Shown here: piece by piece, positions 1 to 64,000 of the stretch
How the letters are laid out: each line of letters begins with the position of its first letter
Position numbering within the stretch: the first letter of the stretch is position 1
DNA from: an uncultured Selenomonadales bacterium
Lineage (GTDB): Bacteria; Bacillota; Negativicutes; Acidaminococcales; Acidaminococcaceae
Direction of reading: 5' to 3'
NCBI GenBank assembly: GCA_900315345.1
Contig: OMYP01000007.1
Span: 124,001 to 188,000 of the forward strand
DNA: 64,000 nt
Made by a program: the position numbers and the translations under genes
The notes under the pieces: generated by a model
What the model was told of the DNA's origin: nothing
Seen by the model: only the letters and a program-made list of their open reading frames with translations
Databases searched by the model: none

Positions 1-935
1 ATGGCATCCAACGCAGCTTTACCAAAATTGTATTTTGCCTGTACGCTCCATACGCCATTATTGTCAAGAAGATCAGCATCTTTCAGATCTACTGCTTTTG
101 CACCTTTGTTATATAGATAAGCGTCTTTAAACTTATCGTAAGCTACATTCAGTGAGAACTTGCCCAGTTCGGCACCAATATTAGCGCCAAAGAATCTATC
201 ATATTTTACTGTAACATCTTCAACAATTCCATTTGAGAAATCATGGTCGGTCGGTTTGCCATAGTATGCGCCAAATTTAACTTTGTTGCCATAAGAAACT
301 TTAATACCATCCATGCGGTTATCATACAGGTTTGCATCACCCAGCTGGAAATCATGACGACCGGCAACTACATACAATCCGCCCAGACGGCCTTCCAAAT
401 AAGCGCGCTGGAAATCAGTTCCTTCGTTACCTGTATTATCAGTCAGGTCCTGGTTATTCTGCAACATGCCAACATAATTCCAGTTATCATTTACCTGACC
501 GGTAAACCAAATACGGGAACGCAACTTATTGCTGTGATTTGAGGTTTTGTCCCCTCCGTTAGGTTTTAACTTGTTATGAGCATAATGATAACGGAACTGG
601 CCGGTAATTTTTACATTATCGGATTTCTTTTCCAAAGCCGCTACCCGAACGCCCAAAGCATCCAGTTCGTCTGCAAATTCAGCAGCCAGCTTGTCAACGT
701 TAGCGCCTTTAGCCAGAGCCTTCGCTACGATCTGAGCCATTTCATAACGTGTCATCAGACGGTCGCCACGGAAGGTGTCGTCGCCATAACCTTCGATGAT
801 GCCGGCAGCAGCCAATTTAGAGATGCTGTCATAAGCCCAGTGACCAGCCGGTACATCGCTGAACGGATTTGCGGCATAAGCGGAAGCGGTTACGCCCAGC
901 GCCATTGCCATTGCTAATACTAAAGATTTTTTCAT
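1..935 (-). CDS. SLH-domain outer-membrane porin (OmpM-like), 3' end outside window
   Basis: The gene encodes a porin predicted to sit in the outer membrane and hold it to the cell wall through an N-terminal SLH domain. About 311 codons are visible; the C-terminus lies beyond base 1. Residues 1-21 form a signal peptide ending in AYA, an SLH domain follows to about residue 80, then a short helical linker (LAAEFADELDALGVRVAALEKK) and alternating beta-strand sequence typical of a barrel, starting at NVKITGQ. The first ~105 residues are essentially the same as in the two downstream paralogues at 2024-3265 and 3701-4990, while the barrels differ. The start at 935 follows an AGGAGG Shine-Dalgarno at 944-949. 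It has its own consensus promoter and a 180-base leader. OmpM anchoring of the outer membrane is established for Negativicutes; the transported solutes are unknown. Confidence 0.88.
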   Translation of the reverse strand, partial: MKKSLVLAMAMALGVTASAYAANPFSDVPAGHWAYDSISKLAAAGIIEGYGDDTFRGDRLMTRYEMAQIVAKALAKGANVDKLAAEFADELDALGVRVAALEKKSDNVKITGQFRYHYAHNKLKPNGGDKTSNHSNKLRSRIWFTGQVNDNWNYVGMLQNNQDLTDNTGNEGTDFQRAYLEGRLGGLYVVAGRHDFQLGDANLYDNRMDGIKVSYGNKVKFGAYYGKPTDHDFSNGIVEDVTVKYDRFFGANIGAELGKFSLNVAYDKFKDAYLYNKGAKAVDLKDADLLDNNGVWSVQAKYNFGKAALDA

Positions 936-999
936 AGTGTTTTCCTCCTTCTCAGAAAAACAATTTGTAATTTATTACAAAACGCTTTCCCTTAAGGAT

Positions 1000-1049
1000 A
1001 TTTCACATCACTGCTCGAGTGGCCTTGTTTCCTCTGCTTCATGTGAAAT
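1000..1049 (-). promoter_or_regulatory. Conserved porin-leader hairpin, copy 1
   Basis: A nearly invariant 25-base block (1013-1037) lies 78 bases upstream of the porin start. Here it is enclosed by a perfect 9-bp stem (1000-1008 with 1041-1049). Inside it, GC and GAG can pair with CTC and GC, leaving a 12-base apical loop. Two other porin leaders in this window carry the same block with different stem sequence. A second weaker conserved block sits at 1060-1075. This looks like an RNA regulatory element; ligand or partner is unknown. Confidence 0.6.
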
Positions 1050-1121
1050 TCTATCAGGGCGGACCGCGTCTGTAATCATAAAGTAATAACAATTATAAAA
1101 TCTGTAACTACTTTAAGAATA

Positions 1122-1150
1122 ATTATACTTTAACTATTTGCTCATGTCAA
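1122..1150 (-). promoter_or_regulatory. Consensus promoter of porin gene 1
   Basis: On the minus strand TTGACA (1145-1150) is followed after 17 bases by TATAAT (1122-1127), a perfect sigma-A-type promoter. It predicts a leader of about 180 bases before the porin start at 935. Confidence 0.85.
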
Positions 1151-1221
1151 CAAAAGCTGCTTAACAACTGTCATAATTTTCAAAAAGACAAAAAATCACC
1201 ATCAAACTGTAACTTCTGAAA

Positions 1222-1252
1222 TAAAAACCGGGGTTTTTCTGGTTCCCCGGTT
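1222..1252 (-). terminator. Intrinsic terminator of the 188-aa secreted protein gene
   Basis: The arms AACCGGGG (1226-1233) and CCCCGGTT (1245-1252) form an 8-bp stem followed on the minus strand by a short T-run, 16 bases after the stop codon of the gene at 1268-1834. Confidence 0.75.
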
Positions 1253-1267
1253 CTGTGCTTAAAACTA

Positions 1268-1834
1268 TTAAAATTTATTTTTTGATTTTTTTACTTCAAT
1301 CGTCCGGTTGATATACCGTTTCAATTCCGAAGCAAATACCTGCTGCTGCCAGTCAGTACGCAGGGTGAGGACTTCTTCAATTTCGCCTTTGTGGTACAGT
1401 TTTTTATGGAAATATTTTCCGGTCAACCTGTTAAAAGAAGCAAATTCACCCTTCATAAAGGTTTCCAGGGTCGGTTCACGGCGGAAGTTTAACGAATGTT
1501 CATCAATTTTTTCCAAGCGCATGGCCACAACAATTTCCGCATTCGTCTTGTCACAGATATCGGTTAGCGTTGCCTGATCAAAGTCTTTTAAACCTTCCTC
1601 AGGGACAAACTTATCAATATCTTCCTCGTCCATCAGTTCATAATCCGGGTACTTGAATTTTTCAATCATAACATCCCAGTAATAACTGTAAAAATCACCG
1701 GCACGCTCTACCTGCGCCTCATCAACCTGGAGGGGAAGAACTGCCACCCGGGCCGCCTCAGCCGTTCCGCCAAACGGCATGCTCATGAATATTACAGCTA
1801 ATGACGCAAATATGAAAGCAAATATTTTTTTCAT
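1268..1834 (-). CDS. Small secreted protein of unknown function, possibly CsgG/LpoB-like fold
   Basis: This 188-residue protein has a clear signal peptide (MKKIFAF..., cleavage near AEAA, residue ~28). The mature part starts with RVAVLPLQVDE and continues with LMDEEDIDKFV and a segment TNAEIVVAMRLEKI. A VAVLPL strand at the mature N-terminus followed by a helix and a second strand with an EIVVA-like motif is the pattern of CsgG, TolB-N and LpoB-like domains in envelope proteins. That assignment is my inference from pattern only. The protein ends in a lysine-rich tail (EVKKSKNKF). The start has a TAGGAGGAAAC Shine-Dalgarno just upstream. The gene stands alone between two porin genes with its own promoter and terminator, which suggests an envelope role. 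No catalytic motif is visible. Confidence 0.75.
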   Translation of the reverse strand: MKKIFAFIFASLAVIFMSMPFGGTAEAARVAVLPLQVDEAQVERAGDFYSYYWDVMIEKFKYPDYELMDEEDIDKFVPEEGLKDFDQATLTDICDKTNAEIVVAMRLEKIDEHSLNFRREPTLETFMKGEFASFNRLTGKYFHKKLYHKGEIEEVLTLRTDWQQQVFASELKRYINRTIEVKKSKNKF

Positions 1835-1889
1835 ACTGTTTCCTCCTAATTATAAGACTGATTCCAGCCTGTCGACTCTTGCCTATCTT

Positions 1890-1918
1890 ACCATACTTTT
1901 TTTAATAATTCCAGTCAA
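1890..1918 (-). promoter_or_regulatory. Probable promoter of the 188-aa secreted protein gene
   Basis: TTGACT (1913-1918) and TATGGT (1890-1895) on the minus strand are separated by 17 bases. The leader would be about 50 bases. Confidence 0.5.
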
Positions 1919-1937
1919 AATTGTGAAATTTTGTAAA

Positions 1938-1968
1938 ATAAAAAAGACAGGACCGATACGATCCTGTC
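1938..1968 (-). terminator. Intrinsic terminator of porin gene 2
   Basis: GACAGGA (1946-1952) pairs with TCCTGTC (1962-1968) and is followed on the minus strand by a T-rich tract (TTTTTTATTTT). It lies 56 bases past the stop of the porin at 2024-3265. Confidence 0.7.
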
Positions 1969-2023
1969 TAATCTGGTTTTATTACTATCTAATTTTTTCC
2001 AGCTGTTGTTAGCAGATTTTAAA

Positions 2024-3265
2024 TTAGAACCTTACTTGGAATTCAGACCACAGAGTACGTGCTTTTACGTCAGAATTCTCAAGATCCTCCAGGTCGTAAT
2101 ATTCAACGCCAGCTCTCATATTCTTCGCTACAGTATAGTAACCAGCTACTTTATATCCCTTAAATCCGGCACCATTATTAGCCATGCTGAACAGTCCATA
2201 ATCACCATTCATTGTATGCGCAACGTAAGTACCGTCGCCCAGGTGATAGTATTTGGCCTCTAATCCCCAACTGCCAGGTTTTTTATAGTTAGCCCCACCA
2301 TAGCTAATCGTTGCAACAACACCTGTATCTTTCTTCGCCGAATCGGAATTGCCTTTCAGGTACGTAGCGTCTACGCCGAACTGACCAAAAGTTGCTTTTG
2401 CACCGATATCAAAGATACCATTGTCATCCTTACCGTTCACGTTGTCTTTAAATTCATCCCAACCGGCAAAAACGGTCACTTTCTTGCCTAAATCCGCTGC
2501 CAGATTTACGCCCCAAGATTTTTCCCAGCCTTGACCGACCGCAACTGTACCAACGCCATTCTGCCATTTAGCCGTAGCAAGTTTACCATAGTAGGCGCCA
2601 AATCTTACTTTTTTACCATAGGAAATTTCAATACCATCCATCTTTTCATCATAGATGTCACCTAGCGGGGTAACAGTATGATACATACGGCCTGCAGTAA
2701 CATTAAGTCCACCTAAACGTCCATTCAGGTTGGCAACGGTAAAACGAGTAAGTTCGTCGCCAGTATTATCTATCAAATTCTGTCTGTTCTCCAACACAGC
2801 AGCATAATTCCAAGTATCATTTACCTTGCCGTTAATGTTCAGACGGGTACGTAAGGAGTGACCATAACTTTTTCCATTGTATTTCTTGTTAGCTTGAGAA
2901 TGAGAGGAACCATAATTCCAGCGAACCTGACCGGTGATCTTAACGTTGTCAGCTTTCTTTTCCAGAGCGGCTACGCGAACGCCCAGGGCATCCAGTTCAT
3001 CTGCGAATTCAGCAGCCAGTTTGTCAACGTTAGCGCCTTTGGCCAGAGCTTTCGCTACGATCTGAGCCATTTCATAACGGGTCATCAGGCGGTCGCCCCG
3101 GAAGGTATCGTCGCCATAGCCTTCGATGATGCCGGCAGCAGCTAATTTTGAGATGCTGTCATAGGCCCAGTGGCCAGCCGGTACATCGCTGAAGGGGTTA
3201 GCAGCATAAGCAGAAGCAGTTACGCCTAATGCCATAGCCATTGCTAATACTAAAGATTTTTTCAT
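2024..3265 (-). CDS. SLH-domain outer-membrane porin (OmpM-like)
   Basis: This complete 413-residue porin has a signal peptide (1-21), an SLH domain (about 22-80) beginning NPFSDVPAGHWAYDS, a short coiled linker to about residue 107, and a beta-barrel that starts at NVKITGQ and ends in the C-terminal phenylalanine (FQVRF) used for outer-membrane insertion. N-terminal residues 1-105 match the paralogues on both sides almost exactly, whereas the barrel diverges strongly, so loops and pore probably differ. The start has a strong AAGGAGG site. The gene is monocistronic, with a promoter at 3464-3492 and a terminator just downstream. Codon use and composition resemble its neighbours. Anchoring to cell-wall polymers through SLH is known for the family; solute specificity cannot be read. 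Confidence 0.92.
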   Translation of the reverse strand: MKKSLVLAMAMALGVTASAYAANPFSDVPAGHWAYDSISKLAAAGIIEGYGDDTFRGDRLMTRYEMAQIVAKALAKGANVDKLAAEFADELDALGVRVAALEKKADNVKITGQVRWNYGSSHSQANKKYNGKSYGHSLRTRLNINGKVNDTWNYAAVLENRQNLIDNTGDELTRFTVANLNGRLGGLNVTAGRMYHTVTPLGDIYDEKMDGIEISYGKKVRFGAYYGKLATAKWQNGVGTVAVGQGWEKSWGVNLAADLGKKVTVFAGWDEFKDNVNGKDDNGIFDIGAKATFGQFGVDATYLKGNSDSAKKDTGVVATISYGGANYKKPGSWGLEAKYYHLGDGTYVAHTMNGDYGLFSMANNGAGFKGYKVAGYYTVAKNMRAGVEYYDLEDLENSDVKARTLWSEFQVRF

Positions 3266-3331
3266 TGCGTTTTCCTCCTTTTAGAAAAACATATCAATTT
3301 ATTACATAACGTCTTTCTAATAAGGCTGATC

Positions 3332-3376
3332 TACAAGTCCCGGCTCGAGTGACCATGTTTCCTCTGCCATATTGTA
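3332..3376 (-). promoter_or_regulatory. Conserved porin-leader hairpin, copy 2
   Basis: The 25-base block (3343-3367) is 78 bases upstream of the start, the same distance as in copy 1. Here the enclosing stem is TTGTA/TACAA (3332-3336 with 3372-3376), extendable past a bulge. The paired sequence differs from copies 1 and 3 while pairing is kept. The second conserved block is at 3388-3404. Confidence 0.6.
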
Positions 3377-3463
3377 AGACGCCCTGTCAGATCCACGTTT
3401 GCAACCAAAATCGTTAACTATATTTAAACATATTAAAATTTATTAGGAATAAATGCTATTAGG

Positions 3464-3492
3464 AATATATCATTTAAAGATTATTTTGTCAA
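3464..3492 (-). promoter_or_regulatory. Consensus promoter of porin gene 2
   Basis: TTGACA (3487-3492), 17 bases, TATATT (3464-3469) on the minus strand. It predicts a leader of about 190 bases. Confidence 0.82.
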
Positions 3493-3587
3493 GAGATATT
3501 TTATATTACATTAATTGTAACTTACCTGAATTGCAAATCTGAAGATTATTTTTTGCCACAGTATACAAGACCTTGTCATAACCACAA

Positions 3588-3617
3588 TAAAAAACGGAGC
3601 CGCCGAAGCGACTCCGC
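3588..3617 (-). terminator. Intrinsic terminator of porin gene 3
   Basis: CGGAG (3595-3599) and CTCCG (3612-3616), with extra inner pairing around a CGAA loop, form a hairpin followed on the minus strand by TTTTTTATT. Confidence 0.7.
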
Positions 3618-3700
3618 AAATTTTTACTGCTAACTTCTGCATTCTTGGAAAATATTTTAACAAGTATTTGCAGACGCACTATTCTCTTTTGTCTTTTAAA

Positions 3701-4990
3701 TTAGAAGCTTACGTACAGGGCACTCCACAGAACTTTATTCTTTACTTTGTCTTCGCGGCCCTTCAGATCCCAGTATTCTACGTCAGCAATCATATTCTTG
3801 GCTACAGTGTATTTAGCAGTTGCGTACCAACCTTTAGCTCCTTCACGATACAGCCCTTTCAACGCACTACTGGTTTCCCAGCCAGCTGCAACGATTCCGC
3901 CAGCAGGAGTCTGGTAGTACTTCACGCCAATTCCCCAGGAACCGGGTTTAGCAGCTTTTGCACCACCATAGCTTGCTTCTAAAACAAAGCCGTTTTTGGA
4001 TGCTCCAGCAACTGCGTCATCCAGCTTGGCATGCAGATAGGTTCCCTGGAAGAAAGCTTCTTTGGCAAACTTAAACTTCAGGCCTACGTCAAAGATCTTG
4101 TCCTTGCCATCTTCTGTTGCTACGCCAGCTGCGCCTTTGCTCGTGCCTGCAGCATAATCACCTTTGCTAATTTGGAATTCATCGTACCCAGCAAACAGGT
4201 TTACATTTTTTCCAAGATCGGCAGCAGCGTTAATGCCCCATGCTTTATTCGGTTTAACACGATTCATTTTACCATAGTCATTTGTTGCAGTTGATTTCCA
4301 GAACCCCTGAGCATTGGTCGGTTTGCCATAGTAAGCATTCAGTTTAACTTTCTTACCATAAGTGAAATCAATACCATCCATACGGGTTCCATAAATATCG
4401 CCCATGGTCAGACGGGTCTTGTTGTAACGGCCTGCTACAGTCTTCAGTCCGCCCAGACGGCCCTCTAAATAAGCGCGCTGGAAGTTAGTCGTTTCATTAC
4501 CGTCGTTATCAGTCAGGTCCTGAACATTTTCTAACATGCCAACATAATTCCAGTTATCATTTACGGTTCCAGTAAACCAGATACGGCTACGAAGATTGTT
4601 CTTATGGTCTTTTACACCATTCTGTTTCATGCTTTCATAGTTGTAACGGAACTGGCCGGTAATCTTTACGTTGTCGGATTTCTTTTCCAGTGCTGCTACG
4701 CGAACGCCCAGAGCATCCAGTTCGTCTGCGAATTCAGCAGCCAGTTTGTCAACGTTAGCGCCTTTAGCCAGAGCTTTCGCTACAATCTGAGCCATTTCAT
4801 AACGGGTCATCAGGCGGTCACCGCGGAAGGTGTCGTCGCCATAGCCTTCGATGATGCCAGCAGCAGCTAATTTGGAGATGCTGTCATAAGCCCAGTGGCC
4901 AGCCGGTACATCGCTGAAGGGGTTAGCAGCATAAGCAGAAGCGGTTACGCCCAGTGCCATAGCCATTGCTAATACTAAAGATTTTTTCAT
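3701..4990 (-). CDS. SLH-domain outer-membrane porin (OmpM-like)
   Basis: This third paralogue is complete at 429 residues. It has the same signal peptide and SLH domain as its neighbours, then an independent beta-barrel ending in ALYVSF, whose terminal Phe fits outer-membrane assembly. In the first barrel strands it is closer to the partial porin at 1-935 (both have ITGQFRY and a related RSRIWFTG stretch) than to the porin at 2024-3265. The three copies therefore look like serial duplicates whose N-termini are kept alike and whose barrels drift or recombine. It has a strong Shine-Dalgarno, its own promoter at 5179-5207, and a 33-codon leader ORF (4987-5085) whose stop overlaps the porin start codon. 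Substrates are unknown. Confidence 0.92.
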   Translation of the reverse strand: MKKSLVLAMAMALGVTASAYAANPFSDVPAGHWAYDSISKLAAAGIIEGYGDDTFRGDRLMTRYEMAQIVAKALAKGANVDKLAAEFADELDALGVRVAALEKKSDNVKITGQFRYNYESMKQNGVKDHKNNLRSRIWFTGTVNDNWNYVGMLENVQDLTDNDGNETTNFQRAYLEGRLGGLKTVAGRYNKTRLTMGDIYGTRMDGIDFTYGKKVKLNAYYGKPTNAQGFWKSTATNDYGKMNRVKPNKAWGINAAADLGKNVNLFAGYDEFQISKGDYAAGTSKGAAGVATEDGKDKIFDVGLKFKFAKEAFFQGTYLHAKLDDAVAGASKNGFVLEASYGGAKAAKPGSWGIGVKYYQTPAGGIVAAGWETSSALKGLYREGAKGWYATAKYTVAKNMIADVEYWDLKGREDKVKNKVLWSALYVSF

Positions 4991-5061
4991 TGCGTTTTCC
5001 TCCTTTTTAGAAAAACAAATTTGTATTTATTACAAAATGCTTTTCCAAACCGGATGTTCCG

Positions 5062-5103
5062 CAAACTTCCTGCTCGAGTGACCATGTTTCCTCTGCACGT
5101 TTG
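5062..5103 (-). promoter_or_regulatory. Conserved porin-leader hairpin, copy 3
   Basis: The 25-base block (5072-5096) is 82 bases upstream of the start. Its enclosing stem is CAAAC/GTTTG (5062-5066 with 5099-5103), again unlike the other two copies but paired at the same place. The second conserved block is at 5117-5133. Confidence 0.6.
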
Positions 5104-5178
5104 TTTCTCATCTGTTCGGATCCGCATCTGTAACCACAATGAAATACGGATTCCTCAACATTCTTTGAATCCTTTTAT

Positions 5179-5207
5179 AATATATCAGTTAGTTTAAAAT
5201 TTGTCAA
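5179..5207 (-). promoter_or_regulatory. Consensus promoter of porin gene 3
   Basis: TTGACA (5202-5207), 17 bases, TATATT (5179-5184) on the minus strand. The stretch 5208-5411 beyond it is AT-rich with no gene. Confidence 0.82.
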
Positions 5208-5411
5208 GTTTTTTTCGTAGTTTACCCGCTTATTCCTAATAAGAGGCACTTTTTCTTTTTTTGTCAAATCCCGATTTATCGCAGTATTAACACACTATTT
5301 CTTTTTATATTTATATAATATATAATTTTCAGTATTCTATGAATTAAAAAAATAAAAAAGCGAAATCAATATTTCTTTTTTTACCAAATCAATCCCTTAT
5401 AGCAAGCTTTT

Positions 5412-6398
5412 TCACCCTATATATTTTTTATGGGCTATTTTCACATTGCTCTGCTTGATCATGGCGTACTGCAGTGTGGTATCAATACGCTGGTGTCCCA
5501 GCAGCCGCTGCAACTGCTCGATGGGCATCCCCTTGTCAATAGCCATGGTGGCCAGGGTCCTTCGGAACTTATGGGGATGGACTTTTATGATGTTCAGTTT
5601 TTTCCCAATCTCCCGCAGGCGGGTCTCGATGCCTCCAATTTTTACCCGCTCATAGGGTGCTTTCAGGCTGACAAACAGGGCCGGGTTTTTATCCTGCCGT
5701 CCTTCCAGGTATTCCTGCAGGTGCAGCTTGGTACGGGCATCAAAGTACACTACCCGCTCCTTGTCCCCTTTGCCGAACACCACGCATTCCCTTTCATTAA
5801 AGTTAATGTCCCTGCGGTTCAGTAATACCATTTCCCCGATCCGCATACCGGTAGAAGCCAGCATATCGATAATGGCCAGGTCACGCAAGTTTTCACAGTT
5901 GTCCCGCATCCGTTCCAAATCTTCGTCCGTATAGGTTTCTTTAATACAGGTTGCGGTCTTCACCTTGTGAATGCGGCGCACCGGGCTTTTTACGATGTAA
6001 TCCTCATCTTCCAGCCAGGCAAAAAAGCTGGACAGGATCCGACGGATATTGTCAATGCTCACCTTGCTGCACTGGTTCCGGTTCTGGTATTCTGTCAGGT
6101 AATTCCGCAGATCTTCCGTAAAAACACGGCGCACATTTTTTCCCAGCGATGCCAGCATGGTTTCCAGAGTAGTACGGTAATATTTTAACGTTTTCTCCGA
6201 ACATCCTTCGATCCGTTTGGAAGAAAGAAATGCATCCAACAATGTCTGGTTATCATCTTCGGCAAAACCTGTATCGATTCCGGTGATTTCATAGTTTTGC
6301 AAAACATTCTCCATAGCCTGTTCCAGCTGTTTCATCTGGGCATTGTCAAGATACGGCAGCATCCGCTGCATTACGTCAGCAGTTAATTCCTTTCGCAT
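5412..6398 (-). CDS. Tyrosine recombinase (XerC/XerD-like integrase)
   Basis: This 328-residue protein is a site-specific DNA recombinase that cuts and rejoins DNA through a tyrosine. Residues ~50-135 form a SAM-like core-binding domain, and ~155-325 the catalytic domain. The catalytic set is intact: Arg186 in TGMRIGE, a beta-hairpin Lys near 210-213 (GKGDKER), His276-x-x-Arg279, His302 in LLGH and Tyr311. Length and layout fit XerC/D or small integrases. It is not in a housekeeping context and lies directly upstream of three porin paralogues and next to iteron-like repeats, so it may be a remnant of an integrated element or a local recombinase acting on the porin locus. No paired att sites were found by eye. 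The start at 6398 has an AGGAGG-like site (TCAGGAGGCC). Confidence 0.88.
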   Translation of the reverse strand: MRKELTADVMQRMLPYLDNAQMKQLEQAMENVLQNYEITGIDTGFAEDDNQTLLDAFLSSKRIEGCSEKTLKYYRTTLETMLASLGKNVRRVFTEDLRNYLTEYQNRNQCSKVSIDNIRRILSSFFAWLEDEDYIVKSPVRRIHKVKTATCIKETYTDEDLERMRDNCENLRDLAIIDMLASTGMRIGEMVLLNRRDINFNERECVVFGKGDKERVVYFDARTKLHLQEYLEGRQDKNPALFVSLKAPYERVKIGGIETRLREIGKKLNIIKVHPHKFRRTLATMAIDKGMPIEQLQRLLGHQRIDTTLQYAMIKQSNVKIAHKKYIG

Positions 6399-7087
6399 AG
6401 TCGGCCTCCTGAGAACACATTATTCACTTTTCTTTCCGCTCACAGCCCTTCATAATTAAATAATACTAAAAATATAAAGGAAAAAAAGCGCTATCCTTTG
6501 CCTCTTTTTATTCTATAGTTTCCAAATCGCCTTTTGGGGGGACGGCGTAATGGCAGCTTGTTCGAACAAAAAGACTAAAATGCACGTGTGATATGTTAAA
6601 AAGATACAGACAAACTAACCTGTGTATTATTATAACAACAAGCAGGCTCAGAATCCGCTCTATGACTGGAGTTGCGAAAAAACTTGGGTCATTAAAGTGA
6701 CCCTGTTCGCTTTTGGGGAATAATTTTATATGGTATGCTGTATCTATAATCAAGGTAACCTTTATCTAAAAACGCCCCCAAACAATTTTATGCCTGGAGA
6801 CGTTCTTAATTACATTTTCAGTTTGTCATTCCATTACTTTTTGTCATTCCGTTTCTTTTCTACTTTTCTACGTTTCTACCTTTTTTGCAACACTGCGCAA
6901 ACATTTACATAATAAAAAATACCCACAGGAAAAACCGCTTATATTTATTTTCTTCGCGTAGAAAGGTAGAAATGTAGAAATAATGAATACAACCCGCGTG
7001 GTTATCGAATTTTTGATTTCTACCTTTGTTCTACCTTTTCTACATTCTGTCATATCAAGTATTATATGCCATGCCAGCAAGGTTCAA
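6399..7087. other. Gene-poor region with iteron-like repeats
   Basis: I see no convincing gene here. Two weak ORFs (6508-6753 and 6868-7080 on the minus strand) have no recognisable content. The right half holds the TTTCTAC repeat clusters listed separately, and TTGTCATTCC occurs twice (6823-6832 and 6841-6850). Confidence 0.6.
6857..7043. repeat. TTTCTAC iteron-like arrays in both orientations
   Basis: TTTCTAC occurs at 6857, 6865 and 6873 with an 8-base period. Its inverse GTAGAAA occurs at 6958, 6966 and 6974 with the same period. TTTCTAC or GTTCTAC follows at 7017, 7028 and 7037. Three clusters in the order direct, inverted, direct resemble the iterons of replication or recombination proteins. 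Confidence 0.65.
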
Positions 7088-8392
7088 TTACTTCTGCCCC
7101 GCATAGTAGGCTTCTACTTTTTGCCGCATGGTCATGGGGCCGGTTTCTGATTTGGCTGATTCGTCAGCCTTTGCGATTTTTTTATCGCTGTTAATTGTTT
7201 TTTGGGCATCGTCTGCCGAAAGTTTACGGTTTTCTTTTTTATTCGTTTCCTTCACTGTAGTTTTGTCGCTGGCGGAAACAGCTTTCGCCGGTTTGCTGTT
7301 ACTCAAAATATCCCGCAGCCGGGTTTCCACCGATCCGGAATCAGCTACACCGTCAAAACTCATGATAGGCTGTTCACCAACCAGCAGCGTGTTCTCACTG
7401 TTGGTCCACACCGCTTCGTGCTGGCTGCCGTTATGGTAAACAGCGGAAAGATTACCTGCAATAAAGAATGCCTGCTCCTGGGGACTCATGGTACTTGTTT
7501 TGGCCGGAGTGTAAAAAGGTTTTCCTGCAACGGTGATCTGACCGGTTTCTGCATTAACTTTTACATTATTCCCGCTCCACTGGGTGATTTTTTTGCTGTA
7601 GTTATCACGACGGGAAATACTGGAAGGATGGTCGTTAAAGATTTCCGCAAAGCCGCTGGATTTGCTGCCGTTCTGTTCCAGGATATGCTGCCACAGGGCC
7701 GCGCCGCCGCCTACGTTGTATCCGGCACGGGTTGCGTACTCAAACGCCAGATTGTCTGCCTGACTTTCCATAGGTTTGGTCACCAGCTTGGCCGTGCCCA
7801 CCGCATTTACCAGGGTGGCGCCAATCACAGAAGCGTTATTGGGATTCTGGCTGGCGTACAGGGCAGAAAGCAGGGAAAGGGGCAGAGCTTTTTTCACTCC
7901 TGCTGCAGGATGATTCTTTTGTCCGTGGCCCATCTCGTGGGCGATAACAAAGGCCAGTTCGTCTTCATTATAATTCAGCTTGGTAAAGGCCCCAATGTTG
8001 ACGCTCATGTTGTGGCCCAGGGTGCAGAAAGCATTAAAGGACTTATCATTATTCACAAAATAGTTGTAGGGCTTTTTCACAATGGAGTCGTCCGTAAGGG
8101 CCACTGCATCGGACAGCCTCGTCATAATGCGGGCCAGCATGGCGTTGGCGGTAGGGTCGGAGTTGACGCCGTACTTGTCTTTGATTTGGCCCATGTAATC
8201 ATCACGGCCTTTGTTGTCCAGATAGTTGACCTGTTTATTCAGATAGGCGTACTGGGCTCCTACCTGGAATACGGCCAGCCCGGCGGACAACCAGTCCCAG
8301 GCCAGGGCTTCTTTGGGCATTACTGCACCGGTGGTAAGGGTCAGGCACAGGGCAGCGGAAGTTGCAGTGCGGAATACAGTGGATTTTTTCAT
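7088..8392 (-). CDS. M48-family zinc metalloprotease, secreted
   Basis: This 434-residue protein has an N-terminal signal peptide (residues ~1-31, ending ALA) and the zinc-binding motif HEMGH at 152-156, with the third ligand Glu at about 209 in ESQADNLAFEYA. This is the signature of M48 peptidases such as BepA/LoiP-like periplasmic quality-control proteases, which trim misassembled outer-membrane proteins. After the protease domain (to about residue 270) comes a stretch with WSGNNVKVN and a long charged Ser/Lys-rich tail (~355-434). The start has an AGGAGG-type site (TAGGAGGCTT). Neighbouring porins and the Negativicute envelope make a role in porin assembly plausible, but that is inference. 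It has an extended -10 promoter at 8446-8451 and may also be reached by transcription through the structured RNA region upstream. Confidence 0.87.
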   Translation of the reverse strand: MKKSTVFRTATSAALCLTLTTGAVMPKEALAWDWLSAGLAVFQVGAQYAYLNKQVNYLDNKGRDDYMGQIKDKYGVNSDPTANAMLARIMTRLSDAVALTDDSIVKKPYNYFVNNDKSFNAFCTLGHNMSVNIGAFTKLNYNEDELAFVIAHEMGHGQKNHPAAGVKKALPLSLLSALYASQNPNNASVIGATLVNAVGTAKLVTKPMESQADNLAFEYATRAGYNVGGGAALWQHILEQNGSKSSGFAEIFNDHPSSISRRDNYSKKITQWSGNNVKVNAETGQITVAGKPFYTPAKTSTMSPQEQAFFIAGNLSAVYHNGSQHEAVWTNSENTLLVGEQPIMSFDGVADSGSVETRLRDILSNSKPAKAVSASDKTTVKETNKKENRKLSADDAQKTINSDKKIAKADESAKSETGPMTMRQKVEAYYAGQK

Positions 8393-8445
8393 GGCAAAGC
8401 CTCCTATATCTGCAAATGAATTTCTTTAATTGTTATAGCACAATT

Positions 8446-8457
8446 ATTATAGCACAG
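8446..8457 (-). promoter_or_regulatory. Extended -10 promoter of the M48 protease gene
   Basis: The minus strand reads TGTGCTATAAT, an extended -10 with TATAAT at 8446-8451 and no good -35. The 10-mer TGTGCTATAA is repeated 16 bases downstream (8432-8441). Confidence 0.5.
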
Positions 8458-8487
8458 TCGGAGCCAGAATTTGTTGTAAATTTGTGA

Positions 8488-8543
8488 CAAAAAACACCCT
8501 GCATAGATCCGAATCAACGGACCCATACAGGGTGTTTTATTTT
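8488..8543 (-). terminator. Terminator-like hairpin before the M48 protease gene
   Basis: AAAACACCCTG (8491-8501) pairs with CAGGGTGTTTT (8528-8538), with further inner pairing around 8502-8527. On the minus strand it ends in TTTTTT, so it can terminate the transcript carrying the structured RNA at 8544-8680. Confidence 0.7.
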
Positions 8544-8680
8544 TAACTTCACCTGAACGGCGGAAGCTCTGTCAACCGTTTTCCAGAAGCAGGGGTGTCT
8601 CACGTCCCTGCCCAGCGGAGGAGGAGTGAAGTTAAAGGACAACGTTGCAAAGATGTTCTGCACGATACCCTTATAATAAT
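8544..8680 (-). ncRNA. Candidate structured RNA (three-way junction), unknown family
   Basis: The region lies between the terminator of the decarboxylase gene (8708-8735) and the terminator at 8488-8543. On the minus strand AACTTCAC and GTGAAGTT close an ~88-base domain holding two hairpins, GCAGGG/CCCTGC and AACGG/CCGTT, i.e. a three-way junction directly followed by a terminator. This could be a small RNA or a riboswitch-like leader of the M48 protease gene. I could not match it to a family. A 10-bp inverted repeat (ATAATAATCA) lies just upstream at about 8675-8708. Confidence 0.4.
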
Positions 8681-8707
8681 CACGCCTGCTACAGTATGAT
8701 TATTATC

Positions 8708-8735
8708 GAAAAGAACCGGCTGCTGTTGCAGCCGG
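8708..8735 (-). terminator. Intrinsic terminator of decarboxylase beta subunit copy 1
   Basis: CCGGCTGC (8716-8723) pairs with GCAGCCGG (8728-8735) with a 4-base loop, followed on the minus strand by TTCTTTTC. Confidence 0.8.
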
Positions 8736-8762
8736 GGAAATCAAAAAACTACATTGCAACCA

Positions 8763-9896
8763 TTATTTGCCGGCGGGTCCGATCATAGCCAGCATGGTAC
8801 CGGCTGCTACTGCAGTACCGATAACGCCTGCTACGTTGGGACCCATGGCATGCATCAGCAGGAAGTTGGCCGGGTTTGCTTTCTGGCCTACTACCTGGGA
8901 TACACGGGCTGCCATCGGAACTGCGGATACGCCCGCGGAACCGATCAGCGGATTTACTTTGCCGCCGGAAGCAATCTTCATGAACTGACCGAAAATACAA
9001 CCCATTGCAGTACCGGCTGCGAAAGCAACCAGACCTAAGCAGATAATCAGGATGGTGTCATATTTCAGGAACTTGTCTGCTTCCATGGTTAAACCGGTAC
9101 CTACAGACAGGAAAATCGTTACGATGTTCATCAGCGCGTTCTGTGCGGTGTCGCTCAGACGGTCCAGGCAGCCAGCTTCCTTATACAGGTTGCCCAGCAT
9201 CAGCATACCGATCAGGGAGCATACGGGAGGCAGCAGCAGGGAAATGAAAATCGTGGAGAAAATCGGGAAAATGATACGTTCAAACTTGGTTACCGTACGC
9301 AGCTGGTCCATTTTGATTTTCCGGTCCGCTTCACTGGTGCACAGCATCATGATAGGAGGCTGGATCAGTGGAACCAGGGACATGTAGGAGTAAGCTGCTA
9401 CTGCGATAGCGCCCAGCAGATGGGGAGCCATCTTTACGGTCAGGTAAATAGCCGTCGGGCCGTCAGCGCCGCCGATGATACCGATGGCAGCTGCTTCACG
9501 CAGGTCAAAGCCCAGCAGCATGGCGCCGATCAGAGCTACGAACACGCCGCCCTGGGCAGCAGCGCCCAGCAGCAGGGTCTTCGGGTTGGCGATCAGGGGA
9601 CCGAAGTCGGTCATGGCGCCAACGCCCATGAAAATCAGCGGAGGGAATACTTCGTGGTTGATACCGTACAGGATTACCTGCATTACGCCAGGATCGGTGG
9701 TAAAGCCGGTCTTGGGGATGTTGCCCAACAGGCAGCCGAATGCGATGTTGGACAGCAGCAGAGGTTCAAAACCTTTGCCGATAGCCAGGTAGAGCAGAAC
9801 TAAGCCTACCAGGAGCATGATTACGTTGCCGCTGGTCATGCCTTCGAAGCCGGAGTCATTCCATACGGACTGTAATGATACGATAAGTGCGTCCAT
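8763..9896 (-). CDS. Sodium-pumping decarboxylase beta subunit, copy 1
   Basis: This 377-residue membrane protein belongs to the OadB/MmdB/GcdB family. In such complexes it receives carboxybiotin from the carrier subunit, releases CO2 and drives Na+ out of the cell. The protein is hydrophobic with about nine or more membrane segments and carries the family motif [10 protein letters not shown] and the repeat-like [16 protein letters not shown] near the C-terminus. It differs from the copy at 27064-28197 at only about ten positions (for example MDALIV versus MEALIV). The start at 9896 has GAGG just upstream and matches the paralogue; an upstream in-frame extension to 9947 is not supported. Only the other copy lies in an operon with alpha, carrier and delta subunits, so this one probably supplies extra beta subunit for the same complex. 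Confidence 0.9.
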
Positions 9897-10110
9897 AATT
9901 ACGTCCTCGTTTCTTTCATTAGTTTGCCCGGAAAGCCGGCGCCACATTGGGGCGTCACGCTTTCTGCATTAAATAAAGACATGGGGTCCAGCAATCAGTT
10001 TACTTTTTAAAATGCCTGCTGGCTGCATTTTAAAAGCCTGCAACTGCAAAACTCCGGAAAACGCCGATCAAATAAATTCGTTCAAATAATTTCATCCGCG
10101 ATTCCATTAA

Positions 10111-10146
10111 ATCCGGCCGCCGCCTGTGAGACCACGGCGACCGGAT
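10111..10146 (-). terminator. Hairpin downstream of DASS copy 1
   Basis: ATCCGG-CGCCG (10111-10122) pairs with CGGCG-CCGGAT (10135-10146). No strong T-run follows on the minus strand, so this may be a weak terminator or a processing hairpin between the transporter gene and the beta subunit gene. The rest of 9897-10178 holds no gene. Confidence 0.45.
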
Positions 10147-10178
10147 AAAACTTTTAAACCTTAATCAAATGGTCCCTA

Positions 10179-11484
10179 TCATCCCGGGAAGAAAGGCCAG
10201 AACATAGGAATCAGTACTACGGATACGATGAAGCATACGATTACCAGACCGGTACCGGCTTTCACGTAATCCATGAACTTGTATCCGCCAGGGCCTAACA
10301 CCAGAGTGTTAGGAGGCGTACCTACCGGAGTCGCAAATGCGCAGGATGCTGCAACAGCGATTGCCATCAGAACTGCGTGCGGGGAAGCACCCAGCTGTTT
10401 GGAAATAGCAATGCCGATGGGGCACAGCAGCGCTGCAGACGCCGTGTTGGACATGAACTGGGTCAGGCCGCAGCTCAGGATGAACAGTACGATGGTAACT
10501 ACCATCGGGGACGGGGAACCGCCCATGATACCTACTGCCCATTCTGCGATTACTTTGCCTGCGCCGGTTTTATCCATTGCAGAGGATACAGGCATCATGC
10601 CTGCAAATAGGAAAATCGTTACCCAGTCGATGGAAGCATAAGCCTGTTTTTCAGTTAAGCAGCCGGTCAGTACGCAAACGATGGCGCCGATGATGGCTGC
10701 CATTTCCAGGGTGATGCCTTTGATGCCCAGGGCCATGGTCAGTACTACTGCTAACAGGATCACGCCGGAAACGACCATCTTGCTAGAAGAAGTTTCGTTA
10801 GCTTCGATTTCCTGCTCGATTTCCTGATCCGCATCCAGTTCCCGTTTCGGGATCAGGTGCTTACCTACGAACATCATGTAAACCAAAGCAGCCAGGGTCA
10901 GAGGAATACCGATCTTTGCGAATTCAAAGAATCCGAAAGCACGGTAGCCGGCCTGTGCCAGAGCGCCGGATGCAATGATGTTAGGAGGCGTACCTACCAG
11001 AGTGATGATACCGCCAACGCCGCAGGCGAATGCCAGAGGCATCAGTTCGGTAGAAGCAGGGATCTTTGCTGCTGCGCACACGCCCAATACTACAGGCAGT
11101 TGCTGCTGCGCACACGCCCAATACTACAGGCAGTAAGCAGGCAGCTGTACCGGTGTTGGACAGTACGGAGGATAAAGCCGCGCCAACCAGCATGATGCCA
11201 ATCATCAGGCTGTTTTCACCGGTACCGGTGAATCTAACAACAGTTTCGCCGATTCTCTGAGCCAGGCCGGTGTAGAACATTGCTGCACCTACAACGAACA
11301 TGCCGGCAAACAGAACAACGGTGGAGTTGGACAGGCCGCTGAATACCTGTTTTGCGGGGATAAATCCCAGCAGGCCGCAGGCAATCGCGCCAGCCATAGC
11401 AGTAACCGCCAAAGGAATGATTTCAGTAACAAAGAATAAGGCGATTACTGCGAGAAGGATAAGACACTTTGTGGATTGAGCCAT
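10179..11484 (-). pseudogene. DASS/SLC13-type dicarboxylate transporter, broken by 34-bp tandem duplication
   Basis: The intact gene would encode a 423-residue divalent-anion:sodium symporter, the family that imports succinate and related acids. A 34-bp unit is present twice in tandem (11066-11099 and 11100-11133); removing one copy gives exactly 1272 bases in one frame. As it stands, the N-terminal reading frame (from ATG 11484) leaves the frame after the first SNT signature (SNTGTAACLLPVV), and the C-terminal 300 residues, with the second MSNTASAALL signature and two TPPN motifs, lie in another frame. Both substrate-binding hairpins are therefore separated. The start has an AGGAG site. It sits directly upstream of a decarboxylase beta gene, pairing Na+ export with Na+-driven uptake. 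It could be a true lesion, a reversible switch or an assembly error between two near-identical genes. Confidence 0.88.
11066..11133. repeat. 34-bp perfect tandem duplication
   Basis: The same 34 bases occur twice in a row. Since 34 is not a multiple of three, the duplication shifts the reading frame of the DASS gene. Confidence 0.95.
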
Positions 11485-11850
11485 TATAACTCCTCCTTTT
11501 TAATGAATCTCTCACACAACCTCTTAGTCTCACAGTTGCATTTTAAAATTACCACGTTTAGTGTAAAACCTCATTCTCTAAAAGTAGGAAATAAATGTAT
11601 GGCTAATTCTATAGTCTACATCGTTTGCTGTAATTTTCTTTTTAAAGTATTAGACTTTGCGTTTATTAAATATATTAAAACTTTAGTATTACATCTCGAA
11701 ATATGGATAATGCGGTTGTTTATTTTCTTTCTTGTCATCCATATTTTCAGGAAACAAAAAAAGGCAAAAACGGGAGTCCCGCTTTTGCCTTTTCGCTGTC
11801 AAATTTTCTTAAGAAAAGCTGTTTAAATGAGTTTCATTTATATCATCAGA
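11485..11850. other. AT-rich intergenic region
   Basis: It holds the presumed promoter region of the DASS gene and a bidirectional terminator at 11755-11793. I see no gene and no consensus promoter. Confidence 0.6.
11755..11793 (-). terminator. Terminator of the nadD-cvfB operon
   Basis: A long stem of AAAAGGCAAAA against TTTTGCCTTTT with an inner CGGGA/TCCCG gives a strong hairpin, about 60 bases past the cvfB stop. T-runs on both sides make it work in either direction. Confidence 0.8.
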
Positions 11851-12723
11851 TCATTCCTCTTTTAAAATGGTCCAGCCCTCTTCCTGGTAAATTTTTCCTT
11901 CTTTCATCAGTCGTCCCAGAGCCCTCTTAAAGGCAGCTTTGGAAATACCAAACTTCGTCTTGATGATCTCCGCCGGGGTATCATCGCAGTAAGGCATGCG
12001 GCCGTTCCGGGACCGGAGGGTTTCCAAAATGACCTGGGCGTCGTCTACCATGGCGTTTTCCTTTTGCTTGCGGAGGGAAACATCTACATGCCCGTCTTCC
12101 CGGATAAATGTGATCCGGGCTGTCACCTGCTCCCCATAACTGAGATACCGTTTAGGGTCTGCCTCGCTCCGGTGAAGGAACGCTATGTGACGGTCATTGG
12201 TGAAAATAAAGAATCCTTCTTTTGTAATATTATAGATGGTGCCTGTAACAGAATCCCCAACCTTTGCGTCTTCAATAGGCTTCGACGCTTTCGCCAGATC
12301 CTTGTCCACCTTCATGGTCACGGCAGGCCGACCGCTCTTATCCCGGTACAGCTTAATCCAGATCTTCTGGTCGGGACGCACCTTGCCCAGCATTTCCGTA
12401 TAGGGAAGGAACACACCCCGTTCCGCCCCGATATCCACAAAGCCCCCGTCCCGGGTCACGCTGATCACCTTTGCGTAGCCAAGCTGGCCTTCTTTCATCT
12501 TAGGAAGCTTCATACTGGCTGTCAGCCGTTTATGTGGATCAAGATATAAATAGACCCGGACTTCATCCCCTGGTTTTACCGGTGTGTCCTGCTGCTGCTT
12601 ATGGAGCAGGATATCGTCTGACGTGTTGCCTGTACCTGCATCCAGAAAGGCGCCCATGTCCGAGACCCTTACAACTTTCAGGGTAACTACGTCGCCGGCT
12701 TTATATTTCAGCTCATTCTCCAT
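11851..12723 (-). CDS. cvfB: S1-domain RNA-binding protein, CvfB/YitL family
   Basis: This ~290-residue protein resembles CvfB, a conserved RNA-binding regulator made of consecutive S1-like barrels and a C-terminal winged helix. S1-like units appear at about residues 1-65 (YKAGDVVTLKVVRVSDMGAFLD), 65-135 (GYAKVISVTRDGGFVDIG) and 140-205 (GDSVTGTIYNITKEGFFIF), and a winged-helix end (FKRALGRLMKEGKIYQEEGW) closes the protein. I chose the start at 12723 because AAGGGG lies upstream and MENELKYKAGD matches the usual N-terminus; an upstream ATG at 12756 has no good site. The start overlaps the end of rsfS by a few bases, indicating translational coupling. In staphylococci CvfB affects virulence gene expression; the role here is unknown. 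Confidence 0.87.
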   Translation of the reverse strand: MENELKYKAGDVVTLKVVRVSDMGAFLDAGTGNTSDDILLHKQQQDTPVKPGDEVRVYLYLDPHKRLTASMKLPKMKEGQLGYAKVISVTRDGGFVDIGAERGVFLPYTEMLGKVRPDQKIWIKLYRDKSGRPAVTMKVDKDLAKASKPIEDAKVGDSVTGTIYNITKEGFFIFTNDRHIAFLHRSEADPKRYLSYGEQVTARITFIREDGHVDVSLRKQKENAMVDDAQVILETLRSRNGRMPYCDDTPAEIIKTKFGISKAAFKRALGRLMKEGKIYQEEGWTILKEE

Positions 12724-13078
12724 CTCCGGTCCCCTTGAATCCTTCACTGGGGGCATCCGCCCACAGCTGTTCCAGATTATAAAAATCCCGCTCTTCTTCT
12801 AAAAAGATATGTACTACCGCGTCGCCAAAATCCATTAAGATCCAGCGGCCGCTGTTATATCCTTCCTTATGACGGCAAAAAACTTCTTCTTCCGCCAGTT
12901 TATCTTCAATGGCATCTGCAATAGCGCGAACCAGGGTTGTATTGGAAGCGCTGGCAATGACAAAATAATCTGTCATATAGGAAATGCCATCCATATTTAA
13001 CAGCAAAATATCTTTACCTTTTTTCTCATCCGCAACAGTTGCAATTTTTTCAGCTAATTCTCTTGGCTGCATGGCCAT
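12713..13078 (-). CDS. rsfS: Ribosomal silencing factor RsfS
   Basis: The protein of about 121 residues binds ribosomal protein L14 of the large subunit and blocks 70S formation under starvation. The family core is clear: KKGKDILLLNMDGISYMTDYFVIASASN, then the conserved WILMDFGDAVVHIFLEEERDFYNLEQLWADA, which is the end expected for RsfS. The start at 13078 has GGAGG eight bases upstream and gives the usual family length, whereas 13111 adds eleven residues without support. It lies between an LCP protein and cvfB in the classic nadD-yqeK-rsfS order. Confidence 0.93.
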   Translation of the reverse strand: MAMQPRELAEKIATVADEKKGKDILLLNMDGISYMTDYFVIASASNTTLVRAIADAIEDKLAEEEVFCRHKEGYNSGRWILMDFGDAVVHIFLEEERDFYNLEQLWADAPSEGFKGTGDGE

Positions 13079-13200
13079 ACAGTCTACCTCCGTAAATTTT
13101 TGTCTTAGCATTAATTTAAAATTGAAAACAATAAATTATTTTAGCGTTTACACTTTTTACGATCAACAATCACTCATAAAATTATTGCCTGAAACAGGAT

Positions 13201-14517
13201 TCAGTTTTTTGGCGCCGGCTGAGGTTTATTACTGATGATCGGTTTACGGATCACCGGCGGCGCATTCTTCTTAGGCGCTGATTTGGGCGTGTTGGAAATT
13301 GCCGGCGAAGATTTTGATTCCGTAGATTTTTTCACAGACGCTTTTTGATCGGTCTGAGGTTTACGAACTTCGTTCCCTGACTTTTTACTGTCCCCGTCCT
13401 CACGTTTTACAGCCGACGAAGAACTTCTCCCCTGCTGGCTTCCATATCCTTCTCCCGTAAAATTCTCTACCCCGGAAACCGGATCGTTGCTGTCGCTTTC
13501 ATCCTTGGCAGACATAAAAGGAATATCTACTTCCGTCAGGGATTTTTCAATTTCCGGGCGGGATGACTTCCAGTAACTGATCCCGCTGGTAGGAGAGTCA
13601 TAGAAATTGCCATATAACATACCGGAACGGATATTATTATCGGAAAGGATGTTAAACGTACGGGCCGCTTTTAACAGGGTAACCGTATCCATATCCGTTT
13701 CCACGTAGTTCTTTACTGTAGCCAGTATCTTGGGGATCTTTGCGATGTTTTCCACGGAAAACATCTGCAGCCCCAATGCTTTCAGGAATTTCTGCTGACG
13801 CTGGACCCGTCCGATATCCCCCAGTTCATCGGTCCGGAAACGGACGTACTGGCCGCTGAGATTTCCATCCAAATGCTGATAACCGTGTTTTATATCAATT
13901 TTCAGGTTTGCATAGGGATCTTCGTAATACATGTCTTTATCTACATAAAGATCCACGCCGCCTACCAGGTTGATGACTTCAATAAAACCCTGCCAGTTCA
14001 GCAGCGCATAATAATGGATGGGAATGCGCAGCAGGTTTGCAATGGTCTGTTTGGCCATGGCGACACCACCATAGGTATAGGCCGAATTCAGCTTTTCATA
14101 ATGGGTGTGTCCCGGCAGTATGACCATAGTATCCCGGGGCAGGGAAATCAGTGAGATTTTATGGGCCTCCGGATCAAAGCTGGCCACGATCATGGCATCT
14201 GTCCGCTTCGGTTCACTGGCATCCGCTTCACTGTCTCCGTCATCAATTCCCAACAACAGGACGTTAATACGCCGGTTCAGTTTTTCATCCTTTTCTATTT
14301 CCGTATTGGCAGCAACAGTTTTTCGTTCAGGCGCATTCAGGATGTTTGTATAAACCCATACTGAGCCCCAGAAAACACTGGTCAGCAGGACGGCAAGTAT
14401 CACTAAAAGAAGGAAGATACGCCCCCAGCGCAGCCGACGGCGTTTAGGCCGGTGGTAATGCCGGTTATGATCTTCAGTATGGTTAATATGGTTTCCGTTT
14501 CTGTTTTCCGAATCCAT
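13201..14517 (-). CDS. LytR-CpsA-Psr (LCP) family cell-wall ligase
   Basis: This 438-residue protein is a membrane-anchored transferase that attaches polymers to peptidoglycan using undecaprenyl-linked donors. It has a basic cytoplasmic N-terminus (HRPKRRRLRWGR), one membrane segment at about residues 31-55 and an outside LCP domain at about 80-310. Conserved LCP residues are visible in LLLGIDDGD, SDAMIVASFD-like (TDAMIVASFD), ISLPRDTMV and the later YVRFRTDELGDIGRVQRQQ. The tail beyond about residue 330 is long, disordered and rich in Ser, Lys and Pro (KSAPKKNAPPVIRKP), which is unusual and may contact the wall. Its ATG directly abuts the yqeK stop codon, so the two are translationally linked. 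In SLH-porin bacteria it might attach the wall polymer that SLH domains bind, but that is speculation. Confidence 0.9.
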   Translation of the reverse strand: MDSENRNGNHINHTEDHNRHYHRPKRRRLRWGRIFLLLVILAVLLTSVFWGSVWVYTNILNAPERKTVAANTEIEKDEKLNRRINVLLLGIDDGDSEADASEPKRTDAMIVASFDPEAHKISLISLPRDTMVILPGHTHYEKLNSAYTYGGVAMAKQTIANLLRIPIHYYALLNWQGFIEVINLVGGVDLYVDKDMYYEDPYANLKIDIKHGYQHLDGNLSGQYVRFRTDELGDIGRVQRQQKFLKALGLQMFSVENIAKIPKILATVKNYVETDMDTVTLLKAARTFNILSDNNIRSGMLYGNFYDSPTSGISYWKSSRPEIEKSLTEVDIPFMSAKDESDSNDPVSGVENFTGEGYGSQQGRSSSSAVKREDGDSKKSGNEVRKPQTDQKASVKKSTESKSSPAISNTPKSAPKKNAPPVIRKPIISNKPQPAPKN

Positions 14518-15117
14518 TTATTTCCTCTTTTTCCCGTTTTCTTTTTCCATTTTTTTATATCTGGCAGCCAGCTGGTTGTACCCTGCAATAGCATCCGGAT
14601 GTATCAGCGCCTCATCCTCCAGCAGATACCGAATCGTATTTTCATAGGATAAAAACATCGCCCTGTCCAGATTTTTAAAAGAAACGTCACGAAGTTCTTC
14701 AACGCCTTCAAAGTCCCTTCCCGGTTCGATCAGATCTGCCAGAAACACAATTTTTGCAATATCCGTCATATCCGAAGTCCCTGTAGAATGGTAACGGATT
14801 GCGTCCAGCACTTCCGGATCCGTAACGCCATATTTATGAACTGCGTAATATACTCCCAGCTTGGCATGAAGCAGGATCGGCTGTTCTTTTTCCGTATCGT
14901 CAACGTCTATTCCCAGTTCCCGCGCCTTTTGCAGACTTTCTTTTGTAGGAATCTGGCGCCCGCAGTCATGAAGCAGCGCGCCAACAGCCGTCTTTTCTTT
15001 GTCAGCATGAAAATGCGGTATCATCCGGAGGGCCGTTTCATATACCCTTATGGAATGTTCGTATCGCTTGCGGGGCAGGCTTTCCTCAAGCATAGCCCTC
15101 ATCTCTTCTATTGTCAT
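14518..15117 (-). CDS. yqeK: HD-domain hydrolase YqeK (bis(5'-nucleosyl)-tetraphosphatase family)
   Basis: This ~199-residue HD-domain protein belongs to the YqeK family, which hydrolyses diadenosine tetraphosphate to ADP. The metal-binding HD pair is visible in GALLHDCGRQ, preceded by the histidine in RYEHSIRVYETA, and later HAKLGVYYAVHKYG and FLADLIEPGRDFEG, all family signatures. The start at 15117 (MTIEEMR) has AAAGGG upstream; the longer form to 15159 runs into nadD without a ribosome-binding site. It lies between nadD and the LCP gene and overlaps neither, in the widespread nadD-yqeK-rsfS operon. Confidence 0.92.
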   Translation of the reverse strand: MTIEEMRAMLEESLPRKRYEHSIRVYETALRMIPHFHADKEKTAVGALLHDCGRQIPTKESLQKARELGIDVDDTEKEQPILLHAKLGVYYAVHKYGVTDPEVLDAIRYHSTGTSDMTDIAKIVFLADLIEPGRDFEGVEELRDVSFKNLDRAMFLSYENTIRYLLEDEALIHPDAIAGYNQLAARYKKMEKENGKKRK

Positions 15118-15136
15118 ATCGTTTACCCTTTTTTGA

Positions 15137-15751
15137 TTATTTTGACTGATACAGTTCACACCGGTACAGGTATTGTTCTACTGACAGAGGAACCATACCG
15201 CGCACCGGTTTTCCTTCACGCAGCCGTTTCCGGATCTCTGTTGAAGATATGGCAGTCTCCGGAACCTGTGCATGGATAATTTTCTCCTGTACCCAGGAGC
15301 CATAGATACGGACCAGTTTTTCCACACCGGCTTCCCCTTCATAACCCGGACGTTCCGCCGCCACAAAATGTACCAGACGCAGCAGATCCCCCGCCCGGTG
15401 CCAGGTATAAAGCTGCGTCAGGGAATCTTCTCCTATAATCAGGTATATTTCCGCATCCGGCCATAGCTCCTGCAAAAAATTCACCGTATCATAGGTGTAG
15501 GAAATTCCGCCTCTTTCATACTCCAGCGTACTGACCACAAAATCTTCATATTCCTGTACAGCCAGCTTCACCATGGCAAGACGGTGTTCCCAGGAAGCAA
15601 AATCCGACCGGGTCTGCTTGTGAGGCGGTATATAGGAAGGAAGAAATACGATCCTGTCAAAATTCAGTTGCTGCTGCACGGCGCGCGTCATGCGAAGATG
15701 TCCCATATGGATCGGGTCAAAAGTTCCCCCCATAATTGCCAGTCTTTCCAT
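15137..15751 (-). CDS. nadD: Nicotinate-nucleotide adenylyltransferase
   Basis: The ~204-residue enzyme joins ATP and nicotinate mononucleotide to deamido-NAD in NAD synthesis. The nucleotidyltransferase signature GGTFDPIHMGH is at residues 7-17, and the C-terminal ISSTEIRKRL motif is present. The start at 15751 has GGGAGG eight bases upstream. A promoter at 15783-15812 lies immediately upstream, so nadD is the first gene of its own operon even though proA and obgE, often joined with it, are further upstream beyond the MacAB genes. Confidence 0.95.
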   Translation of the reverse strand: MERLAIMGGTFDPIHMGHLRMTRAVQQQLNFDRIVFLPSYIPPHKQTRSDFASWEHRLAMVKLAVQEYEDFVVSTLEYERGGISYTYDTVNFLQELWPDAEIYLIIGEDSLTQLYTWHRAGDLLRLVHFVAAERPGYEGEAGVEKLVRIYGSWVQEKIIHAQVPETAISSTEIRKRLREGKPVRGMVPLSVEQYLYRCELYQSK

Positions 15752-15782
15752 GGCGCTGCCTCCCATTAATGAATTACATTAT

Positions 15783-15812
15783 ATTATACCAATCTTGTAC
15801 AAGTTTTGTAAA
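15783..15812 (-). promoter_or_regulatory. Promoter of the nadD operon
   Basis: TTTACA (15807-15812), 18 bases and TATAAT (15783-15788), with TGG before the -10, on the minus strand. It gives a leader of about 25 bases to the nadD start. Confidence 0.75.
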
Positions 15813-15992
15813 TAAACGGGTGGAAAATCTGTGTGATTTTCCGGCTGAAGGAGGAATAACGCAGCAACCTGAAACAGGCAGTCTGTACCGCAGGTTCCAA
15901 GTTCTTCATTGCCCCAGATAATACAGGCAATATTCCAGTACTGCAATAACAGCTGCAAGCATAAGTAACAGCTGCATCCTGTCCTTAATATC

Positions 15993-16033
15993 AAAAACAG
16001 TTTTAGGCCTTCCCAGAAATTCTGAGAAGGCCT
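15993..16033 (-). terminator. Terminator of the MacAB-like operon
   Basis: AGGCCTTC-CAG (16005-16016) pairs with CTG-GAAGGCCT (16022-16033), followed on the minus strand by AAAACTGTTTTTG. Confidence 0.6.
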
Positions 16034-16091
16034 CCAGAAATTGTTTTATTTTATGTAAAATACTATTTTCTTCGCACATTCATTTCCTTTA

Positions 16092-17306
16092 CTATTCATA
16101 CCGCAGGGCCTCAATAGGATCCAGCAGCGCAGCCTTCCGGGCCGGATAGATGCCGAAGAACACACCGATGCCCACGGAAAAGACCACAGCGATGATGATG
16201 ATGGGAACGGAAATAACCGTCTTCCATTCTGCAAAAGCGCTGATGGCATAGGAAGCGCCAATTCCCAGCACAACTCCAAGGAATCCGCCTATAATACCTA
16301 TAACTGCCGATTCGATCAGGAACTGCAGCAAAATGTTATTATAGGTAGCTCCCAGTGCTTTCCGGATGCCGATCTCCCGGGTCCGTTCCGTTACCGATAC
16401 CAGCATAATGTTCATGATACCGATACCGCCTACCAGAAGGCTGATGGCCGCAATGCAGCCTAACAGCATGGTGATGGTGTTGGCTGTGCTCATCATGGTA
16501 TCCATCAGGGCTGCCAGGTTCCGCACTGTAAAATCATCGTCATCGGAATTTTTAATGCGGTGCCGGGTTCGCAGCAGATTCTCCACTTCCGCCTGCACAT
16601 TGTCAATCACATTCTCATTTTCCGCCTGGATAGTAATGTTATTGACGTAGGTGATACCCATCATCCGGTTTTGGGCCGTGGTCAGGGGTACAAATACCAC
16701 ATCATCCTGGTCCTGCCCGCCGGAAGACTGGCCTTTGGCGCCTAAAACGCCGATGACCTTAAACGGAGCCAGATTGATACGGATCGTTTTCCCTACAGGA
16801 TCCCCTTCCGGGAACAGATTGTCCACGATGGTCTTTCCGATGACACAGACACGGTCCTTGCCGGCCATGTCATGGTCGCTCATGTTCCGGCCCTCTTCCA
16901 CGGTATAGTCCCGGATATCAATAATATTGGGAGTACTGCCCTGCACGTTGGTAGTCCAGTTCTGGTTTCCAACCACCAGCTGGTACCCACGGGATACGAT
17001 AGGCGCCACATACTTTATGCCATCAATATTTTTTTCGATGGCTTTGGCGTCATCATAGGTAAGGCGCGCCCCGCTGCCTGCCTGGATACGGGCACCGGTA
17101 GCCGTACGGCCCCCGGACTGGACGATCAGCAGGTTACTGCCCAGCCGGGAAATATTCTCTTTGATCTGTTCCTTTACCCCAAAACCAAGGCTGACCATGG
17201 CGATTACGGCGCCAACGCCGATAATGATGCCCAACAGCGTCAGCAATGTGCGCAGCTTGTTGGAAACCATTCCGTCAATGGCCATCTTGATCGATTCATT
17301 GAACAT
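16092..17306 (-). CDS. MacB-like ABC transporter permease
   Basis: The ~404-residue permease has one N-terminal membrane helix (ALRTLLTLLGIIIGVGAVIAM-type sequence), a large extracytoplasmic MacB_PCD domain (about residues 45-245) and three C-terminal helices with the FtsX-like end (GIGIMNIMLVSVTERTREIGIRKALGA). This is the MacB architecture, a mechanotransmission exporter that works with an ATPase and a periplasmic adaptor. I chose the start at 17306 ([11 protein letters not shown]), typical of the family; it overlaps the ATPase gene by 11 bases, so translation is coupled. The MacB ATPase here is a separate protein rather than fused. The cargo is unknown: antibiotic, lipopeptide or toxin export are all possible. 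Confidence 0.88.
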   Translation of the reverse strand: MFNESIKMAIDGMVSNKLRTLLTLLGIIIGVGAVIAMVSLGFGVKEQIKENISRLGSNLLIVQSGGRTATGARIQAGSGARLTYDDAKAIEKNIDGIKYVAPIVSRGYQLVVGNQNWTTNVQGSTPNIIDIRDYTVEEGRNMSDHDMAGKDRVCVIGKTIVDNLFPEGDPVGKTIRINLAPFKVIGVLGAKGQSSGGQDQDDVVFVPLTTAQNRMMGITYVNNITIQAENENVIDNVQAEVENLLRTRHRIKNSDDDDFTVRNLAALMDTMMSTANTITMLLGCIAAISLLVGGIGIMNIMLVSVTERTREIGIRKALGATYNNILLQFLIESAVIGIIGGFLGVVLGIGASYAISAFAEWKTVISVPIIIIAVVFSVGIGVFFGIYPARKAALLDPIEALRYE

Positions 17307-17997
17307 AATCGTGTACCAGCCTTTCATCGCTGTTCAGATGTCCGTCCCTCATCACCAGAATGCGCTTTGTCTGCTGTCCGATATCCGGTTCGTGGGTTAC
17401 CATGACCACCGTTTTCCCCATGGCGTTCAGCTTCTTGAAAATATCCATGATCTCGTAACTGGATTTAGTATCCAGGTTTCCGGTAGGTTCGTCCGCCATC
17501 ACAATGGCCGGATTGTTGATCAGGGCCCGGGCTATGGCTACCCGTTGCCGCTGGCCACCGGACATCTCATTGGGCTTATGGTCCATACGGTCTCCCAGCC
17601 CTACGCTCTGCAGGGCTTTTTTAGCCCGTTCCATACGCTCTTCCTCAGGCACCCCCGCATATACGAGGGGCAAGGCCACATTCTGCTGGGCTGTTATTTT
17701 TGACAACAGGTTAAAATTCTGGAAAACAAAACCGATTTTGGCATTCCGGGTGTGGGCCAGTTCATCATCACTGAGTCCGGCCACCTCTTTCCCGTCCAGA
17801 TAATACTTCCCGGAGGTAGGACGGTCCAGACAGCCAAGAATGTTCATCATGGTGGATTTTCCGCTGCCGGAAGGTCCCATGATGGCGATAAAATCTCCTT
17901 CTTCCACACTGAAATTCACATGATCCAGCGCCTGGAGGACCGTATCGCCCATTACAAACTGTTTTACAATATCTTCTAACACAATGACATCTGCCAT
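17296..17997 (-). CDS. MacB/LolD-like ABC transporter ATPase
   Basis: The 233-residue ATPase has a complete nucleotide-binding domain: Walker [10 protein letters not shown] (about residues 40-48), Q-loop VFQNFNLL, signature [15 protein letters not shown], Walker [13 protein letters not shown] and the switch His in MVTHEP. It fits the MacB/LolD group that powers FtsX-type permeases. The gene starts 20 bases after the adaptor gene ends and its end overlaps the permease start. The three genes form one operon. Confidence 0.93.
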
Positions 17998-18017
17998 GTT
18001 AATCCCTCATTTATGCC

Positions 18018-19103
18018 TTACATGTGGGGAGGACCGCTGCGCACATTGGTGTTCTGTTTGGCCTTCAGCGTTTTAACAACCAGCTTATCCCCCTGGCGGA
18101 GCTGGTCGCTCTTTACCGCAACCCGTTCATCGCCGGTCATGCCCACTTCCACATCAACCTCGGTTTCCTGTTTGGTCTTTGCGTCATATTTTTTTACATA
18201 AGCGCGGCCGCCGTCATAAAACAGGCAGTTCTGTGGAATCATCAGCACATCGCCGGCTTCGTTGATGATAATATTGGCACGGGCCGTCATGGTGGGGAAC
18301 AGCTTGTTTTTGGAATTGGCTACGTCTACATACACTTTATAATATATTACGTTGTTTGTTGTGGTAGCGCTGCGGGAAATGAGCCGCACGGTTCCTTCAA
18401 AGGTTTCTTCCGGGTACGAATCTACCGTAAACTCAACCTTCTGGCCAACCTTGATCTGTCCGATGTCCGACTCGTCCACCAGAGTTTCGATCTGCATCTT
18501 GTCCAGATTGGCAATAGACATGATGACCTGAGGTGAACTGATACCGGAACTGATGGTCTGACCTACCGGGGTAGGTTTGCCGATTACATAGCCATCAATA
18601 GGCGAATAGATATATGTGTCATCGGTATTGGATACAGCCTGTTCATGAGCGGCCTTTGCCACTTTATAATTCATCAGGGCCGTATCATAAGTCTGCTGCG
18701 GGATAGCGCCCTGGGCCAGCAGCTTGGCATACCGGTTCAGGTTCAATTCCGCTTCATCCAGGGTTGCCTTGCGCTGCACCTCGGTAGCCTTCAGGGATGT
18801 GTCGTCCAGCCGCAGCAAAAGCTGCCCTGCTGTGACATGGTCATTTTCAGCAACAAAAACCTCTACGATACGCCCTGTGATCTTCGAACTGATATCCACA
18901 TTGTCCAAGGCGCTGAGGCTGCCGGTAGCTGAAACGCTTTTCTGCAGGTTACCGTACTCCACCGAAGCGGTTTTCACCGTTTCTGTTTTGGCCGCTTTCT
19001 GGCTCTGGTAATACTTGTAACCTCCAAAGCACGCGCCAGCCAAAATTGCTAAAAACAACAGGATATAGAGGTTATTTTTTATAAACTTCAACATGCCGAC
19101 CAC
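18018..19103 (-). CDS. MacA-like periplasmic adaptor (HlyD/membrane fusion family)
   Basis: The 361-residue protein has an uncleaved N-terminal membrane anchor (about residues 7-27), a lipoyl-like barrel half (GSLSALDNVDISSKITGRIVEVFVAENDHV), a helical hairpin at about 95-150, the second lipoyl half (YSPIDGYVIGKP) and a beta-barrel domain with the C-terminal part. This is the adaptor of MacAB-type efflux, which links the inner-membrane transporter to an outer-membrane channel. No TolC-like gene is in the window. An extended -10 promoter lies upstream at 19163-19168. The protein ends in an odd Gly/Pro/His-rich tail (RSGPPHM). Confidence 0.9.
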   Translation of the reverse strand: MVGMLKFIKNNLYILLFLAILAGACFGGYKYYQSQKAAKTETVKTASVEYGNLQKSVSATGSLSALDNVDISSKITGRIVEVFVAENDHVTAGQLLLRLDDTSLKATEVQRKATLDEAELNLNRYAKLLAQGAIPQQTYDTALMNYKVAKAAHEQAVSNTDDTYIYSPIDGYVIGKPTPVGQTISSGISSPQVIMSIANLDKMQIETLVDESDIGQIKVGQKVEFTVDSYPEETFEGTVRLISRSATTTNNVIYYKVYVDVANSKNKLFPTMTARANIIINEAGDVLMIPQNCLFYDGGRAYVKKYDAKTKQETEVDVEVGMTGDERVAVKSDQLRQGDKLVVKTLKAKQNTNVRSGPPHM

Positions 19104-19162
19104 ACTCCCGTACTGCTCAGTCTTTCATCTTTTCGGATTTCCACTGATATTTTTACATCTGT

Positions 19163-19171
19163 ATTGTACCA
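19163..19171 (-). promoter_or_regulatory. Possible extended -10 promoter of the MacAB-like operon
   Basis: The minus strand reads TGGTACAAT with TACAAT at 19163-19168, 60 bases before the adaptor start. No good -35 is seen. Confidence 0.35.
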
Positions 19172-19282
19172 GTGAATTGTGACAAATTTATGTTAAGAAA
19201 GGTTACATTTTCAATTTTCTGTGATTCTGCCTGTGATATCTGAAGATGTTCCTGTACACGTTTCCTGTATGCATACGTACAA

Positions 19283-20527
19283 TTACGGACGCACCTGCCC
19301 GTCCCCGCTGATCAGGTATTTATACGTGGTCAGTTCCGGCAGGGCCATAGGGCCCCGGGCATGGAGCTTCTGTGTGCTGATACCGATTTCCGCACCAAAG
19401 CCGAATTGGAATCCGTCCGTGAAACGGGTCGATGCATTGGCATACACGCAGGCAGCATCTACCATCTGCTGGAATTTCCGGGCATTGGCAAAGCTTCTGG
19501 TTACAATACATTCACTGTGTTTCGTGCCATACCGGGCTATATGGTCTATGGCTGCATCAACGTCATCGACAATTTTTACAGACAGGCGCAGGTCGCCATA
19601 CTCTGTTGCCCAGTCTTCTTCCGTAGCAGGAATTGCAGAAGCATCCATGGCGCAGACGGTTTCGTCCCCTATGATCTGCACGTCCTTATCCTTCAGCACC
19701 TGGAGCATATGAGGCAGGAAATCCGCCGCTGCGTCCTTATGGACCAGCAACGTTTCCATAGCATTGCAGACAGACGGGCGCTGTGTCTTGGCGTTGATGA
19801 CAATAGCCTCGGCCATGGCATAGTCTGCCCCGGCATCTACAAAGGTATGGCACACCCCGACCCCCGTTTCGATAACAGGAACGCTGGCATTGCCCACCAC
19901 CGCCTGGATCAGACGGCCGCTGCCACGGGGAATCACAACATCCACCAGCCCGTTCAGGGTGATCAGTTCCTGCACAGCCTTATGGTCTGTACTGGTAATA
20001 AACTGGATACTGCCGGCGGGAGTACCCGCTTTTTCTGCAGCCGCCCCCATGATTTCAGCGATTTTCGTATTAGAACGGATGGCTTCGCTGCCTCCCTTCA
20101 GGATCGTCGCATTACCGCTTTTCAGGCACAGGCCGATAGCATCAGCCGTAACATTGGGACGGGCTTCATATATAATGCCAATCACCCCAAGGGGAACCCG
20201 GATCTTCGTTACAGTCAGTCCGTTAGGCAAGGTACTTCCGCTGATAATTTCTCCTACAGGATCCCGCAGGGAAGCTACCTGACGAAGCCCCTCCGCCATA
20301 TCGGCGATCCGCGCCTCGGTCAGAAGCAGCCGGTCAATCAACGAAGCTTTCATATTCTTTGCTTTCCCGGCCTCGATATCCAGGGCATTGGCAGACAGTA
20401 TCGCCTCTTTTTCTGCCAGTAAAGCATCTGCCATAGCATTCAACGCCTTATTTTTCACATCCGGCGAAATTGCAGCCAATTTCCTTGCCGCTGCTGCCGC
20501 CTGTTCAGCCTGTTCCCGTATCGTCAT
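19283..20527 (-). CDS. proA: Glutamate-5-semialdehyde dehydrogenase (gamma-glutamyl phosphate reductase)
   Basis: The 414-residue enzyme reduces gamma-glutamyl phosphate to glutamate semialdehyde, the second step of proline synthesis, in the cytoplasm. It is full length and carries the aldehyde dehydrogenase-type fold with the conserved VPVIETGVGVCHTFVD segment that holds the catalytic Cys, and PRGSGRLIQAV. The ATG is 17 bases past the proB stop, so it is co-transcribed with proB. The C-terminal RGPMALPELTTYKY is the family end. Confidence 0.95.
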   Translation of the reverse strand: MTIREQAEQAAAAARKLAAISPDVKNKALNAMADALLAEKEAILSANALDIEAGKAKNMKASLIDRLLLTEARIADMAEGLRQVASLRDPVGEIISGSTLPNGLTVTKIRVPLGVIGIIYEARPNVTADAIGLCLKSGNATILKGGSEAIRSNTKIAEIMGAAAEKAGTPAGSIQFITSTDHKAVQELITLNGLVDVVIPRGSGRLIQAVVGNASVPVIETGVGVCHTFVDAGADYAMAEAIVINAKTQRPSVCNAMETLLVHKDAAADFLPHMLQVLKDKDVQIIGDETVCAMDASAIPATEEDWATEYGDLRLSVKIVDDVDAAIDHIARYGTKHSECIVTRSFANARKFQQMVDAACVYANASTRFTDGFQFGFGAEIGISTQKLHARGPMALPELTTYKYLISGDGQVRP

Positions 20528-20544
20528 ATCAATCCCTTCTCTCT

Positions 20545-21684
20545 TTATAAAATCACCAGGTCATCCCGGTGAATCACTTCATCGTAGGTCTTTTCACCTA
20601 AAATTCCCTCGATTTCACTGCTTTTATGGCCTTTAATTTTTTCCAGTTCTTTAGAAGAATAATGGCTCAGGCCCCGGGCCAGTTCATTGCCGGCTTCATC
20701 CCTTACGCTTACGGTATGGCCAGCTTCAAACTCCCCGGATACCGCCGTAATGCCTGCAGGAAGGATACTGCTGCCGCCGGGACGCCGGATCGCCTTTGCA
20801 CAGCCTGCGTCAACCTGCAGTGACCCTTCTATACGGGAGCCGAAGGCCAGCCACCGCTTCCGGAACTGCAGCCGGTTTTCCCGGGAAATAAACAGTGTTC
20901 CCAGCTGTTCCCCCTGCAGGATCCGGGTAATAGCATTAGGTTCCGTGCCGGAAGCGATCACCATGCTGATACCGGAACTGGTAGCCGCTTTTGCTGCCTG
21001 TATCTTGGTAAACATGCCGCCAGTGGCAAAGCCCGTACCCGCAGCCCCGGCGCTGGCCTCTACCTCCGGGGTGATCTCCCGGACCTCCGATACAAGAGTG
21101 GCATCAGGATGGGTAGCCGGATTTGCCGTATACAGCCCGTCGATGTCGCTGAGCAGGATATCCAGATCCGCATCAACAATACCCGCCACCAGGGCAGACA
21201 TGTTGTCATTATCACCGATCTTCAGATCATCCAGGGCGACCACGTCGTTTTCGTTGACTATGGGAATAACGCCCTGTTTCAGCAATTCCATAAAGGTATT
21301 ACGGGAATTGGTATAACGGTGCCGGTCCAGCACTTCCGTGCGGGTCAGCAGCACCTGGGCCACGATCTGCCCATATTCCGCAAACAGCTTCTCATAGGTG
21401 TTCATTAAAATACCCTGGCCTACAGCAGCAGCAGCCTGTTTTCCCGGAATGGTCCTGGGCTTTTCCTTCAACCCCAGTCGTTCCGAGCCTACCGCCACCG
21501 CCCCGCTGGTCACCAGAATTACTTCGATCCCCTTATTATGCAGGTCGGCCAGTTCCCGGCACAGGTGATCCATCCGGGAAAAATTACGGCTGCAGTTGGG
21601 ATAGGTGATCGTACTGGTCCCCACCTTTACGACAATGCGTTTTACTTTCGTCAGATCTTTTCGGTTTCGAATCAATTCCAACAC
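20545..21684 (-). CDS. proB: Glutamate 5-kinase with PUA domain
   Basis: The 379-residue kinase phosphorylates glutamate to start proline synthesis. The amino-acid kinase domain covers about residues 15-265 (VVKVGTSTITYP, VTSGAVAVGSERLG, NENDVVALDDLKIGDND, TGGMFTKIQAAKAATSSGI), and a PUA domain covers about 285-375. This is the usual length. The first listed methionine (21684, MLELIRNRKDLTK) gives a somewhat long N-terminus but has GGGAAG upstream. It precedes proA in one operon. Confidence 0.94.
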   Translation of the reverse strand: MLELIRNRKDLTKVKRIVVKVGTSTITYPNCSRNFSRMDHLCRELADLHNKGIEVILVTSGAVAVGSERLGLKEKPRTIPGKQAAAAVGQGILMNTYEKLFAEYGQIVAQVLLTRTEVLDRHRYTNSRNTFMELLKQGVIPIVNENDVVALDDLKIGDNDNMSALVAGIVDADLDILLSDIDGLYTANPATHPDATLVSEVREITPEVEASAGAAGTGFATGGMFTKIQAAKAATSSGISMVIASGTEPNAITRILQGEQLGTLFISRENRLQFRKRWLAFGSRIEGSLQVDAGCAKAIRRPGGSSILPAGITAVSGEFEAGHTVSVRDEAGNELARGLSHYSSKELEKIKGHKSSEIEGILGEKTYDEVIHRDDLVIL

Positions 21685-21817
21685 TTCCCCTCAGACCGAT
21701 CTACAGGATTTCCAGCAGCTATTATGTCAACATATTCCCCGGTAAACAGGAAAATTCTATAAACCAGTTTTCATTTAACTTATAGAACAGCGTTTTTTCA
21801 ACAATGAATAACGAATT

Positions 21818-23107
21818 TTATCTCCGGTCTGCCCACTTGCTCTTCTGGTAATTAAAAACCATATCCAGGATGCGCACCGTCTGCCCTTCCTGAATGCCGG
21901 CTTCCAGCAGCGCATCTTCTATCTTCAGCCGTTTCCAGATCAGCTGGAATCGGTACAGGGCTTCTTCATTATCAAAATTGGTCATGGCCACAAGGCGTTC
22001 GATGTTCTTTCCTTTTACTTCAAAATCCGCGTCTTCCGCTCCCCGGATGATTTCAAAGCTGTCCGGGTCCCCTTCATCAATTACACCGATCTCTTCCTCC
22101 GGTTCCGGCACATACTGTTGGACCATTCCGTAGGCTTTCCACATCAGTTCCTGCAGGCCTTCCCCGGTTACCGCGGAAACCGCCATGATTTCATACCCTT
22201 TTTGCTGTACATATTCTTTCAGTTTTACCAGGTTTTCCTCACTGTCCGGAAGATCCATCTTATTGGCCACCACCAGCTGCATGCGCCGTGCCAGTTTCGG
22301 GCTGTACGCTTCCAGCTCATGGTTGATCTTTTCAAAATCATCAATGGGATCCCGCCCTTCGCATCCGGACACGTCAACTACATGAAGCAGTACCTTGGTA
22401 CGCTCAATGTGCCGCAGGAAATCATGCCCCAGGCCCACGCCTTCCGCAGCGCCTTCAATCAGTCCCGGAATATCCGCCAGTACAAAGCTTTGTTCCTCAC
22501 TGAGCCGGACAACGCCGAGAACCGGGGTAAGAGTTGTAAAATGATAAGCTGCAATTTCGGGCCTTGCTGCGCTGACCCGGGATATGATGCTTGACTTTCC
22601 AACGCTGGGATATCCCACTAAACCAACGTCCGCCAGCAGCTTCAATTCCAGGCGAAGCCATCCCTTTGTACCGGGTTCTCCTTTTTCGGCAAAGGTGGGA
22701 GCCCGTTTGGTGCTGGTAGCATAACAGGCATTTCCTTTTCCGCCCCGGCCGCCTTTGGCCGCGATAAACTCCTGTCCGTCTTCTGTCAGGTCGGCGATCA
22801 TGATATTGGTCTCATCATCCCTGACCACAGTTCCCATAGGAACCTTCACAATAACATCCTCGCCCCTGTGTCCGGTCATGTTGGAAATACCGCCTCTGTC
22901 ACCGGGACGGGCAATAAATTTTCTTTTATAGCGGAAATCAATCAGGGTGTTCAGGTTGATATCCGCCCTCAGGATCACATTACCGCCGCGTCCCCCGTTC
23001 CCGCCGTTGGGACCGCCTTTTTCCACGAATTTTTCCCGGCGGAAGCTGCTCATGCCGTCCCCGCCGTTTCCTGCCTCTACATAAATTCTCGCTTTGTCAA
23101 TAAACAT
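21818..23107 (-). CDS. obgE: GTPase ObgE/CgtA
   Basis: This 429-residue protein is an essential GTPase linked to 50S ribosome assembly and stress control. It has the glycine-rich Obg domain (residues 1-158, starting MFIDKARIYVEAGNGGDG), the G domain (GYPSVGKSSIIS Walker A, DIPGLIEGAAEG, NKMDLP) and a C-terminal OCT domain. The start at 23107 has AGGAG a few bases upstream and matches the family; an upstream ATG at 23149 adds an unrelated tail. obgE-proB-proA share one strand and direction; a promoter lies at 23170-23199. Confidence 0.95.
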   Translation of the reverse strand: MFIDKARIYVEAGNGGDGMSSFRREKFVEKGGPNGGNGGRGGNVILRADINLNTLIDFRYKRKFIARPGDRGGISNMTGHRGEDVIVKVPMGTVVRDDETNIMIADLTEDGQEFIAAKGGRGGKGNACYATSTKRAPTFAEKGEPGTKGWLRLELKLLADVGLVGYPSVGKSSIISRVSAARPEIAAYHFTTLTPVLGVVRLSEEQSFVLADIPGLIEGAAEGVGLGHDFLRHIERTKVLLHVVDVSGCEGRDPIDDFEKINHELEAYSPKLARRMQLVVANKMDLPDSEENLVKLKEYVQQKGYEIMAVSAVTGEGLQELMWKAYGMVQQYVPEPEEEIGVIDEGDPDSFEIIRGAEDADFEVKGKNIERLVAMTNFDNEEALYRFQLIWKRLKIEDALLEAGIQEGQTVRILDMVFNYQKSKWADRR

Positions 23108-23169
23108 CCCGGTCTCCTGTCTTTTAATCTGTATCTGTTTAACAATCAATAAAATAATTTTAATACTTT

Positions 23170-23199
23170 ATTATATCATAAATTTCCACTTGCCAGCAA
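23170..23199 (-). promoter_or_regulatory. Promoter of obgE-proBA
   Basis: TTGCTG (23194-23199), 18 bases and TATAAT (23170-23175) preceded by TGA on the minus strand. The leader is about 60 bases. Confidence 0.55.
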
Positions 23200-23213
23200 T
23201 AAAAGCATCCACA

Positions 23214-24887
23214 TCACCAGGCCGCCACCACACCGTCTGCCCGGGGTTCCGTAGCGGCAGCGTACACTCCCTCCGGCTGGCGGAGGATGATCTGCCCCCT
23301 GCCGAAGGACGTAAAGTTTTCCATAACTTTCACATCATGCCCTCTCCGCCGCAGTTCCGCAACGGTTTCCTTATCAAAGGCGGCTTCCACTTCCACTGTT
23401 TTTCCGCCAATCCACTGCCAGCGTGGCGCATCCAGGGCTTCCTGGGGATTCAGGGAAAAATCAATTAGGTTATTGACCACCTGAACCTGCCCCTGAGGCT
23501 GCATGAAAGCACCCATTACCCCAAAGGGGCCTACTGCTTCCCCGTCCTTCATCAAAAATCCGGGGATTATGGTGTGGTACGGTTTCTTACCCGGGGCCAG
23601 GCAATTATCCCGCCGGGGATCCAGGCTGAAATTATTGCCCCGGTTATTCAGCAGTATGCCTGTTCCCGGAACTGCCAGCTTAGATCCGAAATTTTGGAAA
23701 TGGCTCTGGATCAGGGACACCATATTCCCCTCCCTGTCTGCCGTACACAGATATACAGTGCCGCCACAGTTCAGGTCCACAGGCCTCGGTAAAATCGCCT
23801 CGTTTCCTATTTCGGCAGCTCTCTTGCTGCCATAGGCGTCACTCAGAAAATACTGAACATCCGCTTTCATATAACGGGGATCAGCAATGTACATTTTCCC
23901 GTCAGTGTATCCGATCTTCATGGCTTCCAACTGTTTATGTATCGTTTCCGGATCTTCTTTTCCGGCAAGTTCCATATGGCGCAAGATATTCAGCGTCATC
24001 AGTACCACGAGACCGTGACTGTTGGGTGGGATTTCGCAGACCTGATATCCCCGGTAATCAAGGGATATGGGCTCCACCCACTCCGGACGGTAAGAACGCA
24101 GATCCTCCTCTGTTATGTAACCGCCTGTCTTCTTTGCAAAATCCGTTATTTCCCGGGCAATATTTCCTTCATAAAAACTTCTGCACCCGGTTTTTGCAAG
24201 CTCTCGCAATGTTTTTCCCATTTCCGGCAGTTTCATCAGAGCGCCCGGTTCCATTTTTTTATTTTGGAAGAACTGCTCCTGCACCGGCGCGTATAGCTTT
24301 CCCTCCAGCTCCATCACTTTGGGGGCATTTTTCTTCCATAATCGGCTACATATAGGCTGAAGTGGATAACCTTCTTCCGCATATCGGATTGCAGCATCAA
24401 ACAAATCTTCAAAATCTGAAGCTCCGAATTTTCGATGCATCTCTTTCCATGATGCAGGAGCACCGGGCACTGTTACTGTTTCCCATCCTTTGTCAGGCAT
24501 TGCGGATGCAGACAGGCTTGCAATTTTTCCGGTTCCAGTTTCCACTGCCATAGAACCATTTGTCTTTGCTATCTTTTCCAGCACAGCTTCCCTTGTGAGT
24601 TTCAGGGGAGCAGGTCCGCTTCCATTCAGGCCGTAGTGTTTACCGTGATACCATATCAAAGCAAACAGATCGCTTCCAATGCCGTTACTGGGCGGTTCCA
24701 GCACTGTCAGGCTGATGGCAGTTGCAATAGCAGCGTCAACCGCATTGCCGCCTTTTTTCAGGATATCAAGACCTGCCTGGGCCGCCAGAGTCTGAGAAGT
24801 ACAGACCATGCCGTTTTTCCCGTAGGCCACACTCCTTCTGGAAGGATATCGGGTCATTGTTCCGTCAAATGAAATATATCCGCTCAT
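23214..24887 (-). CDS. Gamma-glutamyltransferase family protein (cytoplasmic, YwrD-like)
   Basis: The ~557-residue protein is a complete gamma-glutamyltransferase-type Ntn hydrolase, which breaks or transfers gamma-glutamyl bonds such as those in glutathione. The N-terminal motif GKNGMVCTSQTLAAQAGLDIL leads to GGNAVDAAIA and the LEPPSNGIGSDLFAL segment. The small-subunit start is in GGTVYLCTADREGN, where the catalytic Thr normally begins (TTH in classic enzymes, GTV here). PGTGILLNNRGNNFSLDP and RPDGVVAAW-like end match the family. No signal peptide is present, unlike the secreted Ggt, so it is probably cytoplasmic. The start at 24887 has GGGGAG eight bases upstream. Substrate is uncertain. 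Confidence 0.85.
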   Translation of the reverse strand: MSGYISFDGTMTRYPSRRSVAYGKNGMVCTSQTLAAQAGLDILKKGGNAVDAAIATAISLTVLEPPSNGIGSDLFALIWYHGKHYGLNGSGPAPLKLTREAVLEKIAKTNGSMAVETGTGKIASLSASAMPDKGWETVTVPGAPASWKEMHRKFGASDFEDLFDAAIRYAEEGYPLQPICSRLWKKNAPKVMELEGKLYAPVQEQFFQNKKMEPGALMKLPEMGKTLRELAKTGCRSFYEGNIAREITDFAKKTGGYITEEDLRSYRPEWVEPISLDYRGYQVCEIPPNSHGLVVLMTLNILRHMELAGKEDPETIHKQLEAMKIGYTDGKMYIADPRYMKADVQYFLSDAYGSKRAAEIGNEAILPRPVDLNCGGTVYLCTADREGNMVSLIQSHFQNFGSKLAVPGTGILLNNRGNNFSLDPRRDNCLAPGKKPYHTIIPGFLMKDGEAVGPFGVMGAFMQPQGQVQVVNNLIDFSLNPQEALDAPRWQWIGGKTVEVEAAFDKETVAELRRRGHDVKVMENFTSFGRGQIILRQPEGVYAAATEPRADGVVAAW

Positions 24888-25223
24888 GTTCATATCTCCC
24901 CTCATATTCTTTCGTCCAAGGATTTTAGGAAATCAGTGATTAAATGTGTTTATGCGTTTACTCTGTATTAGCATGCAGACGAATTAATCAGTGTTTCCTT
25001 AATCGTTGCTTTTCGCATATTCGTAAAATTTATCTGCCAGTTCCGGTTGTTCTACTCCCAAGTCATAGACAATTTCAGTGGTTGTTTAAATTATACCATA
25101 CGAATCAGATTTATGCTGAATTTCTGCGTACCACGGTTACAATTCTGAAATACTTACTCATTGTCCACTTTGGCAAAAAAAATAAGCACCCGGATTTTTC
25201 CAGATGCTTGTATGCCAGTAAAA
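24888..25223. other. Intergenic region before the gamma-glutamyltransferase gene
   Basis: It holds a possible extended -10 (TGGTATAAT, TATAAT at 25090-25095, minus strand), a leader of about 195 bases without recognised structure, and the tRNA-Ser terminator at 25175-25210. No gene is seen. Confidence 0.5.
25175..25210 (-). terminator. Terminator of tRNA-Ser
   Basis: AAGCACCCGG (25184-25193) pairs with CCAGATGCTT (25200-25209) with mismatches, followed on the minus strand by a run of T. Confidence 0.55.
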
Positions 25224-25316
25224 TGGCGGAGTGGCGGAGATTCGAACTCCGGCGAGCCTTGCGACCCCTAACGATTTAGCAAACCGTCCTCTTCAGCCAG
25301 CTTGAGTACCACTCCG
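25224..25316 (-). tRNA. tRNA-Ser (anticodon GCT)
   Basis: A 93-base type II tRNA with acceptor stem CGGAGTG/CACTCCG, encoded CCA end, anticodon loop TTTGCTAAA, a long variable arm and T-loop GTTCGAATC. It reads AGC and AGU codons. Confidence 0.95.
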
Positions 25317-25410
25317 TTAATTGCCGTAAGGCAACTTACTTGATTATTATAGCTCATTATTTCTGAATTGGCAAGTCTTTATTTTACATTTTCATATACA
25401 CTTTGTAAAA

Positions 25411-25451
25411 ATATTAAGGCCCTGCGCAACTTTCGTCACGCAGGGTCTTTT
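25411..25451 (-). terminator. Terminator of DASS copy 2
   Basis: CCCTGCG (25420-25426) pairs with CGCAGGG (25439-25445), followed on the minus strand by CCTTAATATTTTT. It lies about 75 bases past the stop. Confidence 0.7.
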
Positions 25452-25525
25452 AATTATTTCCTGGCAAAAGCTGCATGCTACACTGCCTTATCATGCAACT
25501 TTATAAATATCCTCAATCTGAATTA

Positions 25526-26718
25526 TCAGCCGGGGAAGAAAGGCCAGAACATAGGAATCAAAATCAGGGAGATTACGAAGCAAACGATTACCAGACCGGT
25601 ACCTGCTTTTACGTAGTCCATGAATTTGAATCCGCCGGGGCCTAATACCAGGGTGTTAGGCGGCGTGCCTACCGGGGTAGCGAATGCGCAGGATGCTGCA
25701 ACGGCGATAGCCATCAGAACGGCTGCCGGATCAGCGCCCAGCTGTTTGGAGATTGCGATACCGATCGGGCACAGCAGAGCTGCGGATGCCGTGTTGGACA
25801 TGAACTGGGTCAGGCCGCAGGACAGGATAAACAGTACGGCGGTAACTACCATCGGGGACGGGGAACCGCCCATCAGACCTACTGCCCATTCAGCGATAAC
25901 TTTGCCGGCGCCGGTCTTGCTCATAGCAGAAGATACGGGCATCATGCCGGCGAACAGGAAAATGGTTACCCAGTCGATGGAAGCATAAGCCTGTTTTTCA
26001 GTTAAGCAGCCGGTCAGTACGGAAACGATAGCGCCGGTGATGGCGGCCATTTCCAGTGTAACGCCTTTGATACCCAGAGCCATGGTCAGAACTACGGCTA
26101 ACAGGATGATACCGGAAACAGCCATCTTCGTGGAAGAAGTTTCGTTAGCTTCAATTTCCTGTTCAACTTCCGTATCTTCGGAAATCGTACGTTTCGGTAA
26201 CAGGTGTTTGCCGATGAACATCATGTAAATCAGGGCTGCCAGGGTCAGAGGGATACCAATCTTCGCGAATTCAAAGAATCCGAAAGCGCGGTAGCCGGCC
26301 TGTTCCAGAGCGCCGGATGCGATGATGTTAGGAGGCGTACCTACCAGGGTGATGATACCGCCAACGCCGCAGGCGAATGCCAGAGGCATCAGTTCGGTAG
26401 AAGCAGGGATCTTTGCTGCTGCGCACACGCCCAATACTACAGGCAGTTTTCACCGGTACCGGTGAATCTTACAACGGTTTCACCGATTTTCTGAGCCAGG
26501 CCGGTGTAGAACATTGCTGCGCCTACAACGAACATACCTGCGAACAGAACAACGGTGGAGTTGGACAGGCCGCTAAATACCTGTTTTGCAGGGATAAATC
26601 CCAGCAGGCCGCAGGCGATAGAGCCAGCCATAGCAGTAACTGCCAGAGGAATGATTTCGGTAACGAAGAATAAGGCAATTACGGCTAACAGAATAAGACA
26701 CTTTGTGGACTGAGCCAT
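25526..26718 (-). pseudogene. DASS/SLC13-type dicarboxylate transporter, broken by 79-bp deletion
   Basis: This second copy of the Na+:dicarboxylate transporter lacks 79 bases present in the paralogue (11134-11212 there). The junction is at about 26446/26447, inside the first substrate-binding hairpin. Adding 79 bases gives exactly 1272 bases, the same 423-residue length as the repaired copy 1. The N-terminal frame ends after 93 residues just past FTGTGEN; the C-terminal ~300 residues (TELMPLAFACGVGG... TPPN, MSNTASAALL, TPPN) are open but out of frame. Outside the lesion, the copies are close, differing mostly in a cytoplasmic loop (KRTISEDTEVEQE versus KRELDADQEIEQE). An extended -10 promoter and a hairpin leader lie upstream. 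Whether the loss is real, reversible or an assembly artefact is open. Confidence 0.88.
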
Positions 26719-26751
26719 TATATAACTCCTCCTCTTTTAAAATTTATATCG

Positions 26752-26792
26752 AGCGTACGGCCTAATACGCAGCGGGCAGTGTTCCGTACGCT
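26752..26792 (-). promoter_or_regulatory. Leader hairpin of DASS copy 2
   Basis: A perfect 9-bp stem AGCGTACGG (26752-26760) with CCGTACGCT (26784-26792) encloses a 23-base loop in the leader. No T-run follows. It could affect stability or control. Confidence 0.45.
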
Positions 26793-26830
26793 TAATATAC
26801 AACTATGGAATTCTCAAGGTTCTTGGCATT

Positions 26831-26839
26831 ATTATAGCA
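26831..26839 (-). promoter_or_regulatory. Extended -10 promoter of DASS copy 2
   Basis: The minus strand reads TGCTATAAT with TATAAT at 26831-26836. The leader is about 110 bases. The rest of 26840-26979 holds no gene. Confidence 0.55.
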
Positions 26840-26979
26840 CTACTTTTCAAATTTTAAAAGTATGTATGACACAATTTTGCCACATTTTTTGAAAACCCAT
26901 TTTCATTGAAAAAGACGAACGTCTTTTCCCGACAAACTTTTCGATTTGTCAATACCCAATACGGGCAACTGAATCATTC

Positions 26980-27032
26980 TTTAAAAAAGCCTGTTCCGAA
27001 TGAACGATATGAACATTCAGAAACAGGCTTAT
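26980..27032 (-). terminator. Terminator of the propionate operon
   Basis: AAGCCTGTTCCGAATG (26987-27002) pairs with CATTCAGAAACAGGCTT (27014-27030) with one mismatch region, followed on the minus strand by CTTTTTTAA. It is about 35 bases past the mmdB stop. Confidence 0.8.
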
Positions 27033-27063
27033 GGTACTAAAGACTACTTGCCGGAAATGCTAA

Positions 27064-28197
27064 TTATTTGCCGGCAGGTCCGATCATAGCCAGCATGGTG
27101 CCCGCTGCAACAGCGGTACCGATAACGCCTGCTACGTTGGGGCCCATAGCGTGCATCAGCAGGAAGTTGGAAGGATTAGCCTTCTGACCTACAACCTGGG
27201 ATACACGGGCAGCCATCGGAACGGCGGATACGCCGGCCGAACCGATCAGCGGATTTACCTTGCCGCCGGAGGCAATCTTCATGAACTGACCAAAAATACA
27301 ACCCAGCATAGTACCAGCTGCGAAAGCTACCAGGCCTAAGCAGATGATCAGGATGGTGTCATATTTCAGGAACTTGTCTGCTTCCATGGTTAAACCAGTA
27401 CCTACAGACAGGAAGATCGTTACGATGTTCATCAGCGCGTTCTGTGCGGTGTCGCTCAGACGGTCCAGGCAGCCGGCTTCCTTATACAGGTTGCCCAGCA
27501 TCAGCATACCAATCAGGGCGCATACCGGAGGCAGCAACAGGGAAATGAAAATCGTGGAGAAAATCGGGAAAATGATACGTTCAAACTTGGTTACCGTACG
27601 CAGCTGGTCCATTTTAATGGCACGGTCGGCTTTGCTGGTGCACAGCGTCATGATAGGAGGCTGGATCAGCGGAACCAGGGACATGTAGGAGTAAGCTGCT
27701 ACTGCGATAGCGCCCAGCAGATGGGGAGCCATCTTTACAGTCAGGTAAATAGCGGTCGGGCCGTCAGCACCACCGATGATACCGATGGCAGCTGCTTCAC
27801 GCAGGTCGAAGCCCAGCAGCATAGCGCCGATTAAGCATACGAATACGCCGCCCTGGGCAGCAGCGCCCAGCAGCAGGGTCTTCGGGTTGGCGATCAGGGG
27901 ACCGAAGTCAGTCATGGCGCCAACGCCCATGAAAATCAGCGGAGGGAAGATTTCGTGGTTGATACCGTACAGGATTACCTGCATTACGCCAGGATCAGTG
28001 GTAAAACCTGTCTTGGGGATATTGCCCAACAGGCAGCCGAATGCGATGTTGGACAGCAGCAGAGGTTCGAAACCTTTGCCGATAGCCAGGTAGAGCAATA
28101 CTAAGCCTACCAGGAGCATGATTACGTTGCCGCTGGTCATGCCTTCGAAACCGGAGTCATTCCAAACGGACTGGAGAGATACAATCAGAGCTTCCAT
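27064..28197 (-). CDS. mmdB: Methylmalonyl-CoA decarboxylase beta subunit (Na+ pump), copy 2
   Basis: This 377-residue beta subunit closes the propionate operon. It takes the carboxyl group from carboxybiotin, decarboxylates it and exports Na+. The [10 protein letters not shown] motif, the [19 protein letters not shown] segment and multiple membrane helices match OadB/MmdB/GcdB. It is about 97% identical in sequence to the copy at 8763-9896. The gene follows the biotin carrier gene with a 128-base gap. The start at 28197 has AGGAC upstream and equals the family start. The assignment to methylmalonyl-CoA rather than glutaconyl-CoA or oxaloacetate rests on the operon with mutase and epimerase. 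Confidence 0.93.
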
Positions 28198-28325
28198 TTA
28201 TAGTCCTCCACTCAAATTAAATTTTGATGGTTCAAAAAAGGGTAATGAGACGGTTACCCCTATTTGCCAATCCTGAGCGGTTCCCGAAGGAACCACTCAA
28301 ACTGGCAATTAAAACTTCATTTAAA

Positions 28326-28715
28326 TTACATAACGATCATTACGTCGCCGGTGTTAACAGTAGAGCCTGCGGATACGCGAACGTCAGCGATGGTGCCGTC
28401 AGCCGGAGCCATGATTTCGTTCTGCATTTTCATAGCTTCCAGAATCAGCAGAACCTGGCCGGATTTAACAGCGTCGCCAGCTTTGCATTTAACTTCCAGA
28501 ACTTTACCAGGCATCGGAGCGGTAACAGTAGCAGCGCCAGCAGCTACAGGTTTAGCAGCCGGAGCCGGAGCAGCAGCCGGAGCCGGAGCAGCTTTCGGAG
28601 CCGGAGCAGCAGCGCGCGGAGCAGCAGCACGCGGAGCAGCAGCAACAGCGCCGCCCTTTTCTTCAACTTCTACTTCATATGCAGTACCGTTAACGGTGAT
28701 AGTATAAGCTTTCAT
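28326..28715 (-). CDS. mmdC: Biotin carboxyl carrier protein of methylmalonyl-CoA decarboxylase
   Basis: The 129-residue subunit carries biotin on Lys96 in EAMKMQ (residues 93-98) and shuttles the carboxyl group between the alpha and beta subunits. The N-terminal ~22 residues (MKAYTITVNGTAYEVEVEEK) are followed by an Ala/Pro linker (about residues 24-62) and the lipoyl/biotinyl domain from about 63. The linker DNA contains short in-frame repeats of 15-base type, which probably vary in length among strains. It lies between the delta and beta subunit genes. Confidence 0.94.
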   Translation of the reverse strand: MKAYTITVNGTAYEVEVEEKGGAVAAAPRAAAPRAAAPAPKAAPAPAAAPAPAAKPVAAGAATVTAPMPGKVLEVKCKAGDAVKSGQVLLILEAMKMQNEIMAPADGTIADVRVSAGSTVNTGDVMIVM

Positions 28716-28769
28716 GGATATAAATCCTCCCTTGAAATTTTTATTAGGTTATTTAGGTTATAAACCTTA

Positions 28770-29120
28770 TTACATAAACGGTTTTACAGTCTGTGCTTCC
28801 GCACGGGCGCCAACAGCCCAAGAAGCAGCAGGAGCTGCAATGCGTACAGCAGTAACATTTTCAGCACCGCCGCAGGCAGCTACTGCAGCTGCGATAACAG
28901 CCGCAATTTCTTCGCTCTTGTCTTCTACAACCGGTGCAGCAACAGCGGCAGCAGCGGGAGCAGCAGCTACAGGAGCAGCAGCTTTAGGAGCTGCTTTCTT
29001 TTTTGTGGGATCAACCATTTCGATTACATGCATCAGAACGCCGAGAACGATCAAAACGCCGAATACGACGGTCATGTTGATGATAGCAACCAGAAATGGG
29101 TTGTTAGTTACAGGACCCAT
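28770..29120 (-). CDS. mmdD: Decarboxylase delta subunit, OadG/MmdD type
   Basis: The 116-residue protein has one N-terminal membrane helix (about residues 10-33, IINMTVVFGVLIVLGVLMHVI), an Ala/Pro-rich linker and a C-terminal segment IAAVIAAAVAACGGAENVTAVRIA found in decarboxylase delta/gamma chains. In MmdD and OadG it holds the alpha subunit onto the membrane complex. It is immediately followed by mmdC and preceded by mmdA. Confidence 0.88.
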   Translation of the reverse strand: MGPVTNNPFLVAIINMTVVFGVLIVLGVLMHVIEMVDPTKKKAAPKAAAPVAAAPAAAAVAAPVVEDKSEEIAAVIAAAVAACGGAENVTAVRIAAPAASWAVGARAEAQTVKPFM

Positions 29121-29178
29121 TCAATTCACCTCGTTTATATGTTTAAAAAATTAAGCGTCGAGATTTGCCTGGTATAAA

Positions 29179-30711
29179 TTATACCGGGAAATTGCCATGG
29201 CGTTTTGCCGGACGGCTCTCACGTTTGGTTTCCAACATATGCAGGGCGCTGATAACTGCCGGACGGCTGTTCTTCGGCTCGATAATGATATCTACCATGC
29301 CGCGTTCAGCTGCAATGTACGGAGTAGCGAATTTATCAACATATTCTGCGGTGCTCTTCTTCTGGGTTTCCGGATCCTGTTTCTTGAAGATGATGTTGGC
29401 AGCGCCAGCAGGTCCCATAACTGCGATTTCAGCAGTCGGCCAAGCGATAACCTGGTCTGCGCCCAGTTCCTGAGAGCACATTGCCAGATAAGAACCGCCG
29501 TAAGCTTTACGGGTAACCAGAGTAATCTTCGGAACAGTAGCTTCGGAGTATGCATACAGCATCTTTGCGCCGTGACGGATGATTCCGCCGTATTCCTGTA
29601 CGGTGCCGGGCAGGAAGCCAGGTACGTCTACCAGGTTCAGGATAGGAATGTTGAATGCGTCGCAGAAGCGAATGAAGCGGGAGGATTTATCGGATGCGTT
29701 GATATCCAGGCAGCCTGCCATAACTTTCGGCTGGTTAGCAATGATACCTACGGTCTCGCCGTCCATACGTGCGAAGCAGGTGATGATGTTCTGTGCCCAG
29801 TATTTCTGGTTTTCATAGAATTCACCATTATCAACGATGGCTTTGATTACATCGTACATATCATATGCTGCATTGCTGTTGTCCGGGCAGATGCTGTTCA
29901 GGGATTCTTCCGTACGGTTCGGATCATCGCCGGTATCAACGATCGGAGCGGTTTCCATGTTGTTGGAAGGCAGGAAGCTTAACAGATAACGGATCTGCTG
30001 GATGCAGTCAGCGTCATCTTCAGCAGCGAAGTTCGCAACGCCGGAACGGGAGTTGTGGGTCATAGCGCCGCCCAGCTGTTCCTGGGTAACTTCTTCGCCG
30101 GTAACGGATTTAACAACCGCAGGTCCGGTGATAAACATTTTGGAGGTTTCTTTTACCATGTAGATGAAGTCGGTCAGGGCCGGGCTGTAAACAGCGCCGC
30201 CTGCGGACGGTCCCATGATAGCGGAAATCTGGGGGATAACGCCGGAGGAAATGGTGTTGTTAAAGAACAGTTTGCCATAGCCGCCCAGTGCGTCGATTGC
30301 TTCCTGGATACGAGCTCCGCCGGAGTCGTTCAGGCCAATGCACGGAGCACCCATTTTCAGGGCCAGTCTCTGAACTTTGGCAATTTTGTTGGCATGCATT
30401 TCACCCAGGGAACCGCCTTCAACGGTGAAGTCCTGTGCAAATACATAAACCAGACGACCATCTACTGTGCCGTAACCAGTGGTTACGCCTTCACCAGGCA
30501 GGTCTTTCTTTTCCTGGCCGAAGTTGGTGCAACGATGACGAACGAAGCGGTCCAGTTCTACGAAGGAACCTTCGTCCATCAGGGCAGCAATTCTTTCGCG
30601 GGCGGTCATTTTGCCTTTTTCATGCTGTTTTTCAACAGCCTTCGGGCCGCCGCCACCCAGAATTACTTCGGACTTTTTGAGCATTTTCTCAATTCTTTCT
30701 TGAGTAGTCAA
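29179..30711 (-). CDS. mmdA: Methylmalonyl-CoA decarboxylase alpha subunit (carboxyltransferase)
   Basis: The 510-residue enzyme moves the carboxyl group of (S)-methylmalonyl-CoA to biotin on the carrier subunit, giving propionyl-CoA. It is a full-length two-domain crotonase-like carboxyltransferase with an N-half motif FAQDFTVEGGSLGEMHANKI, the acyl-CoA pocket SGGARIQEA, and a C-half DVPGFLPGTVQEYGGIIRHGAKMLYAY. Related subunits occur in propionyl-CoA carboxylase; the absence of a biotin carboxylase in the operon favours decarboxylation. A stable hairpin (30763-30787) separates it from the epimerase gene. Confidence 0.95.
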   Translation of the reverse strand: MTTQERIEKMLKKSEVILGGGGPKAVEKQHEKGKMTARERIAALMDEGSFVELDRFVRHRCTNFGQEKKDLPGEGVTTGYGTVDGRLVYVFAQDFTVEGGSLGEMHANKIAKVQRLALKMGAPCIGLNDSGGARIQEAIDALGGYGKLFFNNTISSGVIPQISAIMGPSAGGAVYSPALTDFIYMVKETSKMFITGPAVVKSVTGEEVTQEQLGGAMTHNSRSGVANFAAEDDADCIQQIRYLLSFLPSNNMETAPIVDTGDDPNRTEESLNSICPDNSNAAYDMYDVIKAIVDNGEFYENQKYWAQNIITCFARMDGETVGIIANQPKVMAGCLDINASDKSSRFIRFCDAFNIPILNLVDVPGFLPGTVQEYGGIIRHGAKMLYAYSEATVPKITLVTRKAYGGSYLAMCSQELGADQVIAWPTAEIAVMGPAGAANIIFKKQDPETQKKSTAEYVDKFATPYIAAERGMVDIIIEPKNSRPAVISALHMLETKRESRPAKRHGNFPV

Positions 30712-30762
30712 GTTTTGACACCTCCATAAATTATTGGGAGAACTTATTTTTATATATTACAC

Positions 30763-30787
30763 CCCGCCCGTATTTTTGACGGGCGGG
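30763..30787 (-). other. Intercistronic hairpin between epimerase and mmdA
   Basis: CCCGCCCGT (30763-30771) pairs with ACGGGCGGG (30779-30787). There is no T-run, so it looks like an mRNA processing or stability element rather than a terminator. Confidence 0.55.
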
Positions 30788-30829
30788 TAATGTAATCAGA
30801 AAAACATACAAACCGATATATCTCTTAAA

Positions 30830-31249
30830 TTAAGCTTTGTGGGGAGTGCAGAGCTCTAACAGGATGCCGACAGATTTCGGATGAACAAAAGCGATATCCA
30901 TTCCGCCAGCGCCGCCGCGAGGTGCTTTGTCGATCATTCTGCCGCCTTTTTCCTGTACGTCAGCAATAGCAGCTACCAGATCGTCAACCAGCAGAGCTAC
31001 ATGCTGGATGCCCTGGCCGTTCTTGGCAATGTATTTGCCGATAGGGCCGTCATTGTTTTCGGTGATGTCTACCAGCAGTTCGATTAAGTTCGGACCGCAT
31101 TTAATAAATACAGTTTTTACACCCTGTTCAGGTACTGCTTCTTCACCGGTGCATTCCAGGCCCAGAACATCCGTATAGAATTTCTTGGAAACATCCAAAT
31201 CCTGGCAGGCAACACCAATGTGATCAATCTTCGATACTGTAAATGCCAT
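30830..31249 (-). CDS. mce: Methylmalonyl-CoA epimerase
   Basis: The 139-residue enzyme interconverts (R)- and (S)-methylmalonyl-CoA between mutase and decarboxylase. It belongs to the vicinal oxygen chelate (glyoxalase) fold: metal ligands are visible in KIDHIGVACQDL (His), the central GIQHVALLVDD (His) and the C-terminal GILLELCTP (Glu). Size and motifs match known epimerases. It is between meaB and mmdA. Confidence 0.95.
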   Translation of the reverse strand: MAFTVSKIDHIGVACQDLDVSKKFYTDVLGLECTGEEAVPEQGVKTVFIKCGPNLIELLVDITENNDGPIGKYIAKNGQGIQHVALLVDDLVAAIADVQEKGGRMIDKAPRGGAGGMDIAFVHPKSVGILLELCTPHKA

Positions 31250-31297
31250 AATGAATCTCCTCCTAATAAAATAAATTATTTATTTTAAGGCACCGAC

Positions 31298-32239
31298 TTA
31301 TTTGAGCACCTTAGAAACGATAGTATCCACCACAGTGTACGGTTCAGTTTCCCTGCGCTGCAGCTTTTCGATAGTTTCATCAAATTCAGCTGTACGAACC
31401 ACGTTCTTATCTATATAACGGTTAACCCTAACGTTGACCATATCCGTAACCTCGGATTTGATCCGTGCTCTGCGGATATCAGTCAGTTTGCCGGTTTCGG
31501 TCAGGAACTTCTGATGAGCCAGAATGGAATCAACAACCTCTGCAGTTCCCTGATCCTTGCTGGCAATCGTACGATTGATAGGAGGACGCCAGCCGGCATT
31601 TTTCTCGTTGTTTAACTCCAGCATCATTTCCATTTCAATATTCAGTTTATCAGCGCCTTCCCGATCAGCTTTGTTGATCGTGAGTAAATCGCCGATTTCA
31701 AGAATACCTGCTTTAATAGCCTGGATATCGTCACCCATTCCCGGGATAACTACTACCATCGTGGTATCTGCCGTTTTTACAATGTCTACTTCTGACTGAC
31801 CTACGCCGACAGTTTCTACCAGGATAATATCCATGCCGAATGCATCCATCAATTTAACGGCATCGCCGGCTTTCTGGGATAAACCACCCAGACTTCCGCG
31901 AGTCGCCATTGAACGGATAAAAATTCCGGAATCCATCATCAGATCCATCATCCGGATACGGTCGCCCAAAATGGCACCGCCGGAATACGGGCTTGTGGGG
32001 TCGATGGCAACAATGCCAACCGTTTTTCCGCGCCTGCGAAATTCTTTTGCGATCTTATCGGTCAATGTAGATTTACCAGCACCGGGAGGCCCTGTAATAC
32101 CAATTACATATGCATGCCCCGTGTGTGTGTAAATCTTGGTCATTATATCAACTGCATTATCATATTCGTTTTCAACTGCTGTAATGCCTTTGGAAAGTGC
32201 AAGACGATTATGCTTCAAAATTTCTTCTACAATGTCCAT
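31298..32239 (-). CDS. meaB: MeaB/ArgK-type G3E GTPase, mutase chaperone
   Basis: The 313-residue GTPase loads and protects the B12 cofactor of methylmalonyl-CoA mutase. The P-loop GPPGAGKST is at about residues 50-58, and the DPTSPYSGGAILGDRIRM, ETVGVGQSE and NKADREGADK motifs follow. It lies immediately downstream of the mutase small subunit and upstream of the epimerase, the usual genetic link. Confidence 0.94.
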   Translation of the reverse strand: MDIVEEILKHNRLALSKGITAVENEYDNAVDIMTKIYTHTGHAYVIGITGPPGAGKSTLTDKIAKEFRRRGKTVGIVAIDPTSPYSGGAILGDRIRMMDLMMDSGIFIRSMATRGSLGGLSQKAGDAVKLMDAFGMDIILVETVGVGQSEVDIVKTADTTMVVVIPGMGDDIQAIKAGILEIGDLLTINKADREGADKLNIEMEMMLELNNEKNAGWRPPINRTIASKDQGTAEVVDSILAHQKFLTETGKLTDIRRARIKSEVTDMVNVRVNRYIDKNVVRTAEFDETIEKLQRRETEPYTVVDTIVSKVLK

Positions 32240-32279
32240 AGCTTTTTATCACACCGCCTTGTTGATAATAGTTATGAAA

Positions 32280-32312
32280 GATGCAAGCCGGGTTCTAGCC
32301 CGGTCTTGCATC
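32280..32312 (-). other. Intercistronic hairpin between mutase small subunit and meaB
   Basis: GATGCAAG and CTTGCATC (32280-32287 and 32305-32312) with inner CCGGG/CCCGG pairing form a stable stem. Only TTTC follows on the minus strand, so it may be a leaky attenuator. Confidence 0.5.
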
Positions 32313-32330
32313 TTAGATTTTAAGAAGGAA

Positions 32331-32720
32331 TTACTTTACGTTAGCGTTGATGAAGTCAACAACTTTGCTGGTCGGGGTGCCAGGGGTAAATACTTCAGCA
32401 ATACCAGCAGCCTTCAGGCCAGGGATATCAGCATCAGGAATTACGCCGCCGCCGATAACCAGAACGTCGGTCATGCCTTTTTCTTTCAGCAGTTCAACAA
32501 CTTTCGGGAACAGGGTGTTGTGAGCGCCGGACAGCAGGCTCAGAGCAACAACATTAACGTCGTCCTGCAGAGCAGCTTCAGCAATCTGTTCGGGGGTCAG
32601 ACGAATACCAGTGTAGATAACTTCAAAACCAGCATCGCGCAGAGCACGAGCTACAACTTTTGCACCACGGTCATGTCCATCCAGGCCCGGTTTAGCAACT
32701 AATACTTTAATGTTAGCCAT
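32331..32720 (-). CDS. Methylmalonyl-CoA mutase small subunit (B12-binding)
   Basis: The 129-residue protein is a free-standing cobalamin-binding domain. The DxHxxG motif is visible as D14-G-H16-D-R-G19; His16 is the lower axial ligand of the cobalt. The [11 protein letters not shown] loop follows. Together with the large subunit it forms the mutase that converts succinyl-CoA to (R)-methylmalonyl-CoA. The split into catalytic and B12 proteins is like some archaeal and clostridial-type enzymes. It follows the large subunit gene by 35 bases. Confidence 0.94.
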
Positions 32721-32754
32721 TTCTATATACCTCCGTTATTTGCTTTAATGTAAA

Positions 32755-34401
32755 TTATAATGCGGTATGAGCTTTGTATTCGCCAAATACCTGACGCATT
32801 ACGCCGCAGATTTCGCCTTCGGTTGCATACGCTTCAACAGCGTCCAGAATCAGCGGAACCAGGTTAACGCTTTCGTCAGCGCAGGCAGCCTTCAAGGCAG
32901 CCAGGGTAGCTTCAACTTTAGCGTTGTCGCGGGTTGCTTTTACTTTGGCAATCTTTTCAGCCTGCAGTTTGCCTACGGAACCGTCTACGCGCAGCAGGTT
33001 TTTCGGAGGTTCTTCTTCCTGGGTGAATTTGTTAACGCCAACGATGATACGACGGCCAGCTTCGATATCCATCTGCCATTTGTAAGCGGAATCCTGGATT
33101 TCTTTCTGGATGTAGCCCTTAGCAATAGCTTCCGGAGCGCCACCGATTTCGTCGATCTTCTGGATGTAATCCCAAGCTTCTTTTTCGATCTTGTTGGTCA
33201 GAGCTTCTACATAGTAGGAGCCGCCCAGCGGGTCGATGGTATCAGCCAGGCCAGATTCGTAAGCAACGATCTGCTGAGTACGCAGAGCGATGGTAACGGA
33301 TTCAGTGGTCGGCAGAGCCAGAGCTTCGTCCTTGGAGTTGGTGTGCAGGGACTGGGTGCCACCCATAACAGCTGCTGCAGTCTGTAAAGCAACACGAACG
33401 ATGTTGTTGTTGGGCTGCTGAGCGGTCAGCATGGAACCAGCGGTCTGAGTGTGTACACGCAGCATCATGGATTTAGCTTTCTTAGCGCCAAAGCGTTCTT
33501 TCATAACTTTAGCCCATACGCGACGGGAAGCACGGAATTTAGCAACTTCTTCCAGTACGTTGTTATGAGCATTCCAGAAGAAGGACAGACGGCCGGCAAA
33601 AGCGTCAACGTCCATACCAGCTTTGATAGCAGCTTCTACATAAGCGATGCCGTCAGCGATGGTGAATGCGATTTCCTGAGAAGCGGTGGAACCAGCTTCA
33701 CGGATGTGGTAACCGGAAATGGAGATGGTGTTCCATTTCGGAACGTATTTGGCGCAATATTCAAAAATGTTGGTGATCAGACGCATGGAAGGCTTCGGCG
33801 GGAAAATGTAGGTGCCGCGTGCAGCATATTCTTTCAGAATATCGTTCTGAATGGTGCCGCGCAGTGCGTCAGAGGGAACACCCTGTTTCTTAGCAACAGC
33901 AATGTACATGCACAGCAGTACGGATGCCGGAGCGTTGATGGTCATGGAGGTGGAAACTTTGTCCAGGGAGATCTGGTCAAACAGGATTTCCATATCTGCC
34001 AGGGAGTCGATAGCTACGCCTACTTTACCAACTTCGCCTTCAGCCATCGGATCGGTGGAATCATAACCGATCTGGGTCGGCAGGTCGAATGCGCAGGACA
34101 GGCCGCTGCCACCGTTAGCTAACAGGTAACGATAACGTTTGTTGGATTCTTCAGCAGTGGAGAAACCAGCATACATACGCATGGTCCAGAATTTACCACG
34201 GTACATGGTCGGCTGTACGCCACGGGTGAAGGGATATTCTCCAGGAAAGCCGAGGTCTTTTTCATAATCAAAGCCTTCGATATCCAGAGGGGTATACAGA
34301 CGATTGGGTTCCAGGTGTGCACGTTCCGGGAATTTGGCGCTGGCCGCATCAGCTTTCGCCATGTACGCATCAAATCCCGCTTTCAGAGTTTCATTTGCCA
34401 T
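32755..34401 (-). CDS. Methylmalonyl-CoA mutase large (catalytic) subunit
   Basis: The 548-residue catalytic subunit has the TIM-barrel mutase domain, with [43 protein letters not shown], the [10 protein letters not shown] stretch and [16 protein letters not shown]. It lacks the C-terminal B12 domain, which is encoded by the next gene. I chose the start at 34401 ([10 protein letters not shown]), with AAGGAGG eight bases upstream; the longer reading to 34530 is leader sequence. A 236-base structured gap separates it from the CoA-transferase gene. Confidence 0.94.
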
Positions 34402-34637
34402 TCTCAAATCCTCCTTAAAATTAAAAATATAAATTTTTTCACAATGCAGATTGGACAGTTCCGCATCGCGGTGAGAGTGTCCGTCAGAGACGGTTTTTAT
34501 GGCAAGATCCGCAAGGGATCGAGTCAACAATCATAATTGGACAGTTATGATTTGGGGATGGGGCCGGTCACCGACCCCATCCGATACCATATTGTAAACT
34601 ATTTTACACAATAATTCAAGCTTTTACTGAATTATTT
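34402..34637 (-). promoter_or_regulatory. Structured intercistronic leader of the mutase gene
   Basis: The gap contains a stem GGATGGGG/CCCCATCC (34556-34563 with 34575-34582), AATCATAA/TTATGATT (34529-34536 with 34545-34552), CCGT/ACGG (34481-34484 with 34490-34493) and the repeated 10-mer TTGGACAGTT at 34451 and 34537 (plus-strand reading). No T-run follows the largest stem. It is much longer than the other gaps in this operon. Confidence 0.45.
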
Positions 34638-36176
34638 TTATTCAGCCGGTTTTTCCATGGAGCCGGTCTCTTCGAACCATTTGTAAACGTCAAACGCTTC
34701 AGACAGGATATGCGGGGTCTGGCTGTTGCCGCATTTCTCGCATGCTCTCTTGAAGTAGTCGTACAGGTACGGCTGATATTTCGGGTTAGCGATCTGATCG
34801 ATGATGATCGGAGCTTTTTCTTTCGGGGTCAGGCCGCGCAGGTCGGCAACGCCGCGTTCGGAAACGATAACGTCAACGTCCAGGGTTGCATGGTCGATAT
34901 GGCTGCAGAACGGAACAACAGAGCTGATCTTGCCGCCCTTTGCCAGGGAGTTGGTGAAGAATACGGTCAGATAGCCGTTACGCGCGAAGTCGCCGGAACC
35001 GCCAACACCGTTCATCAGCTTGGTGCCGCATATGTGGGTGGAGTTTACGTTGCCGTAAATATCAACTTCGATAGCAGTGTTCATAGCGATTACGCCGATA
35101 CGACGGGCAACTTCCGGGCTGTTGGAAATTTCCTGCGGACGGAGCAGCAGATATTTCTTATAGAAATCAACGTTTTCGTAGAATTTCTTCTGGCATTCCG
35201 GAGACGGAGTCAGAGCGGTACCGGAAGCAACACGGAGCTTGCCGGCGTCGATCAGGTCGAACATGCCGTCCTGGATTACTTCGGTATAAACGGTCAGGTC
35301 TTTGAAGTCAGAGTTAACCAGACCATTGATAACCGCGTTGGCTACGGAGCCTACGCCGGACTGTAAGGGCAGCAGGTTCTGGGGCAGACGGCCTTCCTTA
35401 ACTTCGTTCTTCAGGAAGTTAACCAGGTTCTGGCCCATATGTTTTGCGTCTTCGTCGATTTCGCCCAGAGGACGAACTTTATCGGTGATATCGCAGGGAA
35501 CAACGGCTACGATCTTATCCAGGTCGCAGGGGATATAGGGAGTACCGATACGGTCTTCCGGTCTTTCGATAGGAATCGGTTTACGGTTCGGAGGATCCAG
35601 AGGAACATAGGAGTCATGCATGCCTTCCAGGGCTACCGGCTGGGTGGTGTTAACTTCTACGATTACTTTCGGAGCGGTAGCTACATAAGAGGAGCTGTTG
35701 CCCATGGAGGTGGTGGGGATCAGACCTACTTTGCCATCGCCCAGGTCGTTGATCTTGCACACTTCAACGATAGCGAAGTCAATTTTTTTGCGGTCAGCCA
35801 TGAAGCCGTAACGGGCCATCTGTGCAAAATGGGACAGATGGATGTCAGCATAGCGAACTTTGCCCGCATTGATAGCTTTACGCAGGGTAGCATTGGTCTG
35901 GTAAGGCAGACGGCGGTCCATGCAGCCGGCCTCAACCATGGCAGCGTCGATTTCCGGACCTACAGACGCGCCGGTCCAAACATTAACTTTAAAGGGAGTT
36001 TTCTTTGCTTTTTCAGCCAGAGCCAGAGGAACCGCTTTCGGATAGCCGGACGGAGTAAAGCCGCTGACGCCCAGGCAGTCACCGTCTTTAATCATTTCCG
36101 CAGCTTCTTCAGCAGTTTTAAATTTGCAAACTACTGACTCACACACACGATCTTTGATGTCTTCAAAACCTACCAT
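34638..36176 (-). CDS. Propionyl-CoA:succinate CoA-transferase (acetyl-CoA hydrolase/transferase family)
   Basis: The 512-residue enzyme most likely moves CoA from propionyl-CoA to succinate, closing the cycle of succinate fermentation. The protein is full length for the family; the catalytic Glu lies in AIEVDIYGNVNSTH, followed by GVGGSGDFARNGYL which builds the oxyanion/CoA site. The start at 36176 (MVGFEDIKDRV) has AAGGAGG eleven bases upstream; a reading to 36254 would include non-coding leader. It is the first gene of the propionate operon, downstream of an extended -10 promoter at 36327. Succinate as acceptor is inferred from the operon; acetate is possible. Confidence 0.9.
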   Translation of the reverse strand: MVGFEDIKDRVCESVVCKFKTAEEAAEMIKDGDCLGVSGFTPSGYPKAVPLALAEKAKKTPFKVNVWTGASVGPEIDAAMVEAGCMDRRLPYQTNATLRKAINAGKVRYADIHLSHFAQMARYGFMADRKKIDFAIVEVCKINDLGDGKVGLIPTTSMGNSSSYVATAPKVIVEVNTTQPVALEGMHDSYVPLDPPNRKPIPIERPEDRIGTPYIPCDLDKIVAVVPCDITDKVRPLGEIDEDAKHMGQNLVNFLKNEVKEGRLPQNLLPLQSGVGSVANAVINGLVNSDFKDLTVYTEVIQDGMFDLIDAGKLRVASGTALTPSPECQKKFYENVDFYKKYLLLRPQEISNSPEVARRIGVIAMNTAIEVDIYGNVNSTHICGTKLMNGVGGSGDFARNGYLTVFFTNSLAKGGKISSVVPFCSHIDHATLDVDVIVSERGVADLRGLTPKEKAPIIIDQIANPKYQPYLYDYFKRACEKCGNSQTPHILSEAFDVYKWFEETGSMEKPAE

Positions 36177-36326
36177 AATTTTACCTTCCTCCTTAAATAT
36201 ATTATGAGAAATTTTCCGCGGCTTGCCGCGGGTAAAACAAACTTGGTTCCGCAAACCCCGTATCTAAATTTACGGAAACAAGGATTTGCCGGTTCAGCAA
36301 AATGAAAACCTTTTGCATTCACAGCT

Positions 36327-36338
36327 ATTATAGCACAA
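36327..36338 (-). promoter_or_regulatory. Extended -10 promoter of the propionate operon
   Basis: The minus strand reads TGTGCTATAAT with TATAAT at 36327-36332 and no clear -35. The leader is about 145 bases. Confidence 0.6.
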
Positions 36339-36397
36339 AAGAAATAAAAAAGCGAATACATTATACAAAAAAATAAAACAAAACCTGTTTATGTGCA

Positions 36398-37720
36398 TCA
36401 CTGTCCGGAAATATAACTGTTATAATTCCAGTTCAGCACAAGAAGGGCATTTAAAACCCAGAACAGGCTCCCCAGCCTGACATTAAACAGGACATGGTCG
36501 CCGATGCCTCCTATGGCAATCCCAAGGCTCATGAGCAGATAACCGACGGAAAATGCTTTTATCCACAAAAATTCCGTTCGCCTTACCAGTTTAACTGCCA
36601 TAATAACCAGCATCAGCCAGGCACACAGGAAAAGAATGAGCCCGGGCACCCCAAGTTCGGCGGCAATGTTCAGAAACAAATTGTGGCAATGATACATGAT
36701 TACATCGGGATTTTTAAAGTAGTAATCATACTCCGGAAAAATGTAGCGGTAATTATACCATCCGATTCCCAGGGGATGGTCTTCCACAATAGCCCCTGCT
36801 ATTTCCAGATAGGCCAGACGCATGGCCGCGGAAGAATCCTGGGATACATGCCGCAGGGTCTCAAGGCGCTGCCATATGGCCGGACCGGCCAGCGCCGCCC
36901 CTATCCCTGCCACACCCAGCAGATAATAAAAACCCTTACGGTAAAAAAGCAGGACAAAAGCTATTATCTCTGCCGCCATGGCAATCCAGAACCCCCGGGA
37001 AAAGGTAAAGGCCTGGCACAGAAGCACCAGCAACAGGAACCCGAACAGGATCCATCGCTTCCGGGAATTCTTTTCCACACTGATATAACCCATCACATAA
37101 GCAGCCACAATACACAAATATCCGGCAAAAATATTAGGATTTTCCCATGTGGAATAAATCCGGTTTCTGAGCAGCGGGTTGGCCTCCCGATCTACCCAGA
37201 GGGCATCTGTGGCGCCGCCAAAATAATGCTGCCCGATTCCAATTAAGACAGATATAACTGCGATCCATTCCAGCACACGCAAAATCCTGACAGGGAAAGG
37301 CTGCCTTGCAAAAACCTTCCAAAAAGGAAGGCCCGGTTCATAAGGAAGTGGTTTGTCAAACAGGCCCCTTCCCGCAAAACAGTTCCCGAAGCGGGTCATA
37401 AGCCATACAATCGCTGTATACTGCCCCACCACATAAACAAAGTTGAATGTACATGCAAATTTTTCTGTAACCAGCGGATTATGCAGGGAAAGATATCCGA
37501 GACCCAGCAGAAGGAACAGATTCCATTTCAAATAAGAGGGCCAGATCCGCATCTTAGATACATTCCGTTCTTTCCATGCAGTCCACAGGCCCGTCAGAAA
37601 CATCGCCAGGATAGCGATGCCGAGCAATGTCTGATCTACTGCAATACAGGCAACTGTCAGCAGCAGTCCCCACTGCATTTTTTCATATTCTTTTGCCGGT
37701 AGTCCCTTATTTCCCAACAT
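36398..37720 (-). CDS. O-antigen ligase-like (Wzy/WaaL family) membrane protein
   Basis: The 440-residue protein has about eleven to twelve hydrophobic segments and a large outside loop with the pattern AMRLAYLEIAGAIVEDHPLGIGWYNYRYIFPEYD followed by YHCHNLFLNIAAELGVPGLILF, the Wzy_C signature of O-antigen ligases and polymerases. It would join or extend surface polysaccharide on the outer leaflet of the inner membrane, fitting a diderm cell. The start at 37720 has only a weak upstream site; 37678 is an alternative. It is the last gene of the valS-folC-ligase series on this strand. No terminator was seen downstream. Confidence 0.82.
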   Translation of the reverse strand: MLGNKGLPAKEYEKMQWGLLLTVACIAVDQTLLGIAILAMFLTGLWTAWKERNVSKMRIWPSYLKWNLFLLLGLGYLSLHNPLVTEKFACTFNFVYVVGQYTAIVWLMTRFGNCFAGRGLFDKPLPYEPGLPFWKVFARQPFPVRILRVLEWIAVISVLIGIGQHYFGGATDALWVDREANPLLRNRIYSTWENPNIFAGYLCIVAAYVMGYISVEKNSRKRWILFGFLLLVLLCQAFTFSRGFWIAMAAEIIAFVLLFYRKGFYYLLGVAGIGAALAGPAIWQRLETLRHVSQDSSAAMRLAYLEIAGAIVEDHPLGIGWYNYRYIFPEYDYYFKNPDVIMYHCHNLFLNIAAELGVPGLILFLCAWLMLVIMAVKLVRRTEFLWIKAFSVGYLLMSLGIAIGGIGDHVLFNVRLGSLFWVLNALLVLNWNYNSYISGQ

Positions 37721-37800
37721 TTTTCACACCCGGTTTTCATGAACCGCAAGCCGATATTGACAGAAAATCGGGACGCCGCCCCCGGGCAGTGTCCCTATTT

Positions 37801-39105
37801 TCATTCTTTCACAGCAATCTGTGCCGCATTTATCATTGTCTTAAACGTCCCTACAAGATAGAGAGAGCCGCACACGCAGACGACACCGTCAGAGCCGGCC
37901 TCTTTGCAGGCCGTTTCATATGCATGCAAGACGTCGTCCGCAGCCGTAGCCTGCCCTCCTATACGCTCTGCAAGATCCGCAGCCTCCGCTGCCCTCGGAC
38001 CATCATCGGCGCGAACCGTATAAACTGTATCCGAAGGTCGAAAAAGTATTTTTATTACTTCATCCACACTCTTATCGGCCATCATCCCGAAAACAAAATA
38101 ACGTTTTGCTGACGGGTAATACTTGTCCAGCGCCTTTCGAAGGGCTTCTGCCCCGTTGGGATTATGGGCCCCATCCAGTATCACATCCGGCGCGGATGCA
38201 ATCTTTTCCAGACGCCCGGGCCATTTTGTATGGGCCGCTCCCAGGTGAAGATGTTCCTCCGTTATACGGGGGTCCTGTTTTGAGACGATCTTTGCCGCAA
38301 CAATTGCAAGGGACGCATTTACGATCTGATGCTCTCCGGGTAATTGTATCATATACTCAGACTCATAGTTTTTCCCGGCCTGCAGGGTAAATTTCTGCCC
38401 ATCTATGGAACTTATTGTTTCCGTTCCTTTAAAAGAATATCCGTATTCATACAGCGGCGCCTGCTTCATGGCACTCATGACCCGAATCGGTCCCAGAGCA
38501 TTTCCTTCCGCCCCTGTTACCACAGGTATCTTTTCCTTTATGATGCCTGCCTTCTGAAGTGCAATTTCTTCAATCGTACTTCCCAGCACTTTCGTATGGT
38601 CCAGCGCTATGTTGGTTATAACGGAAACCAGCGGTTTAATTAAATTGGTAGAATCCCACAAGCCGCCAAGCCCCACTTCGATAACCGCATAGTCCACCTG
38701 ACGCAATGCAAAGTAATGGAAAGCAGCCGCCGTTAAAATTTCAAACTGGGTAGGCTGCTCACAGGCACCTTTTTGCACCAGATGTTCCGCAAAGTCACGT
38801 ACCCTGGTCAGGATTTCCGCAAATTCATCATCCGGGATTTCCTTTTCGTTGATTTGGATGCGCTCATTATAACGGACCAGGTGTGGGGATGTAAACTTCC
38901 CCACACGCAGCCCCGCTTCCATCAAAATTGTGGAAATCATGGTGGTGACGCTGCCTTTACCATTGGTGCCCGCCACATGTACGGTTTTGATCTGGTTTTC
39001 GGGATGACCCAGAACAAACAGCAACTGTTGGATCCGGTCCATTCCCAGCCGGATGCCGAACTGGCCCAGGCTGTCAAGATATTGCAAGCTTTCCTGATAA
39101 TTCAT
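37801..39105 (-). CDS. folC: Folylpolyglutamate synthase / dihydrofolate synthase
   Basis: The 434-residue ligase adds glutamate to folates and may also make dihydrofolate. It has the P-loop VAGTNGKGSVTTM (about residues 42-54), the FTSPHLVRYNERIQIN motif and the C-terminal Mur ligase-like domain with DGAHNPNGAEALRKAL. It begins 13 bases downstream of the valS stop, so it is co-transcribed with valS. Confidence 0.93.
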   Translation of the reverse strand: MNYQESLQYLDSLGQFGIRLGMDRIQQLLFVLGHPENQIKTVHVAGTNGKGSVTTMISTILMEAGLRVGKFTSPHLVRYNERIQINEKEIPDDEFAEILTRVRDFAEHLVQKGACEQPTQFEILTAAAFHYFALRQVDYAVIEVGLGGLWDSTNLIKPLVSVITNIALDHTKVLGSTIEEIALQKAGIIKEKIPVVTGAEGNALGPIRVMSAMKQAPLYEYGYSFKGTETISSIDGQKFTLQAGKNYESEYMIQLPGEHQIVNASLAIVAAKIVSKQDPRITEEHLHLGAAHTKWPGRLEKIASAPDVILDGAHNPNGAEALRKALDKYYPSAKRYFVFGMMADKSVDEVIKILFRPSDTVYTVRADDGPRAAEAADLAERIGGQATAADDVLHAYETACKEAGSDGVVCVCGSLYLVGTFKTMINAAQIAVKE

Positions 39106-39117
39106 ATTATTTCTGCC

Positions 39118-41769
39118 TTAAATGGTTTTCAGATAGGCCAGGCGCTCTTCGATGGCTTTGATTTTCGCTGCAAACTCATCTGCTTTGGCCTGTTCCTTTT
39201 CCACGACTTCCTTCGGCGCCTTGGCCAGGAATCCCTGGTTCTGCAGTTTACCGCTTACCCGTTTCATTTCCTTCTGCAGTCCGGCCAGTTCTTTGTTCAG
39301 ACGTGCCGTCTCCGCTTCCACGTCGATAAGGCCTTTCAGCGGCAGATACACCTCTACTCCTGCGTTAACGGAAGCCATGGCGTTTTCCGGTTTGGAAGAA
39401 TCCAGAGGCAGCAGATCCAATTTATCCACATTGGCCAGCTGATGGATATAGGAAGCGTTTTCCGTGAGCACAGCTTGCAGCTCATCGGACACCAGCAGGA
39501 TAGCGGGAACTTTTTTACCCGGGTTGGCATTGACCTGGGCCCGCATCTCACGGATGGATTTAATGGCGTCCATAACAGCGCCCATTCCTTTTTCCGCAGT
39601 CTTATCCTGCATGGCCGGATCAGCCTTCGGCCAGGGGCTGATCATGATGCTTTCGCAGTCATGGGGCAGCGCCTGATAAATTTCTTCCGTAATAAACGGC
39701 ATGTAGGGATGCAACAGCTTCATAGCGCCGGTCAGCACGGTAACCAGCACCTGCTGGGCCGTTGCCCGGGCCTCCTCCCCTGATTTTCCGTACAATCTGG
39801 GTTTGGCCAGTTCAATATACCAGTCGCAGATCTCGCCCCAGATAAAATCGTAAATCGCGCGGCCGGCTTCCCCTAATTCAAACCGGTCCAACAGGGAAGT
39901 AACGTCTTCCGCTACGTCCTGCATCCGGGAAAGGATCCACTTATCCGCCAGTTCATAGGGAGCCCGTTTCGCATCCGCCTGATAACCTTCCAGGTTCATC
40001 AGGGCGAAACGGGATGCGTTCCATATTTTATTGGCAAAATTCCGGGTGGCTTCCAGGCGGCTCCAGTAGAACCGCATATCATTACCCGGGGTATTACCGG
40101 TAATCAGCATGAAGCGCAGGGTATCGCAGCCATACTGTTCAATGACCTGCAGGGGATCGATGCCGTTGCCCAGGGATTTACTCATTTTCCGTCCCTGTTC
40201 GTCACGGACCAGACCGTGGATGAATACCCTTTCAAAAGGAATATCCTTCATAAATTCCATGCCCATGATCAGCATGCGGGCTACCCAGAAGAAAATGATG
40301 TCATAACCGGTCACCAGGACACTGGTGGGATAGAACTGTTTCAGCGTTTCCGTTTTGTCAGGCCAGCCCATAATGGAGAAAGGCCACAGGGCGGAACTGA
40401 ACCAGGTGTCCAGGGCGTCTTCGTCCTGATGTACATGCCCTCCGCATTTCGGGCACTTGTCCAGATCGGTCCGGGATGCAATCTCGGCGCCACAGTCATC
40501 GCAGTACCAGACAGGGATCCGGTGCCCCCACCAGATCTGACGGCTGATACACCAGTCGTGCATGTTTTCCATCCAGCCCAGATAGTTCTTTGTAAAGCGT
40601 TCCGGAACAAATTTGGTCCGTCCGTCTTTTACACAGTCCGTGGCAGCTTTCAGCAGCGGCTCCATCTTTACGAACCACTGGGTGGAGATCAGGGCTTCGA
40701 TAGGTTCACCGCAGCGCTGGCAATGGCCTACAGAATGGGGGCAGTCTTCAATTTTTACCAAAAGGCCCAGCGCGTCCAGGTCTTTGACAATGTTTTTGCG
40801 GCATTCATACCGCTCCTGCCCTTCATAAGGTCCGGCTTCCTTTGTCATCCTGCCGTCTTTGTCAATGACAACGATAGCTTCCAGACTCTGCCGCAGGCTC
40901 ATTTCATAGTCGTTAGGGTCATGGGCCGGGGTAATCTTAACGGCGCCGGTACCGAACTCCGTATCTACATAATCATCCGCAATGATGGGAATCTCCCGGT
41001 TCATGATGGGCAGCAGGATCTTTTCCCCTACCAGTTTCCCGTACCGTTCATCCTTCGGGTTCACTGCTACCGCCGTATCGCCGGGAATGGTCTCCGGACG
41101 GGTAGTGGCAATAGTCAGATATTCCCCTTCATGTCCGATGATAGGATAATTGATATACCACAGATGTCCCGCGTCATCCTTATGCTCTACTTCGATATCG
41201 CTTAACGCGGTATTGCAGTTTACACACCAGTTGGTAATACGGGTACCGCGATAGATCAGTCCCTTTTCATACAGGGCCACAAAAACTTCCCGAACGGCAC
41301 GGGAACAGCCTTCGTCCAGGGTAAAACGGATCCGGTCCCAGTCGCAGGAAATGCCCAGGCATTTCAGCTGGTCGATGATCCGGTTGCTGTACTGTTCTTT
41401 CCATTCCCAGACCCTCTTCAGGAATTCTTCCCGGCCCAAGTCGTAACGGGTCAGCCCTTCATTCTTTTTGATCTCTTCTTCTACTTTAATTTGCGTTGCC
41501 AGGCCCGCATGGTCGTAGCCCGGGAACCAGACGGTATTGTCCCCCATCATCCGGTGCCAGCGGATCAGAATATCCTGCAGTGTATTGTCCAGGGCATGGC
41601 CCATGTGCAATTGCCCCGTAATATTGGGGGGCGGGATTACAATTGTAAAAGGTTTTTTGTCCGGATCCGGTTCCGCATGAAAGAATTTGTTTTCTTCCCA
41701 GAACTGATACCATTTTTTCTCTACGATCGCAGGATCGTATGTTTTAGGGATGTTGTGCTCTTCTGCCAT
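39118..41769 (-). CDS. valS: Valyl-tRNA synthetase
   Basis: The 883-residue class I synthetase charges tRNA-Val and edits mischarged threonine. The HIGH motif is HMGH at 55-58, the KMSKS motif is present in GRKMSKSLGNG, and the zinc-type Cys clusters (WCVNCN, CDDCG...CPKCGG) are visible, as is the C-terminal coiled-coil arm (LNKELAGLQKEMKRVSGKLQN). The start has AGGAGG upstream. Expression is set by a T-box leader directly upstream. Confidence 0.97.
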   Translation of the reverse strand: MAEEHNIPKTYDPAIVEKKWYQFWEENKFFHAEPDPDKKPFTIVIPPPNITGQLHMGHALDNTLQDILIRWHRMMGDNTVWFPGYDHAGLATQIKVEEEIKKNEGLTRYDLGREEFLKRVWEWKEQYSNRIIDQLKCLGISCDWDRIRFTLDEGCSRAVREVFVALYEKGLIYRGTRITNWCVNCNTALSDIEVEHKDDAGHLWYINYPIIGHEGEYLTIATTRPETIPGDTAVAVNPKDERYGKLVGEKILLPIMNREIPIIADDYVDTEFGTGAVKITPAHDPNDYEMSLRQSLEAIVVIDKDGRMTKEAGPYEGQERYECRKNIVKDLDALGLLVKIEDCPHSVGHCQRCGEPIEALISTQWFVKMEPLLKAATDCVKDGRTKFVPERFTKNYLGWMENMHDWCISRQIWWGHRIPVWYCDDCGAEIASRTDLDKCPKCGGHVHQDEDALDTWFSSALWPFSIMGWPDKTETLKQFYPTSVLVTGYDIIFFWVARMLIMGMEFMKDIPFERVFIHGLVRDEQGRKMSKSLGNGIDPLQVIEQYGCDTLRFMLITGNTPGNDMRFYWSRLEATRNFANKIWNASRFALMNLEGYQADAKRAPYELADKWILSRMQDVAEDVTSLLDRFELGEAGRAIYDFIWGEICDWYIELAKPRLYGKSGEEARATAQQVLVTVLTGAMKLLHPYMPFITEEIYQALPHDCESIMISPWPKADPAMQDKTAEKGMGAVMDAIKSIREMRAQVNANPGKKVPAILLVSDELQAVLTENASYIHQLANVDKLDLLPLDSSKPENAMASVNAGVEVYLPLKGLIDVEAETARLNKELAGLQKEMKRVSGKLQNQGFLAKAPKEVVEKEQAKADEFAAKIKAIEERLAYLKTI

Positions 41770-41792
41770 TTTTTCCTCCTGAAAATAAAAAA

Positions 41793-42062
41793 TCCTGCTG
41801 CATTTCTGCAGCAGGACGAATTACCGCGGTACCACCTGCATTCTTTACTGTATAATCCTGAGTAAAGCTCTTCATTTCCACATAACGCGTGTCCCGGAAA
41901 GGCTTACGCATATGAATGGCAGTTCCTCCCTCCACACTTCAGCCTTTCAGCTCCAGGGCTACCTTCCGACATTCCGGCCAGGCGATTCCCACCATTCTCG
42001 CCCTCTCTTCCGGTCTTCCTGCCGTACTCCTCCCATTCACAGCTTTTCATTTAAAATTGTAC
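41793..42062 (-). promoter_or_regulatory. T-box riboswitch leader of valS
   Basis: On the minus strand the T-box core AGGTGGTACCGCGG lies at 41824-41837, and the terminator stem TCCTGCTGCA/TGCAGCAGGA (41793-41802 with 41807-41816) with a T-run follows. Stem I is closed by GAATGG/CCATTC (42033-42038 with 41914-41919). A GTG triplet (41935-41937) follows GAA opposite AGTA, a possible Val specifier. Uncharged tRNA-Val would favour read-through into valS and folC. Confidence 0.9.
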
Positions 42063-42068
42063 CTGTTT

Positions 42069-42097
42069 AGTTTATCAACCGATGACTTCACTGTCAA
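42069..42097 (-). promoter_or_regulatory. Promoter of the valS T-box operon
   Basis: TTGACA (42092-42097), 17 bases and TAAACT (42069-42074) on the minus strand. Confidence 0.75.
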
Positions 42098-42197
42098 GGA
42101 ATTTTTTCAAATTTTTCTTATTTACGCCAATGCCTTTGCCATGCGGCGAAGCCGATGCTAACTGGCGTTAGCCCATGTTAACCCCTGAAAATTCCTA

Positions 42198-42226
42198 TTG
42201 ACAATTTGATTTCATGGCCTTATCAT
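42198..42226 (+). promoter_or_regulatory. Promoter of the CDF exporter gene
   Basis: TTGACA (42198-42203), 17 bases and TATCAT (42221-42226). The leader to the start at 42411 is about 180 bases. Confidence 0.75.
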
Positions 42227-42287
42227 TGTCGTTAATATCCGGAAGGCATTCTATTTCCACTGCCTCTACCTGTATTTGCCTTTTACT

Positions 42288-42357
42288 GAAAAAGCGTCAG
42301 GCGCAAGAAGAAAACAGCCCGGCGCACGCTGCTTTTTCTCTCAGGTACTGGCAGCGT
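42288..42357 (+). promoter_or_regulatory. Attenuator-like leader of the CDF exporter gene
   Basis: GAAAAAGC (42288-42295) can pair with GCTTTTTC (42331-42338), a terminator-like stem with its own T-run. The segment ACGCTGC (42326-42332), partly in that stem, can instead pair with GCAGCGT (42351-42357). The two folds exclude each other. The ligand, if any, is unknown. Confidence 0.4.
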
Positions 42358-42410
42358 CCGGCGTACGCAGCATCATAAAACGCCCCAAACTTTTTAAGGA
42401 GTGTTTTTTT

Positions 42411-43400
42411 ATGAACAAATTGCACGTTACCTCTAATCGCGAAAACATTGCCATGCGTATTTCCTGGTACAGTATCGCCGTAAACGTTTTCCTGTCACTG
42501 GGGAAATTCGTGGCCGGTATTTTCGGCCATTCGGCAGCCATGGTTTCCGACGCCATCCATTCCGCCTCCGACGTATTCGCAACTTTTATCGTCATGGCCG
42601 GCATCAAGGTTTCCGGCCGGGCATCCGATGAGGATCACCAGTACGGCCACGAACGGTTGGAATGCGTGGCCTCCATCCTGCTGGCTGTAATTCTGGGACT
42701 GACCGGTTTGGGAATCGGTTACTCCGGCATTGATAAAATACTGAACCAGGACGCCTCTTCCCTTGCAGTTCCCACCTTTCTTCCGTTAGCTGCGGCAGTC
42801 GTATCCATCCTGGTAAAAGAAGCCATGTACTGGTACACCCGCCACTATGCCCTGCTTTTGGAATCCGACGCACTGATGGCAGATGCCTGGCATCACCGGA
42901 GCGACTCCCTTTCTTCTATCGGCAGCTTCATCGGCATTTTAGGCGCACGGCTGGGCTTTCCTGTGCTGGATCCCATCGCCAGCGTAGTAATCTGCCTGAT
43001 GATCCTGCAGGCCGGATACGAAATCTTTAAAGGCGCCATCGACAAGATGGTGGACAAAGCCTGTTCCAAAGAGGAAGAAGATGCTATGCGGGCGAAAGTA
43101 GAATCGATCCCCGGCGTTTATCATATCGACCTGCTGCACACCCGTCAGTTCGGCAACCGCATCTTTGTAGACGTAGAAGTCAGCGCTGATGACAGCCTGA
43201 CACTGCTGCAGTCCCATCAGATCGCCGAAAGCATCCACCATTCCATTGAACAGGATTTTCCTAACGTCAAGCACTGTATGGTACATATCAACCCCATAAG
43301 CGAGGTATCCCACGAATGCTTCAATCCGGGAATCCTTCGTACAAAAAACCAGGAACACGGGAACCAGTCAGTCAGGACAAAACAAAAGATAGTCATTTAA
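42411..43400 (+). CDS. Cation diffusion facilitator (CDF) metal exporter
   Basis: The 329-residue protein exports divalent metals in exchange for protons. It has six membrane segments and both CDF metal-site motifs: HSAAMVSDAIHSASD (about residues 39-53) in helix 2 and ADAWHHRSDSLSS in helix 5. A cytoplasmic C-terminal domain with CDF fold ends in KHCMVHINP. Metals may be Zn, Co, Mn or Fe. The start at 42411 has AAGGAG ten bases upstream, then an odd run of seven T directly before ATG; an upstream in-frame start at 42276 lies in the leader. The gene is alone on the plus strand, facing an opposed transcript from 43791-43819. Confidence 0.93.
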   Translation: MNKLHVTSNRENIAMRISWYSIAVNVFLSLGKFVAGIFGHSAAMVSDAIHSASDVFATFIVMAGIKVSGRASDEDHQYGHERLECVASILLAVILGLTGLGIGYSGIDKILNQDASSLAVPTFLPLAAAVVSILVKEAMYWYTRHYALLLESDALMADAWHHRSDSLSSIGSFIGILGARLGFPVLDPIASVVICLMILQAGYEIFKGAIDKMVDKACSKEEEDAMRAKVESIPGVYHIDLLHTRQFGNRIFVDVEVSADDSLTLLQSHQIAESIHHSIEQDFPNVKHCMVHINPISEVSHECFNPGILRTKNQEHGNQSVRTKQKIVI

Positions 43401-43427
43401 TCAGCGGTTCCTTAACAAAATAACGCA

Positions 43428-43468
43428 AATAAAAAACCCGCATGGTCCAGATGCGGGTTTTTTATTTG
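43428..43468 (+). terminator. Terminator of the CDF exporter gene
   Basis: AAAAAACCCGCAT pairs with ATGCGGGTTTTTT (43452-43464); both sides have T/A runs so it can act in both directions. Confidence 0.85.
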
Positions 43469-43569
43469 CAGCTGTGTCAAAAGGAGAAGGAGAAGGATGG
43501 GAATTTTGCTAAATGATTTGTGAATAGCAAACTAAACATATCAATAATATTTCGCCCTGCAAGTAAAAG

Positions 43570-43785
43570 GATAAGACCGTTCCTGCTTTCGCAACAACGG
43601 TCTTGATATCGTTCACTGGCGCCTCCCCACTCTCACCTAGAAAGGCACTTCATGTCAAACATCGCAACCCTGTCGCTCGCAGGTTAAGCACGGATGCTTA
43701 TACAGTCCGCCTTCCGGTTGTACGGTGACGGGATCACATCGGAATTGCACCGATTTAACGAACTGCACGAAATATTTATTTGATG
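43570..43785 (-). ncRNA. Orphan cobalamin-riboswitch-like RNA
   Basis: A transcript on the minus strand starts at a consensus promoter and contains a core resembling the B12 riboswitch: CGGTGCAATTCCG (within 43738-43755), the CCCGTCACCGTA segment, and a GGAAGGCGG segment, enclosed by CAGTTCG/CGGACTG. ACCTGC further on recalls the B12 box but is not a full match. It ends in a hairpin AAGACCGTT/AACGGTCTT (43573-43581 with 43596-43604). No gene on the minus strand follows; valS starts 1.7 kb away after its own promoter. Read-through would make antisense RNA to the CDF gene. Confidence 0.5.
43573..43604 (-). terminator. Terminator-like hairpin of the orphan riboswitch-like RNA
   Basis: AAGACCGTT (43573-43581) pairs with AACGGTCTT (43596-43604), followed on the minus strand by ATCCTTTTAC. 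Confidence 0.6.
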
Positions 43786-43790
43786 GTTTA

Positions 43791-43819
43791 ATTATAACGA
43801 TTCCTATTAAGCTTGTCAA
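43791..43819 (-). promoter_or_regulatory. Consensus promoter of the orphan RNA
   Basis: TTGACA (43814-43819), 17 bases and TATAAT (43791-43796), a perfect promoter on the minus strand, downstream of the engB stop codon. Confidence 0.82.
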
Positions 43820-43866
43820 GCTATTTATTTTTCTTTTTCAAAAAAATACTAAAATTCATTCCTGTT

Positions 43867-44523
43867 TTACGCTTCCACATTCACTTCAGAACCAGCTTCA
43901 AGCCGCTTCATGATGCAGTTGATAAAATTCAGCCGCATAGTCGGCTGGGGTACAGAATAGGCTGTAATCCGTTCATCTGAAAGATTCAGCGCTTTCCTAA
44001 ATGCAGCCAGCTGTGACATGGCTGCATTTTTACTGATCTTATCTGCTTTAGTCAGCACTACATGTACATCAAGACCGCACTGTAACAGCCAGTTATACGC
44101 TTCAACATCACTGTCCATCAAATCATGCCGTATATCGATAAGCTGGCATACCAGCGCCAGATTCGGCGCGTCCTCAAGATAATTGCGGATAAATCCCGAC
44201 CACTGCTCTTTATTTTTACGGTTCGTACGGGCGAAACCGTAACCGGGAAGATCCACCAGATAAAACTGTGTCCTGTCTTCTGCCTGCTCCGTCGTCCGTT
44301 TTGCTTCCAGTTTATAAAAATTCAGCGTTTGTGTCTTACCGGGCGAAGAACTGACCCTGGCCAGACCGTTGCGGCGGCAGACCGAATTGATCAATGAAGA
44401 TTTTCCGACATTAGAACGCCCGATAAATGCTACTTCAGGCAAATACGGTTTGGGGTACTGGTCCGCACGGACTGCAGAAGTTACAAACTCCGCACGGATA
44501 ACATCCCAGTGTTCTTTGGTCAT
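43867..44523 (-). CDS. engB: Ribosome biogenesis GTPase YsxC/EngB
   Basis: The 218-residue GTPase helps assemble the large ribosomal subunit. G1 is GRSNVGKSS, followed by SSPGKTQTLNFY, DLPGYGFA and TKADKIS, all typical. I chose the ATG at 44523, with AGGAGG five bases upstream; the GTG two codons earlier overlaps the ribosome-binding site. It follows lon and the FAD protein, the widespread lon-engB neighbourhood. Confidence 0.94.
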   Translation of the reverse strand: MTKEHWDVIRAEFVTSAVRADQYPKPYLPEVAFIGRSNVGKSSLINSVCRRNGLARVSSSPGKTQTLNFYKLEAKRTTEQAEDRTQFYLVDLPGYGFARTNRKNKEQWSGFIRNYLEDAPNLALVCQLIDIRHDLMDSDVEAYNWLLQCGLDVHVVLTKADKISKNAAMSQLAAFRKALNLSDERITAYSVPQPTMRLNFINCIMKRLEAGSEVNVEA

Positions 44524-44557
44524 GGGCACCTCCTGTTTTGTATTGTAAAATAGCTTT

Positions 44558-45943
44558 TTACATTATCGATTGTTTCCCTGCTCTTTTTCCTATTTCCCTT
44601 GCAATATACACCCCGCTGGCACTTGCCTGGGACAAACCTCTGGTAATACCGGCCCCGTCCCCTGCGGCAAACAGATTCGGAATTCTTGTCTCCAAATTGC
44701 TGTCTAGATCCAGCCGGGAACTGTAAAACTTCACTTCTACTCCGTATAGAAGCGTATCTGCATTAGCCATACCCGGCGCTATTTTATCCAGCGCATAAAT
44801 CATTTCAATAATGTCATCCAACTGCCGTTTGGGAAGGACCAGGCTCAGATCCCCCGGTGTCGCATTTAATGTAGGTTTTGTAAAGCTTTTTGCCAGCCGC
44901 CTTTCGTTGGTTCGGCGTCCTTTAACCAGATCCCCGAACCGTTGGAGCAACACACCGCCTCCCAGCATATTGGAGAAGGAAGCGATCCTCTTCCCATACT
45001 GATGGGGCTCTTTGAACGGTTCCGTAAATTTGTTGCTTACCAGCAATGCAAAATTCGTGTTTTCACTCTGCCTTTTCGGATCCGCATAACTGTGGCCGTT
45101 AACAGTAACGATGCCGTCAGTATTCTCCGCAACCACATACCCATTTGGATTCATGCAGAAAGTGCGCACCAGATCATTATACTGCTTTGTGCGGTACAAC
45201 AGCTTCGCTTCATACACTTCATCCGTAATATGTTTAAAAACCGCTGCCGGAACCTCAACACGGACGCCCACATCTACTGCATTATTGGTAAATGTAAGGC
45301 CCAGTTTCCGTCCCTGATCCGTAAACCATTCCGCGCCGGCCCGGCCGGGAGCTGCAATCAGGTATGTACAGGAGATTTTTCCTCTTGTGGTGTCCAGCAC
45401 AAAACAGTCTCCCTCTTTACAGAAACTGTTTACTTTCGTATCACAGAAAATATCCACTTTGTTTTTCAGCGCTTCATATATATTCTCCATGATCTTCAGA
45501 TTGTTTTCAGTCCCCAGATGACGCACTTTCCCGTCCAGAAGATGGAGATCGACCCCCAGGGCGAGGCGCCCGATGGAGGAGTTCTTCGTAGAAAACGTTT
45601 CTCCCGGGGCGCCAAACCTGCAATTAACAGAATCCACATAATCAACAAGGTCCGTTACGGTCTTTTTAGGAAGATACTCCTGAAGCCAGCCGCCTGTGGT
45701 AAAATTATATTTCCCATCCGAAAAAGCACCTGCTCCGCCAAATCCCCGCATGATTGCACAAGGGACACAGCGCAGGCAATGATCACTCTGTCCGGCTGCA
45801 AGAGGACAGTGGCGCCGGAAAACCGCATGCCCTTCTTCCAGCATAACTACAGAAAGCCACGGAAACTTTTCCGCAAATTCCCAGCAGGCAAAAATGCCTG
45901 CCGGCCCCCCGCCTATAACAGCTACATCATATGTTTCTTTCAT
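44558..45943 (-). CDS. Uncharacterised FAD-dependent dehydrogenase (COG2509-like)
   Basis: The 461-residue flavoprotein has an N-terminal dinucleotide-binding motif GGGPAGIFACWEFAE (about residues 11-25) and a second FAD contact near the end (NLFAAGDGAGITRGLSQASASG). A Cys-rich segment CPLAAGQSDHCLRCVPCAIMRGFGGAGAFSDGK is characteristic of this uncharacterised family, where it may bind a cluster or metal. The reaction is unknown. The gene lies between lon and engB on the same strand, with a 78-base gap after lon, and probably shares their transcript. Confidence 0.85.
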   Translation of the reverse strand: MKETYDVAVIGGGPAGIFACWEFAEKFPWLSVVMLEEGHAVFRRHCPLAAGQSDHCLRCVPCAIMRGFGGAGAFSDGKYNFTTGGWLQEYLPKKTVTDLVDYVDSVNCRFGAPGETFSTKNSSIGRLALGVDLHLLDGKVRHLGTENNLKIMENIYEALKNKVDIFCDTKVNSFCKEGDCFVLDTTRGKISCTYLIAAPGRAGAEWFTDQGRKLGLTFTNNAVDVGVRVEVPAAVFKHITDEVYEAKLLYRTKQYNDLVRTFCMNPNGYVVAENTDGIVTVNGHSYADPKRQSENTNFALLVSNKFTEPFKEPHQYGKRIASFSNMLGGGVLLQRFGDLVKGRRTNERRLAKSFTKPTLNATPGDLSLVLPKRQLDDIIEMIYALDKIAPGMANADTLLYGVEVKFYSSRLDLDSNLETRIPNLFAAGDGAGITRGLSQASASGVYIAREIGKRAGKQSIM

Positions 45944-46021
45944 AATATAACGCCCCTTGCATTTTAATCCCTGTTCAGAGAACCCTGTCTCTTCCCATAC
46001 AGGCGCCTCAGTCCGGCTGGT

Positions 46022-48394
46022 TCATTTCACCGTTTTTCCATTATTGGCGCCATTTTTATGTTCCTTCTCCGGCATCGGATCCAACGCCAGATTCAAGACC
46101 TCATCCATATGGCTTACCGGAACAAACTGAATTTCTTCCCTCACCTTCTGGGGAAGTTCCGCCAGATCCTGCATATTCCGTTCAGGAAGCAATACCGTCT
46201 TTACACCATAACGATGGGCCGCCAGCATTTTTTCCTTTATTCCGCCTACAGGCAGAACCTTACCCGAAAGGGTGATTTCCCCTGTCATGGCAAGATCCGC
46301 CTTTACTTTTCTTCCTGTCAGAGCGGATACCATAGCTGTTACCATGGTGATTCCGGCAGAAGGTCCGTCTTTGGGAATCGCTCCTTCCGGCAAATGGATA
46401 TGGATATCGGTTCTATCATAAAAATCTGCTTTCAGCTTCAGTTCTTTATAGCGGGAACGGATATATGTATAACCGGCCCGGGCGGATTCTTTCATGACAT
46501 CACCCAGCTGCCCTGTCAGGATTAGTCCTCCCTTTCCTTCCGCCGTCAGCACTTCCACTTTCAGCAGTTCCCCGCCTACACTGGTCCAGGCAAGGCCTGT
46601 CACAATACCGACCTCCTTACGGGCCCGGAGGTCCGTTTCCAGGTATATGCAGGGTCCCAGGTAGTCTGTCAGGTTTTTTACCGTTATACTGGCACTGGAT
46701 TCTTTTTTCGTAACGATCCGGTACGCCACCTTGCGGCATAGTTTAGCTATTTGTCTTTCCAGACGGCGCACTCCCGCCTCCCTGGTATAATCCCTGATGA
46801 TTTTCCGCACAGCCCCTGACGTAACAGAAAAAGTTTCTTTCGTCAGCCCGTTGGCCTCCATCTCTTTCGGCAGCAAATGCAGCTTTGCGATATTCAGCTT
46901 TTCCTCTTCCGTATAACTGGAAAGTTCGATTACCTCAAGCCGGTCCAGAAGCGCAGGGGGAATTGTATCCACCGTATTAGCCGTAACGATCCAGAAGACG
47001 GAAGACATATTAAAGGGATATTCGATAAAATGGTCGCTGAATGCGTGATTTTGTTCCGGATCCAGCGCTTCCAGCAAGGCGGATGCCGGGTCTCCCCGGA
47101 AATCGCTGGCCATCTTGTCAACCTCATCCAGAAGGAACAGGGGATTCAGGCACCCCGCCTTCTGCATGCCGTGGATCAACCGTCCCGGCATAGCCCCGAT
47201 ATAAGTGCGGCGATGTCCGCGAATCTCAGCTTCATCCCTTACCCCGCCCAGCGAAACACGGGTAAATTTACGGTTTACTGCTTCGGCAATGGAAATCGCC
47301 ATGGAAGTCTTACCCACACCGGGCGGCCCCACAAAACACAGGATTGGCGCTTTATCGGTCTTTGCCAGCTTCTGTACCGCAAGGTGCTCCAGTATTCTCT
47401 CTTTGACCTTTTTCAAGCCATAATGATGCTTGTCAAGAATTTTGGCTGCCTTACCAATATCAAAGCCGTTCTTGTCATACTTTCCCCATGGCAGATCCAG
47501 CACAGTATCCAGATAGTTTCTGATAACTGCGCTTTCAGCCATCATGGGCGGCATTTTAACCAGCCGGTCTACTTCTTTGCCAAGCCCCTCCGACACCTCT
47601 TCGGGAAGGGGAAGGGATTTTATCTTTTCCCTGTATTCCTGGGCCTCGGCATGAACATCTTCTTCATCGCCCAGTTCCTTGCTTATCACCTTTATCTGTT
47701 CCCGCAGATAATACTCTTTCTGGTTCTTTTCAATACTCTGATGAACTTTCTGGGCGATACTCTTTTCCAGCTCGGAAATCGTCATTTCCTTATGAAGGAT
47801 TTCAAAGAGTTTTTCCAGACGTGATTTTACAGCAACAGTTTCCAGGAACTGCTGCTTAACTTCGAAGGGAACATCCAGATAGCCTGCAATGGTATCCGCC
47901 ACAGCACCGGCATTGGGATTATCTTTAAAAGAAAGCAGGATTTCCGGGCTGATTTTTTTGCCAAAAAGCACCCACTTTTCAAATTCGGAAATCACCATTC
48001 GGCGAAGGGCCTCCAGTTCGATCCCCTCTTCCGGTAAAGCGAGAGGGGACAGTTCCCTGAAAGCCGCCTGCCAGCAGCCGTCAGCATCTTCTGTTACCAG
48101 GTCTGTCCCTGCCCGGAAAAGACCTTCCACAAGTATCCTGACAGCGCCTCCCGGCAGCTTCAGCATCTGCTTGATCTCTGCAACGACACCAACTTTAAAC
48201 AACTGGGAGGGCTCCGGGTCCTCAAATTCCGATTTTATCTGCGAAACGATCAATATTTTTTTCCCGCGACGCATTGCAGCATTTACGGCATTCAGGGATC
48301 TTGCCCTTGCAATATCCAGGTTCATGACCATACCGGGAAAAATAACGGTCCCCCGTAATGGCATCAATGGCAGTACTTGAGAAAATGTATTCAA
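46022..48394 (-). CDS. lon: ATP-dependent protease Lon
   Basis: The ~790-residue Lon has an N-terminal substrate domain ([20 protein letters not shown]), the AAA+ domain with Walker [10 protein letters not shown] and LLDEVDKM, and a C-terminal Ser-Lys protease domain with GPSAGITM holding the catalytic Ser. It degrades damaged or regulatory proteins. The start is a TTG at 48394: GGAGG lies seven bases upstream, and the first residues then match other Lon proteins; the ATG at 48442 adds 16 unrelated residues. clpX lies upstream, separated by a terminator. Confidence 0.95.
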
Positions 48395-48544
48395 CTTATA
48401 TCCTCCGTTATTCAGTATGTCCGGGACATTCACCCTGGACATTCACTACCTTTGGTTCATCATTGGCAGAAGCGCAGGCCGCGCATATTCAGGATTATTT
48501 TTCAGATTCCTGTTGCCTGCTATATTTTATCATATTGTAACCGT

Positions 48545-48577
48545 ATAAAAAAGGGAAAAGGTTGTGAACCTTTTCCC
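48545..48577 (-). terminator. Terminator of tig-clpP-clpX
   Basis: GGGAAAAGGTT (48553-48563) pairs perfectly with AACCTTTTCCC (48567-48577) with a 3-base loop, followed on the minus strand by TTTTTTATA. Confidence 0.85.
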
Positions 48578-48672
48578 CCACAGACTGTAAACCTTTATTA
48601 TCCCGGTCTCTTCCTTGCACAAAAGCAGGAGTATTATTCCTGAATCTTTTGCAAGCTTCCCGAAGACAGCTG

Positions 48673-49929
48673 TCATGCTACGATCAGCTTCGGCTCCAGA
48701 TGATTCCGTACCGTATCCTCAGTTACGATGCATTTCACAATGTCGGAACGGGAAGGCACTTCATACATCACATCCCGCATGATACCTTCAATGATAGCCC
48801 GCAGTCCCCGGGCTCCTGTCTCCCGGCGCAGGGCTTCTTCCGCAATAGCGGTCAGCGCTCCGTCTTCGAACTCAAGCTCTACATTGTCCATGCTGAGGAA
48901 ATGCTGGTATTGTTTGATCAGCGCGTTCTTAGGTTCTTTCAGAATGCGCACCAGCGCCGCCTTATCCAGCGAATCCAGGGTAACCATAACCGGCAGACGT
49001 CCCGCGAATTCGGGAATCAGGCCAAACTTCATCAGATCCTCCGGCATAACATCCTTTAACAGAGAATCTTCCGCTTTCAGTTCCGTTTTTTTCTTTATAT
49101 CGGCACCAAAGCCCATGGCCTTTGTGTCCGTACGTTCTTTAATAATGCTGTCCAAACCGGCAAAAGCGCCGCCGCAGATGAACAGGATATTGGTAGTGTC
49201 GATCTGCAAAAATTCCTGATGAGGATGTTTGCGTCCCCCCTGAGGAGGAACATTGGCCGTAGTTCCTTCCAGAATCTTCAGCAATGCCTGCTGCACCCCT
49301 TCCCCGGAAACATCTCTGGTAATAGAAACGTTTTCGGATTTCCGGGCGATCTTGTCAATTTCATCAATATAGATAATACCCCGCTGGGCTTTTTCAATAT
49401 CATAATCCGCGTTCTGGATCAGGCGGAGCAGGATGTTCTCCACGTCTTCACCTACATAGCCGGCTTCCGTCAGAGTGGTTGCGTCCGCAATGGCAAAGGG
49501 AACCTGCAGGATCTTGGCCAGGGTCTGGGCCAGCAGCGTTTTCCCGCTGCCTGTGGGACCCAGCATCAGGATGTTGGATTTCTGCAGTTCAATATCACGG
49601 TCTTCAGGACGGCCTGTTTCGTAATTGATCCGTTTATAATGATTATAAACGGCCACTGCCAGGGTTTTCTTAGGCTCTTCCTGCCCAATTACATACTGGT
49701 CCAGAATTTCCTTTATCTCTTTTGGCGTGGGAAGGGTCTGGAGTGTTTTTGTATTTGACGGATCGTTCTCGTTTTCAAACTCTTCCTTCAGCACTTCCGT
49801 ACACAATTCGATGCATTCATCACAAATGTACCCGTTGCGTCCGGCAAGCATGCGCTTTACCTGGTCCCCTCTTTTTCCGCAAAAAGAGCAAATCACATTG
49901 CTTTTCTTATTATCATCGGAAAAATTCAT
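48673..49929 (-). CDS. clpX: ATP-dependent Clp protease ATP-binding subunit ClpX
   Basis: The 418-residue unfoldase has the N-terminal zinc-binding domain (CSFCGK...CDEC), the AAA+ module with Walker A GPTGSGKT, Walker [12 protein letters not shown], the pore loop GYVGED and the ClpP-binding IGF-type loop region (here around AMGFGADI). It feeds substrates to ClpP encoded just upstream, 25 bases away. Confidence 0.96.
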
Positions 49930-49954
49930 TTAAATCTCCTTATCTGTATTTCTT

Positions 49955-50545
49955 TTATGCTTCCGGCGCACGGTTCACGACCTGGTCGATGATACCGTAC
50001 TTCTGGGCTTCTTCCGCAGTCAGGAAATTATCCCGATCTGTATCCGCGGCTACCGTTTCCTTATCTTTTCCCGTATGCTTAACGATTACATCGTACATTT
50101 CTTCCCGGATCCGCAGGATATTTTTAGCATGGATCGCGATATCGGAGGCCTGGCCTTCATACCCGCCCAGGGGCTGGTGGATCATAACTTCTGAATGGGG
50201 CAGCGCATAGCGTTTCCCTTTCTTGCCTGCCATCAGCAGGATCGAAGCCATGCTGGCGGCCAGTCCCACACAGATTGTGGAGACATCCGGCTTAATGTAC
50301 TGCATGGTGTCATAAATAGCCATCCCGGCAGTCACGCTGCCTCCGGGACTGTTTATGTACAAATGGATATCCTTGTCCGGATTTTCCGATTCCAGGAACA
50401 GCATCTGGGCAATTACCACATTCGCCACAGAATCATCAATGGGACCGGACAGGAAAATGATCCTGTCTTTTAACAAACGGGAATAAATATCATAAGACCG
50501 CTCTCCTCGGTTATTCTGTTCTACTACAATTGGAACATAGTTCAT
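49955..50545 (-). CDS. clpP: ATP-dependent Clp protease proteolytic subunit ClpP
   Basis: The ~196-residue serine peptidase has the catalytic Ser in GLAASMAS, His in [10 protein letters not shown] and a later Asp. The start at 50545 ([10 protein letters not shown]) has AAAGGAG nine bases upstream; the reading from 50572 adds nine residues without support. It lies between tig and clpX in the standard order. Confidence 0.96.
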
Positions 50546-50700
50546 AGGGTTCACTCCTTTCAACCGCGTCATCCAGTCCTGCCTGTTGTTGCAACAATCG
50601 CAACCGGAACAGCATAGAGGATGACGTATTGTAACTTATGGCAAAAGGGCTGCCTGCACATACGCACAGACAGCTCTCTATGTTTCAACAGCTTTGCTTT

Positions 50701-51999
50701 TTATTTCGCGTTGTCCAGGATTACATGGGCAGCCTTATGGCGCAGGATGTTGGCCAGGAGCAGTCCCATATTGTTGTTTTTGCGGATGATCGTCTTCACG
50801 TCTTCCACACGGGCACCGTTCTGATCTGCAATAGTCTGCAGCTGTGCGTCCACATCTTCCATGCTGACTTTGATATCCTCAGCCTTGGCAATGGCATCCA
50901 GTACCAGGTCGGTGCGTACGTTTTTCTCTGCGCCTTCCCGCTGTGCCTCACGGAGTTTTGCCATATCCATGCCGGTGTATTCCATGTACTGGTCCAGGGT
51001 CATTTTGCGGCTTTCCAGATTCAGTTTGATCTCTTCCACCATCTGGGTGATACGGTCTTCGATCATTACAGCCGGAATATCCATTTTCGCATTGTTTACC
51101 GCAGTGTCGATGAGAGCGTTTTCATATTCGGTTTTGGCATCCCGTTCCGCTGCTTCCTGCATGCGTTTTTTGTAGTCTTCCTTCGCTTCCGCAACGGTTT
51201 TGTAACGGGTGTATTTTGCAATATATTCATCGTTCAGTTCCGGCAGTTCCTTATGTTTAACAGCCTGGATATGAACTTTGAAAATGGCCTGCTTGCCGGC
51301 CAGTTCCGGAACGAAATAGCTTTCCGGGAACGTTACGTCAACATCGGTATCGTCATCCTTTTTCAGACCGATCAGCTGGTCTTCGAAACCGGGAATGAAA
51401 GAACCGGATCCTACTTCCAGAGGATAACCCTTGCCTTCGCCGCCGCTGAAGGCTTCCCCGTCAACGGTGCCGGCAAAGTCGATGATGGCGAAATCGCCTT
51501 TTTCAATGATGGTGTCATCATCGGTATCAACCATCTTGGCGCCGCGGTTGCGCAGGTCTTCCAACGCTTTATCCACTTCTTCGTCGGTAACCTTAGCTTC
51601 TTTTTTCTCTACATGGATGCCCTTGTATTCACCCAGTTCCGGTTCCGGCTTCAGGGTAACCTTTACGTCTACTGCAAAATCTTTTCCTTCCGCGAAGTTT
51701 TCAAAGGCTTTTGCTTCTTCCTGTACTTCCGGATCGGATACCGGCATCAGCTTTTCTGCTTCCAGCGCTTCCTGATAAGCCCGGTTTACACAGATATTGA
51801 AAGCTTCTTCCTTTACTGCACCCTTTCCGTAATGCATTTCAATAATATTACGGGGGGCTTTACCCGGGCGGAAGCCGGGGATACGCACCTGGTTTGCAAT
51901 CCGTGCCACAGCCTGTTTAAAGCTCTTATCTACCTCTTTGGCAGCCACCATGATTTTCAGTGCCGCTTCATTTCCTTCTCTTGTAACAGTAACGCTCAT
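50701..51999 (-). CDS. tig: Trigger factor, ribosome-bound chaperone
   Basis: The 432-residue chaperone has the ribosome-binding N-terminal domain with signature IPGFRPGKAPRN, a PPIase domain starting with KGDFAIIDFAGTVDG, and a long C-terminal chaperone domain. It acts on nascent chains at the exit tunnel. It starts the tig-clpP-clpX operon behind a promoter at 52091-52119. Confidence 0.96.
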   Translation of the reverse strand: MSVTVTREGNEAALKIMVAAKEVDKSFKQAVARIANQVRIPGFRPGKAPRNIIEMHYGKGAVKEEAFNICVNRAYQEALEAEKLMPVSDPEVQEEAKAFENFAEGKDFAVDVKVTLKPEPELGEYKGIHVEKKEAKVTDEEVDKALEDLRNRGAKMVDTDDDTIIEKGDFAIIDFAGTVDGEAFSGGEGKGYPLEVGSGSFIPGFEDQLIGLKKDDDTDVDVTFPESYFVPELAGKQAIFKVHIQAVKHKELPELNDEYIAKYTRYKTVAEAKEDYKKRMQEAAERDAKTEYENALIDTAVNNAKMDIPAVMIEDRITQMVEEIKLNLESRKMTLDQYMEYTGMDMAKLREAQREGAEKNVRTDLVLDAIAKAEDIKVSMEDVDAQLQTIADQNGARVEDVKTIIRKNNNMGLLLANILRHKAAHVILDNAK

Positions 52000-52090
52000 T
52001 ACTAAATCCTCCCTTTGTATATAGTACTGTTTATAATAATCCTAATAAAAGCAGGCAGAAACATACCGCCCATTTTCACAATGCTACAAT

Positions 52091-52119
52091 ATAATATCAC
52101 AATGAGTTATTTTTGACAA
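52091..52119 (-). promoter_or_regulatory. Promoter of tig-clpP-clpX
   Basis: TTGTCA (52114-52119), 17 bases and TATTAT (52091-52096) on the minus strand. The leader is about 85 bases. No CIRCE or CtsR-type operator was seen. Confidence 0.7.
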
Positions 52120-52240
52120 GCAAGCAAGCTGAAAATCAGAAACCAAAAAGAAAAATTTCTGTGAAACAATTTTTAGAAATATCCCTGACAGCTTCATCAG
52201 TGCATAAAAATATTAAGGAGTATTATCTATGATGAAATAA

Positions 52241-52270
52241 AATAAAAAATCCCGGTCTTCTGACCGGGAT
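52241..52270 (-). terminator. Terminator of tRNA-Gly
   Basis: ATCCCGGTC (52249-52257) pairs with GACCGGGAT (52262-52270) around a 4-base loop, followed on the minus strand by TTTTTTATTTT. Confidence 0.85.
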
Positions 52271-52279
52271 GAATCTGCA

Positions 52280-52355
52280 TGGAGCGGAAAACGAGACTCG
52301 AACTCGCGACCCCAACCTTGGCAAGGTTGTGCTCTACCAACTGAGCTATTTCCGC
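52280..52355 (-). tRNA. tRNA-Gly (anticodon GCC)
   Basis: A 76-base tRNA with acceptor GCGGAAA/TTTCCGC, encoded CCA, anticodon loop CTTGCCAAG and T-loop GTTCGAGTC. It reads GGC and GGU. Confidence 0.95.
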
Positions 52356-52414
52356 ATCGGTAACAACATGGTTGATTATAAAGTATCCGTTTAATTTTGT
52401 CAAGTAACTTTTTA

Positions 52415-54022
52415 TCAGAAAATTCCCAGCACCATCTGGCAGATATTTTTTGCATGGTCGCTGGTACGCTTCATATTGATGAGCAGTTCAAGGAACACCA
52501 GGCCGGAATCCGGATGACAGGCCCCTTCATTCAGCCGTCGGATATGGTTTTTCCGCATTTCCTTCTGAGCCGCCTTTACCTTACGGCATTCTGCCCAGGC
52601 CTGTTCCGCCAGTTTTCCTTCATTATTCTCAAAGCTCTGCAGGCTGACCTCCAGCGCCGTTTCTGTAAGCTTCCCTATCTGGGCAATCTCCTGATGCGCT
52701 TCCGGAGAAAATTCAATTTTTTCCTCAAAAATTTTCCGGCTGCGTTTGACCAGCGTCTGAGCATGGTCGCCTACGCGTTCCAAGTCGATACAGGCATGCA
52801 TCAGCGCCATATGCTTAGCAGAAAGGGAACTGCCCAGTCCTTTTTCAGAAATATGGGTCAGGTAACGGGTAATCTCTTCATTCAGCTTATCTACCACCGG
52901 TTCATGCTCCAGCACATATTTCACTTTATTCTCATCATACGCCACAAGGGATTCTACAGCCACATGGAAATTTTGCTTCGCTACTTCTCCCATCCGGATC
53001 ACTTCCTTCTCCGCCAGCATTATGGCGATGGAAGGGTTTTCCAGCATGGCATCGTTCAGATACATGGGTTTGACAGAAATTTTATCCCCTTTATCCGGCA
53101 ATAGTTTTTGAATCAGGATGGTAAAGGGCGTGATCAGGGGCAGGAAGATCATGGTATTCAGCACATTGAACGCACTGTGGGAGTTGGCGATCTGGCGGGC
53201 GATATCCCCGGCCGGCGAAATAGCCAGCACCACCTTGATAAACAGCGGCATGAATATAATGAATATCACACATCCCACGGAATTGAACATAACGTGTGAC
53301 AGGGCCACCTGTTTGGCCGACGTGTTGCTGCGGGAAGCCGCTACAATGGCAGTAAGGCAGGTACCGATATTATCGCCCAGCAAAACCGGAATGGCCCCTT
53401 CCAAAGGAAGAAGTCCGTGCCCTGCCATAACCATCAGGATACCAACCGTAGCCGCGCTAGACTGGATAATGATCGTCAGGATGATACCCACAAATACGCC
53501 CAGCACAGGATTATCCGCGAACCGGGAAATAAAATCTACAAACACCGGACTGCTGCGAAGAGGAGAAGCTGCTTGTCCCAGCACCTTCATGCCCAGCATC
53601 AGAAGACCGAAGCCCAGAATGATCTGCCCGATAAACTGACCATTCTTACGTTTGGCAAAAATCCGGACCAGTACACCCACAAAAATCATGACCGTAAAAT
53701 AATCGGTCAGGTTGAAAGCGATCAGCTGGGCCGTAAGGGTAGTACCGATATTGGCGCCCATGACTACACTGAAAGCCTGTTTTAACGTCATGACTCCCGC
53801 GTTTACGAAGCCCACGGACATAACAGTTGTAGCCGTTGAAGACTGGAGGGTAGCCGTTACCAGAGCGCCTACCAGCACCCCTATCACCGGCACGCCGGTC
53901 AGGGATTCCAGCACCTTCCGAAGCCGTTCACCAGCCGCCTGCTGCAGGCCTCCGCCCAGCAGCTCCATACCATATAAGAAAAGACCTACGCCACCTAAAA
54001 ATGCAAAAAGATTTAGTATCAT
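52415..54022 (-). CDS. Na/Pi cotransporter family protein with PhoU-like domain
   Basis: The 535-residue protein has two internally repeated membrane modules with the signatures LQSSTATTVMSVGFVNAG and IQSSAATVGILMVMAGHG, the QSS motifs of the NptA/PNaS family, and a C-terminal cytoplasmic PhoU-like helical domain from about residue 330. It is expected to import phosphate with Na+ or to have a regulatory role; bacterial members are often uncharacterised. It is alone between tRNA-Gly and the pyruvate:ferredoxin oxidoreductase gene. ATG 54022 fits the family start (MILNLFAFLGGVGLFLYGM). Confidence 0.88.
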   Translation of the reverse strand: MILNLFAFLGGVGLFLYGMELLGGGLQQAAGERLRKVLESLTGVPVIGVLVGALVTATLQSSTATTVMSVGFVNAGVMTLKQAFSVVMGANIGTTLTAQLIAFNLTDYFTVMIFVGVLVRIFAKRKNGQFIGQIILGFGLLMLGMKVLGQAASPLRSSPVFVDFISRFADNPVLGVFVGIILTIIIQSSAATVGILMVMAGHGLLPLEGAIPVLLGDNIGTCLTAIVAASRSNTSAKQVALSHVMFNSVGCVIFIIFMPLFIKVVLAISPAGDIARQIANSHSAFNVLNTMIFLPLITPFTILIQKLLPDKGDKISVKPMYLNDAMLENPSIAIMLAEKEVIRMGEVAKQNFHVAVESLVAYDENKVKYVLEHEPVVDKLNEEITRYLTHISEKGLGSSLSAKHMALMHACIDLERVGDHAQTLVKRSRKIFEEKIEFSPEAHQEIAQIGKLTETALEVSLQSFENNEGKLAEQAWAECRKVKAAQKEMRKNHIRRLNEGACHPDSGLVFLELLINMKRTSDHAKNICQMVLGIF

Positions 54023-54080
54023 AATCCCATCACTGTCTACTGAATTTTAAAGTTTGATCGGCTGCACACATTTCGTCAAA

Positions 54081-54110
54081 AAATCAGCCGGAGGACCGGT
54101 CCGGCTGATT
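54081..54110 (-). terminator. Terminator of the pyruvate:ferredoxin oxidoreductase gene
   Basis: AATCAGCCGGA (54082-54092) pairs with TCCGGCTGATT (54100-54110), followed on the minus strand by TTTTGACG. Confidence 0.8.
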
Positions 54111-54152
54111 CTTATTCAGGAAACACCGTCTACCGTGTTCCCTTGTTTTTCC

Positions 54153-57100
54153 TTATTCTTTTCCCGCCATTTTTTTGTAATTTGCCAGGCGTTCCATAGC
54201 ATCCGCTTCCGTCTTCTTATACAGTTCTTCCGCCAGCTGAGGACGTACTTTCTGCAGGGACGCGAAACGCACTTCGCCTAACAGGTAATCCCGGAAGCTT
54301 TCCGTAGGCTCTTTGGAATCCAGGGTAAACGGATTCTTGCCCTGGGCCTTCAGTTCCGGATTGTAACGGTAGGTTGCCCAGTAACCGCAGGCAACGGCCC
54401 GTTTTTCTTCCAGCTGGCTGCAGCCCATGCCGGCTTTCAGGCCGTGGTTGATGCAGGGGCAGTAAGCGATGATCAGGGACGGTCCGTCATAGGCTTCCGC
54501 TTCCGTCAGGGCCTTAACCAGCTGGTTCTTGTCAGAACCCATGGAAACCTGAGCGACATAAACGTAACCATAGCTGATGGCCATCATGCCCAGATCTTTT
54601 TTCTTGGTGCGTTTGCCACTGGCCGCAAACTGTGCAATTGCAGCAGTAGGAGTCGCTTTGGAAGACTGGCCGCCGGTGTTGGAGTAAACTTCCGTATCCA
54701 GAACCAGAACATTAACGTTTTTACCGCTGGCCAGTACATGGTCCAGTCCGCCGTAACCGATATCATAGGACCAGCCGTCGCCGCCGAAGATCCAGTGACT
54801 GCGTTTGATGAAGTACTGTTTCAGATCCAGGATGCCCTGCAGCGCTGCATCGGCTCCGGCTTCTTTCGCCAGCAGTTCAGTCAGTTTATCAGCCCGTTCA
54901 CGGGTACCTTCGCTGACATTTTTGTTTTCTTTCCATTCTTTCATGGCCGCCTGCAGTTCTGCAGAGCCTTTGCCTTCCGCCAGGGCGGCGTCAATCAGTT
55001 CTTCTACGCGATCCCGGGACTGTTCCACGCCCAGGAACATGCCCAGCCCGTATTCCGCATTGTCTTCAAACAGGGAATTGGCCCAGGAGGGACCATGTCC
55101 TTTTTTGTTTACCGTATACGGCATGGACGGGGAAGAAGCGCCCCAGATGGAAGAGCAGCCCGTAGCGTTGGCAACCATCATGCGATCGCCGAACAGCTGG
55201 GTCACCAGTTTTACATACGGTGTTTCGCCACAGCCGGAGCAGGCGCCGGAGAACTCCAGCAACGGCTGTTCAAACTGGGAACCTTTCACCGTACTCTTCT
55301 TCATGGGATTGGGTTTTTCTGTAACTTCATTTACTGCATAATCCCAGGCAGCTGCCTTATCCAGCTGGGTATCCAGCGGTTTCATGGTCAGCGCTTTCTT
55401 GGGAGCCGGGCAGATCTGGGCGCAGTTGCCGCAGCCCTGGCAGTCATAAGGCGAAATCACCATGGCAAACTTGCTGCCATCTTTGGCGCCCATGGCCGGT
55501 TTGGAAGGATAACCGATCTTTTCCGCTTCCGCGTCGTTCAGCAGAACCGGACGGATGGCTGCATGGGGGCACACAAAGGAGCACTGGTTGCACTGGATGC
55601 AGTTTGCCACGTCCCATTCGGGAACATTAATAGCAATGCCGCGTTTTTCAAAAGCAGAAGTGCCAACCGGGAAGGTACCGTCTGCATGGCGTGCCATAAC
55701 GCTGACAGGCAGTTTGTCCCCTTCCTGCCGGTTTACCGGAACCAGGATCTCATCTACGAACGCATTGCCGGTCTTCTTGGTTTCCACCTTATCTTTGGCG
55801 TCAGCCCAGGCTGCCGGCACATCGATCTTCACAATGGCTTCGATGCCTTTGTCGATAGCCGCGTTGTTCATATCTACAACGTTCTGGCCCTTCTTGCCGT
55901 AAGATTCTTCTACCGCGTCTTTCAGATACTTCACTGCATCTGCCAGAGGAATAATATCTGCCAGCTTAAAGAACGCGGACTGCATGATCATGTTGATGCG
56001 GCCGCCTAATCCGATGGACTGGGCAATCTTCACAGCATCAATGGTATAGAAGTTAACATGCTTTTTCGCAATGTACTGTTTGATAGCAGCCGGCAGTTTC
56101 TCATCCAATTCTTCCGGGGTCCAGCTGCAGTTCAGCAGGAAGTTGCCCCCTTCTTTCAGGCCGGCCATGATATCGTATTTGTAAACGTAAGACTGATTGT
56201 GAACCGCCACGTAATCCGCATCGGTGATCAGATAGGGTTCCATGATGGGTTCCTTACCGAAACGCAGATGGGATACGGTAATACCGCCGGACTTTTTGGA
56301 GTCGTAGGCAAAATAGCCCTGGGCATACATGTCCGTATGGTCGCCGATAATTTTGATAGCGCTCTTATTAGCGCCAACAGTGCCGTCGGAACCCAGGCCC
56401 CAGAACTTGCAGCCCTTGGTTCCCTTGGGAGTGGCATTGATAACTTTTGTCTTCGGCAGGGAGGTATGGTTCACATCATCTTCAATACCTACGGTGAAAC
56501 CGTTCTTCGGTTTATCCTGCCGCAGGTTTTCGATAACGGAATACATGTCGGAAGGAGTAAACTCCTTGGAACCCAGACCGAAGCGCCCGCCTACGATAAC
56601 CGGATGCATGTCGCTCTGGTAGAAAGCGTTGCAGACGTCCAGATATAAAGGTTCGCCCAGGCTGCCCGGCTCTTTGGTGCGGTCCAGCACTGCTACCCGT
56701 TTGACAGTTTTCGGAACCGCTGCCAGGAAATGTTTTACGGAGAAAGGACGGTACAGGTGAACAGCCAGAACGCCTACCTTTGTACCTTCCGCAGCATTCA
56801 CCAGTTCTGTCGTCTTAACCGCAGTTTCCTGACCGGAACCCATGACTACTACCAGATCTTCCGCATCTTTCGGGCCATAGTAATTGAACAGGTGGTATTC
56901 ACGGCCGGTGATCTTGCTTACCTTTGCCATGTATTCTTCTACAATTTCAGGAACCGCTTCATAATATTTATTGACAGCTTCGCGGCTCTGGAAATAAGTA
57001 TCGGGATTCTGTGCAGTACCCCGCATAACCGGTTTGTCAGGATTCAGGCCTCTCTGGCGGAATTCCTTTACCGCTTCCCAGTCCAGCATATCTGCATAGT

Positions 57101-57665
57101 CTTTATAATCAAACACTTCAATTTTCTGGATTTCATGGGAAGTACGGAACCCGTCAAAGAAGTTCAGGAAAGGAACCCGGCTCTTTACGGCAGCCAGATG
57201 GGCCACACCCGTCAGGTCCATAACTTCCTGCACACTGCCTTCCGCCAGCATGGCAAAGCCGGTCTGACGGCAGGCCATGACGTCCTGATGATCGCCGAAG
57301 ATACTCAGGGTGCTGGTAGCCAGCGCACGGGCAGATACGTTGAATACCGCCGGCAGCAGCTCGCCGGAAATTTTATACATGTTAGGAATCATCAGCAACA
57401 GGCCCTGGGATGCCGTATAGGTTGCCGTCATGGCGCCTGCCTGCAGGGATCCGTGTACTGCCCCTGCCGCTCCGGCTTCCGACTGCATTTCCAACAGTTT
57501 CACAGTCTGTCCGAACAGATTCTTTTTCCCTGCGGAAGCCCATTCATCTACATGTTCCGCCATGGGTGAAGACGGAGTAATCGGATAAATGCATGCTGCG
57601 TCGATAAATGCATACGATGCATAAGCGGCGGCCTCGTTGCCGTCCATGGTTTTCATGATAGTCAT
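54153..57665 (-). CDS. nifJ: Pyruvate:ferredoxin (flavodoxin) oxidoreductase
   Basis: The 1170-residue enzyme oxidises pyruvate to acetyl-CoA and CO2 and passes electrons to ferredoxin. All domains are fused: an N-terminal pyrimidine-binding part (YPITPSSPMAEHVDEWA), the central gamma domain, two 4Fe-4S motifs (CIQCNQCSFVCPHA and CQGCGNCAQICPAP at about 690-755) and a thiamine-binding domain with GDGWSYDIGYGG, plus four proximal Cys including CSGCGETPYVK. The start at 57665 has AAAGGGG upstream. It links pyruvate, including that from serine dehydratase, to acetyl-CoA. Its promoter is at 57801-57829. Confidence 0.97.
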   Translation of the reverse strand: MTIMKTMDGNEAAAYASYAFIDAACIYPITPSSPMAEHVDEWASAGKKNLFGQTVKLLEMQSEAGAAGAVHGSLQAGAMTATYTASQGLLLMIPNMYKISGELLPAVFNVSARALATSTLSIFGDHQDVMACRQTGFAMLAEGSVQEVMDLTGVAHLAAVKSRVPFLNFFDGFRTSHEIQKIEVFDYKDYADMLDWEAVKEFRQRGLNPDKPVMRGTAQNPDTYFQSREAVNKYYEAVPEIVEEYMAKVSKITGREYHLFNYYGPKDAEDLVVVMGSGQETAVKTTELVNAAEGTKVGVLAVHLYRPFSVKHFLAAVPKTVKRVAVLDRTKEPGSLGEPLYLDVCNAFYQSDMHPVIVGGRFGLGSKEFTPSDMYSVIENLRQDKPKNGFTVGIEDDVNHTSLPKTKVINATPKGTKGCKFWGLGSDGTVGANKSAIKIIGDHTDMYAQGYFAYDSKKSGGITVSHLRFGKEPIMEPYLITDADYVAVHNQSYVYKYDIMAGLKEGGNFLLNCSWTPEELDEKLPAAIKQYIAKKHVNFYTIDAVKIAQSIGLGGRINMIMQSAFFKLADIIPLADAVKYLKDAVEESYGKKGQNVVDMNNAAIDKGIEAIVKIDVPAAWADAKDKVETKKTGNAFVDEILVPVNRQEGDKLPVSVMARHADGTFPVGTSAFEKRGIAINVPEWDVANCIQCNQCSFVCPHAAIRPVLLNDAEAEKIGYPSKPAMGAKDGSKFAMVISPYDCQGCGNCAQICPAPKKALTMKPLDTQLDKAAAWDYAVNEVTEKPNPMKKSTVKGSQFEQPLLEFSGACSGCGETPYVKLVTQLFGDRMMVANATGCSSIWGASSPSMPYTVNKKGHGPSWANSLFEDNAEYGLGMFLGVEQSRDRVEELIDAALAEGKGSAELQAAMKEWKENKNVSEGTRERADKLTELLAKEAGADAALQGILDLKQYFIKRSHWIFGGDGWSYDIGYGGLDHVLASGKNVNVLVLDTEVYSNTGGQSSKATPTAAIAQFAASGKRTKKKDLGMMAISYGYVYVAQVSMGSDKNQLVKALTEAEAYDGPSLIIAYCPCINHGLKAGMGCSQLEEKRAVACGYWATYRYNPELKAQGKNPFTLDSKEPTESFRDYLLGEVRFASLQKVRPQLAEELYKKTEADAMERLANYKKMAGKE

Positions 57666-57800
57666 AGATCGATTCCCCTTTTCATTAGATTGAAAAATTT
57701 CTTTTCTGCTCTTTTTCTGATGCTTGACGTTGAAGAAGTAACAATTCGAAGCGAAAGTACTTCCATAATATCATAATGAGCCATTATAATATTCACAATT

Positions 57801-57829
57801 ATTATATCGTATGAGCGGGTCTTCTGCAA
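57801..57829 (-). promoter_or_regulatory. Promoter of the pyruvate:ferredoxin oxidoreductase gene
   Basis: TTGCAG (57824-57829), 17 bases and TATAAT (57801-57806) on the minus strand; the leader is about 130 bases. Confidence 0.6.
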
Positions 57830-57973
57830 TGTTTAATACTATTGTATACAGAATTTTTTGATAGAACGTTTTTAAGTGAACAACAATAAAACGAATTTCC
57901 CCGAGCCTGCCGCCTCAAAAACAGTTTCACGCTTTCCGTTTTTACACAATCCATATCCCTTCTGCCGGAAACG

Positions 57974-57982
57974 TGGTATAAT
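57974..57982 (+). promoter_or_regulatory. Extended -10 promoter of the 165-aa unknown gene
   Basis: TGGTATAAT with TATAAT at 57977-57982 and no clear -35; it is 75 bases before the start at 58058. 57830-57973 holds no gene. Confidence 0.5.
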
Positions 57983-58057
57983 ATGTGTTGAAACTACGAC
58001 TGCTCCGCCGAAGCGACGACTGTTCAGCCGGATGATTTTTAAGAGGTGACAAATATT

Positions 58058-58555
58058 ATGAATGCAACGACACTGATGTTAATCAGCCTGATAAACGGAA
58101 TCGTAAAAACAGAAGCCATTACGGAAGAAAAGAACCGGACCGTAACGGCAGTCTTCCCCAATCCTTCCGGCGGAAGCCCGCTGCAACTGATCGACGTGCC
58201 CGGAGAAGATTTTAAGGTGATCCTCCATAAGACCCCCCGCTATTACCCCCGGGAACCCCTTTCCCTGCAACGGATACAAAAGGATATTGCCAGCTACGCC
58301 GCAGGAAACACAGCGGTGCTGGATTTCACTTACATCGATGGGACGGAAAGTAAAATCGACCGGATCACCAAAACTGCGGAAGCGGAAAACCTTACAATGT
58401 CTACCCTCATCGATTTGTCGATCCGTATCCGGCTGATGACCAGTGATGAACTGGAAGATTTGCTGGCCGGCGGCGGCACGGTAAACGTGCGTTTCTGGAA
58501 TCATGCAAAAGATTTCCGCTACCGCAGGGTGGGCGACGATCTGGTAAAATGTTAA
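58058..58555 (+). CDS. Unknown protein, 165 residues
   Basis: I do not recognise this protein. It has a hydrophobic N-terminus (TLMLISLINGIV), which is too short for a confident signal peptide or anchor, and then mixed alpha/beta sequence (TVTAVFPNPSGG, LIDVPGEDFKVILHK, AVLDFTYIDGTESKIDRI) ending in FWNHAKDFRYRRVGDDLVKC. A coding region is supported by its promoter, a ribosome-binding site (AAGAGG) and by sharing a terminator with the convergent gene. An in-frame GTG at 58046 is an alternative start but overlaps the ribosome-binding site. The Ser/Thr and charged content is that of a soluble protein. Confidence 0.7.
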   Translation: MNATTLMLISLINGIVKTEAITEEKNRTVTAVFPNPSGGSPLQLIDVPGEDFKVILHKTPRYYPREPLSLQRIQKDIASYAAGNTAVLDFTYIDGTESKIDRITKTAEAENLTMSTLIDLSIRIRLMTSDELEDLLAGGGTVNVRFWNHAKDFRYRRVGDDLVKC

Positions 58556-58594
58556 CCCCCGGCAACAACGGGAAAAAAATTAAGCGAAGCAACT

Positions 58595-58656
58595 GAAAAA
58601 AATACGCGCCTTCACCGCAGGAAAAACTCCTGTAACGAAGACGCGTTTTTCTTTTT
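58595..58656. terminator. Bidirectional terminator
   Basis: ACGCG..TTC (58604-58613) pairs with GAAG.CGCGT (58637-58646), with an inner CAGGA/TCCTG stem and A/T runs on both sides. It serves the unknown gene and the convergent transporter gene. Confidence 0.75.
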
Positions 58657-58657
58657 A

Positions 58658-59830
58658 TTATTTTTTCATCCAGCCCAGTTTATCCGCAAGGTAAGCCCCC
58701 GTTCCTGCCGCCGCCGCATTAAGGGACGAACGCATGCCATCCAGCAGCCATTCGAACAGCAGTAACGGAACTGCAGCCCGCAGGGGCAGTCCCAGCAGGA
58801 AAAGAAGGACCAGTACGCAATACAGGCCGCTTCCCCGGTATCGGGTTCCGGCCAGTGAAAGTAATAGAATCCAGGCAAAGATGAGTATTGCGGAAATCAG
58901 GGAAACCGGCATACCTACATAACGCACCGCCAGCATACAGGCAATTCCCAAATATAGCGTCGTGCCCGTTTTGCCTGCCAGTTTTCCGCAGCTCCAGGCA
59001 GCAGACCCCGTCTCTTCTGTAACTCCCATGCGTTTCAGACTGCGCAGGGCGTCCCCTTCTTTGGAACCGGAAGAACAGACCGAAAAGGTCTGAAACAGAA
59101 CCGGTTTAAAGTTGCGCAGAAAATGGGCCGGGCAGTCTTTTCCGCAATGGCGCAGCTGATATCCGTAAACCAAAGCCCCGTAGGCAACACAGCAAAAGGA
59201 AGTAACCACCGCCAGCTTCACCCCGGGCCACAAAACCGTCAACCCACGGAGCGCAATCAAAGGACAAAGCAGGCAAAAGAGAGCAACCGGCAAAAACTGC
59301 AACAGCAGGGTTCCGGCAAAAGCGAATACATCCGCCAGGGAACGGAACAGCCTGCGGGCCTCTTCCCCCTCCGGGCCGATTTTCGCTGCGGCAGCGCCAA
59401 TGGGTAACGAAAGCATAAGCATCCATGGCAGGAGGGTTCTAAACCAGCGCAGCCCAAAATCAGTGAAACCGGCAAAAGCGGCAGGGATCTGGGAAGATCC
59501 GGTAATAGTTCCCGCTGCCATGCCAAGAACTGCGGCGCCAACCACTGCAATGCCATGAAAAAGCCATAACCTTGCCGGAGATGAATTATCGAACCAAATA
59601 TGCAACCGTAGCATAACGCCGGAAATAAGATTCAGTAAAACAAGGGGCACCGCCAGCAGGAACAACAGCTTCAGGTATGCCATTCCTACTGCATAAAGCA
59701 TCAGGTTCAACCCGCGGCCGCCACCCGCAACGCCAAGGATGAGACCTGCAAGTACGCTGACAATCAAAGAAGCGATCATCAATACCGTGTTATTCAATTT
59801 TATGTTGACCGGTATTCCGCGAATCTGCAT
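58658..59830 (-). CDS. Divergent DAACS/SLC1-type dicarboxylate or amino-acid symporter
   Basis: The 390-residue membrane protein has about eight helices and resembles dicarboxylate/amino acid:cation symporters: a Ser-rich stretch (TFSVCSSGSKEGDALRSLKRMGV) stands where the family has its SSSAATLP hairpin, followed by GTTLYLGIACMLAVRY in the place of the NMDGTALYEAVAALF motif. The NMDGT core is not conserved (SAAWSCGKLAGKTGTTLY), so coupling ions or substrate may differ, or transport may be lost. The reading frame is intact, with no frameshift. It starts at 59830 with GGAAGG-like site and is monocistronic. Confidence 0.72.
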   Translation of the reverse strand: MQIRGIPVNIKLNNTVLMIASLIVSVLAGLILGVAGGGRGLNLMLYAVGMAYLKLLFLLAVPLVLLNLISGVMLRLHIWFDNSSPARLWLFHGIAVVGAAVLGMAAGTITGSSQIPAAFAGFTDFGLRWFRTLLPWMLMLSLPIGAAAAKIGPEGEEARRLFRSLADVFAFAGTLLLQFLPVALFCLLCPLIALRGLTVLWPGVKLAVVTSFCCVAYGALVYGYQLRHCGKDCPAHFLRNFKPVLFQTFSVCSSGSKEGDALRSLKRMGVTEETGSAAWSCGKLAGKTGTTLYLGIACMLAVRYVGMPVSLISAILIFAWILLLSLAGTRYRGSGLYCVLVLLFLLGLPLRAAVPLLLFEWLLDGMRSSLNAAAAGTGAYLADKLGWMKK

Positions 59831-60015
59831 TATTAGTCCTTCCAGTTAAACGACATACTGTATTAAAAAAATATTAATTAACCTGCCTGCACGATTGCCG
59901 GCGTTCCGCTAAACAGTATCAGCGCAACCTGATAAAAAAGCCGGTTCCTTACGGTTCCGGCTTTGTAAAGGAACCGCAGAATCAATTGCAGCCAGCGTTT
60001 CCTTTTTCATTTTTA
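59831..60015. other. Intergenic region with tRNA-Leu terminator
   Basis: AAGCCGG (59938-59944) and CCGGCTT (59957-59963) with a CCTTACGG core form a hairpin followed on the minus strand by TTTTTTATC, ending the tRNA-Leu transcript. Otherwise no gene. Confidence 0.7.
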
Positions 60016-60099
60016 TGGTGCGGGCGACAGGACTTGAACCTGCATGGTAAAACCGCCAGATCCTAAGTCTGGTGCGTCTGCCAATTCCGCCACGCCCGC
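60016..60099 (-). tRNA. tRNA-Leu (anticodon TAG)
   Basis: A type II tRNA of 84 bases with acceptor GCGGGCG/CGCCCGC, encoded CCA, anticodon loop ACTTAGGAT and T-loop GTTCAAGTC. It reads CUA and possibly the other CUN codons. Confidence 0.95.
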
Positions 60100-60227
60100 A
60101 AAAGGATGTTATTTAATTATACGCCAAGGCAGAAGAGAATTCAAGATGCACTACTTGCTTTCTTTCATTCGCAGAAAAAAGTAGCGCAATGGAAAATTCT
60201 GTACCAGTCAAGAAAAGTAGACTTAAA

Positions 60228-60257
60228 ACAAAAAACTCCTGCCCTTCCGGACAGGAG
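60228..60257 (-). terminator. Terminator after tRNA-Lys
   Basis: CTCCTG (60236-60241) pairs with CAGGAG (60252-60257), followed on the minus strand by TTTTTTGTTTT. It divides the four-tRNA group, so tRNA-Leu needs its own promoter or read-through. Confidence 0.75.
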
Positions 60258-60265
60258 CTAAGTTC

Positions 60266-60341
60266 TGGTGATCCATCCGCGACTCGAACGCGGGACACCC
60301 TGATTAAAAGTCAGGTGCTCTGCCAACTGAGCTAATGGACC
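60266..60341 (-). tRNA. tRNA-Lys (anticodon TTT)
   Basis: 76 bases, acceptor GGTCCAT/ATGGATC, encoded CCA, anticodon loop ACTTTTAAT, T-loop GTTCGAGTC. Confidence 0.95.
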
Positions 60342-60374
60342 GTTTGATCTGCGCACTGCGCATTCTGTAAAATT

Positions 60375-60450
60375 TGGCTGGGGTGGCAGGGCTCGAACCT
60401 ACGCATACAGGAGTCAAAGTCCTGTGCCTTACCGACTTGGCTACACCCCA
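60375..60450 (-). tRNA. tRNA-Gln (anticodon TTG)
   Basis: 76 bases, acceptor TGGGGTG/CACCCCA, encoded CCA, anticodon loop ACTTTGACT, T-loop GTTCGAGCC. Confidence 0.95.
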
Positions 60451-60466
60451 ACGTTTAAATAAAAAT

Positions 60467-60543
60467 TGGGGTGGGTAACAGGATTTGAACCTGCGCGTAA
60501 CGGAGCCACAATCCGCCGTGTTAACCGCTTCACCATACCCACC
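60467..60543 (-). tRNA. tRNA-His (anticodon GTG)
   Basis: 77 bases including an encoded extra 5' G (complement of base 60543), which pairs with C73 as required for histidyl-tRNA synthetase. Acceptor GTGGGTA/TACCCAC, anticodon loop ATTGTGGCT, encoded CCA. Confidence 0.95.
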
Positions 60544-60574
60544 ATGTCATAAGCATAGTTTAATGACGGTAGTT

Positions 60575-60603
60575 ATTATAACACAGGGTCAAAGGACTGT
60601 CAA
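60575..60603 (-). promoter_or_regulatory. Promoter of tRNA-His-Gln-Lys, overlapping the sdaAA stop codon
   Basis: TTGACA (60598-60603), 17 bases and TATAAT (60575-60580) on the minus strand. The -35 hexamer contains the TGA stop codon of sdaAA (60600-60602). Confidence 0.85.
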
Positions 60604-61502
60604 CCGGAAATCCCTTTGAAATATTTTTCTGTCCAGGCCCGGGCTGTAGGCGTCATGGCCAGACCACCTTCTGCGGTTTCCCGCAGCCCCCGGGGCAAAG
60701 ACCGTCCCACTTTGTCCATGGCGTCGATGGCTTCGTCCGCCGGGATAAAGCTGCCTATGCCTGCCAGCGCCAGTTCCGCGGCCAGAAAGCACTGGACCAC
60801 ACTGCCCGCGTTCCGCTTGATGCAGGGCACCTCTACCAGTCCCGCCACCGGGTCGCACACCAGTCCCAACATATTTTTAAAAACGATAGATACCGCGTCG
60901 CCGATCTGTTTTCCGGTTCCGCCAAAAACATAGACCACTGCCCCGGCGGCCATGGCCGCGCCGCTTCCGCATTCCGCCTGGCATCCTCCGGTAGCGCCTG
61001 CGATGGATGCCCGGTTGGCGATTACTTCACCGATAACACCTGCCACTACAAGACCTTCAACCAATTTTTCCCGGGAAACCTGGCATTTTTCTTTCAACGC
61101 AAGAAGGACTCCCGGCAGAATACCGCTGGCTCCCGCAGTAGGAGCCGCTACGATACGGCCCATGGCCGCGTTGGCTTCCGCTGCCGCCAGGGCGTACATT
61201 ACCGCCGTTCCCACCACCGGACCCAGCAGTCCCGGCTGTGTTTTTATTTGTTGCGCTTCAATATATTCTTTCATTTTTTTTGCCGAGCCTCCCGTAAGTC
61301 CGCTGTTTGACTTGACACCGGTCATTCCGAAAGCCACGGATTCCTCCATTACCCGGAACATTCCTCCCATACGTTCCAGAACTGACTGTTTATCTGTTTC
61401 CAGTTGCGCGGCGCTTCGTTCCAGCAAAAAGTCTATCAGTGTCAGACCTTTATCTTCTGCCTCGCATACCATTTGCGCCCATGATAATTTATCCTTTTTC
61501 AT
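60600..61502 (-). CDS. sdaAA: L-serine dehydratase, iron-sulfur, alpha subunit
   Basis: The 300-residue subunit holds the catalytic 4Fe-4S cluster that removes water and ammonia from L-serine to give pyruvate. Cluster cysteines and their context are visible in AGATGGCQAECGSGAAMAAG and the later VPCIKRNAGS; AAPTAGASGILPGVL is a further family motif. It is full length and starts at 61502 after the beta subunit gene (100-base gap). Pyruvate formed here feeds pyruvate:ferredoxin oxidoreductase. Its stop codon lies within the tRNA promoter. Confidence 0.95.
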   Translation of the reverse strand: MKKDKLSWAQMVCEAEDKGLTLIDFLLERSAAQLETDKQSVLERMGGMFRVMEESVAFGMTGVKSNSGLTGGSAKKMKEYIEAQQIKTQPGLLGPVVGTAVMYALAAAEANAAMGRIVAAPTAGASGILPGVLLALKEKCQVSREKLVEGLVVAGVIGEVIANRASIAGATGGCQAECGSGAAMAAGAVVYVFGGTGKQIGDAVSIVFKNMLGLVCDPVAGLVEVPCIKRNAGSVVQCFLAAELALAGIGSFIPADEAIDAMDKVGRSLPRGLRETAEGGLAMTPTARAWTEKYFKGISG

Positions 61503-61602
61503 TCTATTTCTTTGCTCCTTGCAGTTTCGTTCCTTTTATAAAGAAAAAATTTTTACCGCTGTTCATCAGTATGGTTCATCTTTTTATGTAAAAGCCTCGC
61601 AT

Positions 61603-62268
61603 TTACGATACTTTATCCACGAACCGCACCAACTTCACCGGCCCTAACTGTTCCAGATGGGCGATGATTGCAGGAGAAACCGCCTGGTCGCATTCAATGA
61701 TCATGGACGCGGTTTCGCCTTTTCCTTCCCGGAATACCCGCATGGAAGCAATATTGATCTGCTTTGTAGCCAGAATAGTGCTCACCAGCGCAATCACCCC
61801 GGGCTCATCCCGATGGGGCACAAACAGCGCAGGCAATACCCCCGTCAGTTCTACCGGGAAACCGTCCACATTGGTCACCATGATCTGTCCGCCACCAATG
61901 GAAGCGCCAACGACTTCACATGTGTTCCCTTTTTCGTCCGTCAGCCGGAACAAAACCGAATTAGGGTGGGCCATGCTACCTAAATCTCCGGGGGTAAAAG
62001 AAAAATCCATCCCTTCTTCCGCTGCGATTCGTAATGCATCGGGGATCCTTGCATCGTCGGGCTGCCAGCCCATAAGGCCCGCAATCAGGGCCCTGTCGGT
62101 GCCGTGCCCTTTATAAGTGTGGGCAAAAGACCCATGGAGTAAAATTTCCGCTTTTGCAGGCCGCTGCCCCAATATTCCTCTAGCCAGCAGCCCTAAACGG
62201 CAGGCCCCCGCCGTATGTGAACTGCTGGGCCCTATCATCACCGGGCCGATAATATCAAAAATGTTCAT
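61603..62268 (-). CDS. sdaAB: L-serine dehydratase, beta subunit (with ACT domain)
   Basis: The ~221-residue partner subunit has the domain with MNIFDIIGPVMIGPSSSHTAGA (Ser/His substrate contacts), HGSFAHTYKGHGTDRALIAGLMG and a C-terminal ACT domain of about 75 residues (ALFVPHRDEPGVIALVSTILATK), which often binds serine for control. The start at 62268 has GGGAGAG about nine bases upstream; 62289 adds seven unrelated residues. It precedes sdaAA. Confidence 0.94.
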   Translation of the reverse strand: MNIFDIIGPVMIGPSSSHTAGACRLGLLARGILGQRPAKAEILLHGSFAHTYKGHGTDRALIAGLMGWQPDDARIPDALRIAAEEGMDFSFTPGDLGSMAHPNSVLFRLTDEKGNTCEVVGASIGGGQIMVTNVDGFPVELTGVLPALFVPHRDEPGVIALVSTILATKQINIASMRVFREGKGETASMIIECDQAVSPAIIAHLEQLGPVKLVRFVDKVS

Positions 62269-62401
62269 TCTGTTTTCTCTCCCAACCACATCTATTTCAT
62301 ATTGTCCGATATTTTCGAAACAGAACGGGCTTCTTTCCCTTTTGTCCCGTCATGCGCTCCGATACCGGGCTTATATTGCAAAAAGCAAAGAAATATGATG
62401 T

Positions 62402-62446
62402 GCTACCCATCCCGGGGTAGTATTTTTTTTTATTTTAATATATAAT
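62402..62446 (+). promoter_or_regulatory. Promoter region of corA with terminator-like hairpin
   Basis: CTACCC (62403-62408) can pair with GGGTAG (62415-62420) and a run of nine T follows on the plus strand; further on TATAAT stands at 62441-62446 with a weak -35. The hairpin could end a plus-strand leader or insulate the two divergent genes. The rest of 62269-62491 holds no gene. Confidence 0.35.
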
Positions 62447-62491
62447 AAATTAGTTATAGGATAAAAATACGCGGAAAGGAGGACCGGGCCA

Positions 62492-63442
62492 ATGTACAAA
62501 ATTCTGAAAAGCAATTATACCGGCGTTGATGAATTTGACATCGACGATATGGAAAAAGGCTGCTGGATCGACGTTGTCGCTCCCTCCGAGGAAGAACTAA
62601 ACGAGATTGAAAAAGCCACCCAGATTTCCAGGGATTTTCTCACCGCGGCCCTTGACCGGGAAGAAAAAGCCCGTACAGAAATTGACGAAGAGCAGCTTCT
62701 TGTGGTCATCGACATTCCTTTTTTCCGCAGCAACAAAGATTATGATACCATGCCTTTGGGCATCATCGTAACAAAAGATGTTATCGTTACCGTCTGCCTG
62801 GAAAGCAACGCGGTCACTTCCAGCTTCAATGCCAGGACCTATAAAACCTTCAGCACCTTCAAAAAGACCCGCTTTCTTTTCCAGATCCTGTATAAATCAG
62901 CGACCTTATACCTGAAATACATCCGGAACATCATCCGCCGGACAGATGACTTGGAACAGCATCTGCGCCAGGCCATGGAAAACTCCAAACTGTTCAGCAT
63001 GCTGGACTTGCAGAAATCCCTGACCTATTTTACCACATCCCTGCGCAGCAATTACATGGTAACGGAAAAACTGCTGCGGCTGCGGACCACGGCCCAGACC
63101 CAGCAGCTGATCAAGCTCTACGAAGAAGATGAAGACCTGTTAGACGATGTCATCGTTGAATACAAACAGGCCATCGAAATGGTTGAGATGTACAGCCACA
63201 TTTTACAAAGCATGATGGAAGTGTTTGCTTCCATCATCAGCAACAACCTGAACCTTGTCATGCGGTTCCTGGCTTCGGTTACCATCATCCTGGCCATTCC
63301 CACCCTGGTTTCCGGACTGTGGGGCATGAACGTGCCAGTACCCTTCGCGGAATTTTCCAACGGGTTCTACATCGTACTAGGCATGGCCTGCACCGTCAGC
63401 CTGCTGGCCGGTTTCTGGCTGTGGAAGAAGCACATGTTCTGA
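62492..63442 (+). CDS. corA: CorA-family divalent cation (Mg2+) channel
   Basis: The 316-residue protein has a large cytoplasmic N-terminal domain (about residues 1-250), a long stalk helix and two C-terminal membrane helices separated by the loop LWGMNVPVPF, whose GMN motif is the CorA pore signature. The acidic stretch EEDEDLLDDVIVEY fits the regulatory willow/stalk region. It imports Mg2+, possibly also Co2+ or Ni2+. The start has AAAGGAGG about 10 bases upstream. It is transcribed away from sdaAB. Confidence 0.93.
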   Translation: MYKILKSNYTGVDEFDIDDMEKGCWIDVVAPSEEELNEIEKATQISRDFLTAALDREEKARTEIDEEQLLVVIDIPFFRSNKDYDTMPLGIIVTKDVIVTVCLESNAVTSSFNARTYKTFSTFKKTRFLFQILYKSATLYLKYIRNIIRRTDDLEQHLRQAMENSKLFSMLDLQKSLTYFTTSLRSNYMVTEKLLRLRTTAQTQQLIKLYEEDEDLLDDVIVEYKQAIEMVEMYSHILQSMMEVFASIISNNLNLVMRFLASVTIILAIPTLVSGLWGMNVPVPFAEFSNGFYIVLGMACTVSLLAGFWLWKKHMF

Positions 63443-63485
63443 AACCATCCGGAAACATACAGTCCAACTATACATGAATTCATTT

Positions 63486-63526
63486 TAAAAAAAGGCAGCG
63501 TTCTGCAAAACAGAACCTGCCTTTTT
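63486..63526. terminator. Bidirectional terminator after corA
   Basis: AAAAAGGCAG and CTGCCTTTTT arms with an inner TTCTG/CAGAA stem form a strong hairpin between the convergent corA and universal stress protein genes. Confidence 0.85.
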
Positions 63527-63606
63527 ATCGTTTATCAAAGGATCCGATGAGCAAACCATCCTGACATTCCTGCCAGTCGCCCAATGCCATACAGAAGGCC
63601 TGCCGG

Positions 63607-64000
63607 TTATTTTACGATCAGCACCGGAATATTGGAGTACTGGGAAATCTTGGAGCTTACGCTGCCCAGGAAGAATTCCGCAATACCGGAAAGCCCCCGG
63701 CTTCCCAATACAATGGCGTCAGCCTGTTTCGCCTTCGCGATGGCAAGAATGCGCTCAGAGGGATGCCCTAATTCGATTTCGTAAGAAGCTTTTCCGGCAA
63801 ACCCTGCTTCTTTTACTTTCTCTTCCGCAAGAGCCAGCACGTTTTTGCCCACTTCTTCCAGATCTGCATTGCTCTTGCTGATAATGTTGTGGTCCAGCGG
63901 AACGGCCAGCAGCGCAGCATTATTATAAGGTTGGATAACCGTCATGACTAACAGTTCCCCTTCAAATTTCCCTGCCAGTATAGCAGCCTGTTCCAAAGCG
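63607..64000 (-). CDS. Universal stress protein (UspA family), 5' end outside window
   Basis: The visible ~131 residues are the C-terminal part of a UspA-domain protein. They include the nucleotide-binding end GSRGLSGIAEFFLGSVSSKISQYSNIPVLIVK, with the GxxG-x9-G(S/T) pattern of ATP-binding members. The reading frame is open through base 64000, so the true start is beyond the window; the TTG at 63996 is an internal leucine (ALEQAA). The role is probably in stress survival, but partners are unknown. Confidence 0.9.
   Translation of the reverse strand, partial: ALEQAAILAGKFEGELLVMTVIQPYNNAALLAVPLDHNIISKSNADLEEVGKNVLALAEEKVKEAGFAGKASYEIELGHPSERILAIAKAKQADAIVLGSRGLSGIAEFFLGSVSSKISQYSNIPVLIVK

Follow-up and report, generated by a model that had tools for sequence, protein, structure and literature searches.

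The window, by which we mean the whole 64-kb stretch of DNA analysed, carries on its minus strand what is probably a stand-alone small-RNA gene under the control of a cobalamin (B12) riboswitch, the long form of which would act in trans. The gene consists of a promoter, an aptamer core, a first terminator (T1), a long-range helix (P1) between the 5' end and the sequence beyond T1, a CU-rich tail and a second terminator (T2); this arrangement is conserved among relatives and no gene follows in cis.

The gene lies downstream of the EngB/YsxC GTPase gene (43867..44529, minus strand), a neighbour kept in all members of the genus. Its sigma-70 promoter, TTGACA-17-TATAAT at 43791..43819 (minus strand), matches the consensus at 12 of 12 positions and was the best among 9 promoter-like sites in 3 kb. 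All 31 homologues, excluding one chance match, have TTGACA at the -35 position and either TATAAT or TACAAT at the -10 position. The spacer motif of the window promoter, TTAATAGGAAT, is similar in the homologues and in a second, riboswitch-less unit of the same genome described below. Similar, dyad-like spacer motifs (e.g. CTATTAGTAATAG) recur between -35 and -10 in the promoters that drive the second unit, the methylmalonyl-CoA mutase leaders and, in several genera, the RNA itself, which suggests a shared operator. Control of this spacer through a Fur box was not supported for most promoters, the window's included, the match being no better than shuffled there; a few Phascolarctobacterium promoters scored well.

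The cobalamin (AdoCbl-like) aptamer core was placed at 43657..43785 (minus strand) on the basis of covariance-model scores, homologues and covariation. Of the two cobalamin riboswitch families considered, both from Rfam clan CL00101, RF01482 (AdoCbl) scored the window copy at 29.4 bits (E = 0.0088 in 2.5 kb; gathering score 50), about equal to the best B12 riboswitches of the same genome under this model (30.6 and 30.2 bits). The genome encodes three clear B12 riboswitches elsewhere (109, 51 and 35 bits). With RF00174 the window copy reached 16.7 bits, below the cut-off of 31.5, and the orphan core was absent from the list when the 64-kb window was scanned at Rfam gathering scores, whereas homologues in other genera exceeded the RF00174 cut-off with 38.6, 31.9 and 31.6 bits. 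The core segments GGUG-AA--CC and CCCG(U/C)C-C-GU and the hairpin CCUGCG-G-GACAGG are unchanged or almost unchanged across the 23 aligned sequences, and the helices covary. Syntenic relatives that pass RF00174, together with the covarying alignment, largely remove the doubt over the sub-cut-off window copy, and cobalamin would be the expected ligand of the orphan RNA to judge from its sequence.

To quantify the covariation, we scored 57 base pairs on 23 distinct aligned homologues. Paired bases occupied 95.7% of the cells, as compared with about 40% in a slid control in which the partners were shifted by 1-3 columns. Changes on both sides were found at 29 pairs, and none of 500 shuffles of the 23 homologues was equally good, although kinship of the sequences inflates such shuffle statistics, a fault from which the slid control is free.

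For the search among the family genomes, we used a pattern that combined the RNA core with the loop of an accessory hairpin (H2), and a reversed-pattern control gave no matches. A pattern scan over 84,980 species yielded 32 matches, of which 31 were in Acidaminococcaceae and one (L072) was discarded as a chance match inside a coding sequence. The orphan RNA gene was present as a single copy in all 14 genomes of the genus (Succiniclasticum) and in 32 of 59 Acidaminococcaceae genomes, the family of Succiniclasticum ruminis, which is among the closest named relatives of the window genome. The nine genomes of genus g28 contained neither B12 riboswitches nor the orphan RNA nor ANTAR proteins, and no match to the RNA was found in the plasmid collection.

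Hairpin H2 (43605..43663, minus strand), defined by alignment and covariation, carries the near-invariant loop GGUGAGAGUGG at 43627-43637; the loop GUGAGAGUGG is nearly invariant in the 23 homologues. The cis-acting B12 riboswitches that were read in these genomes showed neither H2 nor its loop, and no known motif was recognised in the loop, which might make a tertiary contact, bind a protein or serve as a site for a second ligand. Hairpin T1 follows at 43573..43604 (minus strand), and its U tract is weak in Succiniclasticum and strong in Phascolarctobacterium. The perfect promoter, the B12-riboswitch-like core and the terminator hairpin of a preliminary description of this DNA were thus all recovered, the last of them as T1 with a weak U tract in the window, for which reason B12-dependent termination in Succiniclasticum is uncertain.

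Directly 3' of T1 lies a conserved segment, GCRGGNCGAAAUAUU, with complementarity to the RNA's 5' end. In the window, the strands of the resulting helix P1 are AAATATTTCG at 43768..43777 and CGAAATATTA at 43545..43554 (both minus strand), the latter being conserved despite its position after T1, and an outer ATCAA at 43780-43784 pairs together with the 5' strand to the region after T1. The mean pairing energy was -15.8 kcal/mol for cognate strands, -13.1 kcal/mol for non-cognate strands and -6.3 kcal/mol for shuffled strands. Three of the ten P1 pairs showed changes on both sides, and the helix forms when the window RNA is folded without constraints. Only in L067 was P1 pairing found to be weak. 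Because the sequence beyond T1 is conserved, a function of the read-through RNA is the best explanation.

About 100 bases separate T1 from T2. This tail contains the unpaired CU-rich stretch AAAATTCCCATCCTTCTCCTTCTCCTTTTGAC (43476..43507, minus strand), for which we propose a role as anti-Shine-Dalgarno seed and of which 18 nt are identical in the second unit. Tail sequences differ between genera; exact complements of at least 6 nt to the Shine-Dalgarno sequence AAAGGAGG were found in 18 of 24 tails as compared with 16% of shuffles. A further seed match in contig 9 of genome G009 was set aside since it looks like chance, the surrounding sequence being GC-rich and without resemblance to the RNA gene. 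Terminator T2 (43424..43470, minus strand), which was overlooked in the first reading, lies between T1 and the stop codon of the neighbouring gene for a CDF cation exporter. It is very strong, with a 20 bp stem and the loop CTGGACC, and occurs in all 24 distinct copies, though the downstream gene varies. Its near symmetry implies that it probably ends the CDF transcript too, from the other side. A recurrent hairpin with the heptaloop C(C/U)GGACA or CUGGACC was observed in the tails or T2 of several genera and in methylmalonyl-CoA mutase leaders (L038, L060); this hairpin is T2 in Succiniclasticum and a separate hairpin in Phascolarctobacterium.

Cobalamin riboswitches normally act in cis, and the RNA might accordingly do so too, controlling a short gene or peptide in the tail that has escaped annotation. 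We consider this hardly credible: no minus-strand open reading frame of at least 40 amino acids is present between 43655 and 43396, species-specific indels break the frames in the tail, and T2 comes directly after. The absence of a following minus-strand gene had been pointed out before and was confirmed, the next element on that strand being the T-box of valS at 42049. This T-box leader spans 41809-42049 (minus strand) and scored 114.6 bits.

The CDF exporter gene itself (42411..43400, plus strand; Pfam Cation_efflux) is in our reading a convergent neighbour rather than the target. It ends at 43400, about 170 bases beyond and in the opposite direction as earlier described, and in 14 of 14 genus genomes the RNA has EngB on one side and the convergent CDF gene on the other. 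Elsewhere in the family the surroundings differ. The CDF gene is convergent downstream of T2 not only in Succiniclasticum but also in L067 and Phascolarctobacterium faecium, while in L077, L082 and L090 other convergent genes come first and then the CDF gene. A RidA-like gene on the same strand, with a promoter-like sequence of its own, is found downstream in L064, L069 and their relatives, an AroQ-type gene follows the RNA in L083, and the CDF gene is located upstream on the same strand as the RNA in L073 and L084. Downstream neighbours in other family members include RidA, AzlCD, ChrA-like and AroQ genes, among others. These names were read from translations, except that CDF and EngB were identified by tblastn and Pfam. 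Since the unit is retained as a whole next to changing neighbours, no role in cis, be it sense or antisense, is conserved.

These observations bear on the model of the preliminary description, in which an antisense RNA like AspocR acts on the convergent exporter, with a link to cobalt, and likewise on transcription interference with that gene. The RNA is indeed convergent with and adjacent to the CDF gene throughout the genus and in two other lineages, and the gene probably encodes a Ni/Co exporter because NiCo riboswitches above the Rfam cut-off precede the orthologous genes in four relatives (L037, L038, L039 and L043). The cobalt link was in this way supported indirectly, from the relatives; no NiCo riboswitch was detected before the window CDF gene in 42040-42430, up to an E value of 1. 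The antisense part of the model was not supported. The long RNA would terminate at T2, 24 bases ahead of the CDF stop codon, and its overlap with the CDF transcript would be the T2 hairpin only. Pairing of the RNA tail with the CDF start region was poor (-8.2 kcal/mol, the median of 86 genes being -13.6 kcal/mol), and other members of the family have a CDF gene that either is not adjacent to the RNA or precedes it on the same strand. We therefore regard control of the exporter by this route as improbable.

A different origin is suggested by the situation in P. faecium, where a cis riboswitch and the mutase operon are located just upstream of the orphan copy, such that both riboswitches flank the operon beside the CDF gene, and where CTGGACA or CCGGACA loops and CU-rich stretches are common to the leaders. 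The orphan RNA could on these grounds be a duplicated leader of the methylmalonyl-CoA mutase operon, left over and without function. However, the RNA has kept its promoter and both terminators across 8 genera and shows compensatory changes, which points to selection and makes such a relic very improbable.

According to the small-RNA model, transcription from the RNA's own promoter would produce an RNA starting with the cobalamin aptamer. With B12 bound, transcription would stop at T1 and give a short RNA of about 215 nt; with B12 scarce, the polymerase would continue to T2 and give a long RNA of about 360 nt. In this long form, the 5' end would be locked by P1 to the sequence after T1, leaving the CU-rich tail free to pair, probably with Hfq, to the Shine-Dalgarno regions of distant mRNAs and to repress them. 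We infer the direction of the switch by analogy with Rli55/EutX and AspocR, in which B12 shortens the RNA (PMC5821096, PMC8079631). Features of an Hfq-type small RNA are present, namely an unpaired seed, an intrinsic terminator and Hfq in the genome, the protein being encoded in all 14 genomes of the genus. FsrA-like small RNAs of Gram-positive bacteria have an unpaired C/U-rich seed directed against the Shine-Dalgarno sequence, followed by an intrinsic terminator, and are controlled by transcription factors. The RNA described here is similar in its CU-rich seed and terminator but differs from them in that the seed is placed behind a B12 riboswitch.

Natural candidates for the targets would be B12-dependent enzymes. 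Among the 86 genes of the genome that entered the comparison, the best partner of the tail was the start region of mutB, a subunit of methylmalonyl-CoA mutase (-27.6 kcal/mol), in a set that was not random since the mutase operon had been fetched deliberately; the seed of the second unit likewise ranked mutB first. Against shuffled tails, the mutB pairing gave p values of 0.012 for this genome, 0.02-0.04 for its close relatives, 0.23 for a divergent congener and 0.59 for P. faecium. Although it ranks first of 86, the pairing is not conserved, being no better than shuffled in the divergent relatives, and we treat mutB as no more than a lead.

The mutase operon of the same genome (L060, 13590-13062, minus strand) has a B12 riboswitch that scored 109 bits, behind which comes a leader of some 530 nt containing further hairpins and CU-rich stretches. 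A second methylmalonyl-CoA mutase-type cluster (mutase, MeaB, carboxyltransferase and CoA transferase) is located within the window at 29182-36254 (minus strand), where no B12 riboswitch was detected at Rfam cut-offs. Repeated genes in the window, all on the minus strand, are three tandem near-identical genes at 3-4990 that begin with MKKSLVLAMAMALGVTASAYA and encode SLH-like surface proteins, and a pair of membrane transporter genes in two near-identical copies at 8766-11484 and 25529-28197.

The second unit mentioned above was identified in the same genome (L062, G000:C13; also L171; 344..164, minus strand). It has a TTGACA-17-TATAAT promoter with a similar spacer, a small 5' hairpin, an identical AATTCCCATCCTTCTCCTT and an identical T2 core, CCCGCATCTGGACCATGCGGG; aptamer, H2 and T1 were absent. 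The tail match has an E value of 4e-11 at genome scale, whereas the promoter match alone has one of 0.06. Next to the unit are a minor-tail gene of the NlpC/P60 type, which is split, and an IS91-like transposase together with a tyrosine recombinase, and these phage-tail and IS91-like neighbours place it in a prophage-like or mobile region. It was found in this genome only; close relatives have the seed once, in the main RNA. Its composition suggests that the tail and T2 constitute a module that may work alone, as expected of a base-pairing small RNA.

The main rival to this interpretation is a protein sponge of the kind known from Rli55 and EutX, in which hairpins of the long form would bind an ANTAR response regulator and hold it at low B12. 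An ANTAR protein is encoded in all 32 genomes with the RNA, and the nine g28 genomes lack both; the regulator in the window's genome has a PdtaS-like kinase partner. Furthermore, a hairpin with the hexaloop AGGGGU, which fits the ANTAR rule of A1 and G4 (PMC3369931), precedes T2 in many Phascolarctobacterium copies and is also present in the mutase leader of P. faecium. The co-occurrence of protein and RNA is weak, however, because 14 family genomes have ANTAR proteins and no RNA. The Succiniclasticum RNA contains neither an AGGGGU hairpin nor a position-conserved ANTAR dual hairpin, and the riboswitch-less unit has retained the CU-rich seed, not ANTAR-type hairpins. Sequestration of an ANTAR protein is therefore, in our judgement, unlikely. 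CsrA sponging through GGA loops was dismissed, CsrA being absent from 14 of 14 genomes.

Base pairing by the tail, our preferred reading, would set the RNA apart from the B12-controlled RNAs already described. Rli55 of Listeria and EutX of Enterococcus are non-coding genes with their own promoter, a B12 aptamer, a terminator and a functional 3' part, and they occur without a target gene in cis and in either orientation (PMC5821096). Judged by its anatomy, the RNA is like them in that a free-standing B12 aptamer is followed by a 3' part and no cis gene. In Rli55/EutX, however, the 3' part consists of an ANTAR dual hairpin, with A1 and G4 in each of its two hexaloops, that sequesters EutV, whereas here it comprises the CU-rich seed, T2 and the long-range 5'-3' helix; the dual hairpin was not found in Succiniclasticum, and many Phascolarctobacterium copies have the single AGGGGU hairpin. 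AspocR (Rli39) of Listeria monocytogenes is transcribed from a B12 riboswitch opposite a convergent neighbour, as a short RNA with B12 and a long one without (PMC8079631). At about 1,400 nt it covers pocR, whereas T2 would end the RNA described here after some 360 nt, short of the neighbour's coding sequence, and the neighbour differs among lineages. The resemblance to AspocR suggested in the preliminary description thus extends to an orphan B12-riboswitch-like transcript with a logic comparable to that of the Listeria RNAs, and not to antisense coverage of a neighbour, since T2 precedes the CDF gene. Antisense-acting riboswitch candidates form a computational class located at the 3' ends of convergent genes, with cobalamin among the enriched families (PMC9943018); no mention of Phascolarctobacterium or Negativicutes was found in a search of that study's main text, and convergence with the exporter is here confined to some lineages. 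The RNA resembles AspocR and Rli55/EutX in logic and is a member of neither family. No earlier description of it was found in a search of the open-access literature that was not exhaustive.

We tentatively propose, as a possibility that goes further than the small-RNA gene itself, a new family of base-pairing small RNAs controlled by B12 riboswitches in succinate-fermenting Acidaminococcaceae, which may shut down the translation of B12-dependent enzymes (e.g. methylmalonyl-CoA mutase and possibly others) at low B12 and whose seed module may have been copied without the switch into a prophage-like region. It is nearly always the attached gene that a riboswitch controls, and few act via a separate small RNA; to our knowledge, the examples under B12 control come from Listeria, Enterococcus and Streptococcus. 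Small RNAs under B12 riboswitches are known as such; this one differs from them in build and lineage and probably also in its mode of action. If the model is correct, it would represent an independent case in another lineage, with another architecture, comprising a helix that ties the 5' end to sequence beyond the terminator, an extra hairpin whose loop is near-invariant, and a CU-rich seed. The cultured relative P. faecium DSM 14760 (locus L091) makes the model testable. Succiniclasticum and Phascolarctobacterium are common in the rumen and gut and live by fermentation of succinate to propionate, a process that needs B12, and a B12-responsive small RNA would tie the supply of the vitamin to the core energy metabolism of these bacteria.
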